Assembly (NCBI GenBank): GCA_945910005.1
Contig: OX246741.1
Span: forward strand, 49,817,298-49,881,297
Source: Isoperla grammatica
Lineage: Eukaryota > Arthropoda > Insecta > Plecoptera > Perlodidae
Reading direction: 5' to 3'
DNA: 64,000 nt
Shown here: positions 1-64,000 of the stretch, piece by piece
Layout: each line of letters starts with the position of its first letter
Numbering within the stretch: position 1 is the stretch's first letter
Position numbers and translations under genes: made by a program
The notes under the pieces: generated by a model
Seen by the model: the letters and a program-made list of their open reading frames with translations, nothing else
Databases searched by the model: none
Told to the model about the DNA's origin: nothing

Positions 1-1376
1 TGTGTCCTATTTTACAACGCTTATATTAACTTGCCTTGTTTGTCTGGACGAAATCTTTGAATCGATATTCCACCTACTTCTAGATGTTCGATCAAGCTGA
101 AATTTTTTACACAGACGTATTCCTGATGACAATACATGAATCAATTGTCATATTTACTAAATTGTCAATTAGTTCATCATAATTAATTAATTAATGTTTT
201 ACATGGAAATCGATGAATCTTTGAATCGATATTTCACCTACTTTTATATGTCCGATCAAGCTGAAATTTTGTACACAGACGTAGTTCTGATGACAATACA
301 TGAATCAACTGTCATATTTCCTAAATTGTTAATTAATTTATCATAATTAATTAATTTATGTTTTATATGGAAATCGATGTTTAACCCACTTTCCAACGTT
401 AAATCGAATTAAAAGATTTCACACAGACGTATTCCTAATGATAATACACGAATCAATTGTCACATTTACTAAATCGTCAATTAATTCATCAAAATTAATT
501 AATTAATGTTTTATATGAAAATCGATGTACAGTCCACTTCCTAACGTCAAATTGAGTTGAACATTTTTACACAGACGTATTATTAATGACTTCACACGAA
601 TCAATTGTCATATTTACTAAATCGTCAATTAATTCATCATAATTAATTAATTGATGTTTTATATGAGAATTGAAGTTGAACCCACTTCCCAACGTCAATT
701 CGAGTTAAAAGTTTTCACACAGACGTGTTCTTAATGACAATACACGAATCAATTGTCATATTTACTAAATAATCAATTAATTCATCATAATTAATTAATT
801 AATTGATTGATGTTTTATATGGAAATCGATATTTCACCCACTTTCCAACGTTAAACTGAGCTGAACGTTTTCACACAGACGTATTTTTAATGACAATACA
901 CGAATCAATTGTCACATTTACTAAATATTCAATTAATTCATCATAATTAATTAATGTTTTATATGGGAATCGATGTTTCACCCACTTCCCAACGTCGAAT
1001 CAATTTGAAAGTTTTCACACAGACGTATTCTTAATGACAATACATGAATCAATTGTCATATTTACTAAATATTCAATGAAGCCATCATAATTAATTAATT
1101 AATGTTTTAAATGGGAATCGATATTTCACCCATTTCCGAACGTCAAATTGAGCTCAAAGTTTTCACACAGACGTATTTTAATGACAATACATGATTAAAT
1201 AATTAATTAAACCATCATAGTTAATTAATCGATATTTCACCCACTTCCCAACGTCCGATCGAGCTGAAATTTTCACACAGTCGTATTTTCTAAATGACAA
1301 TATATGAATCAATGATCAGATTCACTTATTAATTAATCCACCATGATTAAATTATTAAACAATTAGCTTCATATGG
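1..1376. repeat. 148-bp satellite, about nine diverged units
   Basis: The phrase ACACAGACGTAT recurs at about 111, 275, 423, 571, 719, 875, 1019, 1167 and 1277. Spacing is mostly 148 bp (144-164), and the last unit is shortened to 110 bp. Each unit also carries GAATCAATTGTCATATTTAC, a run of AATTAATT and a CCCACTTCCCAACGTC block. Units differ by scattered substitutions and small indels. The array runs off the left edge, so its true length is unknown. Confidence 0.93.
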
Positions 1377-1656
1377 GAAATTAGTCACAGCTAGTGAGGA
1401 TGGGCCAACCACATGCAGGCATGGTTCGGGACTCAAATATCCGTGACGAAAGCATCGGATATGTTTCTATGCAGCGAGAATGTCAACACGCTCCACTTGT
1501 AAGTATGGTACAACCCCGTGCGGTGAGTCATTCACCATGTACGCATAGGTGCGTTCCCTTCGCGTGGTTCGACCTCACAGTTGATCGTTGGTGTTAGTTG
1601 GTGGTAGTTGGTGCTAGCGCAACTGCTGTTTTCTATCACGGTAGGAATTGATTGTT
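1377..1656. other. Unassigned sequence between satellite and microsatellite
   Basis: This is a moderately GC-balanced stretch with no recognisable gene. Short open frames are present on both strands, but they show no domain and on the minus strand run on into the (TATAA)n tract. Confidence 0.5.
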
Positions 1657-1825
1657 TTAATATAATATAATATAATATAATATAATATAATATAATATAA
1701 TATAATATAATATAATATAATATAATATAATATAATATAATATAATATAATATAATATAATATAATATAATATAATATAATATAATATAATATAATATAA
1801 TATAATATAATATAATATAATATAA
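1657..1825. repeat. (TATAA)n pentanucleotide microsatellite
   Basis: About 34 uninterrupted copies of the 5-bp unit TATAA. The length, with no visible interruption, suggests recent slippage. The three minus-strand open frames here merely spell repeated LYYII and are not genes. Confidence 0.98.
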
Positions 1826-2048
1826 GTCTCCCATAGCCACATAACCCCACTTTTCATAAGCATTATTGGCCGATCGCTGGATCGTGCATGAACGGAACTG
1901 TCCGAAATTCAAGTTTGCAATGCGAGCACGCTAGTTTGCGAGTGAAGTTAACAAGTACAAGTACACAAGTATGCAGTCTTCTAAATTCGGACACGTCCAG
2001 TGAGCATATATTTGATTGCAAGATTCTTTAAGACTCAAAAGTATAAAA

Positions 2049-2349
2049 TAATATTACATGAAAAAAATACTTTTTTTAAAAAACAAAGCTTATATTAAAA
2101 TGCAATAAAAAGTAAAAAATAAATTTTCGCCCAACAAAGTTTTGCCTAACTCGGAAAATAAAAGCGTTGGGCGCTTTCGGTATTGACATAGATAGCAATA
2201 TTCTGCTGTTTATGCAGGGAAAGCGCCCAACGCTTTTATTTTCCGAGTTAGGCAAAACTTTGTTGGGCGAAAATTTATTTTTTACTTTTTAGTGCATTTT
2301 AATATAAGCGTTGTTTTTTAAAAAATGTATTTTTTTCATGTAATATTAT
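2049..2349. mobile_element. Foldback MITE with about 130-bp inverted arms
   Basis: The left arm starting at TAATATTACATG (2049) is repeated almost perfectly in reverse complement, ending CATGTAATATTA at 2349. The arms meet around a spacer of about 40 bp near 2180-2218. The inner arms share AAAGCGTTGGGCG and TTTGTTGGGCGAAAAT. The element is non-coding. A TA duplication outside TTACATG is possible, but the terminal AT-richness leaves the exact ends uncertain. Confidence 0.85.
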
Positions 2350-2559
2350 TAGAAGTGCAACTTCTCAAGTACACCGTGGAACATTTAGATGCAAATCTAC
2401 TAACTAAATATTTGTGCTATTAATACCCTCCGTTCTCTTATATAAGTTGATGTAATGCAACACATTGTTTACATAGTGGGAAATCATTTTTATAAACCAC
2501 TTTGCAATTGAGATTTTGTCAGACATACTGAAGAAATATAGATACAAATTGATATGTTT

Positions 2560-2690
2560 ATTTATTTAATGATGACCATATTTACCATGATAATCGAAAT
2601 GAACAGCGGATGGTTATAGGATCATTAAAAATGCCCACGACATCCATGGCCAAGCCAAGATTCGAACCTGGTACGCGTTGACAGTGGTTT
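2560..2690 (-). mobile_element. tRNA-derived SINE fragment
   Basis: Read on the minus strand, the segment contains CCAGGTTCGAATCTTGGC, a good match to the RNA polymerase III B box in the usual tRNA T-arm context. No convincing acceptor-stem pairing is present, so this is a SINE head rather than a tRNA gene. The 3' limit is not sharp. Confidence 0.45.
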
Positions 2691-4920
2691 ATTAAAGTAA
2701 AATTTAAAATACAGTTGGCTATACTGGTGTAAAAACATTGCAAAGAATACAATTATACCGACATCTTGATATCAGATTGCACTTTATTGCACATATGGCC
2801 CCGATACTCGGATTTTTGATTGTATTTTTATTATTTAATGCTTTTATTATTGTTATGTACATTGTTAATTTTCTTTAGGGAAACATGTCAATCAAAGAAT
2901 TATCATTTTACCATTTGGAAATAGTATACCATTAATTTATAGACGTTTTAACCAAGATAGCTCATTGTAAATCTAGTTTTAAGTAATTACATAATGTGGC
3001 TTCTTAGATGACAATACTATATCACATCTTGAGAAAATAATTATCAAAATAACGAAATCAGGTTAGGTAGATATCATTATGTGTTCGTTCATATCTGTAG
3101 AAGTTGTCTAATCAAAAAAAAAGTTAACAATTGTTATATCAAAGTTTTCATAAACGTTTAAAATAAAAGAGCAACCACCAGCGAAGAGAAATTTTCTTCG
3201 CTCGCTTCATGAAAATAGAGATCCATGGAAAATGCTGTCGTGGAAAACGTGGACAATTTCCACACTGATCGTTTTATAATGGAATATTAAATCCTCCATT
3301 CTTTTTGTTCCGAACTTTTTCTTCTGAAAGGATTATTCGTATTCAGGTCAAGAGTTAAAATGTAGAAAATAGAAAATATAAAGTGCCACAAACACCAATC
3401 CAAGGAAACGAATGCAAAAGTGAATTCCGAAGTTAGAAACTTTCAAGAAAAGCTTTGCAAATATTCCAATTTGTATGTATTTTAAATATGTAAAAAAGTA
3501 TCCTAAATCTTCATAGCAAATGTACACCCAATCTTCCTCTCTGCCTGTAAAGAAAAAAAGGACATTTTATCGCGAGGTGTGATATGGTAAATATGTATCA
3601 TATTTGTTTTAAACAAATTAAATTTTAAATTATTAAAAGTGTTCTCACCTAAAATAATATCTTTACAAACCGAAATCGTAAAACTAAAATATATTCAGCT
3701 TAATGAATCTACGTTATTCCTAAATTGCAAATTAACTTGCATCGTGGTGATATTTCTTTTACAACAGATCCTCGCGGAGTGTAAATCTCCTTAAACCAGG
3801 GACTGAGACCGGAACCAAAACCGGAACCAATGGCCTAAAAGACCCGTATGTTTTTTGTTTTTTTTTATATATATTTTTTTAAATTTTCTTTTCTCGACCG
3901 AAACCAAAACAAATATTATTTTCTACTTTTCGGGTCTTTTTTGGTCTCGATGTCTTTTTAGATCCTAGCTAGCATATAAACGTGCATTAGAAGCCCATAT
4001 AAAATAAACATGTATATTCGAAAACATTGGGACCATACAATACCACTGATTTAAATTGATATTTTATTTGTTATGGAAATATGGAAACCGAAATCAGAAC
4101 GTTTATTATTTTTCGGTTGGAACCAAAACCGGGAAATTTCATTTTTTTCATAACCGAAACCGGAAACAAAACCATAATTAATCTTTAGTCAAGACTGGAA
4201 CCGGAACAAGGACCAATACAAATTTAGGTCTCATTCTCCGCTTTTAGCACTTGTTACAAACTGTTTGTAGATCTTAGACTGTGACACAGAACGGTTCTGA
4301 ATTATCTGTGTAGATATTATAAATAAAACACGGCTTTTATTAGTTGAAGCTACGTTTCGGACATCACAGGTATCAGATGTGATATCGGGTGTCCCGCAAG
4401 GTGGCTGAACACACAGCTGCTGTCACCTTTGTGCTTTTGACGCGTTGAGGCGTATCGGCCAATCAGGTGGCGGAACGCTCGCGCAACGCACCTAACGCGT
4501 CGCTTCTTACACTCTACTGGAATCGCACCTAAAGGATTCGTTTTGTAAACTTAGACACTAAATAATTCCCTAGCAATAATATCAACCTCGTGATTTATGA
4601 AGGAATATACAACATGATGTCACAATATGTAATTAGCCTTGCCAATATTAATGGAAATACTCCTACGCCCGTTGTGTGCGTAGAATACTTCATGAGGTTG
4701 TGTCATACAAAAACAACTCGAAAACAATCTTACTAGAAGACGATTTATAAGCTACTTCGAAAAAAGGGCGAGATTAGAAGTTGCTTCACTGTCACTTTCC
4801 TCAAAAGCTTCTCTCTTAAATTTACCCCAGGGAGAAATAATTTTAGTTGCATAGTTTTTCATAGAGTTGATGAGAATGCCTCTCGGGGTTGTGGCTTGGA
4901 ATATGGTACAATTAGTGGTG
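2691..4920. other. AT-rich stretch with no supportable gene
   Basis: No reading frame, RNA gene or clear transposon terminus is visible. Within it, 3795-4225 contains a scatter of degenerate GGAACC/ACCGAAACC words (listed separately), and 4440-4510 is a short GC-rich segment with several CG-containing words such as ACGCGT. Confidence 0.5.
3795..4225. repeat. Degenerate GGAACC-rich region
   Basis: Words of the type ACCGGAACC and CCGAAACCAAAAC recur irregularly, for example at about 3808-3830, 3897-3910, 4118-4135, 4158-4175 and 4196-4210. The spacing is not constant. The stretch looks like a decayed minisatellite or low-complexity DNA rather than a coding region. Confidence 0.5.
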
Positions 4921-4923
4921 CCA

Positions 4924-4949
4924 GAGGAGGGGGGGTGGGAGGGGGGAGG
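4924..4949 (+). repeat. G-rich tract
   Basis: Four or more G runs lie in 26 bases (GAGGAGG, GGGGGG, GGG and GGGGGG separated by A or T). The composition is compatible with a G-quadruplex, but nothing adjacent suggests a function. Confidence 0.6.
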
Positions 4950-5220
4950 TACCGTGATTACAACAGAAGAAAAATACGAAAATGTTTAGTATATTTTATC
5001 TCAGTTGAAGGGGTATTCAGGTCAGAAACTTAAAAAAAAATCAAACGTATTCCCATCCATGAAAAATAATGATTCATATTTGAACAAAAATTTCTGCTCA
5101 AAAAGAAAGGAAAAAATTAACAAAATCAAAGAATTTGGGCTAGTTGCCCAACAAAAATTTTTCATATGGAAATTAGCATGTATGTGATTTTCATCCTAAG
5201 GCAACAAGACAAAGTAAAGC

Positions 5221-5268
5221 AGATCAGTTTAATTACTGAGTGGGTTGACTCTAAATGTGAATTTATTT
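5221..5268 (+). mobile_element. 3' fragment of SINE family A
   Basis: CTGAGTGGGTTGACTCTAAA followed by a TTTA-rich tail matches the reverse complement of the 3' ends of the copies at 8562-8992 and 37028-37424. Only the last 50 bases are present, as expected of a 5'-truncated insertion. Confidence 0.65.
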
Positions 5269-5485
5269 ATTTATTTTTATTTATACAGATGATTGGGTGT
5301 TCAATATGAACGCAGGAGTTCTTAAGCTTGATTAATATTGTTAGATAGCGGGAACCTACCGTGTCTGTAACCCAATTCCGTCGGCTCGGCCTCGAACCCA
5401 CGGACTCCGAAGTCGACGTAGGGATGGTTCTCACTACTAAGGGATCGGGACGTACCAGTTCAAACAGTTTAGGAATGATAAGTCT
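5262..5485 (-). mobile_element. tRNA-derived SINE (family B)
   Basis: On the minus strand, TTAGTAGTGAGAA resembles an A box and GTGGGTTCGAGGCC, about 45 bases later, resembles a B box. The unit continues for about 200 bases and ends in an AAAT-rich tail at 5262-5290. Its tail abuts the oppositely oriented tail of the family A fragment. The RNA polymerase III boxes indicate SINE ancestry, and no independent tRNA fold is seen. Confidence 0.55.
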
Positions 5486-5539
5486 TTGATTCAAACAATA
5501 AAGGAACAGTAATTTATTAGATTGACATTTATCCTAACC

Positions 5540-5995
5540 GTGGCTGAGTAGTGGCGAATCTGTCTACGGGTTTCCCTGTACAGCTAAATATAGTAGTGCC
5601 GTCGGAGTGCCTCTACCTTGGTTTCCCGGTGTCCGATCCCAGCCTCCGTGTCCGTCCTGGCCGCGTGGGTGTTGTCTCCTTGGCGGCCTTCGTGTCCACT
5701 TGGTCTTGTTCCCTCTTTCTCACTGTTGGATCTTCTCCCGGTCTACCTTGGTGTTGGTCCCCCGATCGTTCCGGTCCCCAGTCGAATGCCCAAAATTACC
5801 CACGTGAACCCCCGCACCTAGACTTTCCTACGTCATACCCCAGTCACCCCCTCTCTGCCTAACACTGGCTGACCCCAGTCATAAATTACCAATCAAACTA
5901 CTCGGTTCGACCCCCTCCCGTGACAATCACGAAAGAGGGGGACCAGGGCTCACTGACGAAGTCAATGAACCAGCCCCCTCCTGAACCGAGCAGTC
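5540..5995. other. GC-rich block of unknown origin
   Basis: This block is markedly richer in C and G than its surroundings. It has an open plus-strand frame (5551-5862) whose product is rich in Ser, Pro and Val and has no recognisable domain. Its right end forms an imperfect inverted repeat: CTACTCGGTTCGA near 5898 pairs with CTGAACCGAGCAG near 5981. The composition suggests the untranslated part of a retroelement or another inserted sequence, but I cannot name a family. Confidence 0.4.
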
Positions 5996-7658
5996 GGCAA
6001 GTTGCCGCGCAACAGGAAATTATAACCGAACAAGACTGACGAAATAGCCGAGCACAGCGCATACTTTACAGTGACAACGGCTGTGAGCAAACACAAGATG
6101 TCAATGTTAAGTATCCATAAATCACGCAATAAAATAACACAAGGTAAAAGTGAAATAAAGAACAAGTACTAATTTTTACGCCACAATATTGATTCTTCAA
6201 TTCACTTCACTTCGAGCTAACTTTTGTAAAAAAATACGAAATGGTTAAACAATTTATATTGCGGTTCAAAAACATTGGTCTACAGTCTAAAGTATATTAA
6301 GTTGCATTAGTTTTTTTGTGTTTGGTTTATTGTTTTAATCTACTGGTTTACGTGTGTGTTTGTACCAGTCGATTAAAAAAATTATTAAAAAACACCGTCA
6401 GAGGTAACGCAAATGACTACACTTCAGACTGTAAACACATTATTATCTCGAACCGCTATAGAAATTGTTGATCACAATTAATTACTTTTACAAAACTTAG
6501 TTCGACGTGATCGTGAATTAAAGTACCAATATTGCCGGTACCGGCGGCTTAAAAATAAAGATTAAAATAATGTTGGTAAATTTAGAAGTCAATGAGCTAA
6601 TTTCCAAAATTCAACTTGTTTCCTTCGCATATTTTAAAAACCTTGTAACGGTGGTTTCTTCAGTCAACCCCGATATTCTCATTCATTAGTAAATGCTGGG
6701 ATTCATTTCTACTTAAAACCAGTAAACATTCGTACGTCTTTCCAGTGTTTCTTCAATACTTAAGCTACATTTAAGACATTTTATATTATATTTGAAGTTT
6801 GGAAACAAGTTTTTTAACTTTTTAAAGCATTGTGCTTCTTATCATTATAATTTTCAGACTACAGACTATCGGTGGCCCAAGCTTAAGGTGTCGCGACACG
6901 GGAAACATTTTCTGAAAACATTTTCAAAATGTTTTCGGTTGGGTGCTGCCACCTGTTGCAATAGTATTGAAACTATCATTGTTTGAACTACATATGACGG
7001 ACAAGAGTCCATAGAGAAGTTCTCTCCTTTAACTTCTCTGGTGGAAGTACCTCAGATAACACTCTGTTATCTTCTCGTGGGTTTAATCAATGAGAATTTA
7101 GTTGCGCAACACAACACGCGTTACATGTTGTACTCGCTCTATTATAGACCTAGTCGGTAAAATCACCTAGCTAGGACCTAGACAAGGTCTACTGGATTTA
7201 CTCCTAGCGGAGTAATTGCGAAGCGCAAAGTGGGACCTAGACAGTAAGCAGAAACATGCAGCGACCTAGACTAGGGTAGGCCTTGGTTATTTGGTATAAT
7301 AGGTTGATCTCCACTCCATCCCATATTCTAGAATTACAACTTACGTAATTTTGTAATTTACTTCCTTGGGTCATGGGAGGCCTAGGTTTGCCACGGTCAA
7401 GGGCCCAGCCAACAACAGGGCACAATATAGACAAACAACACCGAACTAGTCCTGGATCCATCCGATAATGTAAGTCTAGACGGCAGAGTGAAGACATTCT
7501 TGCTTGTCCACATGAAACAGCTTCAACTTGTCAGACCGCAGTAACCTCAATGGCGGGACAACAGATCGACTGGGGTTGTTGTTGTTGTTGTTTTGGTTTT
7601 TTGTTGTAAATAAAAAAACGGTCGGGAAAAAATAAGGACGAAACGTTTATAGATAATG
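5996..7658. other. AT-rich stretch with no supportable gene
   Basis: Nothing with family-level similarity is visible. A small perfect hairpin, GAAAACATTTTCAAAATGTTTTC, lies near 6914. A cluster of GACCTAG words lies at 7140-7275. A (GTT)n run lies near 7577. Confidence 0.5.
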
Positions 7659-7813
7659 GTACGTTTATAGCTACGCGTTGCGAGCGAAGCGAGGGCGCGA
7701 GGTCCAATCAGCGGCCGAGTTTCACGCAAAGAAGTTAATAGTTTCACGCAAACTCGGCCACTGATTGGAGCTCGCGCCTTCGCTTCGCTCGCAACGCGTA
7801 GCTGTTAACGTAC
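7659..7813. mobile_element. GC-rich hairpin MITE
   Basis: The whole 155-bp unit is a near-perfect inverted repeat. The left arm begins GTACGTTTATAGCTACGCG and contains GCGAGCGAAGCGAGG and CCAATCAG. The right arm is its reverse complement with a few mismatches and ends CGTAC. The arms are about 65 bp and the loop about 25 bp. The high GC content in an AT-rich neighbourhood suggests an insertion. No clear target duplication is visible. Confidence 0.8.
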
Positions 7814-7927
7814 TATAAGGTTTAAACTTATGAAGGGTTTTCAAAAATTTCCATTACAGAATAACATCTAAGACACAAGAATAAGTTATTGTTTACGTAC
7901 ACGTTTTGTTTCATTGTGGTATTAGTA

Positions 7928-7963
7928 CACTAGGAAAACGCTCTGTGTGACGCGTTGATAAGC
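7928..7963 (-). repeat. Dispersed transposon-end motif
   Basis: Reverse complement of CAACGCGTCACACAGAGCG followed by TTTTCCTAGTG. The same word occurs at 39322-39343 and 39552-39582, partly at 41763-41785, and in both arms of the hairpin element at 48840-49468. It probably marks a terminus of a dispersed element whose body is not preserved here. Confidence 0.6.
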
Positions 7964-8183
7964 GAGCGCACACATGTCTGTCTACAAACTTTCTGGCGAA
8001 AAATGTTCAAAGCTATCGTCATTGGTCACTGAGATAAAGATAAAAGCGTGTAAACAGCAATCAGATCAATACAAGATCTCTTCACACAAATGTCAGTATT
8101 GGTTGGTTTACACACGGGTCTAAGGATTATGGTTAAAAGTTGAAGCATGCTAAATACATTATAGTGTTCACACACGGTCACTA

Positions 8184-8262
8184 GGTCTAAGAGCCAGGTC
8201 TAAGGATTTAAGAAGTTGGCCAACTTTCAACTCTTAGACCAGGGATTTAAGATTCTTAGACC
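8184..8262. repeat. Imperfect palindrome with GGTCTAAG motifs
   Basis: GGTCTAAGAGCC and GGTCTAAGGATTT on the left mirror CTTAGACC repeats on the right around the centre GAAGTTGGCCAACTTTC. GGTTTACACAC and GTTCACACACGG lie just outside, resembling the termini of the MITE at 41178-41426. It is probably the core of a related inverted-repeat element spanning roughly 8100-8440. Confidence 0.6.
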
Positions 8263-8561
8263 TAACCAATCAGAAGTCGACGTCACTATCGTTTCGCCAA
8301 TCGGAGAGCGACTGCATCAGTCAAATTATTAAATTATTCAGTTTTTATCAGTGTCTAGCAAAGATCTATGTGAACCGAGAGGCTTAGTCCTTGGATATTA
8401 AAACCTTTAAATTAAAACCTAGACCTTAAAAATCTGTGTTAACGCACCATATGCCCCTCACTTGACGCATGCAATAATGATGTCGTGTAAATACAGATGG
8501 CTGGGGGACGGCTCAACCTTACCCGCACGCGAAGAGTATAGTACTTGTGTCATTAAATAAA

Positions 8562-8992
8562 AAATAAATAAATAAATAAATTCAAATTTAGAGTCTACCC
8601 ACTCAGTAACTAAACTGATTTGCAGTGGGGGACTTTAATTTAAAGTGACTAAACCAACCCTGTAGGCTTCGAACACCATCGACGAGTGAGCGATAACCAA
8701 TCATAGATCGATAGTTCAAATATGAAACATATGAATGAATCAGTGATTGGACAGTGCGAACACCTGCGGACAAATGCCAGAATCAACAAGGCCGATTCAG
8801 AACAACTTTGAATTTATTGAGTGCTTCGTTGCTAGGACGGCTCCAAAGTCACCGTTTACTTATTCCTAAGCCAAGAAGTAATGGAATTGAATCGACATTA
8901 GAAGTTAAAAAATTTCTCCCTGAAGCGGGATTTGAACCCGAGACCTTCTGAATTGGAAGCAGGGATGCTATCCACTGGACCAACGAGCCATC
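8562..8992 (-). mobile_element. tRNA-derived SINE (family A), copy 1
   Basis: The minus strand starts with a tRNA-like head: GGCTCGTTGGTCCAGTGG (A box) and CTCGGGTTCAAATCCCG (B box), with an anticodon-arm-like segment between. About 350 bp of body follows, ending with GAGTGGGTAGACTC and a (ATTT)n tail at 8562-8582. The body is about 90% identical by eye to 37028-37424. The poorly pairing acceptor ends mark this as a SINE head rather than a functional tRNA. Confidence 0.85.
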
Positions 8993-9359
8993 AACGATTT
9001 TACTAGGTTTCACTTGTTTTTTGGATTCTTCATCTGATTGTTACTATAATTACATAACACTCACTAAGAACAAAGTTTTAAATGCTTGTGTCAATAATCA
9101 AAACTACTGTAAATAATGTATTAGGCATATCAGATTTGGAGCACTTAATTATAGTTGAGCTAGATATAATAGGTAAACTGAACGTCATCGCTCACAGCGC
9201 ACTCTACCTGTCATACGGTCTCCCATAGCCAGCTCTTATTTTGCCGTTACTGTGTTTAAAAAAAAAATATGTCGGGTAACTTTTGTGTAACTTAGCCAAT
9301 GCTATGCATCAAATCGCCATAAAATGAACATATACATGACGGGAAAAATCTTTTAAAAA

Positions 9360-9620
9360 TATGGCTATCAGCACATTTTGCGGTCATTTTGTTTCATAAA
9401 AAAATTAACCAGTAACTATTGTGTTACTTTTTAACTTAAGAAACCATTTTCCCACAATACTATTCACATTCAATTCAGATCGAGGCTTGTGGATGTTTCA
9501 ATTTCAACTTGATCGGACTCTCCGTTCGACCGCTATCACGAGATTAGCGGTAAAGATCCCTTCTTCCAATGCAGAAGGTCTTGGGTTCAAATCCCGTTCA
9601 GGCATAAGTTTTATACTTTT
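9360..9620 (+). mobile_element. Dispersed family R1 joined to tRNA-like 3' half
   Basis: GATCGGACTCTCCGTTCGAC at 9511-9530 and CGCTATC just after it match the R1 copies at 9725-9950, 28305-28530 and 41040-41465. Where the other copies continue with a GACAGAAA-type sequence, this one continues with CTTCCAATGCAGAAGG and GGGTTCAAATCCCG, the 3' half of the family A SINE head. It is therefore a chimera, formed either by template switching or by insertion followed by deletion. Confidence 0.65.
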
Positions 9621-9724
9621 AATAAGATTAAATTTCATAACTTTTTGTCTGAGGGAAAGTTGATCAAGCTCCAGCTGTTCTTTGTCACGATTGTTAAACA
9701 TTAGTACATTTTTTCTCATTTTTT

Positions 9725-9950
9725 GTCGCCATTTTGTTTCAGAAGAATATGTCTCAAGAATTGTATTGTAACTGTAACTTTTCAAACTATATTGCCACAA
9801 AACTAATGGCGTTTAATTACATTGATGTTCCACATTTCAACTTGATCGGACTTTCCGTTCGACCGCTATCGCAAGACAGAAAGTAAAGAAACAGAACGAG
9901 TGCTATAGAAGTAGAATGTGACGCCCGCTACGCTTACTTAATAACTGATA
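9725..9950 (+). mobile_element. Dispersed family R1, copy
   Basis: Contains CAAAACTAATGGCGTTTAAT, then CAACTTGATCGGACTTTCCG, TTCGACCGCTATCGC, GACAGAAAG and a CG-rich segment ending near TTACTTAATAA. The order of blocks matches 28305-28530 and the minus-strand copy at 41040-41465. There is no coding capacity and no clear terminal repeats, so the class is unknown. Confidence 0.7.
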
Positions 9951-10144
9951 ATAGTTTTCAAAACATTTTGGGGTCCATCAAGTCAACCTTTATCAAAACT
10001 GCGTGAAAGTCAAAGTGGAGGTTTGCAGTTCATATCACCGTGAGTTCATTGACTCAATAAAAATAATCTCATCGCTTTCTTAAGAAACCCAAATCTGACA
10101 GATGCAAGATAAATAAATCCACTGTATTTATAGGCCTAATCACA

Positions 10145-10177
10145 ACAAACGGAACTATATCATATAGTTCCGTTTGT
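10145..10177. repeat. Perfect hairpin, 15-bp arms
   Basis: ACAAACGGAACTATA and its exact reverse complement are separated by TCA. It could be the remains of a tiny MITE; a regulatory role cannot be judged. Confidence 0.75.
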
Positions 10178-10300
10178 GTTTTTTTGTGTGTGTTTTTGTT
10201 TTTTATTGTCTTGTTATGTTTGTGTTTGCTGTGTGTTATTTGTTGTGTGTACGTCTAAAACGTGTCTTCATTAAATTGGCGGCTTACCTTTTTAAGATAT

Positions 10301-10357
10301 AGTCTTTCTGTACGTTCGCTTCATATAGTCTATATGAAGCGAACGTACTGAAAGACT
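10301..10357. repeat. Near-perfect hairpin, about 28-bp arms
   Basis: AGTCTTTC, one extra base, then GTACGTTCGCTTCATATAG is followed immediately by its reverse complement ending TGAAAGACT. The loop is essentially absent. Such uninterrupted palindromes are unstable in replication, so this one is likely young or an element end. Confidence 0.75.
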
Positions 10358-10806
10358 CATTGTTAGAGGCTATTCAACGTAAGAATGACTGACCTTGAGA
10401 CTGCACACTCTTTGCATTTTGGTTTGTAAATGGAATTTGTTCATTTAAATCTCATGAATACTAGAAGATGTTCAGTTAAATCACTTGACATTCTTTAATT
10501 GTTAAATTCTGTTGTGCCTGCCGATTTTGGTCCCAAAATCCGTCTGAAGGTCGGTCATTCTTAAATTAAATGAACTCTAGCTGCAGAATTTCTTACTACT
10601 TAGTTAAATTGGTTAAATCTATAATAAACTGTGTTATCGCCCTGCTAATCGTACCAAATGTGATCTTATTATGAATTAGCTGACAATGACTAAGTCTATT
10701 ACACGATATTGATGGAAATGTTTACCCAAACAGTTTTATCTAACGGACAGGAATTATCAATACAGTGTTTTTACTCAGCGAGTCTAACTAATGGAGCGGT
10801 CCCTTA

Positions 10807-12668
10807 TGCCTATTCCCTTACTGCCAACGTTGATGTAAAGGGAAATAGTTGACTTCCTTACTGCCAACGTTGATGTAAAGAGAAATAGTTGATTTTCTTA
10901 CTGCCAACGTTGATGTAAAGGAAACTAGTTGATTCCCTAACTGCCAACGTTGATGTAAAGGGAAATAGTTGATTTCCTAACTGCCAACGTTGATGTAAAG
11001 GGAAATAGTTGATTTCCTTACTGCCAACGTTGATGTAAAGGGAAATAGTTGATTTCCTTACTGCCAACGTTGATGTAAAGGGAAATAGTTGATTTCCTTA
11101 CTGCCAACGTTGATGTAAAGAGAAATAGTTGATTTTCTTACTGCCAACGTTGATGTAAAGGAAACTAGTTGATTCCCTAACTGCCAACGTTGATGTAAAG
11201 TGTAACAGTTGATTCCCTTACTGCCAACGTTGATGTAAAGGGAAATAGTTGATTTCCTTACTGCCAACGTTGATGTAAAGAGAAATAGTTGATTTTCTTA
11301 CTGCCAACGTTGATGTAAAAGGAAATAGTTGATTCCCTTACTGCCAACGTTGGTGTAAAGGGAAACAGTTGATTCCCTTACTGCCAACGTTGGGGTAAAG
11401 GGAAATAGTTGATTTCCTTACTGCCAACGTTGATGTAAAGGGAAATAGTTTATTTCCTTACTGCCAACGTTGGTGTAAAGGGTAAAAGTTGATTCCCTTA
11501 CTGCCAACGTTGGTGTCAAGGGAAATAGTTGATTCTTTTACTGCCAACGTTGATGTAAAGGGAAATAGTTGATTCCCTTACTGCCAACTTTGATGTAAAG
11601 GGAAATAGTTGATTCCCTTACTGCCAACGGTTGTGTAAAGAGGAACAGTTGTTTTCCTTACTGTCAACGTTGGTGTAAAGGTAAATAGTTGATTCCCTTA
11701 CTGCCAACGTTGGTGTAAAGGGCAATAGTTGATTCCCTTACTGCCAACGTTGGTGTAAAGGGAAATAGTTGATTCCCTTACTGCCAACGTTAGTGTAAAT
11801 GGAAATAGTTGATTCCCCTACTGCCAACGTTGGTGTAAAGGGAAACAGTTGATTCCTTACTGCCAACGTTGGTGTCAAGAGAACTAGTTGATTCCCTTAC
11901 TGCCAAAGTTGGTGTAAAAGGAAATAGTTGATTCCCTTACTGCCAACGTTGGTGTAAAGGGAAATAGTTGATTCCCTTACTGCCAACGTTGGTGTAAAGG
12001 GAAATAGTTGATTCCCTTACTGCAAACGTTGGTGTTAACGGAAATAGTTGATTCCCTTACTGCCAACGTTGGTGTTAACGGAAATAGTTGTATCCCTTAC
12101 TGCCAACGTTGGTGTTAACGGAAATAGTTGATTCCCTTACTGCAAACGTTGGTGTTAACGGAAATAATTGATTCCCTTACTGCAAACGTTGGTGTTAACG
12201 GAAATAGTTGATTCCCTTACTGCAAACGTTGGTGTTAACGGAAATAGTTGATTCCCTTACTGCAAACGTTGGTGTTAACGGAAATAGTTGATTCCCTTAC
12301 TGCAAACGTTGGTGTTAACGGAAATAGTTGATTCCCTTACTGCAAACGTTGGTGTTAACGGAAATAGTTGATTCCCTTACTGCAAACGTTGGTGTTAACG
12401 GAAATAGTTGATTCCCTTACTGCCAACGTTGATGTTAATGGAAACAGTTAATTCCCTTACTGCCAACGTTGGTGTAAAGGGAAACAGTTGATTCCCTTAC
12501 TGCCAACGTTGGTGTAAAGGGAAACAGTTGATTCCCTTACTGCCAACGTTGGTGTAAAGGGAAATAGTTGATTCCCTTACTGCCAACGTTGGTGTTAAGG
12601 GAAATAGTTGATTCCCTTACTGCCAACGTTGGTGTAAAGGGAAATAGTTGATTCCCTTACTGCCAACG
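10807..12668. repeat. 40-bp satellite, about 46 units
   Basis: The unit reads approximately TTACTGCCAACGTTGATGTA then AAGGGAAATAGTTGATTCCC. Registers are exactly 40 bp from 10821 to about 11860, after which a single 1-bp deletion shifts the phase. Variants are regionally clustered: a block at about 12020-12420 carries TGCAAACG and GTTAACGG in nearly every unit, and a multi-unit segment beginning at 10861 is repeated from 11101 (240 bp, six units). This indicates amplification of multi-unit blocks. Open frames across it are artefacts of the period. Confidence 0.97.
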
Positions 12669-12746
12669 AGATGTCAGTTTCCTTCCTTCAATAACTCTAA
12701 CGTCCTAACGTAAGTATTCGCATACCGACATCACATGCTTATTTAC
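12669..12746. other. Short unassigned junction
   Basis: Ordinary sequence between the satellite and the dispersed repeat; no feature is seen. Confidence 0.4.
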
Positions 12747-12880
12747 TGCCACTTTCATGCGCGGTAAAAAACAGCAGATTCCTGGCGTTCTTACGCACAT
12801 TCGTGAATGCAGTCTTCCGCCGAGTAGAGTGCACAAGCCTTATAGCCACGCCCACCGTCCACCAGCACCACCCACGCCCA
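12747..12880 (+). repeat. Dispersed repeat R2, copy 1
   Basis: CTGCCACTTTCATGCGCGG, GGCGTTCTTACGCACATTCG and GTAGAGTGCACAAGCC occur in the same order as in the reverse complement of 34395-34540. The middle block is also found at 39225-39310. The three copies differ at many sites, so the family is old. Its class is unknown. Confidence 0.6.
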
Positions 12881-12889
12881 AGAGCTACC

Positions 12890-13025
12890 GTGTGTGCGTG
12901 TGCGTGTGCGTGTGCGTGTGCGTGTGCGTGTGCGTGTGCGTGTGCGTGTGCGTGTGCGTGTGCGTGTGCGTGTGCGTGTGCGTGTGCGTGTGCGTGTGCG
13001 TGTGCGTGTGCGTGTGCGTGTGTGC
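12890..13025. repeat. (GTGTGC)n hexanucleotide microsatellite
   Basis: About 22 tandem copies of the hexamer with essentially no interruption. The alternating purine-pyrimidine sequence is of the kind that can adopt Z-DNA. Open frames reading CVCVCV, ACACAC or HTHTHT are artefacts. Confidence 0.98.
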
Positions 13026-13620
13026 AGATTGTGTTTTACATTGTGTATTGTGTAGTGGTCGATAATGCAAGGCTATTCATTGATTTGTACGTGACTGTGG
13101 AAATGTCTTGAATATCAATGAATACATTGTTTCGTTCCCAAGTGTGTTGAAAGGTGTTTTGCATTTGATTGAGACAGAGTTGAGTAAATTAAAGTGGTAT
13201 ATTTATTTGTGTTAATACAAAACAATACATATATGCATGTGTATAGACAGATATGGATATAGCAAAAAATGGCGAGGTACAATCAGCCGCTGTTTATTCT
13301 TCCACCTAACCATAGTAATACTCAAAACATAGATAATATAAAATAAAATATACAGTGATGAAAAACTAATGATATATAGATGGTAGATTATAAGTAGCAT
13401 TATATACATTAGTCTGAAGTAGATACAAACAACATTTTTTTTTACTTAAAAAACACTTTTTTTCAGAAAAAACGTTTTTTTAATAATACAAACATAAGAT
13501 GGTAGTAGCATTAAAATATATTATGCCGATACACAAGAGTGGTTCTTGACAAAAAATTCACTTATAAAAATATATACACATACATGATATACATATAATA
13601 AAACCAGACATTAAAAAACC
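13026..13620. other. AT-rich stretch with no supportable gene
   Basis: Rich in TATA and poly-A/T words. No domain-bearing frame or RNA gene was seen. Confidence 0.5.
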
Positions 13621-13800
13621 AACCCCGACTTGCAATCGAACAAAGGTCTCTCTGTATTTCTCAATTAATTTCCACAAGAGGGTTTCTTGAGAAAATACCC
13701 ATTTACATATTTATAAGTATATAATAAGATATACATAGAACTATAAACAAAATAATAAAACCATTGACATAGTAAGGCTTACACAATTGTACACACACAA
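13621..13800. repeat. Direct repeat R3, left copy
   Basis: Shares CACAAGAGGGT, TTTATAAGTAT, AATAAGATATACATAGAA and GCTTACACAATTGTACACAC in order with 14880-15062. The two copies flank the LINE fragment between them. Confidence 0.7.
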
Positions 13801-13869
13801 AAATACACCAGAAAGATTAACAACGTACAAGTATAAAACAAGTGATTAAACAGCTATTCTACAGCGATT

Positions 13870-14873
13870 AGCATTTATTTATTTATTTGTATTTATTTGA
13901 AATATATCGTTAACAGGGCAAAGCCCCACCAGTAACGTATAATAAAAATAAAATCAAGTACATGTACAACATACATGTACAAGAAATATACACAATATCA
14001 CATATACACAAATACAAATACATACAAATTTTGCCAAAAATTAACAAAAAAACATGACAGTGAACTGCCAAAGTCAACCTTAATATTAGAACATAAACAC
14101 AAACACAAATTTACACACATTGCCGCATTACATTCTTGAACGAACTCATTGATATATTAAACGGATCAAGCTCTGAAGGAGCCATATCATTGTAAACTTG
14201 CTGAACACGATTCAGGCAAGTGTAGCGGAAAACGTCTATACGGCATTTTGGCAAAACAAACATGCCCCTTTGCCTAGTCAGTAGTCACTCTGGAAGGCAC
14301 ACGGAAGTTGATTCTGTCCAACAAGTTATTATCATTAACACAATTACGTATGATCTTGTAAAGAAATACTACATCAGTGACGTCGCGCTTAGCCTCTAAA
14401 GTAAGGAACCCCCCAGCGGCACACATGTCTACATACTCTTCTCTGTGATAGGGAACCCGCGCTTTAAAACAAAGCATTTTAATTAGCCTCTTTTGCACAT
14501 TTTCCAAACTAGCAGTATTGGTTTTATGGCTGTTATTAGGGTTCCACACAGGGCTGGCATAGTCTAAGGTGCTACGCACAAGTGAAAAGTACAGCATACA
14601 AACAGTACTAGGTGAAAATTCTTGCACTAAATGCCTCCTTATAAACCCTAGTAAACGGATAGATTTCGGTATAATTTTCAAGATGTGCTTACTAAATGAT
14701 AAATCATGACTGACTGTAACACCGAGGTCAACAACTTCCGTACACCTTGTTAGAGTATCACCATTTATTACATAATCATTTATCGTCCGAACCCTCTTAT
14801 TAGTAAAAGAAACAACACAACATTTCTTATCGTTAAGAGCAAGCTTCCAGTCCGTACACCAACTAGATATTTA
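13870..14873 (-). mobile_element. 5'-truncated Jockey/CR1-type LINE
   Basis: The minus strand carries the C-terminal part of a non-LTR reverse transcriptase (about 14274-14870), roughly 400 bp of 3' untranslated sequence, and an AAAT-rich tail at 13872-13900. Truncation at the 5' side and a simple 3' tail are typical of target-primed reverse transcription. The 5' break falls next to the start of the right R3 copy at about 14880. Confidence 0.8.
14274..14870 (-). pseudogene. LINE reverse transcriptase, C-terminal fragment
   Basis: This is about 198 codons open on the minus strand, with no start of its own. The frame begins just after a stop at 14871-14873 with ISSWCTDWKLALNDKKC, then VINGDTL, VDLGVTVSHDLSFSKHI, SLVRSTLDYASPVWNP and LENVQKRLIKMLCFK, and ends at a stop at 14274. 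This order (palm end, thumb, then the LEYASxVW and VQ+R motifs) is characteristic of Jockey/CR1-clade non-LTR retrotransposons. The catalytic FADD box, endonuclease and ORF1 are absent, so the copy is dead. The frame lacks internal stops, suggesting a fairly recent insertion. Confidence 0.85.
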
Positions 14874-14879
14874 ATAGCA

Positions 14880-15062
14880 AGAGGTGCAATTGACGGCAGC
14901 CATCGAACCAAGGTATCCCTATGTTTCTCAATCAATTCACCCACAAGAGGGTGTCTTGAACAAATATATATTTATAAGTATTTAATAAGATATACATAGA
15001 AGTATTGACAAAATAATAACAAACATAGTTTAGCTTACACAATTGTACACACAACTAGGCTC
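14880..15062. repeat. Direct repeat R3, right copy
   Basis: Matches 13621-13800 in the same orientation. It starts a few bases beyond the 5' truncation point of the LINE fragment. Confidence 0.7.
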
Positions 15063-15118
15063 AAATAAATGGTTATGTTCAATATCTGTATAGATTGTGA
15101 TAATTGAAAGTAGGTTGA

Positions 15119-15792
15119 AAGGGATGGTGAAGTGAAAAACTAAAAAAATAAAATTTTTATATATCGACCCTCAAATATGGGAAACATGACTAAAAGATAC
15201 CATACTTTTTAAAGCAGGCGGTTTAAAAATCAAAGAAAACGCGTTTTTTTGGCTTGGTGCTACCAAGTAGCACCAAGCAACTTTTCTCATGGTAATTTTC
15301 ATACAAACAAAATGTTGCCTCGAGATAGTAAAACAACCTCTAAAATTGGGCAACAAATAGGCTATCAACAAGGTCTCAATGTTAATCGTTTCTCCATCAA
15401 TAATACGCTTCTCAGTACGAACGTGTACTTCTACAAAATGCCTTGCAATTAATATTTTTTTTTGACTTATTGTGTAGAACAATTGCAACCTGTTTTGAGC
15501 AGCACTGTCCACGGTCGCCGAGTGTTTATCGGAGTTGTGGCTGGACTCGTATAACACAATGAGTGCTCTGTCTTTCGGGATGGCGCTAGCGAGCTCAGAA
15601 CAGATACAGCTTAACTACGCTTCAGAAGAAAAATGAAGCAGAACTGTATAGTGAATCTAGTAAAGTAGCTAAATGTTCAATATTTTCTTCTTACATTATA
15701 GCAAACTAAATCAGTTTTATTTTACACATAAAGGAGTTTCATGTACTTATGACTCATTGGTGACTTTTTAGTTTTTCACTTGACTATCCCTT
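15119..15792. mobile_element. TIR element of about 670 bp
   Basis: The left end AAGGGATGGTGAAGTGAAAA followed by ACTAAAAA is mirrored at the right end by TTTTTAGTTTTTCACTTGAC followed by TATCCCTT, giving terminal inverted repeats of about 28 bp with a few mismatches. An internal hairpin, CTTGGTGCTACCAAGTAGCA, lies near 15254. No target duplication is evident. It looks like a non-autonomous DNA transposon. Confidence 0.65.
15171..15557 (-). CDS. Unrecognised ORF inside TIR element
   Basis: A 128-codon open frame lies wholly within the inverted-repeat element at 15119-15792. The product has a central stretch beginning IARHFVEVHVRTEKR and a cysteine-containing segment beginning CFTISRQHFVC. I recognise no transposase motif, zinc finger or membrane segment. 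It could be a degraded piece of the element's protein or a chance frame. An overlapping plus-strand frame exists, so coding status is doubtful. Confidence 0.2.
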   Translation of the reverse strand: MLYESSHNSDKHSATVDSAAQNRLQLFYTISQKKILIARHFVEVHVRTEKRIIDGETINIETLLIAYLLPNFRGCFTISRQHFVCMKITMRKVAWCYLVAPSQKNAFSLIFKPPALKSMVSFSHVSHI

Positions 15793-17236
15793 ATCTTAGT
15801 TATCTGCCAAACAGGATTTTATACAATCAGCACAGAATGTGAAGTGAGGTAGGTTTATAAAAGTGTATTTACTTGATATAAAGAACGAGTCTTGAGTATA
15901 ATAAAGGGTTTCTATGAGGAAACGCCTTATTCTTGCCTCTCGATGAGCAGGTTCTGGTTTATCAATGTTCATTATATTAGCCAAAAGCTTTATGTTATAA
16001 TCTTCTTCCCATATAGTCAGTATGTTTTTAGAAATGAGTGAGTTTGCGTGTGTGATACAATTGAGTGTTTTTTCTTCCGTTAGTTTGTGCCTTGCATTAT
16101 GCTCATGTTGAATTACGTTATCGAAGTGTTTTCGAAAAGTATTTATGTACGTCTATGCGAACTCGTAGAACATTAAATGTATTGTTCTAAAGGTACTGTC
16201 TTGCGGGCTAATTATTATTTATATATTCTAGGAGATAAGTAATGTTTAAAAAATCACGTAGGTATTCGCGACAAGAGTCAACTAATGATTAGTAATGTTG
16301 TTGACAATTTCATAAAACCAAGTCTTGTTTGTGTACATCCGCCTATCACTTTAGGCTATAAGGTTATGTTCTTTGCACAGTGAAACATAGTTTTGACCGT
16401 GGTTAATTACTCACTAATTTAATGAAACGTTGTTGAGCTCAACTCGCTCTAGAAGAGAGAGTCGTTCACTTTCAAAAGTCGCCTTTTCTACAAAAAATAA
16501 ACAGGAGCTATAATCACTATAAATATCTTGTTGCTGAGAAAAATCAGAATTCAATTAATAATAAAAATATGTTCAAGATAAAAGTTTTCCTATGTTTAAA
16601 GGCCAATGAAATTCGTTGTCAGTTTCAAAACTTGCCTTTTCCAAACACTAGTCCTTTTCAAAACTAGCTTTTTCCATTATTAGCCTATCCCGTGGCCGCA
16701 TAAGCGTCATCTGCGCCACAACAGCACGAACGCCCTATTCCAATAGATCTTGAAGTCCACTACTAGCAGAGTTTGCTGGTCTTAACTCTGATGTTTTAAA
16801 TATATTTTGATAATGAAATAAATAACATTTAACAATGTGAACTATGAATTAGTTAAAACAAAGAAAACGATTTCGTTAATTTATTTTTGCTATCCAAAAG
16901 CATAATAATAAATAATCGGAAACAATATTGTAAATTGTAGTGATGAAAATAAATATTAAAATCAATAATAACAACTATCATTGAAATAAGTAACCCCATT
17001 TTTAAAGTTGTAGATTCAAAACTTGCCTATTACAGTCGTTAGTTTCTTAACAAGGTTTTTCCAAATAAATTTAAGATTGTAGAAAATGCTTAAATAAAGA
17101 TTTCAAAGGCAGGCAACAATACATGACACAATTGTGTAAGTATGCTTGCAAGTATTTCATATTTTCAAACAAAACATACAGAATCAGTTTTTTATGATTT
17201 GCCGTTGTTTATGTAAAGTGGAAAATGCCACTTCTG
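15793..17236. other. AT-rich stretch downstream of the NACHT gene
   Basis: No gene, RNA or transposon terminus is supportable. The phrase TTTTCCAAA/AACTTGCCTTTTCC recurs loosely at about 16480, 16630 and 17020-17060. Confidence 0.5.
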
Positions 17237-17332
17237 CTACTGAACGACTAATTTTATTCTCGTATTCAAGAAATAAAATGGTGTTTCACCGTCGTTTGTA
17301 CGAACCTGAATGTCCCCGCCCTTAGATATGAG
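17237..17332 (-). pseudogene. Displaced C-terminal ankyrin remnant
   Basis: Just past the present stop of the NACHT-ankyrin gene, the minus strand continues with sequence homologous to the 222-bp repeat (CTAAGGGCGGGGACATTCAG and onward). It now lies in another reading frame because of a 7-bp insertion at 17333-17339. In the frame used by the other units it reads LISKGGDIQVRT and continues to a stop at 17237-17239. The ancestral protein therefore probably ended about 30 residues further on. Confidence 0.7.
17253..17258 (-). promoter_or_regulatory. Candidate poly(A) signal AATAAA
   Basis: AATAAA on the minus strand, about 65 bases past the stop codon of the NACHT-ankyrin gene. The position suits 3'-end processing, but the sequence is AT-rich and the hexamer could be chance. 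Confidence 0.4.
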
Positions 17333-20300
17333 AATTGAGGAGTTCCATGATCTCAGTGTTACCGTATTTACAAGCATAATTTAAGGCCGACCAACCTTTC
17401 GAGTCTTCTGTGTTAATGTAGTCAGATAAAGGTTTGCCCTCCAGCCTTACAATGAGAGACCTAACGGCATCTACACTGGCATGTTCACTATTACACAGTG
17501 TATGAAGCGGTGTTTGATCGTTCTTTGTACGAGCCTGTATTTCCCCGCCCTTAGATATGAGGAGTTCCATGATCTCATAGTTAATGTATTTACAAGCATA
17601 ATGTAAGGCCGACCAACCGCTGAAGTCTTTTGTGTTAATGTAGTCAGATAAAGGTTTGCCCTCCAGCCTTACAATGAGAGACCTAACGGCATTTACACTG
17701 GCACGTTGACTATTACACAGTGTATGGAGCAGTGTTTGATCGTTCTTTGTACGAGCCTGTATGTCCCCGCCCTTAGATATGAGGAGTTCCATGATCTCAC
17801 AGTTAATGTATTTACAAGCATAATAAAAGGCCGACCAACCGCTGGAGTCTTTTGTGTTAATGTAGACAGATAAAGGTTTGCCCTCCAGCCTAACAATGAG
17901 AGACCTAACGGCATTTAAACTGGCACGTTGACTATTACACAGTGTATGAAGCGGAGTTTGATCGTTCGTATTACGTGTCTGTATGTACCCACCCTTAGAT
18001 ATGAGGAGTTCCATGATCTCATAGTTAATGTTTTTACAAGCAGAATGTAAGGCAGAATAACCATGGCAATCTTGTGTATTAATGTAGTCGAATAAAGGTT
18101 TGCCCTCCAGACTTACAATCAGAGCCTTAACGGCATCTACACTGTCATGTTCACTATGACACAGGATATGAAGCGGTGTTTGATCGTTCTTTGTACGAGC
18201 CTGTATGTCCCCGCCCTTAGATATGAGGAGTTTTATAACCTCTGTGTTACCGTGCATACAAGCAATATGTAAGGCCAACCAACCATTAAGGTTCTTTGTG
18301 TTAATGTAGTCAGATAAAGCTTCGTCCTCCAGCTTTACAATGAGAGACGTAACGGCATTTACACTTGCATATCTATAGTTACACAGGATATGAAGCGTAG
18401 TTTTAAAGAAACATGTACGAGCCTGTATGTCCCCGCCTTTAGATATAAGGAGTTTCATGATCTCTGTGTTACCGTGTTTACAAGCATAATGTAAGGCCGA
18501 CCAACCATGACGGTCTTCTGTGTTAATGTAGTCAGATAAAGGTTTGCCCTCCAGCCTTACAATCAGAGCCCTAACAGCATCTACACTGGCATGATGTGTA
18601 TTACACAGTTTATGAAGCGGTGTATGTTCGTACTTTGTACGAGCCTGTATGTCCCCGCCCTTAGATATGAGGAGTTCCATGATCTCATAGTTTATGTGTT
18701 TACAAGCATAATGTAAGGCCGACCAACCATCGGTGTCTTGGGTGTTAATGTAGTCAGATAAAGGTTTGCTCTCCAGCTTTACAATCAGAGCCTTAACGGC
18801 ATTCGCACTAGCATATTCACTTTCACACAGGACATGTAGGGGTGTTTTACCGTCGTATCTAGAAACCTGTATGTGCTCGCCCTTAGATATGAGGAGTTCC
18901 ATGACCTCTGTGTTACCGTGTTTATAAGCATAATGAATGGCCGACCAACCATCGGAGTCCTGGGTGTTAATGTAGACGGATAAAGGTTTGCCCTCCAGCC
19001 TTACAATCAGAGCCTTAACGGCATCCACACTGGCACTGTGATAGGGACTATTACACAGTGTATGTAGCGGTGTTTCATCGTTCTGTGTACGAGCCTGTAT
19101 GTCCCCGCCCTTAGATATGAGGAGTTTCATGATCTCAGTGTTACCGTTATAACAAGTATTATGTAAGGCCGACCAACCATCGGAGTCTTGGGTGTTAATG
19201 TAGTCAGATAAAGGTTTGCCCTCCAGCCTAACAATCAGAGCCTTAACGGCATCTACACTGGCATGTTTACTATCACACAGTGTATGTAGCAGTGTTTCAT
19301 CGTTCTTTGTACGAGCCTGTATGTCTCCGCCCTTAGATATGAGGAGTTTCATGACCTCAGTGTTACCGAACATACAAGCAATATGTAAGGCCGACCGACC
19401 ATCGGATTCTTGGGTGTTAATGTAGTCAGATAAAGGTTTGCCCTCCAGCTTTACAGTGAGAGCCCTAACGGCATCTACACTGGCATGATGTGTATTACAC
19501 AGTTTATGAAGCGGTGTATGTTCGTACTTTGTACGAGCCTGTATGTCCCCGCCCTTAGATATGAGGAGTTTCATGACCTCAGTGTTACCGTGCATACAAG
19601 CAGTATGTAAGGCCGACCAACCATTGAAGTCTTGGGTGTTAATGTAGTCAGATAAAGGTTTGCTCTCCAGCCTTACAATCAGAGCCTTAACGGCATCTAC
19701 ACTGGCATGTTCACTTTCACACAGTGTATGAAGCGGTGTTTGATCGTTCTTTCTACGAGCCTGTATTTCCCCGCCCTTAGATATGAGCAGTTCCATGATC
19801 TCATAGTTAATGTATTTACAAGCATAATGTAAGGCCGACCAACCATCGGAGTCTTGTATGTTAATGTAGTCAGATAAAGGTTTGCCTTCCAGCCTTACAA
19901 TCAGAGCCTTAACGGCTTCTACACTGGCATGTTGACTATTACACAGTGTATGAAGCGGTGTTTGATCGTTCTTTGTACGAGCCTGTATTTCCCCGCCCTT
20001 AGATATGAGGAGTTCCATGATCTCATAGTTAATGTATTTACAAGCATAATGTAAGGGCGACCAACCATCGGTGTCTTGGGTGTTAATGTAGTCAGATAAA
20101 GGTTTGCCCTCCAGCTTTACAATCAGAGCCTTAACGGCATCTACACTTGCATGTGCACTATCACAAAGGATATGAAGCGGTGTTTTATCGTTCTTTGTAC
20201 GAGCCTGTATTTCCCCGCCCTTAGATATGAGGAGTTTCATGACCTCAGTGTTACCGTGCATACAAGCAGTATGTAAGGCCGACCAACCCAAGAAGTCTTG

Positions 20301-20420
20301 GGTGTTAATGTAGTCAGATAAAGGTTTGCCCTCCAGCCTTACAATCAGAGCCTTAACGGCATCCACAGTAGCATATCTGTTGGCACACAGGACATGAAGC
20401 GGTGTTTGGTTGTTGTTGTT
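17322..20420 (-). repeat. 222-bp coding tandem array (14 units)
   Basis: Within the gene, the block AAGGCCGACCAACC (minus strand GGTTGGTCGGCCTT) recurs every 222 bp: about 17383, 17605, 17827, 18049 and onward to about 20279. Units are highly similar at DNA level, including synonymous sites. Each encodes an ankyrin repeat beginning WSALHYACKHGNTEIMKLLI and a second one carrying KTPLHxLC and VDAVKALIVRLEGKPLSDYI. One unit near 19030-19050 carries extra codons (SPYHSAS). Such homogeneity points to unequal exchange or gene conversion. Confidence 0.93.
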
Positions 20421-23400
20421 ACGAGCCCGTATGTCTCCACCTTTGGATACGAGAAAAGTTATGGCTTGTTCGATGTTCTCAGCCATCTTGGCAGCGAGGT
20501 GTAAGGCAGAATCACCATAAGAGTTGCGTGCGTTGATGGATCTAGCAACCGTATCTGTAACACGCTCAAGAGTTAAAACCCCGGCTTGACGAGAAGTTGA
20601 TACCTCGTGCGATGTTGGAGTTTGCGAGTTGGAATTGAGTGCTTCCATATTTTCGATGAGACGTTTACCGACATTAACCCATCCGAGTCGATATGCATGG
20701 TGTAACAAGGTACACCATGTACTTTTTTTATTATATGTTATGACTAAACGAAACCGCATTCTCATTTCAACTTTATTTTTGTTGATATCTATGTTGTTAC
20801 GATCTATTTCCAGCTGCTCGTATAATTCTGTGAACGTTTGCCAAGACTCACTGTGGGTAGCGTACTCCAGTGCACTCAAGCCCAATACTTTGTCATCCTG
20901 GTAAAATGTCGTCCCGTGCTCCAATAGTACCTGCACCATACAAGGAATGTTCGTGCGTGTCCTAGCGTTGCCGACAGCCGCTGCCAGATGCAATGCGGTC
21001 CGACCGCCCAGGTCTGTGACGTTGACGTCTTCTTTCTCTGCAGACAACAATAACGTCACCGTCTGTAGATCCTGGTTGACCACAGCCGTGAGCAGATCGG
21101 AATTCTTTGCAAGCATCACGTCCAAAAATCGACGAATCAATTTGAATTCATCACTAAACAAGTTTCTTCGAAGGAAATCTTGGTTTTCTGCGTAATTTTG
21201 AGATATCCATTGTGCTGCGAAATATTCCGCGAATGCTCTGTGTAAGAAGATTGGTTTACTATTTAAAATGTTTGTAATAATACCGCCCTTGTACGCACAA
21301 TTGCTAATGTCGTCCAATATCTTCTCTCGATGCGCTTTGATTTTAAGACTGTTGTGTAACTCGTCAACGTTGAACAGAAGCATGGTGGAAGCCAGCATAT
21401 GGCATTTGAAAAAGTTTTTGAAAGCATTATTTTCTTCAACGGTTATATTATGTAGTTTGCTCAAACCTATTTTATGTACATAATTTTTAAATTTCTTTGA
21501 CACAACCAGTTTAAACATTGTGATAATATTGAGTTTGTCTGGTATATCACCTGTTGTTTTTTGTTCTTTGAAGTAATCCGAGTAGATCTCCGCTACCATC
21601 ATTGTCAAAAGTGGAGTTCCCATGAAATCTCTGCCAATCTCATCTAAAGAACGCGCTATTAAATTTATCAGTTTGTTTACAAGTTCTTCCGGTTGATAGT
21701 TTGTTGTTGAGGTTAATATATCTTTTGTCAGATAATTCCTAAAGAATATTCTTTGATCTTCTTCACTGAATTTTCTTATAGTAAAAGTGAGCGTTTGCAA
21801 GTGTGTTTCCAGGCGGTGTTTAAGTGCGTTCCGTGATGTTATGTAAATTTTGCATGTTGTAGTTTTTAGCAAGCTAGTGATCAAGGACTTGCCTTTTTCT
21901 GTGTAATCCGGCGCTATCTCGTCCATCCCGTCGAGAAGCACAACGCACTTCCCCTTCCCCATCATTAATCGAAACAAACAACCCTCCATTTCAGTCTCGC
22001 TGATGTTAGCAGCCAAAGACAAAAACTTGACAGCATCATCATCATCACTAAACTTGACCAGCTTGTCGATGTGATCCTTCAGGTCGACTCGGATGACCCA
22101 GAGTGAAGGATGGGCCTTTTTGGTCTCCCAGGCGAGGTGAGTGACGAATGTACTCTTCCCCATTCCGGCCTCGGCACAGATGATAATCACTCTACCATCC
22201 AGGTCAAGTGCGGAGCCGGGGTTGTACGGAGTCGGATTGTCTTGTATTATGAATTTGTTGATACTTTCGACGCTGCCTTTAGTGCTCAACCACTCGAGAT
22301 TTCCATCGTAACACATCCTCAGCTCATGCCAGTTCCTTTCATGTTTAACCGCATTCCTGATATCCTCGTTGGTACAATCCGATCCTACTACAAAGTGGCG
22401 ACAAGGAGAGTCCCTACTGAAGTCTTTAACATTATCGACTTTTGCTTCTGCTGGAACTAGTTTCTGCAATTCCTGCTCAGTTATGTTACGTACGAAGTAC
22501 TTATCTGAGTTCGTTTCTTTAAGAATGTCTTTGTTTAACCGCGTTTGCCTCTCCAGAGTTCGAGGAATGTAGTAAGAAATTGGCTCTTCGAGTAGAGGTC
22601 CAAGCGACACTGGTCCTGTGGAGAAGCATTTCTGAACTAAATCGTCATTGAAAACATCAGAAACTAATTCAGTACCCTTCTCCAGCAGGTCCATCATTTG
22701 AACTAATTTATCTTGGAATAAAACGTCCGTGTTCTCCAACCGTTCTTGACATTCGGTGTCCAGGTGTGATATCGTTATCGTGTCTGGAATCTCCCAACAC
22801 ATTGATTTAGGCAAACATTTCTTTAGATTTACTGTGAATGCATCATCTGTAGCAGACACAATGATGATTTTTTGTTTACTGTCGTTCTCTAATTGTTGAC
22901 TTAAAGTCGTGCACATTGCTTGATGCTCATCACTGGAGTTACTGACGATCACCAGCCTCTTGTTATTATATTTTCTCCACGCCAAAAACCGTTCATTGGA
23001 TACTGTCAATAAAGAATCCAAATCAAGTACTATTGTGTAATGGTCATTGACTTTTTGAAACGACTGCACGAGTTTTGTGCAACATAGACTTATGCACGAT
23101 GGCGAGGGACTAACATGCACAAGGCCGTACTTATCAATGTTTTTTTTATCGAAAAGATGATCATTCTGAAATGATATGTGGTTTAAAAAGAATCGATCTA
23201 GACTTTGCTTTTCGAGTGAGGTCATTTGGAATTCATTCATCATTTGCTCCAATAGGTCGCTGCCGTTACTTAAACTCTGTTTACTCTTACGCCACCATTG
23301 TCTTATTGAGTCTATGTAACTCTGATATAATTGGTCAATATCTCGGGTAAACATGGGATTATAGATCAACAGTTCATCTTTGATAAGTTGTTTCATTTTC

Positions 23401-24143
23401 TCCAAGGAGGGTTGCCCAGTAAACAATATGCAGGCATCCATAAATTCTTCGACCTCCTTAACGTTTTCGTGGTCACTCTTAAGATGTTCAAAGATATCTG
23501 CGTCGCAATTTTCTTTGTAATTGAAACTAAATATTAACCCTTTTTGTAGGTTTGACTCGAACAAGGTGTCTATTTTACTACTGTCAACAGGTTTCTTTCG
23601 CTCCTTATCTCTTTTGCACAAATCAGGGTGCGTTTTGGCGTTTGTGTACAAACAAAATGTACTGTCTTGTATTGTACAGCCTTTAAATAAGGATTCACTG
23701 GAAGCGGTTTTTATTAGCTCCTTTATTTCAACGTACGATTTTAAGTATTTTCTAAGTGAGAAGTCACCTTTACCTTTTAGATGATCAATACCAAGCGTGG
23801 CAGACTCCTTGTGCTTTAACTGTATAAAGCACGTCTGCCACTCCTGGGGATTGTCCTCGGTCTTATACTTAACAAACACGTCGTCCCAGGCCCCAACCTT
23901 GTCCACGTTTGACGCCAGGTGGAACTCGGTGACGATCTTGCTGTTCTTGAGACCCAAGAATAGTAAAGCGAGCAATCTTATTTCAAACTGTGTGCCTGAT
24001 TCTGTTGCGCGACCCTGCCTCTTAACGTAGGTGATCGGGGTAGAGGCGGCGACGCTAGAAAATAAGACCATAAATATTACATAGGCAATTTTACGCCCAG
24101 CTAAGTGGGCGCTGACATCTTTGACGTCCGCCATTATAACCAT
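17322..24143 (-). CDS. STAND/NLR-like protein: nuclease-like, NACHT, ankyrin array
   Basis: Single open frame of 2273 codons with no visible intron. Residues 19-34 are hydrophobic. Residues about 47-112 resemble a PD-(D/E)xK nuclease fold: E54 in a helix, D87/D88 in GAWDDVFVKY, and Q108-x-K110 in FIQLKHK. Residues 120-640 are unrecognised. A NACHT NTPase follows: Walker A AEAGMGKST with K663, Walker B VVLLDGMDE with D738 and D741/E742, sensor ITSR ending at R771, and a helical region ending FLHRAFAEYFAAQW. Ankyrin repeats start near 1040 and become a regular array of 14 double-ankyrin units of 74 residues from about 1230 to the end. Known NACHT-ankyrin STAND proteins oligomerise on ligand sensing; a nuclease effector is inferred here. 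ATG1 and ATG4 both have favourable contexts (A at -3, G at +4). The final unit is truncated by a frameshift. Cytosolic location is likely unless residues 19-34 act as a signal or anchor. Confidence 0.92.
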   Translation of the reverse strand: MVIMADVKDVSAHLAGRKIAYVIFMVLFSSVAASTPITYVKRQGRATESGTQFEIRLLALLFLGLKNSKIVTEFHLASNVDKVGAWDDVFVKYKTEDNPQEWQTCFIQLKHKESATLGIDHLKGKGDFSLRKYLKSYVEIKELIKTASSESLFKGCTIQDSTFCLYTNAKTHPDLCKRDKERKKPVDSSKIDTLFESNLQKGLIFSFNYKENCDADIFEHLKSDHENVKEVEEFMDACILFTGQPSLEKMKQLIKDELLIYNPMFTRDIDQLYQSYIDSIRQWWRKSKQSLSNGSDLLEQMMNEFQMTSLEKQSLDRFFLNHISFQNDHLFDKKNIDKYGLVHVSPSPSCISLCCTKLVQSFQKVNDHYTIVLDLDSLLTVSNERFLAWRKYNNKRLVIVSNSSDEHQAMCTTLSQQLENDSKQKIIIVSATDDAFTVNLKKCLPKSMCWEIPDTITISHLDTECQERLENTDVLFQDKLVQMMDLLEKGTELVSDVFNDDLVQKCFSTGPVSLGPLLEEPISYYIPRTLERQTRLNKDILKETNSDKYFVRNITEQELQKLVPAEAKVDNVKDFSRDSPCRHFVVGSDCTNEDIRNAVKHERNWHELRMCYDGNLEWLSTKGSVESINKFIIQDNPTPYNPGSALDLDGRVIIICAEAGMGKSTFVTHLAWETKKAHPSLWVIRVDLKDHIDKLVKFSDDDDAVKFLSLAANISETEMEGCLFRLMMGKGKCVVLLDGMDEIAPDYTEKGKSLITSLLKTTTCKIYITSRNALKHRLETHLQTLTFTIRKFSEEDQRIFFRNYLTKDILTSTTNYQPEELVNKLINLIARSLDEIGRDFMGTPLLTMMVAEIYSDYFKEQKTTGDIPDKLNIITMFKLVVSKKFKNYVHKIGLSKLHNITVEENNAFKNFFKCHMLASTMLLFNVDELHNSLKIKAHREKILDDISNCAYKGGIITNILNSKPIFLHRAFAEYFAAQWISQNYAENQDFLRRNLFSDEFKLIRRFLDVMLAKNSDLLTAVVNQDLQTVTLLLSAEKEDVNVTDLGGRTALHLAAAVGNARTRTNIPCMVQVLLEHGTTFYQDDKVLGLSALEYATHSESWQTFTELYEQLEIDRNNIDINKNKVEMRMRFRLVITYNKKSTWCTLLHHAYRLGWVNVGKRLIENMEALNSNSQTPTSHEVSTSRQAGVLTLERVTDTVARSINARNSYGDSALHLAAKMAENIEQAITFLVSKGGDIRARNNNNQTPLHVLCANRYATVDAVKALIVRLEGKPLSDYINTQDFLGWSALHTACMHGNTEVMKLLISKGGEIQARTKNDKTPLHILCDSAHASVDAVKALIVKLEGKPLSDYINTQDTDGWSPLHYACKYINYEIMELLISKGGEIQARTKNDQTPLHTLCNSQHASVEAVKALIVRLEGKPLSDYINIQDSDGWSALHYACKYINYEIMELLISKGGEIQARRKNDQTPLHTLCESEHASVDAVKALIVRLESKPLSDYINTQDFNGWSALHTACMHGNTEVMKLLISKGGDIQARTKYEHTPLHKLCNTHHASVDAVRALTVKLEGKPLSDYINTQESDGRSALHIACMFGNTEVMKLLISKGGDIQARTKNDETLLHTLCDSKHASVDAVKALIVRLEGKPLSDYINTQDSDGWSALHNTCYNGNTEIMKLLISKGGDIQARTQNDETPLHTLCNSPYHSASVDAVKALIVRLEGKPLSVYINTQDSDGWSAIHYAYKHGNTEVMELLISKGEHIQVSRYDGKTPLHVLCESEYASANAVKALIVKLESKPLSDYINTQDTDGWSALHYACKHINYEIMELLISKGGDIQARTKYEHTPLHKLCNTHHASVDAVRALIVRLEGKPLSDYINTEDRHGWSALHYACKHGNTEIMKLLISKGGDIQARTCFFKTTLHILCNYRYASVNAVTSLIVKLEDEALSDYINTKNLNGWLALHIACMHGNTEVIKLLISKGGDIQARTKNDQTPLHILCHSEHDSVDAVKALIVSLEGKPLFDYINTQDCHGYSALHSACKNINYEIMELLISKGGYIQTRNTNDQTPLHTLCNSQRASLNAVRSLIVRLEGKPLSVYINTKDSSGWSAFYYACKYINCEIMELLISKGGDIQARTKNDQTLLHTLCNSQRASVNAVRSLIVRLEGKPLSDYINTKDFSGWSALHYACKYINYEIMELLISKGGEIQARTKNDQTPLHTLCNSEHASVDAVRSLIVRLEGKPLSDYINTEDSKGWSALNYACKYGNTEIMELLNSHI

Positions 24144-24620
24144 TCTACTTTCTCAATGCACAGCCTTTTCGACGAGTCAATTCGCGATGGAATCTCAGTT
24201 TGCTGTTTGTTCAAGAATGGTTGCAATGGCGGTCGGAAGTTAAAAGATGGCGAAAATATAATGCCTTATATTGAGATTATATCTTAGATCAGATGAAAAG
24301 CTAAGCAGTATTAAAAAAAATTGTGTGTTAGTATTTGGCTGTTTTCCAAAAAACCTCGTATGACAACATTTGGAAATTTTAATCCCCGTTTTGGTTTTCA
24401 TATAATAACTGTATCATAAATTTAATTAAGTATTGGCAAAGATATTTATTTTTGATGTTGTTATCCTTCCACTAGAAAATGTCATGTTTTCTTATGAAGA
24501 TGTGTGCATATAATAGGACATAAAATATTACTTAAAAAGAAGTGTACATCAGGAGATTTTAAATCTGTGTGAGATCGTGAAAGAAGCGACACGAGCAACA
24601 ACAATCTGTTCTCATCCCTG
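24144..24620 (-). promoter_or_regulatory. 5' flank of NACHT-ankyrin gene, possible promoter
   Basis: Read on the minus strand, TATA-like words (GATATAATC, CAATATAAGG) lie near 24255-24285, about 110-140 bases before the ATG. They are followed by a short GC-richer leader that would be the 5' untranslated region. There is no other gene between this and the minisatellite. Assignment rests only on position and composition. Confidence 0.25.
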
Positions 24621-25566
24621 TGTTGTGGCCGCCATGTTTGATGCCGGGAGAGGCGAACCACAAAAACCTCTACTCGCCGCTTTGTTTTCTCCGCCATGTT
24701 TAATGTTCTTTGTTTTGTGGCCGCCATGTTTCATGATCTTTGTTTTGTGGCCGCCATGTTTAATGATCGTTGTTAAGTTGCCGCCATGTTTAATGATCTT
24801 TGTTTTTTGGCCGCCATTTTTAATGATCTTTGTTTTTTGGCCGCCATGTTGAATGATTTTTGTTTTGTTTGCCGCCATGTTAAATGATCGTTGTTTTGTG
24901 ACCGCCATGGTTAATGATCGTTGTTTTGTGGCCGCCATGTTAAGTGACCTTTGTTTTGTGACCGCCATGTATAATGATCGTTGTTTTGTCGCTTTCATGT
25001 TTTATGCCGGGAGAGGCGAACAACAACAACCACTACTCACCCATGTGTTGTGGCCGCCATGTTTAATGATCGTTATTTTGTGACCGCCATGTTTAATGAT
25101 CTTTGTTTTGTTTGCCGCCATGTTAAATGATCGTTGTTTTGTGACCGCCATGCTTAATGATCGTTGTTTTGTGACCGCCATGCTTAATGATCGTTGTTTT
25201 GTCGCCGCCATGCTTAATGATCGTTGTTTTGTGACCGCCATGTATAATGATCGTTGTTTTGTGACCACCATGTATAATGATCGTTGTTTTGTGACCGCCA
25301 TGTTTAATGATCGTTGTTTTGTGACCGCCATGCTCAATGATCGTTGTTTTGTGACCGCCATGTATAATGATCGTTGTTTTGTCGCCGCCATGTTTGATGC
25401 CAAGAGGGGTTAACAACAACATCCACTACTCACCCATGTGCTGTGTCCGCCATGTTCAATGACCCATGTGTTGTGTCCGCCATGTTTAATGACCCATGTT
25501 TTGTGTCCGCCATGTTTAATGACCCATGTTTTGTGGCCGCCATGTTTTATGCCGGGAGGGGCGAAC
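24621..25566. repeat. 30-bp minisatellite with GCCGCCATG cores
   Basis: About 28 units of 30 bp of the form GTGACCGCCATGTTTAATGA followed by TCGTTGTTTT. Three to four interruptions read TGCCGGGAGAGGCGAAC and act as spacers at about 24640, 25003 and 25550. Nearly every unit retains CCGCCATG, which overlaps the binding core of YY1/Pleiohomeotic-type zinc fingers (GCCAT). The array starts about 480 bp upstream of the NACHT-ankyrin start codon. Open frames on both strands (MAVTKQRSL, MLNDRCFVTA) are periodic artefacts. Confidence 0.95.
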
Positions 25567-27104
25567 AACCACTCTCGCCTCTCGATCTTCCGTCCATCCC
25601 TGCGGCTGCTGTCTGTAACCAGGGTGCATTGTGGTTAGTCTCTGCTTCTCACCATTGCTCTAATATTTTAGTAAAGCACATGCACAGCTGGGAATGGTTT
25701 AGATAACGTACCATACCTCAGATGTAAAACTTATATACCCACTTTGTTTTACATTGTTTTAGTCCAGCCCACTTTTTCCAATAATTGGGTTTGCCATATA
25801 ATTGGTAATTTCACGTTTAACAATTGGAATTTTTATGTCGGGTAAGTTTCTTTCTTAATTTTCATAGCTATTTGTATAAATACACATTTCAAAAAGCATT
25901 TTTCGAAGAACGTCTCTTATATTCACTGATAATATAGATAGGAGGCAGGCATAATAATAATAAATGTAGGTATGATAAACAATTGGCTATCAAGGTAATA
26001 TATGTAGGTATGATAAACAATTGGCTATCAAGGTTCTGACTTTTGCTATGACTAGCAGTGTTAAGCAGGCCAAAGTTACATTAATTTTAGAAAAACACAT
26101 TAAACAATATATCCAAGAAAATGTAACATCATTTTTAAAGTTTTCGACGAGTGTATCACTCAGCACTTGACTGGAACGCTGATAATTAGGTAAACAAACA
26201 AAATTAAAATGTCCTCTCTGAAAATTGAAACTAAAATTGTATTTTTGTAGATTACTGACTATTCGCGATCGCAAAACTTCGATACGCCCCTAGCGCTAGC
26301 GGACAACCTTGTCCCTGAGCTAACGGGTCTAGCGCTCTGTCTGCGGATTATCGCACAAACCACACGGTACTAATTTCGATCTAGCTGTTATACTATACAT
26401 TTTGAAGAAAAAACTTAAAGAAGACTGTATTTAGTTTACATGCCAATAGTCATCATAAAGGTTATTTCAAAATCATAGACCCAGTATTTCTCTGGTTATA
26501 ACAATTCACGCAAAGAATCGTAAAATGAGCCAAATTCTGATTGTTCACTCAACTTTAAAGTCGATCGATGATAACTGCACATGTAATATAAATCATTCAA
26601 ATTGTATGTACTGCAAGTTGAGATTAAGCTTGTGAATATTGTAGAAAAAAAATATGCACCTACCGCTATTAGTTTTTTATTTATTGAGTGTTGAAATGCG
26701 TTGGAATTCCCTATGTTATACATTGTAACTGAACAAAAACCTACACTTTCAATCGTATAACTTTGCGTAGCACCTTCAAAAAGTAATATATTGTAACAAA
26801 TTTTCGTCCTAAATGTAGATAACTTCATGACTAACATGAATACGTTTGAAAAAGATGGTAGAACGCGATCCGTTTTCGAGATATTTGCGCTGGTGTGTCA
26901 ATTTTACATCAAATCTACTCAAATTAGAAACTATAAATATACTATATTAATAAAAAAAAATATATAATTTCAAGACGTTCAGTATTAAATGCTTCTCACA
27001 TGTAATAATTCTTGAAATTCATAATTTAGAATAAAAAAAAGTATTTTTTCATGTCTATTTAATTTGAATAGTTAAGTTGTTGTATTGAATGGGTAGTTCA
27101 CTTC
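25567..27104. other. AT-rich stretch with no supportable gene
   Basis: Contains a two-copy tandem duplication at 25965-26040 (38-bp period, GTAGGTATGATAAACAATTG). A minus-strand frame at 26496-26837 encodes 113 residues with a weakly hydrophobic middle but no recognisable domain. Confidence 0.5.
25965..26034. repeat. Two-copy tandem duplication, 38-bp period
   Basis: TGTAGGTATGATAAACAATT and GGCTATCAAGG occur twice, starting at 25965 and 26003, without mismatches over the shared part. Confidence 0.85.
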
Positions 27105-27460
27105 ATCGATCGACTTTAATCGCCGAAAAACTAATAATCGGATTTTGATGAGGTTTCCTAAACAATATGAACCAACAATGTGAGATAATAAATAAAAATA
27201 CTTTCTAGATAGGAAATTCCCCGAATGAAAATTCATAGCATGCACTAACTCGCAGGGTGCGTAGTTTCACGGCCCCAACCATTGCTTTTGAGGTCCAACT
27301 GAACCCGGCATATTAGTGCATGCTATGAATTTTCGTTTGAGCAGTTTCTATCCAGAAAGTTTGTTTGTTTATTATTTCACGTTATTGATACATATTCTAA
27401 ATGAACTCTCGTCCAAATCCAATCATTGGTTTTTCGACAGTTGAAGTTTGGAAATCAATA
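27105..27460. mobile_element. Foldback MITE with about 130-bp arms
   Basis: The left arm (about 27122-27253) and right arm (about 27311-27441) are imperfect reverse complements. CGAAAAACTAATAATCGGAT pairs with TCCAATCATTGGTTTTTCG, and the inner ATTCATAGCATGCACTAA is perfectly mirrored. The spacer is about 57 bp and GC-richer. Weaker complementarity extends outward to about 27105 and 27460. There is no coding capacity, and the target duplication is not resolved. Confidence 0.8.
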
Positions 27461-27578
27461 AGAAATATGCTTATTTTCCTAAGCTTTGCGCGAATTGTTA
27501 TTCCAAGGTAACAACTGGGTTTATAATTTAGAAATAACATTTATGATGACTATTGCCATATGAACTAAATACGCTTTC

Positions 27579-27862
27579 TTATAAGTGTTCCTTCAGAATG
27601 AATAGTTTAACAGCTAGAACGAGATTGGTGATGAACGTTCCAGCGATACCGCCAATGTCACGCTGAGAAGTTAACCTGGCACGGCCGCCACATTGAAAAG
27701 TGATGTCACTCTCAAACGTCCTTGAGAGTGCGAATAAAGTTATAGACAATGCTACGACCAGTATTACCAAGCAAGAAGCAATTGCTGATAACATCATGAT
27801 ATGACTGTCCAATGATTGTAACCAGATTTTGAACAATGGATCGTGGTGATAATCATGGTTTC
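27579..27862 (-). CDS. Possible terminal exon of a membrane protein
   Basis: A minus-strand open frame runs from a plausible splice acceptor (TCTCCGGTCTTTTAG just before 27862) to a stop at 27579. It encodes about 94 residues and has no ATG near the beginning. A strong hydrophobic segment (LSAIASCLVILVVALSITLF) and a weaker one near the end (TFITNLVLAVKLFIL) would give one or two membrane spans. I recognise no family, and no matching upstream exon was found. It could be chance; RNA evidence would decide. Confidence 0.2.
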
Positions 27863-28304
27863 CTAAAAGACCGGAGAAGTCGGGTAGATACTAGATATCA
27901 TATACTTATCACTTATATTAAACATAATACATCGTCTTAGTGCGCAGCCACCACCTCACGTATTAATGCACCTTTCTTTTTGACGTACGTTTATTCCCAG
28001 AAGGAGTGAAACATCTATATTAGTCTGTCAATGCAATGCAATGTCTTCTTGTATAATAAATATTATTGTTTTGATGATCCTTATTTAAGATACTTCTTAA
28101 GTCACGCCAACATCGCAACATCAGCTACAATTACACACTAGTTGCTTGGTCTTAGTAATGGCTTTCCCGATGGGGCTCCATCGTGATAATTATCCTAACA
28201 AAATATCTCTAGTAAAATAACACATATTATGATTATTAATTTTCAGTATAATTTTAGAACGGGATGAACATTTAGTACAAAATAGGTAACCGATATTTAG
28301 CCGC
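27863..28304. other. Unassigned AT-rich sequence
   Basis: No feature can be supported here. Confidence 0.4.
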
Positions 28305-28530
28305 CATCTTTTGTCTTAATAACTCGAGAAACGTATTAACTTGTAAACCGATTTTTCCACGAAACTAATGGCGTTCAATTTACATCAAGGCTTCTGGATG
28401 GTTCAAATTTCAATCTGATCGGACTCTCCATTCGACCGCTATCGTGAGACAGAAAAAAAAATTATAAAAAAAAGAACTAGTGCCATAAAATTAGAATGGA
28501 GACGCTCGCATTGCTCGCTTGATAAGTTAA
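28305..28530 (+). mobile_element. Dispersed family R1, copy
   Basis: Contains GCCGCCATCTTTTG, GAAACTAATGGCGTTCAATT, TCAATCTGATCGGACTCTCC, ACCGCTATCGTGAGACAG and GCTCGCTTGATAAGTTAA in the same order as the copies at 9725-9950 and (minus) 41040-41465. Its intact middle shows the uninterrupted form of the site that carries a MITE at 41178-41426. Confidence 0.75.
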
Positions 28531-30102
28531 ATAAAATATGGCGTCGTAAGTGCTATAACATAGTAAACAACATACCGAGGGGCACAAAAGGCTGTCACTC
28601 TATGGTTGTCCTTGAAGCTCTTGTGTCGTCACGAGAGGTTGTGGAACTCGCATCCGAATCGGCCACACATATATTATTCAAAACTGACCCCAGCCAGTGT
28701 TTAGACTTGAATGTAATGTGATGTTGATTTTAAACACGTTAGTTAAGACTCTTCAAGATATAAAGCCTAACGAGTACAATACGAGCTAACATTCAGATTC
28801 CGAGAAATCTAAATAGATCAATTAAAGAAGCAATCGATAACATTTTAAAGTTCTCTCATGCAGTTAAACTGGTAACCAGGATTTAAATAACAAGATATTC
28901 TCCTAACTAAGATAAGACCTGATAGCCTTGATGTTTTGTGCCTCTAAAGACCAATCAATCAATGTGAAGGATTTTAAAGCAAATTCTAACGTCAGAAACC
29001 GGAAGTTTTTATTATAGGTCGAAATACAGAGGTAAGTGGCAAGGTTCCATGAATCAATAATTACTCTTTGTTTATTCTTGTTCAAGTTTTGATGCGTTTT
29101 GGCCAATGCTTCAGCTCATACTGTGTTCCTTTGAACATCTACTGGAAGAGTGTTTATTTAATTGGTGTGAATAAAACTCATTTCGAATATAAGTAACAGC
29201 TATTGACACTAGTATTTAGACTTATAGGTGGGTGAAAGGGAGGAATTAATTTCCAGGGTCTCTAAAGGAGAATAGTACCGTTTTATACTGTGCTTAACTA
29301 CAAAACCTACATTTCATATCTGTAATAAAACCATTGACTAGTCACTTATGAGAAGTAAATCTTATGCTGAGTTGAGTGTTTGCTGGATTCTGGCATCCTG
29401 CTTCACTCCGTCTGAATTGCTTCCCAACTATTAACTCACCATCCGCCAATGCCCGCGTCGTCTTAACGGTCTATCCTCGGCGAGAACAGAGGTAAGAAGA
29501 CTCTTGAAAACAGTCAGCCAGAATCACTAGACGTTCTTCTACGATAAGAAAGATAGATTATTGGCAAATTGTTATCTATAATAAAATTAAAGTGGGTTAT
29601 CTCTATTGCAACATGAAGCAATGAACAAGTGCCAAACCAGTAGATAGCTAAACTTGACTTCTTGGTATAGCAGAGTGGATTGCTTTTAAATCTTTAAAAT
29701 GCTGACGGTTCGAGTAGGTTACATTACTATGTATGAGATGCACAGTCAACGGTCAAGTAAAGTATTGGGTTAGTTTTATTTCATGTTATTTTCAATAAAA
29801 AGAACAAACTCCATAGCAACCACACCCAAATCCACAATCCACAAATCCACACAGGCGAAAAAAAAATTATTGCTGATTTTACGATTTAAAAATAATTAAA
29901 AATACTTTTAAGTATAATATAAAAGAGAAATTATCGAAATTGTTGTGTATATTTTAGCTTACAACCTAAAAAATTTACGATCTATTAAATGAATTCGTGA
30001 GATCATACAACTCATAAATAAACGTCAAATGTGTCGTGTGAAGCCAACTGCAGCATTCAAGTTTAGCAACCATTACATTACATAAGACGTAACAATTGAT
30101 AG
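28531..30102. other. AT-rich stretch with no supportable gene
   Basis: No gene is visible. At 29752-29840 a segment with TCAAGTAAAGTATTGGG and GAACAAACTCCATAGCAACC resembles the MITE at 60445-60559 and may be a decayed relative. Confidence 0.5.
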
Positions 30103-30400
30103 TGTTATCGATATAATTTAACTAATCGATTAATCGAACGGTCAACGTCGAGATCTGGAGTGTCGAGCAGGCAGTGGAAGAATAGCAGTACAGTAGTGAC
30201 GCAAAGCCTCGCTAGCTCAGCACTCCGAAGTCTCGTCGCCGCCGTATCGACGCCGTTATTGTGTACTTAAAATCTAGTTCAATCGTTGTAAACAACGCCG
30301 TAATTACTTCATTTACTTAAATAATAAACATTATTGTTCAATCGTAACCTGCTTAGTGTTTCACCAGTCCCACAACGACCATCCGGACACATTTCCTACA
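30103..30400 (+). mobile_element. Candidate 5' LTR of Ty3/gypsy element
   Basis: Begins TGTTATCGAT and ends TTTCCTACA, so it has TG...CA ends. It contains an AATAAA near 30323 and a GC-richer central segment. It is followed directly by TCAGAAGTGGTG, where a primer-binding site would sit. The downstream copy is missing from the window, so the limits are inferred only from these signals. Confidence 0.4.
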
Positions 30401-30516
30401 TCAGAAGTGGTGATTTTTCCCAACGCATTAACTTTTCAACGATATTATTTATCAAGATTAAAGTGAACAGTGAAAAACGTAAGTGAACACAAACATTTTT
30501 GCTGAACATGTGGTAG

Positions 30517-30585
30517 ACACCGAACATTAGCGTGGTTAAGAAGTGAGGTTAAGACCGAACATTAGCGTGGTTAAGAAGTGAGGTT
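30517..30585 (+). repeat. Two-copy 34-bp duplication in leader
   Basis: ACCGAACATTAGCGTGGTTA followed by AGAAGTGAGGTTA occurs twice in tandem just before the gag start codon. It lies in the untranslated leader of the retroelement. Confidence 0.85.
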
Positions 30586-30588
30586 AGA

Positions 30589-33500
30589 ATGAACAATTTG
30601 GCGCCAAGTTCACCGCCTTCTAACGAGGTGATCATGATGGACCATGATTACGTCACCGTTGGAACCGGAAATGGTGGGCGTGAAGAAGTAGGTGTACCAA
30701 CTGTTGAAAACAACACTTCCCCATCTCGAAACGAAAACCCCATCTCAACAAACGATTTGTTGCGCATGATGATCGAGGGCAATCGCCAACGTGACGAGAT
30801 GATTGCTAACCTAGTAAACAGGCTGACTATAGATTCAAATAGCAGCCGGCCTACAGAACAAGCAGGTACCACAGGTTATCACATTATGCCTGATCTAAAC
30901 AAAACTATTTCAAATTTTGATGGTACTGCAACAGGTGCCCAAGCAGCATCCTGGCTGCAAGCACTAGAAACCACAGCCAATTTGCACCAGTGGCAGGATT
31001 CTTTTAAATTAGAAGCTGCTAGGACACATCTTGTCCAGGGAGGCCACTACTGGTACCAATCAAACAGTGCTGAAATCAAATCTTGGAATGATTTCAAACA
31101 ACGATTCACGAAGAGCTTCGTAGGGCAAGTAAGCTTGCCCGAACGTTGGAAGAAAATGACTGAAAGGATTCAGCTGAAAAACGAAAATACATTCCAGTAC
31201 TTTCACGAAAAAGTGAGCTATTGCAAGGGGTTAAACCTAGAATTTGAAGACACTAAGTCACAGGTGTTGATAGGTTTGTACTCACGTCAACTGTATGCCG
31301 CATTGTTGTCAAGACAGCATGGTGATTTGGATGAAGTACTGCACGATATAAGAAAATTTGAAGAGCTCGAGAACGCGCGGAACACACTGAGAACCGTACC
31401 TGGATCAACAGGACCAACACAGAAGAATATAAATGTAAAAGATTCGCAGGCGCAGACAAAACCTACATACGCAGCTAGCACCCCAACGACAATAGATAAG
31501 TCAAATGGTAGCAACGCGTACAAGGTGAGATGTTACAATTGTAACAAACTTGGCCACATATCGCGTGATTGCACTGAACCCAAACGTGGAAGGAAAAATG
31601 GTCAAGGTGAAGTATCAAACCCAGATACACAGAAACAATCGTCTGGAGGATCTCCTGCTGTCGAAAACATGAAGTTCGTCGCAACAGAGGCTAGTGCTAA
31701 CCCATTGAAGTACATGAAGCAAGCCTTAGTAAATGGTCAAACTATTCAAGCTTTTATTGACCCAGGCAGTTCCGCTTGCACTATTCAAGCTACAGCAGCC
31801 ATAAAGTGCAAACTTCCAATAGAATTTACATCAACAACTCTGGTGGGTTTTGGAGATGAGATTCACACAAAACCACTCGGGAATATGACGACTGTCATTG
31901 AAATTAATGGTGTCATCGGGGAACAAGTAGACATCCTCGTAGTTCCAGACAAAATCCAGCCAATGGAACTTTTAGTTGGTCGCACTTGGACTGACCAACC
32001 AAAAATTGCTTATGCTAAAGTTAACGATACCTTGGTCATTGGGTATAATGATGAACTGCCGTTTGCAAGTATGGAAATTGTGGAACAACCAGTGCGCACA
32101 AAATTGAACACCGTATCTGCTCAATTGTTGCCGCGTGAATCGATCAATTTCATTCAAGTGTGTGCTGATAATAATGACAACGAGGTTTCAACCATTATGA
32201 TGATGAATGACACTTCAAAAGATATAAAGTTCGAAAAAGGTGACTGTGTTGCCAAGGTCTTGGTTTCCAAAGAAGAGAACCTACTGCCGAATCAGTACTG
32301 TTCAGAGGAACTCAATCCACTGGAACGAGCCGAACGACGACCAATAGTGAGGTCTGACCTAAATGTTGACCCAGGAATACCTGAATATCAGGTAGAGCAA
32401 CTTCTAGAGTTGGTCAACGAATACCGTGATTGTTTCGCCTTATCCCTTGGTGAGCTGGGATGCACCAAACTTACTACAATGGACATCGTCGAGAAACCAG
32501 GTAGCAGTCCGGTCGTGTGCAAACCCTACAAAACCAATGCTCAGGAGAGGCAAACCATAAAATCAATTATTGGAGAATGGAAGGATCATGGTATTGTGAC
32601 GGAGACTAGGTCTCCATATGCAAGCCCCGTCTTGCTCGTCAAGAAAAAGACAGGTGAACAACGACTTGTCGTGGACTACCGTAAACTTAATCGACAAACT
32701 GTAAAACAAAATTATCCCCTCCCAAATATAGACGATCAGTTGGAGCTACTTTCCGAAGCAAAGTTCTTCACCGTCCTTGATCTAGCCCATGGTTATCTAC
32801 AGGTACCACTAAGTGAAGATGCTAAGGAGAAAACGGCATTTGTTACACCCGATGAGACGGGACGTTTTGAAAGATTAATATTCGGTTTGACTAATGGACC
32901 GGCCGAGTTCCAGAGACTAATGAATCGGGTCCTTGGCCCACTGAGGAACACAATAACCATGTGTTACCTCGACGATCTACTTGTACCGGCACATGATTGG
33001 GAAGGTATGTTGAAGAACCTTAAACTAATATTCGAAGCTTTTCGCGCAGCGGGTTTAACGCTAAAAATTTCGAAGTGCGAGTTCGGCAAGAGGCAAATTG
33101 ACTACCTTGGATTTCTAATAGCGGAAGGAAAAATTCAACCGGGACAACGGAAGACAGAAGCTATATCTGAATTTCCCCAGCCTCGTAATGTGCATGAAAT
33201 CAGAAGATTCCTCGGATTGACGAGCTTCTTCCGTCGGTTTATAAGACACTACGCAGCAAGGGCTGAGCCAATATCCAGACTGACTCGAAAGGACCAACCA
33301 TTTGTATGGGCTCGGGAGCAAGAAGAATCTTTCATGGACTTGACAAATTCTCTGACAAGTTCTCCTGTCCTTGCGCTATACAACCCGAAGGCAAGAACAG
33401 AGCTGCACACAGACGCCAGTTGCCAAGGTTTGGCCGGAATGTTACTCCAAGAAGGAACAGATAAACAAATGCATCTAGTCTACTGTGTTAGTAAGAAGAC

Positions 33501-33693
33501 CACCGATGCCGAAAAGCATTATCACTCGTCTCGCTTAGAGTTGATGGCTATCACGTGGTCTGTAACACGCCTTCGTGGATTCCTACTAGCTATTCATTTC
33601 ACTATTGTGACTGACTGCCGTTCCCTAATATACTTGAACGAGCAACGCACTCAAAACCCCGTAATCGCTCGAATGAGTGATTGTGTGAGGTGA
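30589..33693 (+). CDS. Ty3/gypsy Gag-protease-RT-RNase H polyprotein, 3'-truncated
   Basis: A single open frame of 1034 codons. Residues 1-300 are Gag-like. A CCHC zinc knuckle (CYNCNKLGHISRDC) spans 315-328. An aspartic protease follows, with IDPGSS around D391 (DPG in place of the usual DSG/DTG). Reverse transcriptase includes VVDYRKLN, FFTVLDL, FGLTNGPAEFQRLMN and YLDD at 793-796. RNase H carries D942 (HTDAS), E984 (LELMAI) and D1009 (TDCRS). This order is that of Metaviridae retrotransposons. The frame stops at ARMSDCVR, just after RNase H; the integrase, any later gene and the 3' LTR are gone. A LINE fragment abuts the break. Gag and pol share one frame with no frameshift. The lack of internal stops suggests recent origin, but the copy cannot integrate by itself. 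Confidence 0.93.
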   Translation: MNNLAPSSPPSNEVIMMDHDYVTVGTGNGGREEVGVPTVENNTSPSRNENPISTNDLLRMMIEGNRQRDEMIANLVNRLTIDSNSSRPTEQAGTTGYHIMPDLNKTISNFDGTATGAQAASWLQALETTANLHQWQDSFKLEAARTHLVQGGHYWYQSNSAEIKSWNDFKQRFTKSFVGQVSLPERWKKMTERIQLKNENTFQYFHEKVSYCKGLNLEFEDTKSQVLIGLYSRQLYAALLSRQHGDLDEVLHDIRKFEELENARNTLRTVPGSTGPTQKNINVKDSQAQTKPTYAASTPTTIDKSNGSNAYKVRCYNCNKLGHISRDCTEPKRGRKNGQGEVSNPDTQKQSSGGSPAVENMKFVATEASANPLKYMKQALVNGQTIQAFIDPGSSACTIQATAAIKCKLPIEFTSTTLVGFGDEIHTKPLGNMTTVIEINGVIGEQVDILVVPDKIQPMELLVGRTWTDQPKIAYAKVNDTLVIGYNDELPFASMEIVEQPVRTKLNTVSAQLLPRESINFIQVCADNNDNEVSTIMMMNDTSKDIKFEKGDCVAKVLVSKEENLLPNQYCSEELNPLERAERRPIVRSDLNVDPGIPEYQVEQLLELVNEYRDCFALSLGELGCTKLTTMDIVEKPGSSPVVCKPYKTNAQERQTIKSIIGEWKDHGIVTETRSPYASPVLLVKKKTGEQRLVVDYRKLNRQTVKQNYPLPNIDDQLELLSEAKFFTVLDLAHGYLQVPLSEDAKEKTAFVTPDETGRFERLIFGLTNGPAEFQRLMNRVLGPLRNTITMCYLDDLLVPAHDWEGMLKNLKLIFEAFRAAGLTLKISKCEFGKRQIDYLGFLIAEGKIQPGQRKTEAISEFPQPRNVHEIRRFLGLTSFFRRFIRHYAARAEPISRLTRKDQPFVWAREQEESFMDLTNSLTSSPVLALYNPKARTELHTDASCQGLAGMLLQEGTDKQMHLVYCVSKKTTDAEKHYHSSRLELMAITWSVTRLRGFLLAIHFTIVTDCRSLIYLNEQRTQNPVIARMSDCVR

Positions 33694-34275
33694 AAAATCA
33701 CTCAGGTGGTGCACAATAAATGCCTAAGGATTGCTGGAAATCTACCTCGATGGACACTGACTTATGATTTACATGCTTACCTCAATATACCAAACATCTA
33801 TGATTTTTTTTATAAACTAACAGAACGTTTTTACAGGCAATGTCAAGCTCCCTCTTACAACGAACTTAAATTCTCTCTGGGTAATTATTCCATCTTTCAT
33901 CATCACTTAAAAAATATAAACAAAAAATGCCAAAACACATTATTTTTTAGGATACTGTGCACTTCATTTCTCTCTAAATTTATTTTTTTGCTTATATATT
34001 CTACTAATAACTCTTATGCACAATCCTTAGTTTAGTATCTGTAACTTTATTTTGTAATTACTTAACACTTTTGTTTGTATTAATAAAGTTCCATAATTAT
34101 TTTCACGTCTTGTTGTGCAGCAGGTTTTTAAAAATAATTTTTTCTGCTAAAACAGCCTTTTGTGCAAAAAGCAAAGTTATCTTTATTCTTGTTTATTTTA
34201 GTGTTAAAAGTTTAGTGGATTTTTCCCCCGGTATTTCTTTACATATTCTGTATGTATTTTTTTATTAAAAAAAAA
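33694..34275 (+). mobile_element. 3' end of a second Jockey-type LINE
   Basis: From about 33696 the plus strand reads KITQVVHNKCLRIAGNLPRW, then DLHAYLNIPNIYDF and LTERFYRQCQ, and closes at 34035. This is the conserved C-terminal tail of Jockey-clade reverse transcriptases. An untranslated region follows with AATAAA near 34081 and T/A-rich sequence ending about 34275. Everything upstream in the LINE is missing. The break coincides with the end of the gypsy sequence. Confidence 0.8.
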
Positions 34276-34394
34276 ACTACTAACGAAGTATATAATTTAC
34301 AAAACAAAAACGTATTGTGATGCTTACGACGCAGCCGAGTCCAAGCCTTATCCCTACCATCTAACCTAAACAGGTCAATTGGGGATAGTTTTGA

Positions 34395-34540
34395 ACCTTC
34401 CGTTGGTTGCCTGTAATGATAAGTGTGGCCAAACCGCCTGTGCACTCGACTAAGCCGAACCATGAATTTACGAATGTGTGAAAGAACGCCCTCCTGTTGC
34501 TTTTCTTTCAATTAGTGCGGTTGAAAGGGGCAGTAGACAA
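34395..34540 (-). repeat. Dispersed repeat R2, copy 2
   Basis: The reverse complement shares CTGCCCCTTTCA, GGGCGTTCTTTCACACATTC and TAGTCGAGTGCACAGG with 12747-12880 in order. It lies about 120 bp beyond the LINE 3' end. Confidence 0.6.
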
Positions 34541-37027
34541 TGACCTGAGATCGGTATGCAAATACTTACGTTGGGGCTATAGTTGTGTTTCGTGTTGCAT
34601 TCCTCACAATGCCAGAAAAGACCCAACACCTAAAAAATAAAACGTTTTATTATTTACAGTTATAGAGACAAAAATCAACCTTTTTTAAGAAAAGGCTGGC
34701 AATGTACATTAAATGAACTCAAGGGTCCAGCGTTCTGATTAAAAAAACAATATATACGATTTTGCAAAACCAATTATAACTATTAAAATTAATATTACAC
34801 ATCCATAAGACAAAATGACAGCTTACAACTAAAATGTGTGTGTTTTGGGCGGGTGTGTGGGGGGGGGGGGGGGGGGTCTGACTTTTGTTCCACCTCAGTG
34901 GCCGATGTCCTGATGCGACCACATTAATATCAGTTACACATGAGAGTCGTGATGTCAAAGGAATGTGAACCGTGCTGCTATCTAGCGTTGAATTCACCGA
35001 AGTGATAGTTTGTCGACACTCAAACAAGGTGATTATTTCATCGAATATCGGACGGAAAACTGGAGCACAGAGCTAACAGAGTGAAACCAACTAACAGGTG
35101 GATTGGATCACAATACTGGATAATTATAAGGTTTTGTTGGCAGACATCTCGGAGAGGGGTGGTTTTTGGGGGGGGGGGGGGAAGGGGGGAGCAAAGTCTA
35201 TTTTTTACAGCAAATACACCTTATCTACGTTTTCAGAACCATTGATATTGCAAAGTATGATAAAACATACTTATGAATGCAATTTATCAGCTAGGAAGCT
35301 ACCGTATTTTACCTCTTAATTAGTTCCATTATCATGTAGATACTCTTGGCAATGCTACTTTCTTAATTTATCACATACGTGATTGTCAGGGACGGCTTTA
35401 TGACTTAATATGACCTTGTAGTACTAACCTATAGCGGTTGAATAGAAACACTGCGGTGCTGACACATTCTTGGTAGCGGGCGAACCTAGCGGTGAAGCTC
35501 TAGCCGGTGTCGGTTGACCCTGGAAGAGTTGAAACATAATTATGTTTTATCATGGGTAACATTAAACAAGATCCAGTCTGCGGGGCAGCGCAACTGTTTT
35601 CTTGTCGCCGCCTTTATAAGGGTAAATTCTACGTGTTTCCTGTCTTCACACTAGACGCCAAAGACATTGGAATAGTAGAATATCTTTGCTTAGTTATGGT
35701 TGGTAGTTCGACGAGCTCTCTCCAGGGGAATGTTTGTGACTTTGATCTCTGAAAACACATCTATTTGTATTTATTCGGAATTAATCCATATTTTTGTAAA
35801 ATATTGGTTTACACACATTCCTAAGAGCTAAGATTTAAGATTTCATTTTCATGGCGTTGTTTTACTTGGGATCTCTCCCATAGCAGGTAAAGTCATCGTA
35901 CAACAACCTCGGTATTGCTCCCATCACGGGTGGTTGACTGGTTGAGCGGCAGCCAACCAGCGGTCGTGGCTTATTCAGATACCTGTTTGGGTTGGCCGAG
36001 ACCATAAACACATCACTGACTGATGAAGAAAGCATAACCGAAGTTGTTGTACGACGACTTTCCCCCTTATAGTAGTTATTTTCTTGACACCAGAATGCGT
36101 CTACTTTATTTCGAGTGGCCCATAGGACACATTTGACTACACTTGACGCCGTATAATGTATAGCTCGGGGGAAGCCGAGGTCACTTTGAACATGGGGTAA
36201 TCGCACCCTTGGTGAGTATCTAGTAATAACACATTATTATATATTTATCGCACGGAAGCAACAGCTGACCACTCTCACAACACAAATGCACTTGTTTACA
36301 ATTTGTGGTAAAATTAATTAAATTATTAGTTATATTTAAAATTGGAATACATTTTTGTTTGATTTACTTAGATGATGATGGAGTTACGAGTCGGCCTAAG
36401 TGAGTTAAGCACGTTTAAGTAGTAATCATCATGAGTAAGCCTGTCTTTTAGTCTGTAGAGCGACACAAGTGTGGTAGAGCCTAGTCTACAGTTCGTCTCC
36501 ATTCAAAATACACGCTGGCAAAATGTTAACTAAAATAAACTGTTTATTATTTTTCGAGACTAATGCTGTCAATCATCCCCTTTTTTTGACAAACCACTTA
36601 CCTTCTTATAGTTAAACAGCCCAAACAACATGGACGTTCGACTTCGACCATGAATATTCAGGATAAGCAGGTCTACGGGTTTTTAAGCACAGTAGTAAAA
36701 TAGCGGTTTTATTTAGTGATGGTCAATTTCCTTGAGAAAGAGATAAATGGGTGACCCTTTAAAAAAGGACCGAATCCAGAGCTCCTGTCTTCGTTATTGC
36801 CTAGCGAGTGGTTTTTATTATTTGAAAAGAAATCGTTGATGGTCACATGTTTTTAAACTGTGCATCCTTCCTGGTGACAAGCTTGACGTTTACTACGTTG
36901 CACAGTAAGCGAGAGATAAGCTTCCCTTTGAGGAATCCTCTTTACCGACGTGTTTTGGATAGAGACGAACTTGTGTGTATTCACTGGGCAATCTGAATGA
37001 ATTATGTTGTTTTGTAGAGTTCATAAT
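34541..37027. other. No supportable gene; two poly-G tracts
   Basis: Contains uninterrupted G runs at about 34859-34877 and 35167-35190. A 114-codon minus-strand frame (35862-36206) has no recognisable domain. Sequence composition is otherwise ordinary for the window. Confidence 0.5.
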
Positions 37028-37424
37028 AAAAAAAATTAATAAATTCCCATTTTGAGTCTACCCACTCAGTAACGAAACTGATTTGCAGTGGGGTACTTTA
37101 ATTTAAAGCGACTTAACCAAACCTGTAGGCTCCAAACAACATCGGCGAGTGAGCGATAACCAATCAAAGATCGATATTTCAAATACGAAACATATGAATC
37201 AGTGATTGGACAGTGTGAACACCTGCGGACAAATGTCAGAATCAACAAGGCCGATTCAGAACAACTTTGAATTTATTGAGTGCTTCGTTGCTGGGACGGC
37301 ACCAAAGTCACCGTTTACTTATTCCTAAGACAAGAAGTAATGGAACTTCTGCCTGAACCGGGATTTGAGACCGGGACCTTCTGCATTGGAAGCAGGGAAG
37401 CTAACCACTGGACCAACGAGCCAC
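37028..37424 (-). mobile_element. tRNA-derived SINE (family A), copy 2
   Basis: On the minus strand the head reads TGGCTCGTTGGTCCAGTGG, with an anticodon-like arm CTGCTTCCAATGCAG and a B-box region TCTCAAATCCCGG. The body is collinear with 8562-8992 and ends near GAGTGGGTAGACTC with a short A/T tail. It lacks a segment of about 35 bp present in copy 1 just after the head. Confidence 0.85.
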
Positions 37425-39224
37425 CTAAACAAATAACATGTTTGATGCTTTATGTCTGAAACTCTGCATCCAATATGAGGCGTAAAAACTACTCTGTAAA
37501 ATGTCATTGTTAATTATTTATGCGGTGTGCATATGTGAAATTTCGATACGTTGTAAATTATTATTATTTTATTTATTCCGGCTACCATCTAAGAATCTGA
37601 GCCTGGTATTAGTATGTATGATAGATACGTATCGCCTACACACAATGTTGACAGTTAATAAACCGACAATTGTGAGAGAATAGGAAACCAATGTTAGCAA
37701 GGTCTCTGCTTTTTTCTGAACAAACCATCCAATGGTTGTGTAGGTGGCGAAGAAGTGGGAGACAGATGGGGTGTCTGAGATTCTTTTCTTCGTGATATGA
37801 GGAAATTCGTTCTACCGCAAAGAAACTATTTTCCGCTTCGCAACATAAGGAAAGGTTCTTACAAGAACATCTTCATCTTCCGCCATTTTGATTCTGACTC
37901 CATCGAACACTTGCACGAGAAACGTTGGGATAGTGTGAATGTTTCAATATTAACCAGTAAATCTTAGGATGTTGAGTTTGTGAAAGTAATTGATAAAAAT
38001 ATTCTATCTACAGCATTTAGAATTGTACAAATAGAATCATAGATTGTGGCCAATACATCCTGTCCCGTTTATTTGCATTAGGCCTATCAAAAAACTAACA
38101 CAAGGTGTGTAAGAGATGTGGTCTATTGGTTTTCTTGTATCAGTTTTAGTTCGGGCTAGGCGCTGTTTGGAAAAAGATAACGTGCAATATGACTACCAGT
38201 GAATGGTTTGTGTGAAATTAAAATTCAGAATTGACAACTGTATAAACACTACATGAGAAAACAAAATATAGTTATAAAAATGTTCGCTAACATCATGTTT
38301 TATATATCATAACCTCATCTGTATTAAATACTCTTTTTGTAATTATGTTTTAATAAAGCATTGTTATCTCTCCTAAAGTAATCGTTAATGAAACACTAAT
38401 TTTGTTTATATACAAGTAAAAAAAATATGTGGCAAGCATATTTATTTATCTGGGGTTGGATGTATATTTAATACCTCCCTAGAATGACAAAACATTAGAA
38501 ACAAACAACCAGCAATTTATTGAAATAAACAAATATATAAATGTTTGTAATTTTTAATATAATTGAAAAATAAATATATTAATTAAAATAGCAAAATTAA
38601 ATTATTTTACCGAAACACTTCGAGTTGAGAAAAACAAAAAAACCAACATTATTTATAATAAAAAAAGTAACCGATGAATTTGCAAACTTTAGTTTAAGTT
38701 GCCAAGTCCCGAACTGTTTCATGAATTACAACAATAAATATTAAAATGTATTAACTAGAATTATTACCTTTATTGATTCATAGTAGACAGTATAATACAT
38801 GACCAAAAGCTAACTACAAATTCATTGGCCAACTTTGTTTAATTATAATTGATGTGTGTGTTTTTTGTTTTTCTCACCTTGAAGTGTTTCATTAAATTTA
38901 TTAAATTTTGTAAATGTCATTAATATATTCTTCAATTATATTGAGTAATATAACTATTTACATATTTGTTAATTCCTTTAATTACTATACTAATGGCCAA
39001 AAAAAGGCTTGGCCACAATTTTAAACATTTTCCCTTAAAAGTTGAGCCTCTTTTGATATGAATGTTTTTGAAAGTGAGCCCTTTTTTGAATTGTTATTAA
39101 AGTTGATTATGTACGTTTTGGGCTTTGTCTTTTCTTGCAATGTTTTACATTTTAGTTTGGTACATACTAGTCCCAACGTTGCTAGTCTCACATCGACTTT
39201 AGATCCTTCTCTCTTTACCATGTC
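37425..39224. other. AT-rich stretch with no supportable gene
   Basis: No reading frame or RNA gene is supportable; long A/T-rich runs occur at 38400-38960. Confidence 0.5.
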
Positions 39225-39310
39225 TTCACGCACGCTGTTTAAACGAAAATCATGTAGATTCCTGGCGTTCTTTTGCACCCTCGTAAATTCGGGAAAACGT
39301 GAACGTAGAC
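39225..39310 (+). repeat. Dispersed repeat R2, partial copy 3
   Basis: TGTAGATTCCTGGCGTTCTT followed by TTGCACCCTCGTAAATTC matches the core of the R2 copy at 12747-12880. Flanks of R2 are not recognisable. Confidence 0.5.
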
Positions 39311-39321
39311 GCGCTCTCATA

Positions 39322-39343
39322 TCAACGCGTCACACAGAGACGT
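39322..39343 (+). repeat. Dispersed transposon-end motif
   Basis: ATCAACGCGTCACACAGAG, the same word as at 39552 and (reverse) 7928-7963. It lies just before the MITE at 39358-39550. Confidence 0.6.
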
Positions 39344-39357
39344 AGACGCGCCCTCTA

Positions 39358-39550
39358 AAGGCTGGTCCACACAGATTTTGAAGACATAATGCATAAGGTT
39401 TTAAGACGTTGTTTTAAAAACGACAATGAAAACAACGTCTTAAAACTAAAACTTTATGTGAACGCCAGTACGTGTTTCCTATGATCTTACTTTACGACTA
39501 CGCGTTAAACCTTAAATTGTATGTCTTTCAAATCTGTGTGGACCAGCCTT
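39358..39550. mobile_element. MITE, 193 bp, TA target duplication
   Basis: Terminal inverted repeats of about 31 bp: AAGGCTGGTCCACACAGATT at the left and its reverse complement at the right end (GTGTGGACCAGCCTT). TA dinucleotides flank both ends (39356-39357 and 39551-39552), as in Tc1/mariner-type insertions. An internal near-palindrome around AAACAACGTC/GACGTTGTTTT fills much of the unit. The ends are sharp and similar, suggesting recent activity. Confidence 0.88.
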
Positions 39551-39551
39551 T

Positions 39552-39582
39552 ATCAACGCGTCACACAGAGCGTTTTCCTAGT
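39552..39582 (+). repeat. Dispersed transposon-end motif
   Basis: ATCAACGCGTCACACAGAGC followed by GTTTTCCTAGTG. It begins directly at the TA duplication of the MITE, showing that the MITE inserted next to this older sequence. Confidence 0.6.
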
Positions 39583-39947
39583 GGATAAACTATTTCACTT
39601 CTTTGGACACACGGCCTCCTCTAGGGTATTGTGGTGACTTCTAGCAGGCAGTGTTTAGATGCCGGAACGCTCGCAGCGCTGCACGCGGCAAGCTGTCTAC
39701 TTATCCACTCACTCACCACAGGTAACAGATTGTCTGTGTCAATACCTTACATTACAGTACACACCCTAAGTAAATAATATGTGGTTAAGGCTGTTTTTCT
39801 ATGTTTTGCGTCATTCATGCTATATTTGTCTATGCAATCTGTAAACGCAAGTATTTTTTGTGGTGACGCAGTATTTTCTCAACCCATGAAATGAACTGCG
39901 CGATCACTCTTTATGGTTCTATGAGACAATTTGATTATCCCCAGCGC

Positions 39948-40090
39948 TATGAGTAGGCCTACCATGACCTTTAGGCTGTATGCCCACCTACGTTATGAGT
40001 AGGCCTACCATGACCTTTAGGCTGTATGCCCACCTACGTTATGATTAGGCCTACCATGACCTTAAGGCTGTATGCCCAACTACGTTATGG
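39948..40090. repeat. 46-bp tandem repeat, three units
   Basis: GAGTAGGCCTACCATGACCT and TTAGGCTGTATGCCCACCTA recur at 39951, 39997 and 40043. The third unit has three substitutions. Confidence 0.9.
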
Positions 40091-40375
40091 ACTCAAAATT
40101 TCTGTCAAATTGAAATTGATTTAAATTGCTCTAGAATTCCCCAAAAGTATCCAAAATATCATCGCCTAGGTTAGGGCCTAGATAAATAAACTTTCTTTAA
40201 TATAAATGTTTTTATATTCCATCACTATTTAAGTTTTACAAATTAACATATTAAATTGCAAATGGTGCGTTGAAATATCACGTTACAAGAGTTAAATAAC
40301 TTACTTTGAATAACTGAGATATTTATTTCAACAAGGAAACATTCAAAAATATTATTAATAAAATTATATAAATAC

Positions 40376-40445
40376 ATATTTAGAGTCCACCTACTCAGTC
40401 ACATAACTTATCGTTAGTGGGGGACTTTAATTATGGTTTACTGTT
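40376..40445 (-). mobile_element. Diverged 3' end of SINE family A
   Basis: TTTAGAGTCCACCTACTCAG and GTGGGGGACTTTAATT match the same positions in the copies at 8582-8640 and 37045-37105. Beyond that, similarity fades. Confidence 0.5.
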
Positions 40446-40829
40446 TAACCATTTAAAGAGACTTTAAACAGATAATATTCAAGGTTTTCGAATGGTAGGT
40501 CCACCTACAATCTCAATTGCGTTCGTAATTTTATCCCACCATCCGATCCATCTGGTTCTAATAAGGAGCAATATGTGGTCCCACGTCGGGCCTAGCGGGT
40601 ACACAGATGTATTATTCAGATGGAGTTTGATCACAAAATGAGAGGGATAAATAAAACAAAATGGCGGATACTAAATCGGTTTGCATTCGTGGAGAGAATG
40701 TCAGTAGATTGTGACCAAGTACATGTTAGCTTGAGAGGTAGATCGACGTGAGATAATTTGGTGTAAGCAGATAGAAATTATTCGGACAGAAAGATGGAAG
40801 ATGTTTACTAAATACGAATAACCGTTGCT

Positions 40830-40880
40830 GTTACCAATGCAAAGAAACAGGGTTCCAGTCCCGGTGCGGCCTTTGGCTAT
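40830..40880 (+). mobile_element. tRNA-like 3' half (SINE remnant)
   Basis: GGGTTCCAGTCCCGGTGCGG resembles a T-arm/B-box, preceded by ACCAATGCAAAGAAAC where an anticodon arm would lie. No full cloverleaf can be drawn. Confidence 0.35.
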
Positions 40881-41039
40881 GTGACTTTTTAACTTTACTT
40901 AAAACTTTATTATTTATAATGAAGTAAACGGTGAGTTTGGACGGAGGTGTGATTAAAACGGATTGCATAATAACTTACTCCATACAAATAAGTGATTATT
41001 TTGTAATTGAGTATATAGACAATGAATACTTAATTATCA

Positions 41040-41465
41040 AGCGCAAGAAGCGAACGTCTCCATTTAACTCTTACGGCACTTTCTCTGGGATTTTTGTTTT
41101 CCGTCTGTCGATAGCGGTTGGACGGAAAGTCCGGTCAAGTTGAAATTTGACCATTCACAAGCCTTAATGTTGATTAAGCTCGGTTTACACACTTATTTAA
41201 GGTTTAAGGTTTTATTTTTCTAAATGTTTTACTTAGGATTGCTACTATTGGCCAGATTTAAAACGTTGCATCTCGTTGGCTGGGATAAGAAATTTTGGTA
41301 TACGAGCTAACCTTGATATGGTTTCCTTTAATCTTTAATCTTAAGAAAGTGTGTAAACGCTATAATAGTTTTGGCTTGATTTGATTTTTTCAAACCTTAA
41401 ATCTTGAACAAGTGTGTAAACCAACTTTAAACGCCATTAGTTTTGTAAAAAAATTCGGCCAGTAT
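41040..41465 (-). mobile_element. Dispersed family R1, interrupted copy
   Basis: The reverse complement matches the R1 copy at 28305-28530: ACTAATGGCGTTTAA, AAGGCTTGTGAATGG, CAACTTGACCGGACTTTCCG, AACCGCTATCGACAGAC and TGGAGACGTTCGC. The MITE at 41178-41426 interrupts it between GGCGTTTAA and the AAGGCTTGTG block. Confidence 0.75.
41178..41426. mobile_element. MITE, 249 bp, TTAA target duplication
   Basis: The left end GCTCGGTTTACACACTTATT and the right end, read in reverse as AGTTGGTTTACACACTTG, form inverted repeats. TTAA lies at 41174-41177 and 41427-41430. TTAA duplication is the hallmark of piggyBac-type insertion. The host sequence is an R1 copy, and removing the MITE plus one TTAA gives an order matching the R1 copy at 28305-28530. 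Confidence 0.85.
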
Positions 41466-42635
41466 ACGAACTTACATTAAAGCTTCTTGAACAAAATGCT
41501 GGCATAATGTTTGATAGAAATTTTGTAGTATATTTTCGTTCCGTCAGAAGTATGTAAGTTGTATCTCGACCCGATGTACAAGTGGCATTTATACTGATCG
41601 CAATAAGTGAAAGTGACCATGGCAACGAGAACAAAGCTCTTTAGGAATAGACCAGCACAATAGGTTCTTGGAAGGCTGTGCACTGGTCGATGCACATTCT
41701 TGAAATATGGCGGTAGTTGTGAAACTTTTATCCAGATTAGCCGTGGACGTACGCGCTCGTTTATCAACGCGTCACACAGAGCTTTTTTTGTTTATTTATT
41801 TAAAGCAAATAAATCTGGACCTTTGCCGTATTGGTGGGTAGCTGTGCTAGCATAAGGTACTATTCGGGAGATTGTCGGTTTGATTATTTGCTCATTTATC
41901 AGGTGAAGTGCGCTCTTCAATCTAAGGCCCTACCATGCCATTACTGTTGTGTTCAGTGAACTATTGGCTACGCTTTCGCTACATAAAATACTCGCGCACT
42001 TATATGTTTTGACTATATTGAGCCGACCTGCTATTTAGTTATATGCCATTCCTCCCAACCTCCACACTTATTTTTTTGTTATTGAAATAAAGGCCAGTGT
42101 ATGAGACAATGCTCAACTTTAGCCTAATGACTGATGAGTTATAACGAAGAAAAGAGGAGGGTAAGTCTAGTGCCAACAGACATGTAGCCTACTCCTTTCG
42201 AAAAGTAACAAGGGGACTATCGGCTTTACGTCTTATCTGAACGGACGGTGAAACTTTGACCAGTCATATAGGTTCCTCCACTAACCTGGACTGCCGAGCA
42301 ATTGACAAGAAAAACAAAGCTGTTACACAAGCTATCGAACATTCCAATCTGCTCTAACCAACGGTAACTAGTGTTTCAGGGGAGAGTGGTCACCCATCCA
42401 CCTTCTGACCTAGCCCGAGGTGGCTGTTTCGGTTTTCGTATGGGAACTAAGAAGCGACCGCGGCTAAACCGTTGGCTTTAGCCGCACTGATAAAGTTAGC
42501 TTAATGCTCGGGGTATACATTGGTGAACATCAATTAATTTGGCAATACTGCACTCTTTGTTATGCTTGTGAGAACATGATATTGTGTGAGACGTTAAATT
42601 AGCCTACAAATAACAAGATTCAAGTCCGTATTAAT
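41466..42635. other. No supportable gene
   Basis: Holds a partial dispersed end motif (ATCAACGCGTCACACAGAGC at 41763). No domain-bearing frame or RNA gene is visible. Confidence 0.5.
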
Positions 42636-45263
42636 CAGTTGCAACAGATCGTGTGTACGAACCACGCGTGTAGTCCCGAGACCAGTTGCAGCAGATCGTG
42701 TGTACGAACCACGCGTGACGTCACGAGACCAGTTGCAACAGATCGTGTGTACGAACCACGCGTGTAGTCCCGAGACCAGTTGCAGCAGATCGTGTGTACG
42801 AACCACGCGTGACGTCACGAGACCAGTTGCAACAGATCGTGTGTACGAACCACGCGTGACGTCACGAGACCAGTTGCAACAGATCGTGTGTACGAACCAC
42901 GCGTGACGTCACGAGACCAGTTGCAACAGATCGTGTGTACGAACCACGCGTGACGTCACGAGACCAGTTGCAACAGATCGTGTGTACGAACCACGCGTGT
43001 AGTCCCGAGACCGGTTGCAGCAGATCGTGTGTACGAACCACGCGTGACGTCACGAGACCAGTTGCAACAGATCGTGTGTACGAACCACGCGTGACGTCAC
43101 GAGACCAGTTGCAACAGATCGTGTGTACGAACCACGCGTGTAGTCCCGAGACCAGTTGCAGCAGATCGTGTGTACGAACCACGCGTGACGTCACGAGACC
43201 AGTTGCAACAGATCGTGTGTACGAACCACGCGTGACGTCACGAGACCAGTTGCAACAGATCGTGTGTACGAACCACGCGTGACGTCACGAGACCAGTTGC
43301 AACAGATCGTGTGTACGAACCACGCGTGACGCCACGAGACCAGTTGCAACAGATCGTGTGTACGAACCACGCGTGACGCCACGAGACCAGTTGCAACAGA
43401 TCGTGTGTACGAACCACGCGTGACGTCACGAGACCAGTTGCAACAGATCGTGTGTACGAACCACGCGTGACGTCACGAGACCAGTTGCAGCAGATCGTGT
43501 GTACGAACCACGCGTGACGCCACGAGACCAGTTGCAACAGATCGTGTGTACGAACCACGCGTGACGTCACGGGACCAGTTGCAACAGATCGTGTGTACGA
43601 ACCACGCGTGACGTCACGAGACCAGTTGCAACAGATCGTGTGTACGAACAACGCGTGACGTCACGGGACCAGTTGCAACAGATCGTGTGTACGAACCACG
43701 CGTGACGTCATGAGACCAGTTGCAACAGATCGTGTGTACGAACCACGCGTGACGTCACGAGACCAGTTGCAACAGATCGTGTGTACGAACCACGCGTGAC
43801 GTCACGAGACCAGTTGCAACAGATCGTGTGTACGAACCACGCGTGACGTCACGGGACCAGTTGCAACAGATCGTGTGTACGAACCACGCGTGACGTCACG
43901 AGACCAGTTGCAACAGATCGTGTGTACGAACCACGCGTGACGTCACGGGACCAGTTGCAACAGATCGTGTGTACGAACCACGCGTGACGTCACGAGACCA
44001 GTTGCAACAGATCGTGTGTACGAACCACGCTTGACGTCACGAGACCAGTTGCAACAGATCGTGTGTACGAACCACGCGTGACGTCACGAGACCAGTTGCA
44101 ACAGATCGTGTGTACGAACCACGCGTGACGTCACGAGACCAGTTGCAACAGATCGTGTGTACGAACCACGCGAGACGTCACGAGACCAGTTGCAACAGAT
44201 CGTGTGTACGAACCACGCGTGACGTCACGAGACCAGTTGCAACAGATCGTGTGTACGAACCACGCGTGACGTCACGGGACTAGTTGCAACAGATCGTGTG
44301 TACGAACCACGCGTGACGTCACGAGACCAGTTGCAACAGATCGTGTGTACGAACCACGCGTGACGTCACGAGACCAGTTGCAACAGATCGTGTGTACGAA
44401 CCACGCGAGACGTCACGAGACCAGTTGCAACAGATCGTGTGTACGAACCACGCGTGACGTCACGAGACCAGTTGCAACAGATCGTGTGTACGAACCACGC
44501 GTGACGTCACGAGACCAGTTGCAACAGATCGTGTGTACGAACCACGCGTGACGTCATGAGACCAGTTGCAACAGATCGTGTGTACGAACCACGCGTGACG
44601 TCACGGGACCAGTTGCAACAGATCGTGTGTACGAACCACGCGTGACGTCACGAGACCAGTTGCAACAGATCGTGTGTACGAACCACGCGTGACGTCACGA
44701 GACCAGTTGCAACAGATCGTGTGTACGAACCACGCGTGACGTCACGAGACCAGTTGCAACAGATCGTGTGTACGAACCACGCGTGACGTCACGAGACCAG
44801 TTCCAACAGATCGTGTGTACGAACCACGCGTGACGTCACGGGACCAGTTGCAACAGATCGTGTGTACGAACCACGCGTGACGTCACGGGACCAGTTGCAA
44901 CAGATCGTGTGTACGAACCACGCGTGACGTCACGAGACCAGTTGCAACAGATCGTGTGTACGAACCACGCGTGACGTCACGAGACCAGTTGCAACAGATC
45001 GTGTGTACGAACCACGCGTGACGTCACGAGACCAGTTCCAACAGATCGTGTGTACGAACCACGCGTGACGTCACGGGACCAGTTGCAACAGATCGTGTGT
45101 ACGAACCACGCGTGACGTCACGAGACCAGTTGCAACAGATCGTGTGTACGAACCACGCGTGACGTCACGAGACCAGTTGCAACAGATCGTGTGTACGAAC
45201 CACGCGTGACGTCACGAGACCAGTTGCAACAGATCGTGTGTACGAACCACGCGTGACGTCGCG
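42636..45263. repeat. 47-bp CpG-rich satellite, about 56 units
   Basis: Unit: CAGATCGTGTGTACGAACCA, CGCGTGACGTCACGAGACCA, GTTGCAA. The period is exactly 47 bp throughout. Almost every unit has TGACGTCA, the CREB/ATF palindrome, and CACGCGTG. The first dozen units mix in a variant with GTGTAGTCCCGAG in place of GTGACGTCACGAG; later units vary mostly at single CG sites (CATGAG, GCCACG, CACGGG). CpG density is far above the surrounding DNA. Frames such as RVYEPRVTSRDQLQQIVCTN are artefacts. Confidence 0.97.
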
Positions 45264-45528
45264 GGAGGACCCGAAAGCCAGGTCGGAAATTAGTATCGCA
45301 ATTTGTCCTGGAGCTAATGAGGGAGAACGGTTTATCCAGTCATTGTCCAGCTTAACCGTGTCCTGGAATTAGATTCTGTTTTGCTGCAGCGGATTCGATT
45401 ACTTTACGTCTACACTGATGTGATTAGAGACGAGGACAAATAAGATACTTGCGTTGATATTGTTACCGGATTAAAGGTTCGATATACTTAAACGTGAAAT
45501 ATCTGTTTTAAGTTCGAATTCACCAAAC
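45264..45528. other. Junction between satellite and foldback element
   Basis: Unique sequence of about 265 bp with no gene. Confidence 0.4.
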
Positions 45529-45537
45529 TATTTAATC
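45529..45537. repeat. 9-bp target-site duplication, left
   Basis: TATTTAATC directly before the left terminus AGGTACATTAACTTG; identical to 58951-58959. Confidence 0.85.
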
Positions 45538-46980
45538 AGGTACATTAACTTGTCCCCCCCACCTCGACATTTCATCCTCAATATGAGCTCATATTTTTGC
45601 ACCAATTATGCACCTTTTTGCACCCAAGTATTGATTTTTGCACCCCATTGGTTTCGGAGTTATACCCATTTCAATGCGGGGGGGACAGGTTAATGGCTGT
45701 CCCCCCCACCTTGGAAATTCAACTTAATTATATGCTTATATTTTTGCACCATTTATGCACCTTTTTGCACCCAAACATTGATTTTTGCACCCTAATAGTT
45801 TCGGAGTTATACGCGACTCAATTTGGGGGGGACAAGTTAATGGTAGCCCCCCCACACAGGGCCATTAACTTTAATTCATGTTCATAATTTTGCACCATTT
45901 TTGCACCTTTTTGCACCCAAGTCTTGATTTTTGCACCTCATTGGTTTCGGAGTTATACCCATTTCAATGCGGGGGGGGACAGGTTAATGGCTGTCCCCCC
46001 CACCTTGGAAATTCAACTTAATTATATGCTTATAATTTCGCACTATTTTTGCACCTTTTTGCACCCAAGTCTTAATTTTTGCACCCTAATAGCTTCGGAG
46101 TAATACGCGTTTTAATTTGGGGGGGACAAGTTAATGGTAGCCCCCCCACACAGGGCTATGTACTTTAATTCATGTTCATAATTTTGCACCATTTTTGCAC
46201 CTTTTTGCACCCAAGTCTTGATTTTTGCACCTCATTGGTTTCGGAGTTATACCCATTTCAATGCGGGGGGGGGACAGGTTAATGGCTGTCCCCCCCACCT
46301 TGGAAATTCAACTTAATTATGTGCTCATAATTTTGCACTAATTTGCACCTTTTTGCACCCAAGTCTTAATTTTTGCACCCTAATAGTTTTGGAGTAATAC
46401 GCGTTTTAATTTGGGGGGGACAAGTTAATGGTAGCCCCCCACACAGGGCTATGAACTTTAATTCATGTTCATAATTTCGCACCATTTTTGCACCTTTTTG
46501 CACCCAAGTCTTGATTTTTGCACCCTAATAGTTTCGGAGTAATACGCGTTTTAATTTGGGGGAGACAAGGTAATGGTAGCCACCCCACACAGGGCTATGT
46601 ACTTTAATTCATGTTCATAATGTTGCACCTTTTTGCACCCAAGTATTGATTTTTGCACTTTAATAGTTTCGGAGTTATACGCATTTCTATTTGCGGGGGA
46701 CAAGTTAATGGCATCCCCTAAACTTGTGTTTCATCTAAAAAAAACATTTCATATTTTTGCACCAATTATGCACTTTTTTGCACCCAAGTATTGATTTTTG
46801 CACCCCCTTGGTTTTGGAGTTGTACCAATTTCAATGTGGGGGGGACAAGTTAATGGCTGTCCCCCCCACCTTGTAAATTCAACTTAATGATATACTCTTA
46901 TATTATTGCACCATTTTTGCACCTTTTTGCACCTTCTTATTGATTTGTGCACCCATATGGTTCGGAGTTATTCACATTTC

Positions 46981-47011
<31 letters not shown>

Positions 47012-47460
47012 CAAGTTCATGGCATCCCCAAAACTTGTTTTTCATCTAAAAAAAGTTCATATTTTTGCACCAATTATGCACCTTTTTTGCACCTAAGTAG
47101 TAATTTTTGCACCCTTGTAGTTTCATAGGTAAACGCGTTTCAATTTGGGAGGGTCAATTTAATGGTAGCCCCACACAAACGATTTTAACCACAAAAACAT
47201 GCTCATAATTTTGCACCATTTTTGCATGTTTTTGCACCCATGTATTGATTTTTGCACCCTTATAGGTTTGGAGTTATACGAATTTTTTTGGGTGGTGGGG
47301 GGGGGGGGGGGTGGTTCAAGGTAATGTTAGCCTCCCCACAAACGTTCTTTACTACAAAAACATGCTCATAATTTTTCACCCTAATAGTTTTTAGGTTATA
47401 CGCATTCAATTTGGGAAGGGGGGAGTGGAGGGTTCAAGTTAATAGAAGCTCACCAAACTT
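45538..47460 (+). repeat. Left terminal array of GCACC subrepeats
   Basis: Subrepeats of about 147 bp arranged as about 295-bp dimers: one monomer has CAATGCGGGGGGG and AGGTTAATGGCTGTCC, the other TTTGGGGGGGACAAGTTAAT and GGTAGCCCCCCCACACAGGG. Each holds TTTTTGCACCC several times. About 13 monomers are present, becoming more diverged toward the inside. Confidence 0.92.
46990..47010 (+). repeat. Poly-G tract, 21 bp
   Basis: An uninterrupted G run inside a diverged subrepeat. The length is likely variable and error-prone in sequencing. Confidence 0.8.
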
Positions 47461-48839
47461 GTAGTAGGAGCGCAAGATGTACTTTTTTGGCTCTCGTAGG
47501 CTATTCGTGGAAGAGTATAGCGGTAAACGGGATTATGCAAAGTCATGTATTACAATGTTTTTGGACCAGGGTTACATCGGCGTAATTGCTGCAGACGGCG
47601 TCAGTGGCGCCGCGACGCCACCTGACGCCGCCACACGACGCCACCGAACGTTTTGGCTTATAACTGTTACACCGTTTGTCCTACAGAAAAAAAAAAATGA
47701 TTTTTCATTCAGTTTTTAAATACGAATCGATTAGTACCAAAAACGTTATGATTAGATGAGCGTAGCGAAGCAGAGTGAATCTCACATTTCAACTCGATTG
47801 GCGCTTTGTCTTTGATTGTGCACAAAAGTTTGTTCGTCACGCTTAGGTCACACGGCTTGACGGATTTGGCTGAAATTTTAGATAAACTCTTGTGACTACA
47901 AGTTTAGATGGTGTTAACATAAACAAGAAAATCCGTCAAGATTCCAACCTACAAAAAATTAATTAGTGAAAAATATCGAGTTTTAATATTTTTGTTCTTC
48001 GCGCACAGGTTAAACTTCTTAACGGATTTGGCTGAAATTTTAAGTCAACACTCTGGACTATTAAAGTAGATGCTGTTAACATAACCAAGAAAATCCGTCA
48101 AGATGCCAACCTACAAAAAATGTATTAGTGAAAAATCTCGAGTTTTAATTTGTTCTATTAAAATTTATGGACGGATTTAAATATTTTTTTTATATTTATT
48201 TCCAAAATAAGAATATTGACACGTAATAAAAGTTTGAAAGTAGTAACTTGAACCGCCATTAAGTAAACAAATATTTTGTTTTTTTGTATGCAAAAGTTTG
48301 TTCGTCGAGCACAAGTCAAACGGCTTGACGTATTTGGTTAAAATTTTCAGTGAACACTCACGCACACTACAGAAAATGCTGTTAGCATATCCAGCAAAAT
48401 CCGTCAAGATGGCAACCTACAAAAAAATAACTACTAAAACAAATAAAATATTTTATTTATTTTTTAAATTAAAACTTGCCGTCGGATTTTAATATTTTTT
48501 TTAAATGAATTACAGAATAATAGTGTCAACATATGACAGACGTTTTTTAATTGTTTTGTTAACGGACATCTTGTAACCAAATATTTGTTTATTTACGGCA
48601 ATATATTTTGCTATTGTCAACTTTTTTGCTAATATCTGTACTCCCATTTGGGTCCTGGGTAGAATTTGGGGTAGAATTATAAGAGGCGAGAAAATAAGGG
48701 CCCTCCCTTCTCTGTCCTCCAAGGAGCATTAAAAGCACGCATACCTGCCCACCACGATAAGTTAACAGTTGCTGACAAGAGCATATACTTCGGTAGGGCC
48801 ACCGTAGCCGGACAGGTCGAAGCCAAACGAAACGAAATT

Positions 48840-49468
48840 ATAACAGGTTAATGCCTTGTTTGATAAATTAAAAAAAGATCGGTTAACGCAGAGCGTTTTC
48901 CTAGTCATTAAATATTTAGATTGGTTATATCATTACAGCCTTACAAAAACGATTTTTTTAAGTAATGAGTGCTATCAGCAGTCACTCTCTTGGGGAGGTG
49001 TCCCCCTAGCCAGTAAAAATATATTCGTTATGTCCTTGTTACTTGAATCCTACACGACGTGGTGACCGGTTCGCCCAACAGTTTAAACTGCGCATACCTT
49101 AAAAAATTAATAGTAGTTTATTTTTCAATCACATCCTTATACCATTGTCTACGCATTGAAAACGTCTACGCATTGTGATTGAAAAATAAACTACTATTAA
49201 TTTTTTAAGGTATGCGCAGTTTAAACTGTTGGGCGAACCGGTCACCACGTCGTGTAGGATTCAAGTAACAAGGACATAACGAATATATTTTTACTGACTA
49301 GGGGGACACCTCCCCAAGAGAGTGACTGCTGATAGCACTCATTACTTAAAAATTATCGTTTTTGTAAGGCTGTAATGATATAACCAATCTAAATATTTAA
49401 TGACTAGGAAAACGCTCTGCGTTAACCGATCTTTTTTTAATTTATCAAACAAGGCATTTACCTGTTAT
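48840..49468. mobile_element. Hairpin MITE, 629 bp, AATT duplication
   Basis: The left arm 48840-49133 beginning ATAACAGGTTAATGCC and the right arm 49174-49468 ending ACCTGTTAT are near-perfect reverse complements of about 294 bp with a 40-bp loop. AATT flanks both sides (48836-48839, 49469-49472). The matching position in the opposite arm of the 4.5-kb element (near 50625-50640) reads straight through CGAAATTGAATAGC without the insertion, which fixes the limits exactly. Confidence 0.92.
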
Positions 49469-49791
49469 AATTGAATAGCTCAAGTCAATAAGTGCCTAAG
49501 TGACATTTTTTGACAAACTGAGTTAAGCCCGCCAAGTTATTGTACATACATAGGCGCATCATATTAATGCAAGAAACACCCAAGTGTAAGACCCAGACCA
49601 TATTTTACAAGGCCTTGAAAATCTCTCTCAAGTCAATAACAGACCAAGTACATGTCACTTGGTCATTTCTTGCCTTGAGGTTGGCGATCGTGTCTGAATA
49701 CCCGGACTGTTGTCAATGTTTCTTGCTACGTGGATGGTATCCGTGTTAAAATCATTTAGCTGTCACCTGTGGCTGCAACTTGCTGTTAACA

Positions 49792-49932
49792 ATGAGTGAT
49801 TCTTCAGATTCTGACTCAGATTCTAGAGATATTAAAAAACTGTATAAATATCTCAATCCTAATGAAATAGAATTCTACAATGCTGTAAATTCTACAGCGG
49901 AGGAGCCTGCAGAAGATAATGATGATCTTTAA
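49792..49932 (+). CDS. Small acidic ORF, 46 residues, unknown
   Basis: ATG in a favourable context (A at -3) opens 46 codons: MSDSSDSDSDSRDIKKLYKY, a middle with NPNEIEFYNAVN, and the end AEEPAEDNDDL. The product is Ser/Asp-rich at the N-terminus and Glu/Asp-rich at the C-terminus. It sits in the unique core of the 4.5-kb inverted-repeat element, where a transposon would keep its gene. Acidic N-termini occur in some transposases (for example piggyBac-like), but nothing here is specific. It may be a first exon, a remnant or chance. Confidence 0.3.
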   Translation: MSDSSDSDSDSRDIKKLYKYLNPNEIEFYNAVNSTAEEPAEDNDDL

Positions 49933-50280
49933 ACTGATGAATGTAGGCCTAGTCGTTCTTGCCTCACGATTGTTTCTTCAACAATGTTATACTGTAGCTA
50001 CAAATGTTTACTTACAAACCGAGGCTAGTAATGATAGTATTTTCTTTGTGTATGTAGCCTGTTTTCTTCATTTTAAGTGCAACTTACAAATAGCAGATAC
50101 TGTACGAATGTAATAAACTAAATCACATTCTAATGAGCTTGGTTTGTGAACTAATTTAAATATTAATCCCTGATCCTATGACTACTAAATACGACATATT
50201 ATCAAATTAAATATGAACAAATTATATTTTCAAAAGCACTAACAAATATTTTGTTGTCTTTCGATTTATCCCCATGAATC

Positions 50281-50298
50281 GGGGGGGGGGGGGGGGGG
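50281..50298 (+). repeat. Poly-G tract, 18 bp
   Basis: Uninterrupted G run within the core of the 4.5-kb element. Confidence 0.85.
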
Positions 50299-52039
50299 TA
50301 AATTTTAAGTTAGATGCAGATAGCTTTCATGCAACCACAATATTGATTAACAAAAAAATTACAATTTTCAAGAAGTTAACCCAAGAAATGCCCAAGTGAG
50401 AACCTCAAGTCAATAACTAACCAAGTACAAAAAACTATAATTCAAAAATAAAAAAAAGTAAGCCTACCAGAAAAAAAACAGCAAGGTCATGGTGTTGGGT
50501 ACACCAAGAGGTATATGTTTTAAAAAAATCAAAAATTAAGTCCATAAATTGGCAGCACAGTGTGGTTTTTTTTAGTTTTCTCAAAATGTGGTATTTGTGA
50601 CTTGGTCAGTTATTGACTTGAGCTATTCAATTTCGTTTCGTTTGGCTTCGACCTGTCCGGCTACGGTGGCCCTACCGAAGCATATGCTCTTGTCAGCAAC
50701 TGTTAACTTATCGTGGTGGACAGGAATGCGTGCTTTACATGCTCCTTGGAGGGCAGAGAAAGGAGGGCCTTTATTTTCTCGCCTCTTATAATCTACAGAT
50801 ATATTACCTGGGCCAAATTCTACCCAGGACCCAAATGGGAGTACAGATATTAGCAAAAAAGTTGACAATTGCAAAATATATTGCCGTAAATAAACAAATA
50901 TTTGGTAACAAGATGTCCGTTAACAAAACAATTTAAAAACTTCTGTCATATGTTGACACTATTATTCTGCAATTCATTTTAAAAAAATTATTAAAATCCG
51001 ACGGCAAGTTTTAATTTAAAAAATAAATAAAATATTTTATTTGTTTTAGTAGTTATTTTTTTGTAGGTTGCCATTTTGACGGATTTTGCTGGATATGCTA
51101 ACAGCATCTTCTGTAGTGTGCGTGAGTGTTCACTGAAAATTTTAACCAAATACGTCAAGCCGTTTGACTTGTGCTCGACGAACAAACTTTTGCATACAAA
51201 AAAACAAAATATTTTTTTACAAAATGGCGGTTCAAGTTACTACTTTCAAATTTTTATTACGTGTCAATATTCTTATTATGGACATAAATATAAAAAAAAT
51301 ATTTAAATCCGTTCATAAATTTTAATAAAACAAATTAAAACTCGAGATTTTTCACTAATAAATTTTTTGTAGGTTGGCATCTTGACGGATTTTCTTGGTT
51401 ATGTTAACAGCATCTACTTTAATAGTCCAGAGTGTTGACTTAAAATTTCAGCCAAATCCGTTAAGAAGTTTAACCTGTGCGCGAAGAACAAAAATATTAA
51501 AACTCGATATTTTTCACTAATTAATTTTTTGTAGGTTGGAATCTTGACGGATTTTCTTGTTTATGTTAACACCATCTAAACTTGTAGTCACAAGAGTTTA
51601 TTAAAAAGTTCAGCCAAATCCGTCAAGCCGTGTGACCTGTGCGTGACGAACAAACTTTTGTGCACAATCAAAGACAAAGCGCCAATCGAGTTGAAATGTG
51701 AGATTCACTCTGCTTCGCTACGCTCATCTAATCATAACATTTTTGGTACTAATGGTTTCGTATTTAAAAACTGAATGAAAAATCATTTTCGTTTTTTCTG
51801 TAGAACAAACGGTGTAAAAGTTATAAGCCAAAACGTTCGGTGGCGTCGTGTGGCGGCGTCAGGTGGCGTCGCGGCGCCACTGACGCTGTCTGCAGCAATT
51901 CCGCCTATGTAACCCTGGTCCAAAACCATTGTTATACATGCCTTTGCATAATACCGTTTACCGCTATACTCTTCCACGAATAGCCTACGAGATACACTTT
52001 GCTGCTCTACTATTGTTTAAAATCTCCCAAACATATTTA

Positions 52040-52270
52040 TATTTTTGGACCCACTTTTGCACCTTTTTGCAGCCAAGCGTGGTTTTCACACCTTTTTTGG
52101 TCTCGGAGATGTATGCATTACATTTGGGGGGGGGGGGGGGGGTATAATGTGTCCCCCTATTTTAGAAAGGGAACTTTTTCATTCCAAAGGTGTGCATCAT
52201 GTATAGCATCTGTTTTTACCTATGCTTCGTTTTTCGCACCCTTTTGTTTTCAGAGTTATGCGTACGCATA
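52040..52270 (+). repeat. Isolated diverged GCACC subrepeat
   Basis: CACTTTTGCACCTTTTTGCA, a long G run at about 52123-52141 and TTTCAGAGTTATGCGTACGC match the monomer of the left terminal array in the same orientation. It suggests the 4.5-kb element was inserted inside that array and split off this unit. Confidence 0.65.
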
Positions 52271-55200
52271 AGTCGGATGGGTGCAAGCTAAATAAATGGT
52301 GGAGAACCAACGTAACTGAATTGCCATTTGAATAAGTTTTTTCATGACTGGGAACGACAGTTGTTTTTGCTGTGTTGGTAAATGATGACTATGATGATGA
52401 TGATAATGAGTATCGGGTCGAGTTGGGTCCCTCCTCGTTTTTTATTTCTATTTTATTTTATTGTTTATTTGGGTTTTCTTCTCATATTTTTGCAATGATG
52501 GCTAACCGAGACGATGAGTGGGTGATTAGGATGATGAAATGAAGGTACAGTAGCAAAGCGGATACAGGGTGGGGGGGCGGGGAGGGGGGGGGGCGATCTA
52601 CCCATCGCTCCCTATGATTGTCCGACCAAAGGACCACATATTATGGGTATAAGACTTGAACTTCTTACCCCCACACCCCTTTAACTTTAAAATGGTATCA
52701 GTTGTAGTAATAAGTTCAGATCACAAAAATCCTTCTGGGTGAATAATGAATTAATCTAGAAGTCATTTCCGGGCACTTGATAAAAGAATTTCGTATAATT
52801 GATTTGCGTCCAGCTGCTGGGGCTTTGCCTCGGGCCCCGTTCATTCGTTCATTACAAGATAACCACAGCAAGCATCCATGCAAATACCCGAAAAAAACAC
52901 TAGTGGGGTGCAATTCGGGGCTCCCACTGCTGCAAAAACCAAAAGTAAGTACTAATTACATCCTGATTCAATTTTGTGTTAATAGTAAGTATACTGAACA
53001 CATTTATGTCAATTAAGCATTTGTCGAGCTGTGGTGACTTCTGAACCTGGTAGAAACGCTAGATGGATTCCTGCGGGAAAAGGTGCAAAAGTTGCAAACT
53101 AATTTACTACAGCAAATAGCATGCTAAATGATTCTACAACCTATAACAAAATTGTTATGAAAATTGGGTAATTCGTGACAGCCCCCCCCCCCCCCTTTAA
53201 AATAAAGGTGTTCGCGCCTTCTATTTGCTTCTTCGTAGCAACGAGTCACATACACCAGAGGGAATAATCAGCGAATCACAAATAAATATCACTTGAGTTT
53301 CACCATTCCTATTATGAACTCAATGGAACGATTAGTTTATTAATCTATGCATAAACGAGTACGTGGTTTACTATCAACACAACGGTATAGGAAATATTCT
53401 TTTAAACCACGGAATAAAACAGACATCTTTGTTATCCCGCCACGGTAAGACGTCATATCGGGCCCTGTGATTGGCTGACACGCTCTGCCACGGCGCACGA
53501 ACCAATGAGCGCGCGGCGCGAAATCCAAGTATATGATTGAAGGCTGAAGGATAAAGGCTGGCGCTGTTAGTGGGATAATGTCGCAGTGCAAAGCCCAATA
53601 GATGATTTTCAAAAATAATCAAAAGGCCAAGATTAACTCTAACTCAGGGTCCTTGATAATTATTTTAAGGTGCCCTTTCACTGTTGTGCATTTTTGTCAT
53701 TGTTATCTATGACAATCGTGTTGATGATGATTCAATCACTTCAGTTCCCGAACTCCAGCTGAGCTGTATTCCCACTCGCCTCGAGTTAGGAACTACTGTG
53801 TTTTGGCTAAGGGGCGTCTCAGGGTGTGTAGGAGGCGTATTGGAAGGATCTGTTGGGCATTATATTGCTTACTGTTGACGTCATGACGATCATTGGGAAG
53901 AATACAATGACCTTCAAGACAAAAAGTCTCCAATTTCTTCGAGTAAAGTGGTAAATTCTGCGTTGCTTTATTACAGCGTTGGGTAACAATAGTCTGTCGA
54001 ATCGGACTTACACGATGAAATAATAATGATAATGATGTGCGATATTATCTAAAATGGCGGGCTTACCAAAAAAACGAACACGATCAAAGCCTGAGGCGCG
54101 ATACAAATATTAAATGAAACGTGCCATTGAATCTGTGTAACACAATATCTAACGTAGACAATAATATGCACACAAAATAGGGAATTGAATCATGTATATG
54201 TTTTAATTTAATTTTTCTAAATACGGATAAATTGGCAAAACAAACGAATATTTTATTTGTGTAACTAGAACAGATTTGTATTGACAAAAACGAGCTTAAC
54301 GTTTCACATATAATTTTGGCGGAAAAAACGGGTCATGACGTCACTACTTGTATGATGCAAATTGCAATCAATCAATCATACACACAAAATAACTCTTCGT
54401 TTAAACCTTAACCATTAGAAGCCTCCTTGAAATTCTGAAACCAGATTTATGTTCTGTGTACATAATACTTAATTTTGGACATTAATTAATAAGAATAAAA
54501 AGTATTACTCATTCCACATTTTCATAGAATATCAGGCAAGCTTTGGTTTTATTTATTTTTTAACAAATTATTTTTGTTTAAAATTTTCATTTTCTGAGTA
54601 TCTGACAACTACTAGACTTTGTTTTATAAATAAGTGACAACAGACCAAGTATAAGGTTCAATGTTTCATCTGTTGGTTTCATAGAGGCAACGGCAAATTT
54701 ATTCATAAACATACAAGAAATTTACGTCACAGGAATTTTGAAACTAAAATTGGGGGAAACAGAAAATCAAAAATTTGAACTTTTGTAGAAATTGAATTAA
54801 TTGCTCTTAAAACATGAAAATCACGTGTTTGGTGTTTTTACATGAAAATCTATTTATTACACTTCCAAACATATTGGAGACTCATGTGACCCCTATTAAC
54901 AGTGATATTTCGGCAAGCTATAAAATAACGTTTCTTTCTTATTCTTATACTGCTATAATAATTTCACCCCTTAGCCAGAACACAGTATTTCCTACAACGT
55001 AAGGTGATCTACAGCTCCCGTTGGAATTAAAGCCCGATTTGATACATGTGGACAATCGAACGTCATAGTATTACACGTCAACAAGAACTCTATGTTTACT
55101 GTTTAACCTTGGAACGATGTATGCTTGGACAGTGATAATATTTTGAGTTAATAGTATCACCCACTAATTTTGTGTTTGATGTTATGTGGAAGCTAAAAAT

Positions 55201-55660
55201 AAGTTTGGTGTATAAAAGTGAATTACAGGATCCATATTACGACACTGTGATACATAAAATGTATTACTTAAAACTATGAGTTGAGGAGTTGACGAACTAC
55301 TTTGTTGATTGTGTAAATCGTAATATTTTGTTTCCGTAAAAAATGTGTTCTATCACATGAACATTGTGTTTCATATAATTATTTTTTCAAGTATAATTTG
55401 TGTTATGAGTAGAGTACGTCCTCGTCAATGTTGTGAACGCCCAGTATATGTTTTATTGATATTTTGTTGTGATAACTCAATGGGTCTTAATTTAAATCAA
55501 GTTAACCAATTGATTACTGCTTTCACAGCATTTTCTCTTAAAATATAAATAAATATGCAATAATATATGTATAATATGTAAATTATGTGTATTATGTATT
55601 ATATGTATATATACATATGTTTAAATGTATATGAATAATGAAGTTATTTCGTGCTGTGGC
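52271..55660. other. Interior of foldback element with no supportable gene
   Basis: No transposase or other domain-bearing frame is seen. Features are a G-rich stretch at 52568-52593, a poly-C run at about 53182-53195, and a GC-rich segment at 53440-53530 with two opposed CCAAT/ATTGG words (TGATTGGCTGACACG and GAACCAATGAGCGCG). Confidence 0.5.
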
Positions 55661-56760
55661 AGCATTTTCTTTTTTTATTGATTTGTGCAATTAACTTATG
55701 TGCCTTAAAAATAAGTTAATCACCAATTGATTGTGGCTATCAATGCATTTCATGTTGACAGAGCTTTCTTTATTGATAAGTAGGTTATATCGCGTTGTAT
55801 GATGCCAATTTCTTTTCAAATGATTTGTGTACGTACCGTAATGTGTCACACTTAAAAATAAGTATTTTAGCGATTGACTGGGGCTATCAAGTATCAATGC
55901 ATAACACTTTGATAAATAACCTAAATGTATCTTTCGAGAATAAGATTATTGTGCTTTGTATGGTGCCAATTTATTTTCTAATGATTTGTGTACATACCAT
56001 AATGTGTCACACTTAAATATAAGTATTATGTCGATTGACTTGGGCTATCAAGTATCAATGCATTATGCATAATTGATATATAACTTAAATGTATCTTTGG
56101 ATTACATAGTTATTTTGTGTTGTGTATGCCATTCTCTTTTCTATTTATTTGTAACAATTCATAGTTCCCACGTGACGTCACAGCGGCCATGATTGCGACA
56201 CAATTGATGAGGACCAATCCTAGATCTTTGGCAAATACTATTCAAATTCAATAAATAAGCCTAATTTAGAATGTAAAAAGTAAACATAAGTAATACAAAA
56301 ATTTAAAAACCACACATATCAAGTTTATCTCAAAACCACCCTGAATTGTAAAGGAATAAGGATTTCTGTGTTCTACCACAAACAGCCTTCAATTATTTCT
56401 CCATGGCAACATCAAAGTTTGATCACAAATGTGGCCGCTACGCGCAAAGATGTGACGTATGTGCAACCTGTGATTAACGTCTTACTTAAAAATGATAGTC
56501 ATACCAATTCATTGTGCATATCAATGCATACATCAATACATTGATGTATTAAACTTATGTTTCTTTGGATTACGTTTTTTGTGATGTGGGTGGCATCGTC
56601 TTTTTCACCGATTTGTGTAACATACGTAATGTGCCTTACTTAAAAATAAATTGTCATTATTGGCGTCCATCAATGCATTACATCTTGATATACTATAAAC
56701 GCATTCTTTGTTCAATAATAATGAGGTTATTATGCTGTATGTAATTTTTGAGTAAACCGA
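55661..56760. repeat. Diverged tandem repeat of about 155 bp
   Basis: The phrase GATTGACTGGGGCTATCAAG with TATCAATGCAT recurs at about 55722, 55871, 56032, 56503 and 56662, together with ATGATTTGTGTACATACC and AATGTGTCACACTTAAA. Spacing is about 149-161 bp except where the element at 56160-56475 intervenes. Confidence 0.75.
56160..56475. mobile_element. Possible MITE interrupting the 155-bp repeats
   Basis: The left edge CCCACGTGACGTCACAGCGG and right edge CGCAAAGATGTGACGTATGT with CCACATTTGTG-type sequence (reverse complement) form a weak inverted repeat. The ends resemble those of the element at 62879-63241 (CACGTGATATCACATCGGCC). Its position inside an otherwise regular array supports insertion. 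Confidence 0.5.
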
Positions 56761-57097
56761 TATTTTTGTAAACACGCTCTATTTTTTTTGTTCTTCACAT
56801 TGGTAACTCCATTTCACTGCAAGCTCCCATAATTGTATTTATGGATGAAATGATAAGAGAAGTGACTTCCTAAAATGGCTGACGACAAGGACCCAGATGT
56901 GAAACTCCTTCTAGTGGCGAAATATAGGCGGCAACGAGCACGGCTATTAGCCACACTACCACAGTCCACAAGAAGCAAAAACTGGCAATAGTAATGATAT
57001 GGAAGGATTTTTTTTATGAACATCTCTAGTATTTAAACAGCATAAACTGAAATTTGTGATGAAAAAACGGTACAAAATTATAACCATACTTTTGGTA

Positions 57098-58950
57098 GAA
57101 ATATCTGCATAATTGGTGCAAAAATATGAACATGTTTTTTTTAGATGAAACACAAGTTTCAAGGATGCCATTAGCTTGTCCCCCCCAAATAGAAATGCGT
57201 ATAACTCCGAAACTATTAAAGTGCAAAAATCAATATTAAGGTGCAGAAAGGTACAAAAAAGGTGCAACATTATGAACATGAATTAAAGTAAATAGCCCTG
57301 TGTGGGGTGGCTACCATTAACTTGTCCCCCCCCAAATTAAAACGCGTATTACTCCAAAACTATTCGGGTGCAAAAATCAAGACTTGGGTGCAAAAAGGTG
57401 CAAAAATGGTGCGAAATTATGAACATGAATTAAAGTACATAGCCCTGTGTGGGGGGCTACCATTAACTTATCCCCCCCAAATTAAAACGCGAATTACTCC
57501 GAAACTATTAGGGTGCAAAAATTAAGACTTGGAAGCAAAAAGGTGCAAAAATAGTGCAAAATTATGAGCATATAATTAAGTTGAATTTCCAAGGTGGGGG
57601 GGACAGCCATTAACCTGTCCCCCCCCCGCATTGAAATGGTTATAACTCCGAAACCAATGAGGTGCAAAAATCAAGACTTGGGTGCAAAAAGGTGCAAAAA
57701 TGGTGCAAAATTATGAACATGAATTAAAGTACATAGCCCTGTGTGGGGGGGCTACCATTAACTTGTCCCCCCCAAATTAAAACGCGTATTACTCCGAAAC
57801 TATTAGGGTGCGAAAATCAAGACTTGGGTGCAAAAAGGTGCAAAAATAGCGCAAAATTATGAGCATATAATTAAGTGGAATTTCCAAGGTGGGGGGGACA
57901 GCCATTAACCTGTCCCCCCCCCCCCCCCCGCATTGAAATGGGTATAACTCCGAAACCAATGAGGTGCAAAAATCAAGACTTGGGTGCAAAAAGGTGCAAA
58001 AATGGTGCAAAAGTATGAACATGAATTAAAGTACATAGCCCTGCGTGGGGGGGCTACCATTAACTTTCCCCCCCCCAAATTAAAACGCGTATAACTCCGA
58101 AACTATAAGGGTGCAAAAATCAATGTTTGGGTGCAAAAAGGTGCAAAAATAGTGCAAAATTATGAGCATATAAGTAAGTTGAATTTCCAAGGTGGGGGGG
58201 ACAGCCATAAACCTGTCCCCCCCGCATTGAAATAGGTATAACTCCGAAACCAATGAGGTGCAAAAATCAAGACTTGGGTGCAAAAAGGTGCAAAAATGGT
58301 GCAAAATTATGAACATGATTAAAGTACATAGCCCTGTGTGGGGGGGCTACCATTAACTTGTCCCCCCCCCAAATTAAAACGCGTATTACTCCGAAACTAT
58401 TAGGGTGCAAAAATCAAGACTTGGGTGCAAAAAGGTGCAAAAATAGTGCAAAATTATGAGCATATAATTAAGTTGAATTTCCAAGGTGGGGGGGACAGCC
58501 ATTAACCTGTCCCCCCCGCATTGAAATGGGTATAACTCCGAAACCAATGAAGTGCAAAAATCAAGACTTGGGTGCAAAAAGGTGCAAAAATGGTGCAAAA
58601 TTATGAACATGAATTAAAGTACATAGCCCTGTGTGGGGGGGCTACCATTAACTTGTCCCCCCCAAATAAAAACGCGTATTACTCCGAAACTATAAGGGTG
58701 CAAAAATCAATGTTTGGGTGCAAAAAGGTGCATAAATGGTGCAAAAATATAAGCATATAATTGAGTTGAATTTCCAAGATGGGGGGGACAGCCATTAACC
58801 TGTCCCCCCCGCATTGAAATGGGTATAACTCCGAAACCAATGGGGTGCAAAAATCAATACTTGGGTGCAAAAAGGTGCATAATTGGTGCAAAAATCTGAG
58901 CTTAGATTGAGGATGAAATGTCGAGGTGGGGGGGACAAGTTAATGTACCT
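57098..58950 (-). repeat. Right terminal array of GCACC subrepeats
   Basis: Reverse complement of the left array, with the same dimeric arrangement (about 12-13 monomers) and the same alternation of GGACAGCCATTAACCTGTCC and GCTACCATTAACTTGTCC blocks. A 19-bp poly-C run lies near 57911-57929. Units here are more uniform than the inner part of the left array. Confidence 0.92.
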
Positions 58951-58959
58951 TATTTAATC
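58951..58959. repeat. 9-bp target-site duplication, right
   Basis: TATTTAATC directly after the right terminus CAAGTTAATGTACCT; identical to 45529-45537. Confidence 0.85.
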
Positions 58960-59790
58960 GGCCGATTTACTTATCTCGGATTGGTTTGGCTTCTACCGGG
59001 CGCCATTTTTCTCCTCCGTTTAACGGTAACACATTAAAGTTTTAATTATTAAAGAATTAGAAAAAATTAAAGGATGAAAGTTTGCTGAAAATGGATCTTA
59101 GCATTTCTTTGACATGTTGTATAGGTTTCGTTTCAATGTAATCTTGATGAAATTTCTAAATCTATGGAAATGATGGAGATTATGGTGTGTTGACATTTGA
59201 GCTGTCAATATATACCGAACATGCCTTACCACAAAACATGAGAGTTGTTGCACCTATATCTCCCGACAAAGCATACACAAAGTATTATAATATGCTATTT
59301 TCCACGTTTTTTCTTTTAGTTCTTTACACAGACATACAATAGACATTTTCTTAAACTTTATCGAGGGATATACGTGTTAAAACTCTCATGTTTCCCGGTT
59401 AGCATATTCGCCTTCTATTAACAGATAAAATGTCAACAACATTCCCAAAGATGTTGAAACTTGAAATAATATATGCCCATCAAAATGGCCGCTGTACGTT
59501 ACGTGAATTCTCGCTATAATATTGAGATAACGATGAAAATGTAAAACGTATTTCTTGTATCTATAAGGCCCGCTTTCAGCACAATCGCGGTTGTATTTTA
59601 TCAAATAATTATATATTTTTTTCAGACGATATTGTTAAAACAATTATAATTAATTGAAAAAAAAAATTGACAAGGTTTATACAATTTACAACCAGTATGA
59701 AACGAACGATCTGATATTCAGTGGTTATGTACGTATTTAATATCTTACACTATGCTATGTTTCGGCAACAATACACAAACTGTACTAAGC
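58960..59790. other. AT-rich stretch with no supportable gene
   Basis: No domain-bearing frame or RNA gene is visible. Confidence 0.5.
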
Positions 59791-60023
59791 AGGGCCCAGA
59801 TTCACAAAGGTTAGTTTAGGCAAATATTAGTGATATAAATCACACATATGTCGTTATGAAGTGACATGAAAGTAAAATATACTAAAATATCAACAATTTA
59901 GCTAATGAAATTTTATTTTTGAATGCGAAGTAATACCCAGAGATGATTTATCTTGATTTCTCAAGCTAGAACATGCCTAACTTAGGACATTTTAGAGTAA
60001 GGCATCTTTGTGATCCAGGCCCT
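59791..60023. mobile_element. MITE, 233 bp
   Basis: AGGGCCCAGATTCACAAAGG at the left is mirrored by TCTTTGTGATCCAGGCCCT at the right. Subterminal TTAGTTTAGGC and GCCTAACTTAGG also pair. The interior is AT-rich and non-coding. The target duplication is unclear. Confidence 0.75.
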
Positions 60024-60444
60024 GATGTTTGGGATTTTAATGAACTTTAAAATGATCTGCATGTTAACCTGATTATTAGGTATACTATATTCACTCATGC
60101 ATAACTTCACTGTGCATTGAATCTAGGGATGTATGTCAGGATGAGTCACTAATTAATATACAAAACACCATTGTGGAATAAGCTGAGATCAATAAAAGTA
60201 ATAATTTTAATGTATGTAATATACGTTCAAGTATACTTATGTACTGATTGATCTCTTTATGTTTAACATGGTCGCATTATTTTCCTGAACGTTTCCTCAT
60301 TGAAGATGCCCGGTGATGCAACGTGTATTGAAAATGTTCGATGAGCAAATTAATTCATGATAGTTATTTATAAGAATATGTAAAACAACGTATACAGCAT
60401 TCGTGGAGGACCCAAGAGTGAAATTGTCGTAGGCACAGTCAATT

Positions 60445-60559
60445 GTCAAGTTAAGTACATGATTTGTTGCTATGGAATTGTTATATTAAATGCTATTTTC
60501 CATAAGAAAAACAAACTCCATATAGCAACCATATAAACAAATCACATACTTAACTTGAC
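60445..60559. mobile_element. Short hairpin MITE, 115 bp
   Basis: GTCAAGTTAAGTACATGATT with TGTTGCTATGGA at the left is mirrored by AAATCACATACTTAACTTGAC at the right, with CCATATAGCAACC internal. The segment at 29752-29840 looks like a decayed relative. Confidence 0.75.
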
Positions 60560-62424
60560 CCTGCTTTCCCCCCTTTAATACTCACCAGGTCACTAGACAA
60601 ACTGCTTTTATCTACGCCCTTAACGGAAGATAATTGACTGTCATATAAATTAATCGTAAAGAAGAAAATTTGTTAAACTGAATGTAGGCCTAAGGTATAA
60701 GAACTCATTGTCCACCTGGCCTACAGACCTCCCGATCTCGATCTGGTAAAATTGCTTTAAAATGTGTTTAAATTGTCCCAAATGTAAATCAAAATTATAT
60801 GTTATCCTGTAGAGAATTTTATAATCTTTCTTATAAATGTGTGTTTGTTACAATGAATAATTCCTTATTCAAATGTCCTTAATTTGCGTATGTAAGTTGC
60901 TGCTGCAGGACACCTTTCATACCAATCAATAACATCTGCAAAGTGAAAATATTTTTCGGAATAAAAAATCATTTATAAGAAAGAACATTAAATTACCTAA
61001 AGGGAGACCTAGTTTTATTTTCTTTTGGGACTTTTTAAATCCATTTCAAACCAACTAAAATACCGAAATCGTGTGTTTCGCAAAGTAGGTAAACATACAT
61101 CTTCAGGATGTCTGCCCACCCTTGTTTCAGACAGCTAGAATATTCATGACGCACAAACGTTTAACTTTAAAATTAAAACATTTACTTCTCAAAGTAACAA
61201 AATCGATTGTTTTGATTTTAACACAGTTGGTATTGTCACTGTTTCTCTAGACATCCTCTTCAGGTTTTACAAGAAATACGTGCTGCTGGTTATAAACACT
61301 TTTGTATTGCGGTTAAAGAACAAATTTGTCTAGTATATGTTCTGCATTCCTAGTGCTTTAACCTTCATCTGTATTTTGTTTACGATTGTTTTAATCTAAT
61401 GGTACGGAGAGTGAATTCGTACCAGAATATTAAAATAGTCATTTACCAAATACTATTAATGACAATGCACTGAAAAGTCTGCATCTCCAAGACCAAAAAG
61501 TGTTTTTGGGTGCTGGACGTTGTAGACAGGTCCTTCCCCTGGTGCTGGGGGTTTTTGCCACTTTTCTCGATATTGTACTGAAGGAAGTATGGAAGGTATG
61601 TACGTGGGAGGATACCTAAAAAATAGCTTGACTCTTGATCTTCAAAACTATTTTTTTTTTTTTATATATTTTCATATGAATCAGTCATAATTTTGTAAAA
61701 AGTTGCCATTTAGGAAATTAGATTTTTTTTTAAATTTACTTATATTTAAGCTAGAACATTTTCACTCTGTACTGATAATAATTATAACAATAAAAATAGG
61801 CTACTTCTACTACTACTACAACTACTAGAAGCCATTCGCACTGTTCACGCAAACATCTGCAAATTTTGACGCCAACAGTAAATAAAAGCGGCTGCCTATG
61901 CCATCTAACTGTAAACAACAGTAACAATGTTCTCGCAAAATCCGAGCGGCGTAGAAAAACGTTGGCAGTCACAAGAACGTGTGATGTATGCCCGACGTAA
62001 TACTACGCCGCCCGCCAACCTGGCACGACATCGCGCGGAGTAATAGTACGCCGGCCGCGCGCTAAGTGTTAACCGCAACGAAACATTGTTTATGACCAGC
62101 AGCAGTATTTCTTGCAAATCGTTGCAAAACCGTAGCGTATTAAAATAGCAAATTGACAGTACCATCCGTTAAAAATTAAAACAAAAATGTTTTTGTTAGG
62201 CCTACTTCAAGAAGTCAAAGTTTTAATTTCAAATTTACACATTTGTATGTCATGAATGTCTATTTAAAAAATTGAAAACGGTGGACAGACATATCTTATA
62301 TCTTTAAAGCTAAATATTTATATTAGTATCGTAATAACAACGTCAGTCACATAAAATTCCTTAATAAACTTCGGTATAACCTCGAAACGATGACGGTTCA
62401 CTGAGTAGGAAAACAAAGCTAATT
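60560..62424. other. No supportable gene
   Basis: Contains a (TAC)n-like run near 61803-61830 and a GC-rich patch at 61975-62070 with TACTACGCCGCCCGCC and GTACGCCGGCCGCGCG. No domain-bearing frame is visible. Confidence 0.5.
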
Positions 62425-62635
62425 TAGGTCGGCGCCACACTTGCGGATCGTCCGCTGATAACGTAAAGCATGTATTCTTTTGAGCCCTGCCACACTTGGC
62501 GGTTCGTCCGCTTTCAACCGCGAGCGACCGCGACATGCAGCGTTCGGTCCGCGCGGATCGTCCGCCCCCGAGGAACGTGGAGCATTGTCTCTTATGAGGG
62601 GTGACACACTGGCGGTTCTCCCGCACAGGGTTTCT
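62425..62635. repeat. GC-rich block with repeated CACACTTGGCGG motif
   Basis: The motif CCACACTTGCGGATCGTCCG at about 62434 recurs as CCACACTTGGCGGTTCGTCC at about 62491 and ACACACTGGCGGTTCTCCCG at about 62605. A related GCGCGGATCGTCCGCC lies near 62552. It is probably the end(s) of one or more DNA transposons, but no complete inverted pair was resolved. Confidence 0.5.
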
Positions 62636-62878
62636 GTGAATTTTGTTCACTTCACTTCATGACAGCAAGAAGAGATGTTCGATTTAGAGAAATTTATTTG
62701 CGAGATGGTGGTTAGGGAATGTTTATGGAAATTGTCTTCAAAAAGCTAAAGCGATCGGGACATAAAAATAACGGCATGGCAAGTCATTTCTTGTGAGATG
62801 TACGCGGAATGGGAGAGTTACTCTTCAACTGATAAAAATAAGATTGGTATAAGTAATAAAAATAATGTCTTATTTATA

Positions 62879-63241
62879 GGGAGTATTCACGTGATATCAC
62901 ATCGGCCATATTGGAGTCCACCTATACTATTATTTCAAGTTTTATTAAGGTGTCAAAAGAAAACGAATAATATTGTTTACGGGGAAGTATGACATTTTTG
63001 AAGACGGATATTCCCCAAAAAATTGTACGAAAATTAATACTGTATGTCTTTGTAGACGATTAAAAGAGTAATCAAGACAAAAGAGTTTGTTTATGTTGAT
63101 TCTAAGTAATAATAGCAAACCATAGTTAGAGAACAGTTGAATTTGCATCAAACGCCAGCTGAAACATAGTAACAATAAACTACCAGTAACATGCCATTGT
63201 GGCCTCCAATGTGGCCACCATATGCAATACGTGAATGCACC
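62879..63241. mobile_element. MITE of about 360 bp
   Basis: GGGAGTATTCACGTGATATC followed by ACATCGGCCATATTGGAGTC at the left pairs with GGCCTCCAATGTGGCCACCA and TACGTGAATGCACCCC at the right in reverse complement, giving inverted repeats of about 45 bp with mismatches. The interior has no gene. Confidence 0.65.
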
Positions 63242-63377
63242 CCATCTTATTGGCTTCAAGATTTTAATATGTGTTCCTTTAACTCTATGGCTGTTGTGTA
63301 TTTCTCTCGTGGATATTGCCAAAGTTAAAAACAATGGCAATTATAATAAACAGGTTCCAATAAGAGAGAAACTAAGA

Positions 63378-63378
63378 G

Positions 63379-63410
<32 letters not shown>
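63378..63410. repeat. (GA)n microsatellite
   Basis: About 15 GA units, followed by a short (TTGA)n run. Confidence 0.95.
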
Positions 63411-63413
<3 letters not shown>

Positions 63414-64000
63414 ATTGATTGACTGATTGTTGCTTTATTTCAACTGGCAAGAAGACCATAGAATATTTTCTTTCTTTAACCATCGTTATACAGACTTGTA
63501 ATCACCTTGCTGCTGCCGCGCGGTTGATCCGCTAGTCTGTCACCTCGAGACTGTCCGCGGATAGTCTAAGTCTTGACTCGGTACTCGTCCGTGCAACAGA
63601 TTGCTCAGCACTTAACACATCCTCTGAAGACGTTTATCTGGAAAGCAAGACAAGTAAAACAAAATATAAGCATTAGCTTTTATTGAAACCTTTATATATT
63701 TAGAGTTATAGAACGGTAGAAACCCACGTACATGTTTACGTTTGATTAAACGATTAAGCATCAATATTTTGTATGTCAAATGAATTCTTAACCAAACAAC
63801 AGTCTGTTGAAGTTATAGTTTTGTTTTTAAATAAATTTCATCACTATAACGAATGCGTGTTAAACTGTAACTGTTCACATGTACATTTTTACAGCTGGCA
63901 AGTAGTTTTCAGTAACGTGAATATACAATGTAATATTGTGTGCGTGGATTAAACAAAATATATATATTTTTTTTACATTTGATAAAAATAAAGGAATATA
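63411..64000. other. No supportable gene at the right edge
   Basis: Ordinary AT-rich sequence with one GC-richer patch at 63510-63570; no feature could be assigned. Confidence 0.45.

Follow-up and report, generated by a model that had tools for sequence, protein, structure and literature searches.

A non-autonomous foldback element with tandem-repeat arms, probably Mutator-like, in Isoperla grammatica

Introduction

Foldback elements are often known from non-autonomous copies alone. The Foldback (FB) element of Drosophila has inverted arms made of short direct repeats and produces 9-bp target duplications; those of the P element are 8 bp long and those of Galileo 7 bp. The Mutator-like (MULE) superfamily produces duplications of 8–11 bp, and the MULE-related Rehavkus is described with 9-bp duplications, a zinc-finger transposase and minisatellite repeats (PMC6446971). 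Rehavkus-1_TC of Tribolium castaneum is 9.5 kb long, and its inverted termini hold a 164-bp satellite unit, mostly in five and eight repeats (PMC10218199). Tm1, a Mutator/Foldback family of root-knot nematodes, has composite tandem-repeat arms and mostly 9-bp duplications, includes both MITE-like short members and members that encode a transposase, and has one reported copy with a nested second element (PMC3169594). Tetris of Drosophila virilis has arms with ~220-bp tandem repeats and 8–10-bp duplications and is apparently non-autonomous (PMC4079207). Galileo belongs to the P superfamily and has a THAP domain. Its arms are long and internally repetitive, and they contain repeated sites for transposase binding (PMC3688188).

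Here we describe a foldback element in a 64,000-nucleotide stretch of contig OX246741.1 of Isoperla grammatica, hereafter the window. Set against the published descriptions, it probably adds a member to the Mutator-like foldback elements, of the Rehavkus type. Like Rehavkus, it combines 9-bp duplications with repeat units, here of ~147 bp, in an element of ~8.9 kb. A PHD finger is reported for Rehavkus, whereas the finger here, Cys4-His-Cys3 in order by eye, matches Pfam Znf_SCAND3, and the Rehavkus descriptions consulted do not mention the ubiquitin-protease domain that is predicted in the transposase here. FB shares the arms of direct repeats and the 9-bp duplications but differs in unit length and sequence. 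Galileo has similarly long and internally repetitive arms; unlike Galileo with its 7-bp duplications, the present family has 9-bp duplications and no THAP domain listed in Pfam scans of the C15 and C9 frames. The likeness to Tetris lies in the tandem-repeat arms and similar duplication length, and the difference in the transposase-bearing sister copies found here. Tm1 matches our family in tandem-repeat arms, mostly 9-bp duplications, the coexistence of short and transposase-encoding members and a nested element, and differs in a unit of ~14 bp, against 147 bp here, and in a transposase of 496 residues (PMC3169594).

Results

Termini and target duplications across the family

The foldback element occupies positions 45538–58950 of the window and is immediately flanked on both sides by TATTTAATC, an exact sequence match at 45529–45537 on the left and at 58951–58959 on the right. 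This 9-mer has no further occurrence on the plus strand of the window, where the reverse complement is present a single time, at 1193. The two ends are exact, mirror-image copies of AGGTACATTAACTTGTCC, and a single terminus, CATTAACTTGTCCCCCCC, faces outward in each arm. The identical 9-bp duplication and the inverted termini named in the original prediction are thus both confirmed.

We searched the genome (874 Mb, 603 contigs) with an 18-base terminus pattern. This gave 25 exact and nine one-mismatch matches, and all 34 were examined with their flanks. Matches with two mismatches are mostly uninformative, because the reversed-pattern control gave 45 matches against 72 with the real terminus; only two of these 38 further ends were examined, both as partners in pairs. 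The 34 ends and these two yielded 13 mirrored end pairs, the window copy included.

The flanking 9-mers are identical in 8 of the 13 pairs: the window copy, two copies each on C5 and C8, single copies on C1 and C14, and a 35-kb copy on C9. One pair (C13) matches at eight of nine positions, another (C1, 254 bp) at seven of nine, and three (C6, C15 and C510) show no match. All 156 comparisons between non-partner left and right ends among these pairs have at least two mismatches, and only two of them have exactly two. The assertion that a chance match of this kind is very unlikely was put to the test in this way: 8 of 13 partner pairs are identical, and no non-partner comparison among the 156 comes within one mismatch. 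Copies lacking the duplication had been named as evidence against a mobile unit; three pairs do lack it and one matches at only seven of nine positions, but other copies have 9-bp duplications, with eight pairs exact and one at eight of nine. Outside the 156 comparisons we found one exact non-partner 9-mer, which the left end of the C15 copy has in common with a right end on C17 that is itself unpaired. Taken together, the eight exact duplications and the one at 8/9 have a G+C content of 33%. The C9 copy has two candidate right ends; the one chosen shares the TTGGCC variant and the 9-mer of the left end, and the other has no 9-mer match.

Ten of the 34 ends with zero or one mismatch have no mirrored partner. 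Partners for unpaired ends were sought at six loci over ~17–18.5 kb and none was found; these six loci look like truncated copies. At the duplicate C20:20242920 locus, no mirrored partner lies within the 7.3 kb searched. Unpaired ends also lie at C9:49167461 and on C17. Target-site duplications are thus present at several independent loci, and their length of 9 bp, exact in 8 of 13 pairs, falls within the 8–11 bp of the Mutator-like superfamily and outside the 7–8 bp of Galileo and the P superfamily.

The arms are ordered arrays of ~147-bp units

The arms are head-to-tail arrays of units mostly 144–149 bp long, with a two-unit period of 294 bp. The outer part of the left arm (45538–47461, plus strand) contains ~13 tandem units of ~147 bp, and the right arm (57086–58950, minus strand) contains ~12–13 such units in opposite orientation, the repeat counts being lower bounds; in both, the AGGTACATTAACTTGTCC terminus faces outward. 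The original prediction of ~1.9 kb of opposed tandem subrepeats at each terminus is right in that both arrays are present, but at 47462 an element of 4,551 bp splits the left array, of which a further ~255 bp follow from 52016. This inner remnant (52016–52270, plus strand; inner boundary approximate) consists of degenerate units that prolong the array. The two arms align with 85% identity over ~1.8 kb and differ little within the first 170 bases. Long inverted arms composed of tandem direct repeats are the architecture of foldback-type elements, and tandem or minisatellite repeats in or beside the inverted termini are that of Rehavkus.

Unit boundaries are marked by an inverted version of the terminus, GGGGGGGACA[A/G]GTTAATG, followed directly by the C-tract of the next unit. 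The combined pattern matches eight times in the left arm and nine times in the right; the remaining boundaries are degenerate. When 111 units from eight copies were compared, those lying equally far from the end were most alike, with a mean similarity of 0.930 between opposite arms of one element (42 comparisons) and 0.927 between the same positions of different elements (474 comparisons). Similarity was 0.877–0.891 at even offsets and 0.836–0.852 at odd offsets, a contrast that is blurred by shifted numbering in some arms, wherever a boundary motif was missed. This pattern in the aligned units suggests that array order was passed down by inheritance and not freshly amplified in each copy.

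The window copy has lost nearly all of its transposase gene

The middle region (52271–57085, boundaries approximate) is common, in whole or in part, to six sister copies. Over 52150–57085 the main aligned pieces are 95–99% identical to those copies, with differing insertions and deletions, and the C15 copy shares only the right two-thirds of the region. A six-frame Pfam scan of 52150–57090 returned nothing at E 0.01, and an Rfam scan of the window gave no match. With the C15 and C9 frames as queries, tblastn of the window recovered only a remnant of the transposase gene (53693–53983, plus strand), comprising the last 97 residues at the end of the protease-like domain; it is 94% identical to the C15 copy and has an in-frame stop. 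The window copy is therefore non-autonomous and internally deleted, with nearly all of its transposase gene lost. Elsewhere in the window, at 17322–24152, there is a NACHT-ankyrin frame with five matches, the best to a Periplaneta protein at 27% identity.

Sister copies encode a DDE-type transposase with a protease-like domain

Long transposase frames are present in the sister copies on C15 (1,123 codons) and C9 (1,199 codons), and relatives were found among insects and others. The end pair of the C15 copy is one of those with no matching 9-mers, and the C9 gene may not belong to its ends because the 35-kb copy holds much other DNA. Both frames carry an invariant D-D-DxxH-E. The C-terminal part of the protein has a ubiquitin-protease (deubiquitinase-like) fold with a conserved protease triad; the Pfam UCH match falls under the cutoff for C15, and UCH is missing both from the C9 list and for the relatives P0001 and P0002. 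Transposase activity and protease-like activity are both predicted. A zinc finger shows a Cys4-His-Cys3 order, read by eye in the alignment, and matches Pfam Znf_SCAND3, with no PHD model listed. A PDB sequence search with the C9 frame returned a single match at chance level, and among the titles listed in our literature searches none was relevant to a transposase joined to a ubiquitin protease.

The original prediction had proposed a search for an autonomous relative with a MULE transposase. Long DDE-type frames do exist in sister copies, but the Pfam scan of the C15 and C9 ORFs matched no MULE model. By VIA-align, the predicted RNase H-like core scores Z 12.9 with ISCth4, of the IS256 family, 10.7 with Hermes and 10.1 with the P element. 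In Foldseek, the best hit of the catalytic domain is the P-element transposase (E 2.6e-5), with ISCth4 close behind (E 4.4e-5), so the superfamily is not settled by fold alone. This ranking would fit a P-superfamily foldback like Drosophila Galileo, with long internally repetitive arms convergent in architecture, as would the foldback-like arms of Galileo with their repeated binding sites (PMC3688188). We consider such an origin improbable, since the VIA-align scores place ISCth4 above the P element and Pfam scans of the C15 and C9 frames list no THAP model at E 1, a threshold that weak matches can escape. The duplications also speak against it, being 9 bp here and 8 and 7 bp in the P element and Galileo.

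A separate element nested in the left arm

The element that splits the left arm (47462–52012) is 4,551 bp long, has the ends TAGTAG.../...CTACTA and carries terminal inverted repeats (TIRs) of ~1.36 kb that are 95.5% alike. It is flanked by a TTG duplication (47459–47461 and 52013–52015) and contains a near-perfect palindrome of 629 bp (48840–49468) that is 95.9% self-complementary and AATT-flanked. The junctions in the window read ...AAACTTG / TAGTAGGAGC ... GCTCTACTA / TTGTTTAAA..., and all five sister copies examined have the empty site, AAACTTGTTTAAA. The segment 47480–52010 has no BLAST match (E 1e-8) in the ten other copies compared. With TIRs and a TTG duplication of its own, and with the sister sites empty, the inner 4,551 bp is a separate element, most simply a later insertion that enlarged the locus to 13.4 kb.

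The foldback unit that moved is therefore ~8.9 kb, near the 9.2–9.3-kb copies on C5 and C14. The original prediction had all 13.4 kb moving as one giant element, and neither the joint movement nor the exceptional size finds support: ~8.9 kb is ordinary for the kind, as in the 9.5-kb Rehavkus-1_TC. A single composite transposon of 13.4 kb would agree with the perfect 9-bp flanks that span the entire locus, but the inner element's own duplication and the clean empty sites make it very improbable; the inner element could have travelled along only had its insertion preceded the last jump, a possibility that need not be invoked.

Discussion

We assign a probability of about 0.86 to the reading that the window element is a DNA transposon of the foldback type, non-autonomous and internally deleted, and that it belongs to the Mutator-like (Rehavkus-type) group. 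The originally predicted foldback element with its 9-bp duplications is present, and its Mutator-like affinity is probable. Counting against this reading are the three end pairs with no matching 9-mers and the one at seven of nine, the unpaired ends, the doubtful pairing and gene content of the C9 copy, the Pfam results for MULE and UCH and the Foldseek ranking. That rearrangement or misassembly instead made a satellite array into an inverted repeat, and that the 9-mers agree by chance, has a negligible likelihood: the arms are satellite-like arrays, three end pairs have no duplication and C15 and C17 share a non-partner 9-mer, but identical 9-mers flank 8 of 13 pairs while all 156 non-partner comparisons differ by more than one base, other loci contain the same middle at 95–99% identity, and sister copies encode a transposase. 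The family-wide duplications led us to reject chance or misassembly, and independent copies of the same architecture exclude the assembly error considered in the original prediction as a general cause.

For the Mutator-like foldback transposon, we propose that transposase supplied by sister copies, for example the C15 or the C9 one, would bind the repeated units in both arms, many units per arm serving as repeated binding sites. The bound transposase would then pair the element ends, cut at the AGGTAC tip and insert with a 9-bp stagger, and the window copy would have moved in trans. The deubiquitinase-like domain might keep the transposase, or a protein that partners it, from being removed in a ubiquitin-dependent way, or might act on ubiquitinated chromatin; our first guess is that it stabilises the transposase.

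The arms themselves could be concatemers of the element's own miniature transposon, ~150-bp TIR elements joined end to end with a small deletion at each junction, as the fusion of an inverted terminus to the next C-tract at unit ends would suggest. They would grow by serial self-joining of ends, with many near-ends per arm and a transposase coupled to a deubiquitinase. We offer this reading tentatively and think it somewhat doubtful. Short relatives occur on C13 (310 bp, two units, flanks 8/9), C8 (428 bp, variant ends, exact flanks), C1 (254 bp, flanks 7/9) and C510 (178 bp, flanks with no match). On C5, a copy of 1,499 bp with exact flanks consists of only two arms head to head. Arm growth through end-to-end joining of a small element is our conjecture from these forms.

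A single genome thus holds array-armed copies lacking a transposase together with copies that have long open transposase frames. The use of the repeated arm units becomes testable, as does the question of why an RNase H-type transposase bears a conserved ubiquitin-protease triad. The anatomy of the units also points to a concrete path by which satellite-like arms could arise from a small TIR element, and this may bear on how transposons seed satellites.

Elements and open frames in the window

The left arm of the foldback element carries a separate inverted-repeat element (47462-52012) with a TTG duplication, and the TIRs of this nested element contain 162-bp internal repeats. Within it lies a small frame that starts MSDSSDSDSDS (about 49793-49932), which might be a transposase remnant. 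We also found a 629-bp palindrome (48840-49468) that is 95.9% self-complementary and has AATT at either side.

Two minisatellites are present in the window, one of 40-bp units (10812-12668; about 46 copies) and one of 47-bp units (42636-45260; about 56 copies, 97% matches). The foldback element begins about 270 bp past the end of the latter.

The minus strand holds an open frame of 2,276 codons (17322-24152) that is NACHT- and ankyrin-like, as judged from its translation and database matches; among database proteins that carry a name, the best matches come from Periplaneta and share 25-29% identity with it. Part of the frame is encoded by a 222-bp tandem array. An open frame of 1,046 codons on the plus strand (30553-33693) appears retroelement-like (gag-pol) when its translation is judged by eye.

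Ends of the foldback family at other loci

On contig C20, the same unpaired left end occurs twice, at C20:20112660 (L032) and C20:20242920 (L033). The flanks of the two are identical and their spacing is 130 kb, which suggests a segmental duplication. Transposase pieces are also present at L032.

The sister copy on contig C15 (L015) has a left flank that differs from its right flank. The 9-mer outside its left end (C15:32964082), TTCAATAAT, is identical to that outside a right end on contig C17 (C17:24006748, L028). The C15 and C17 ends are possibly two halves of a single insertion, separated via exchange between copies on two chromosomes.
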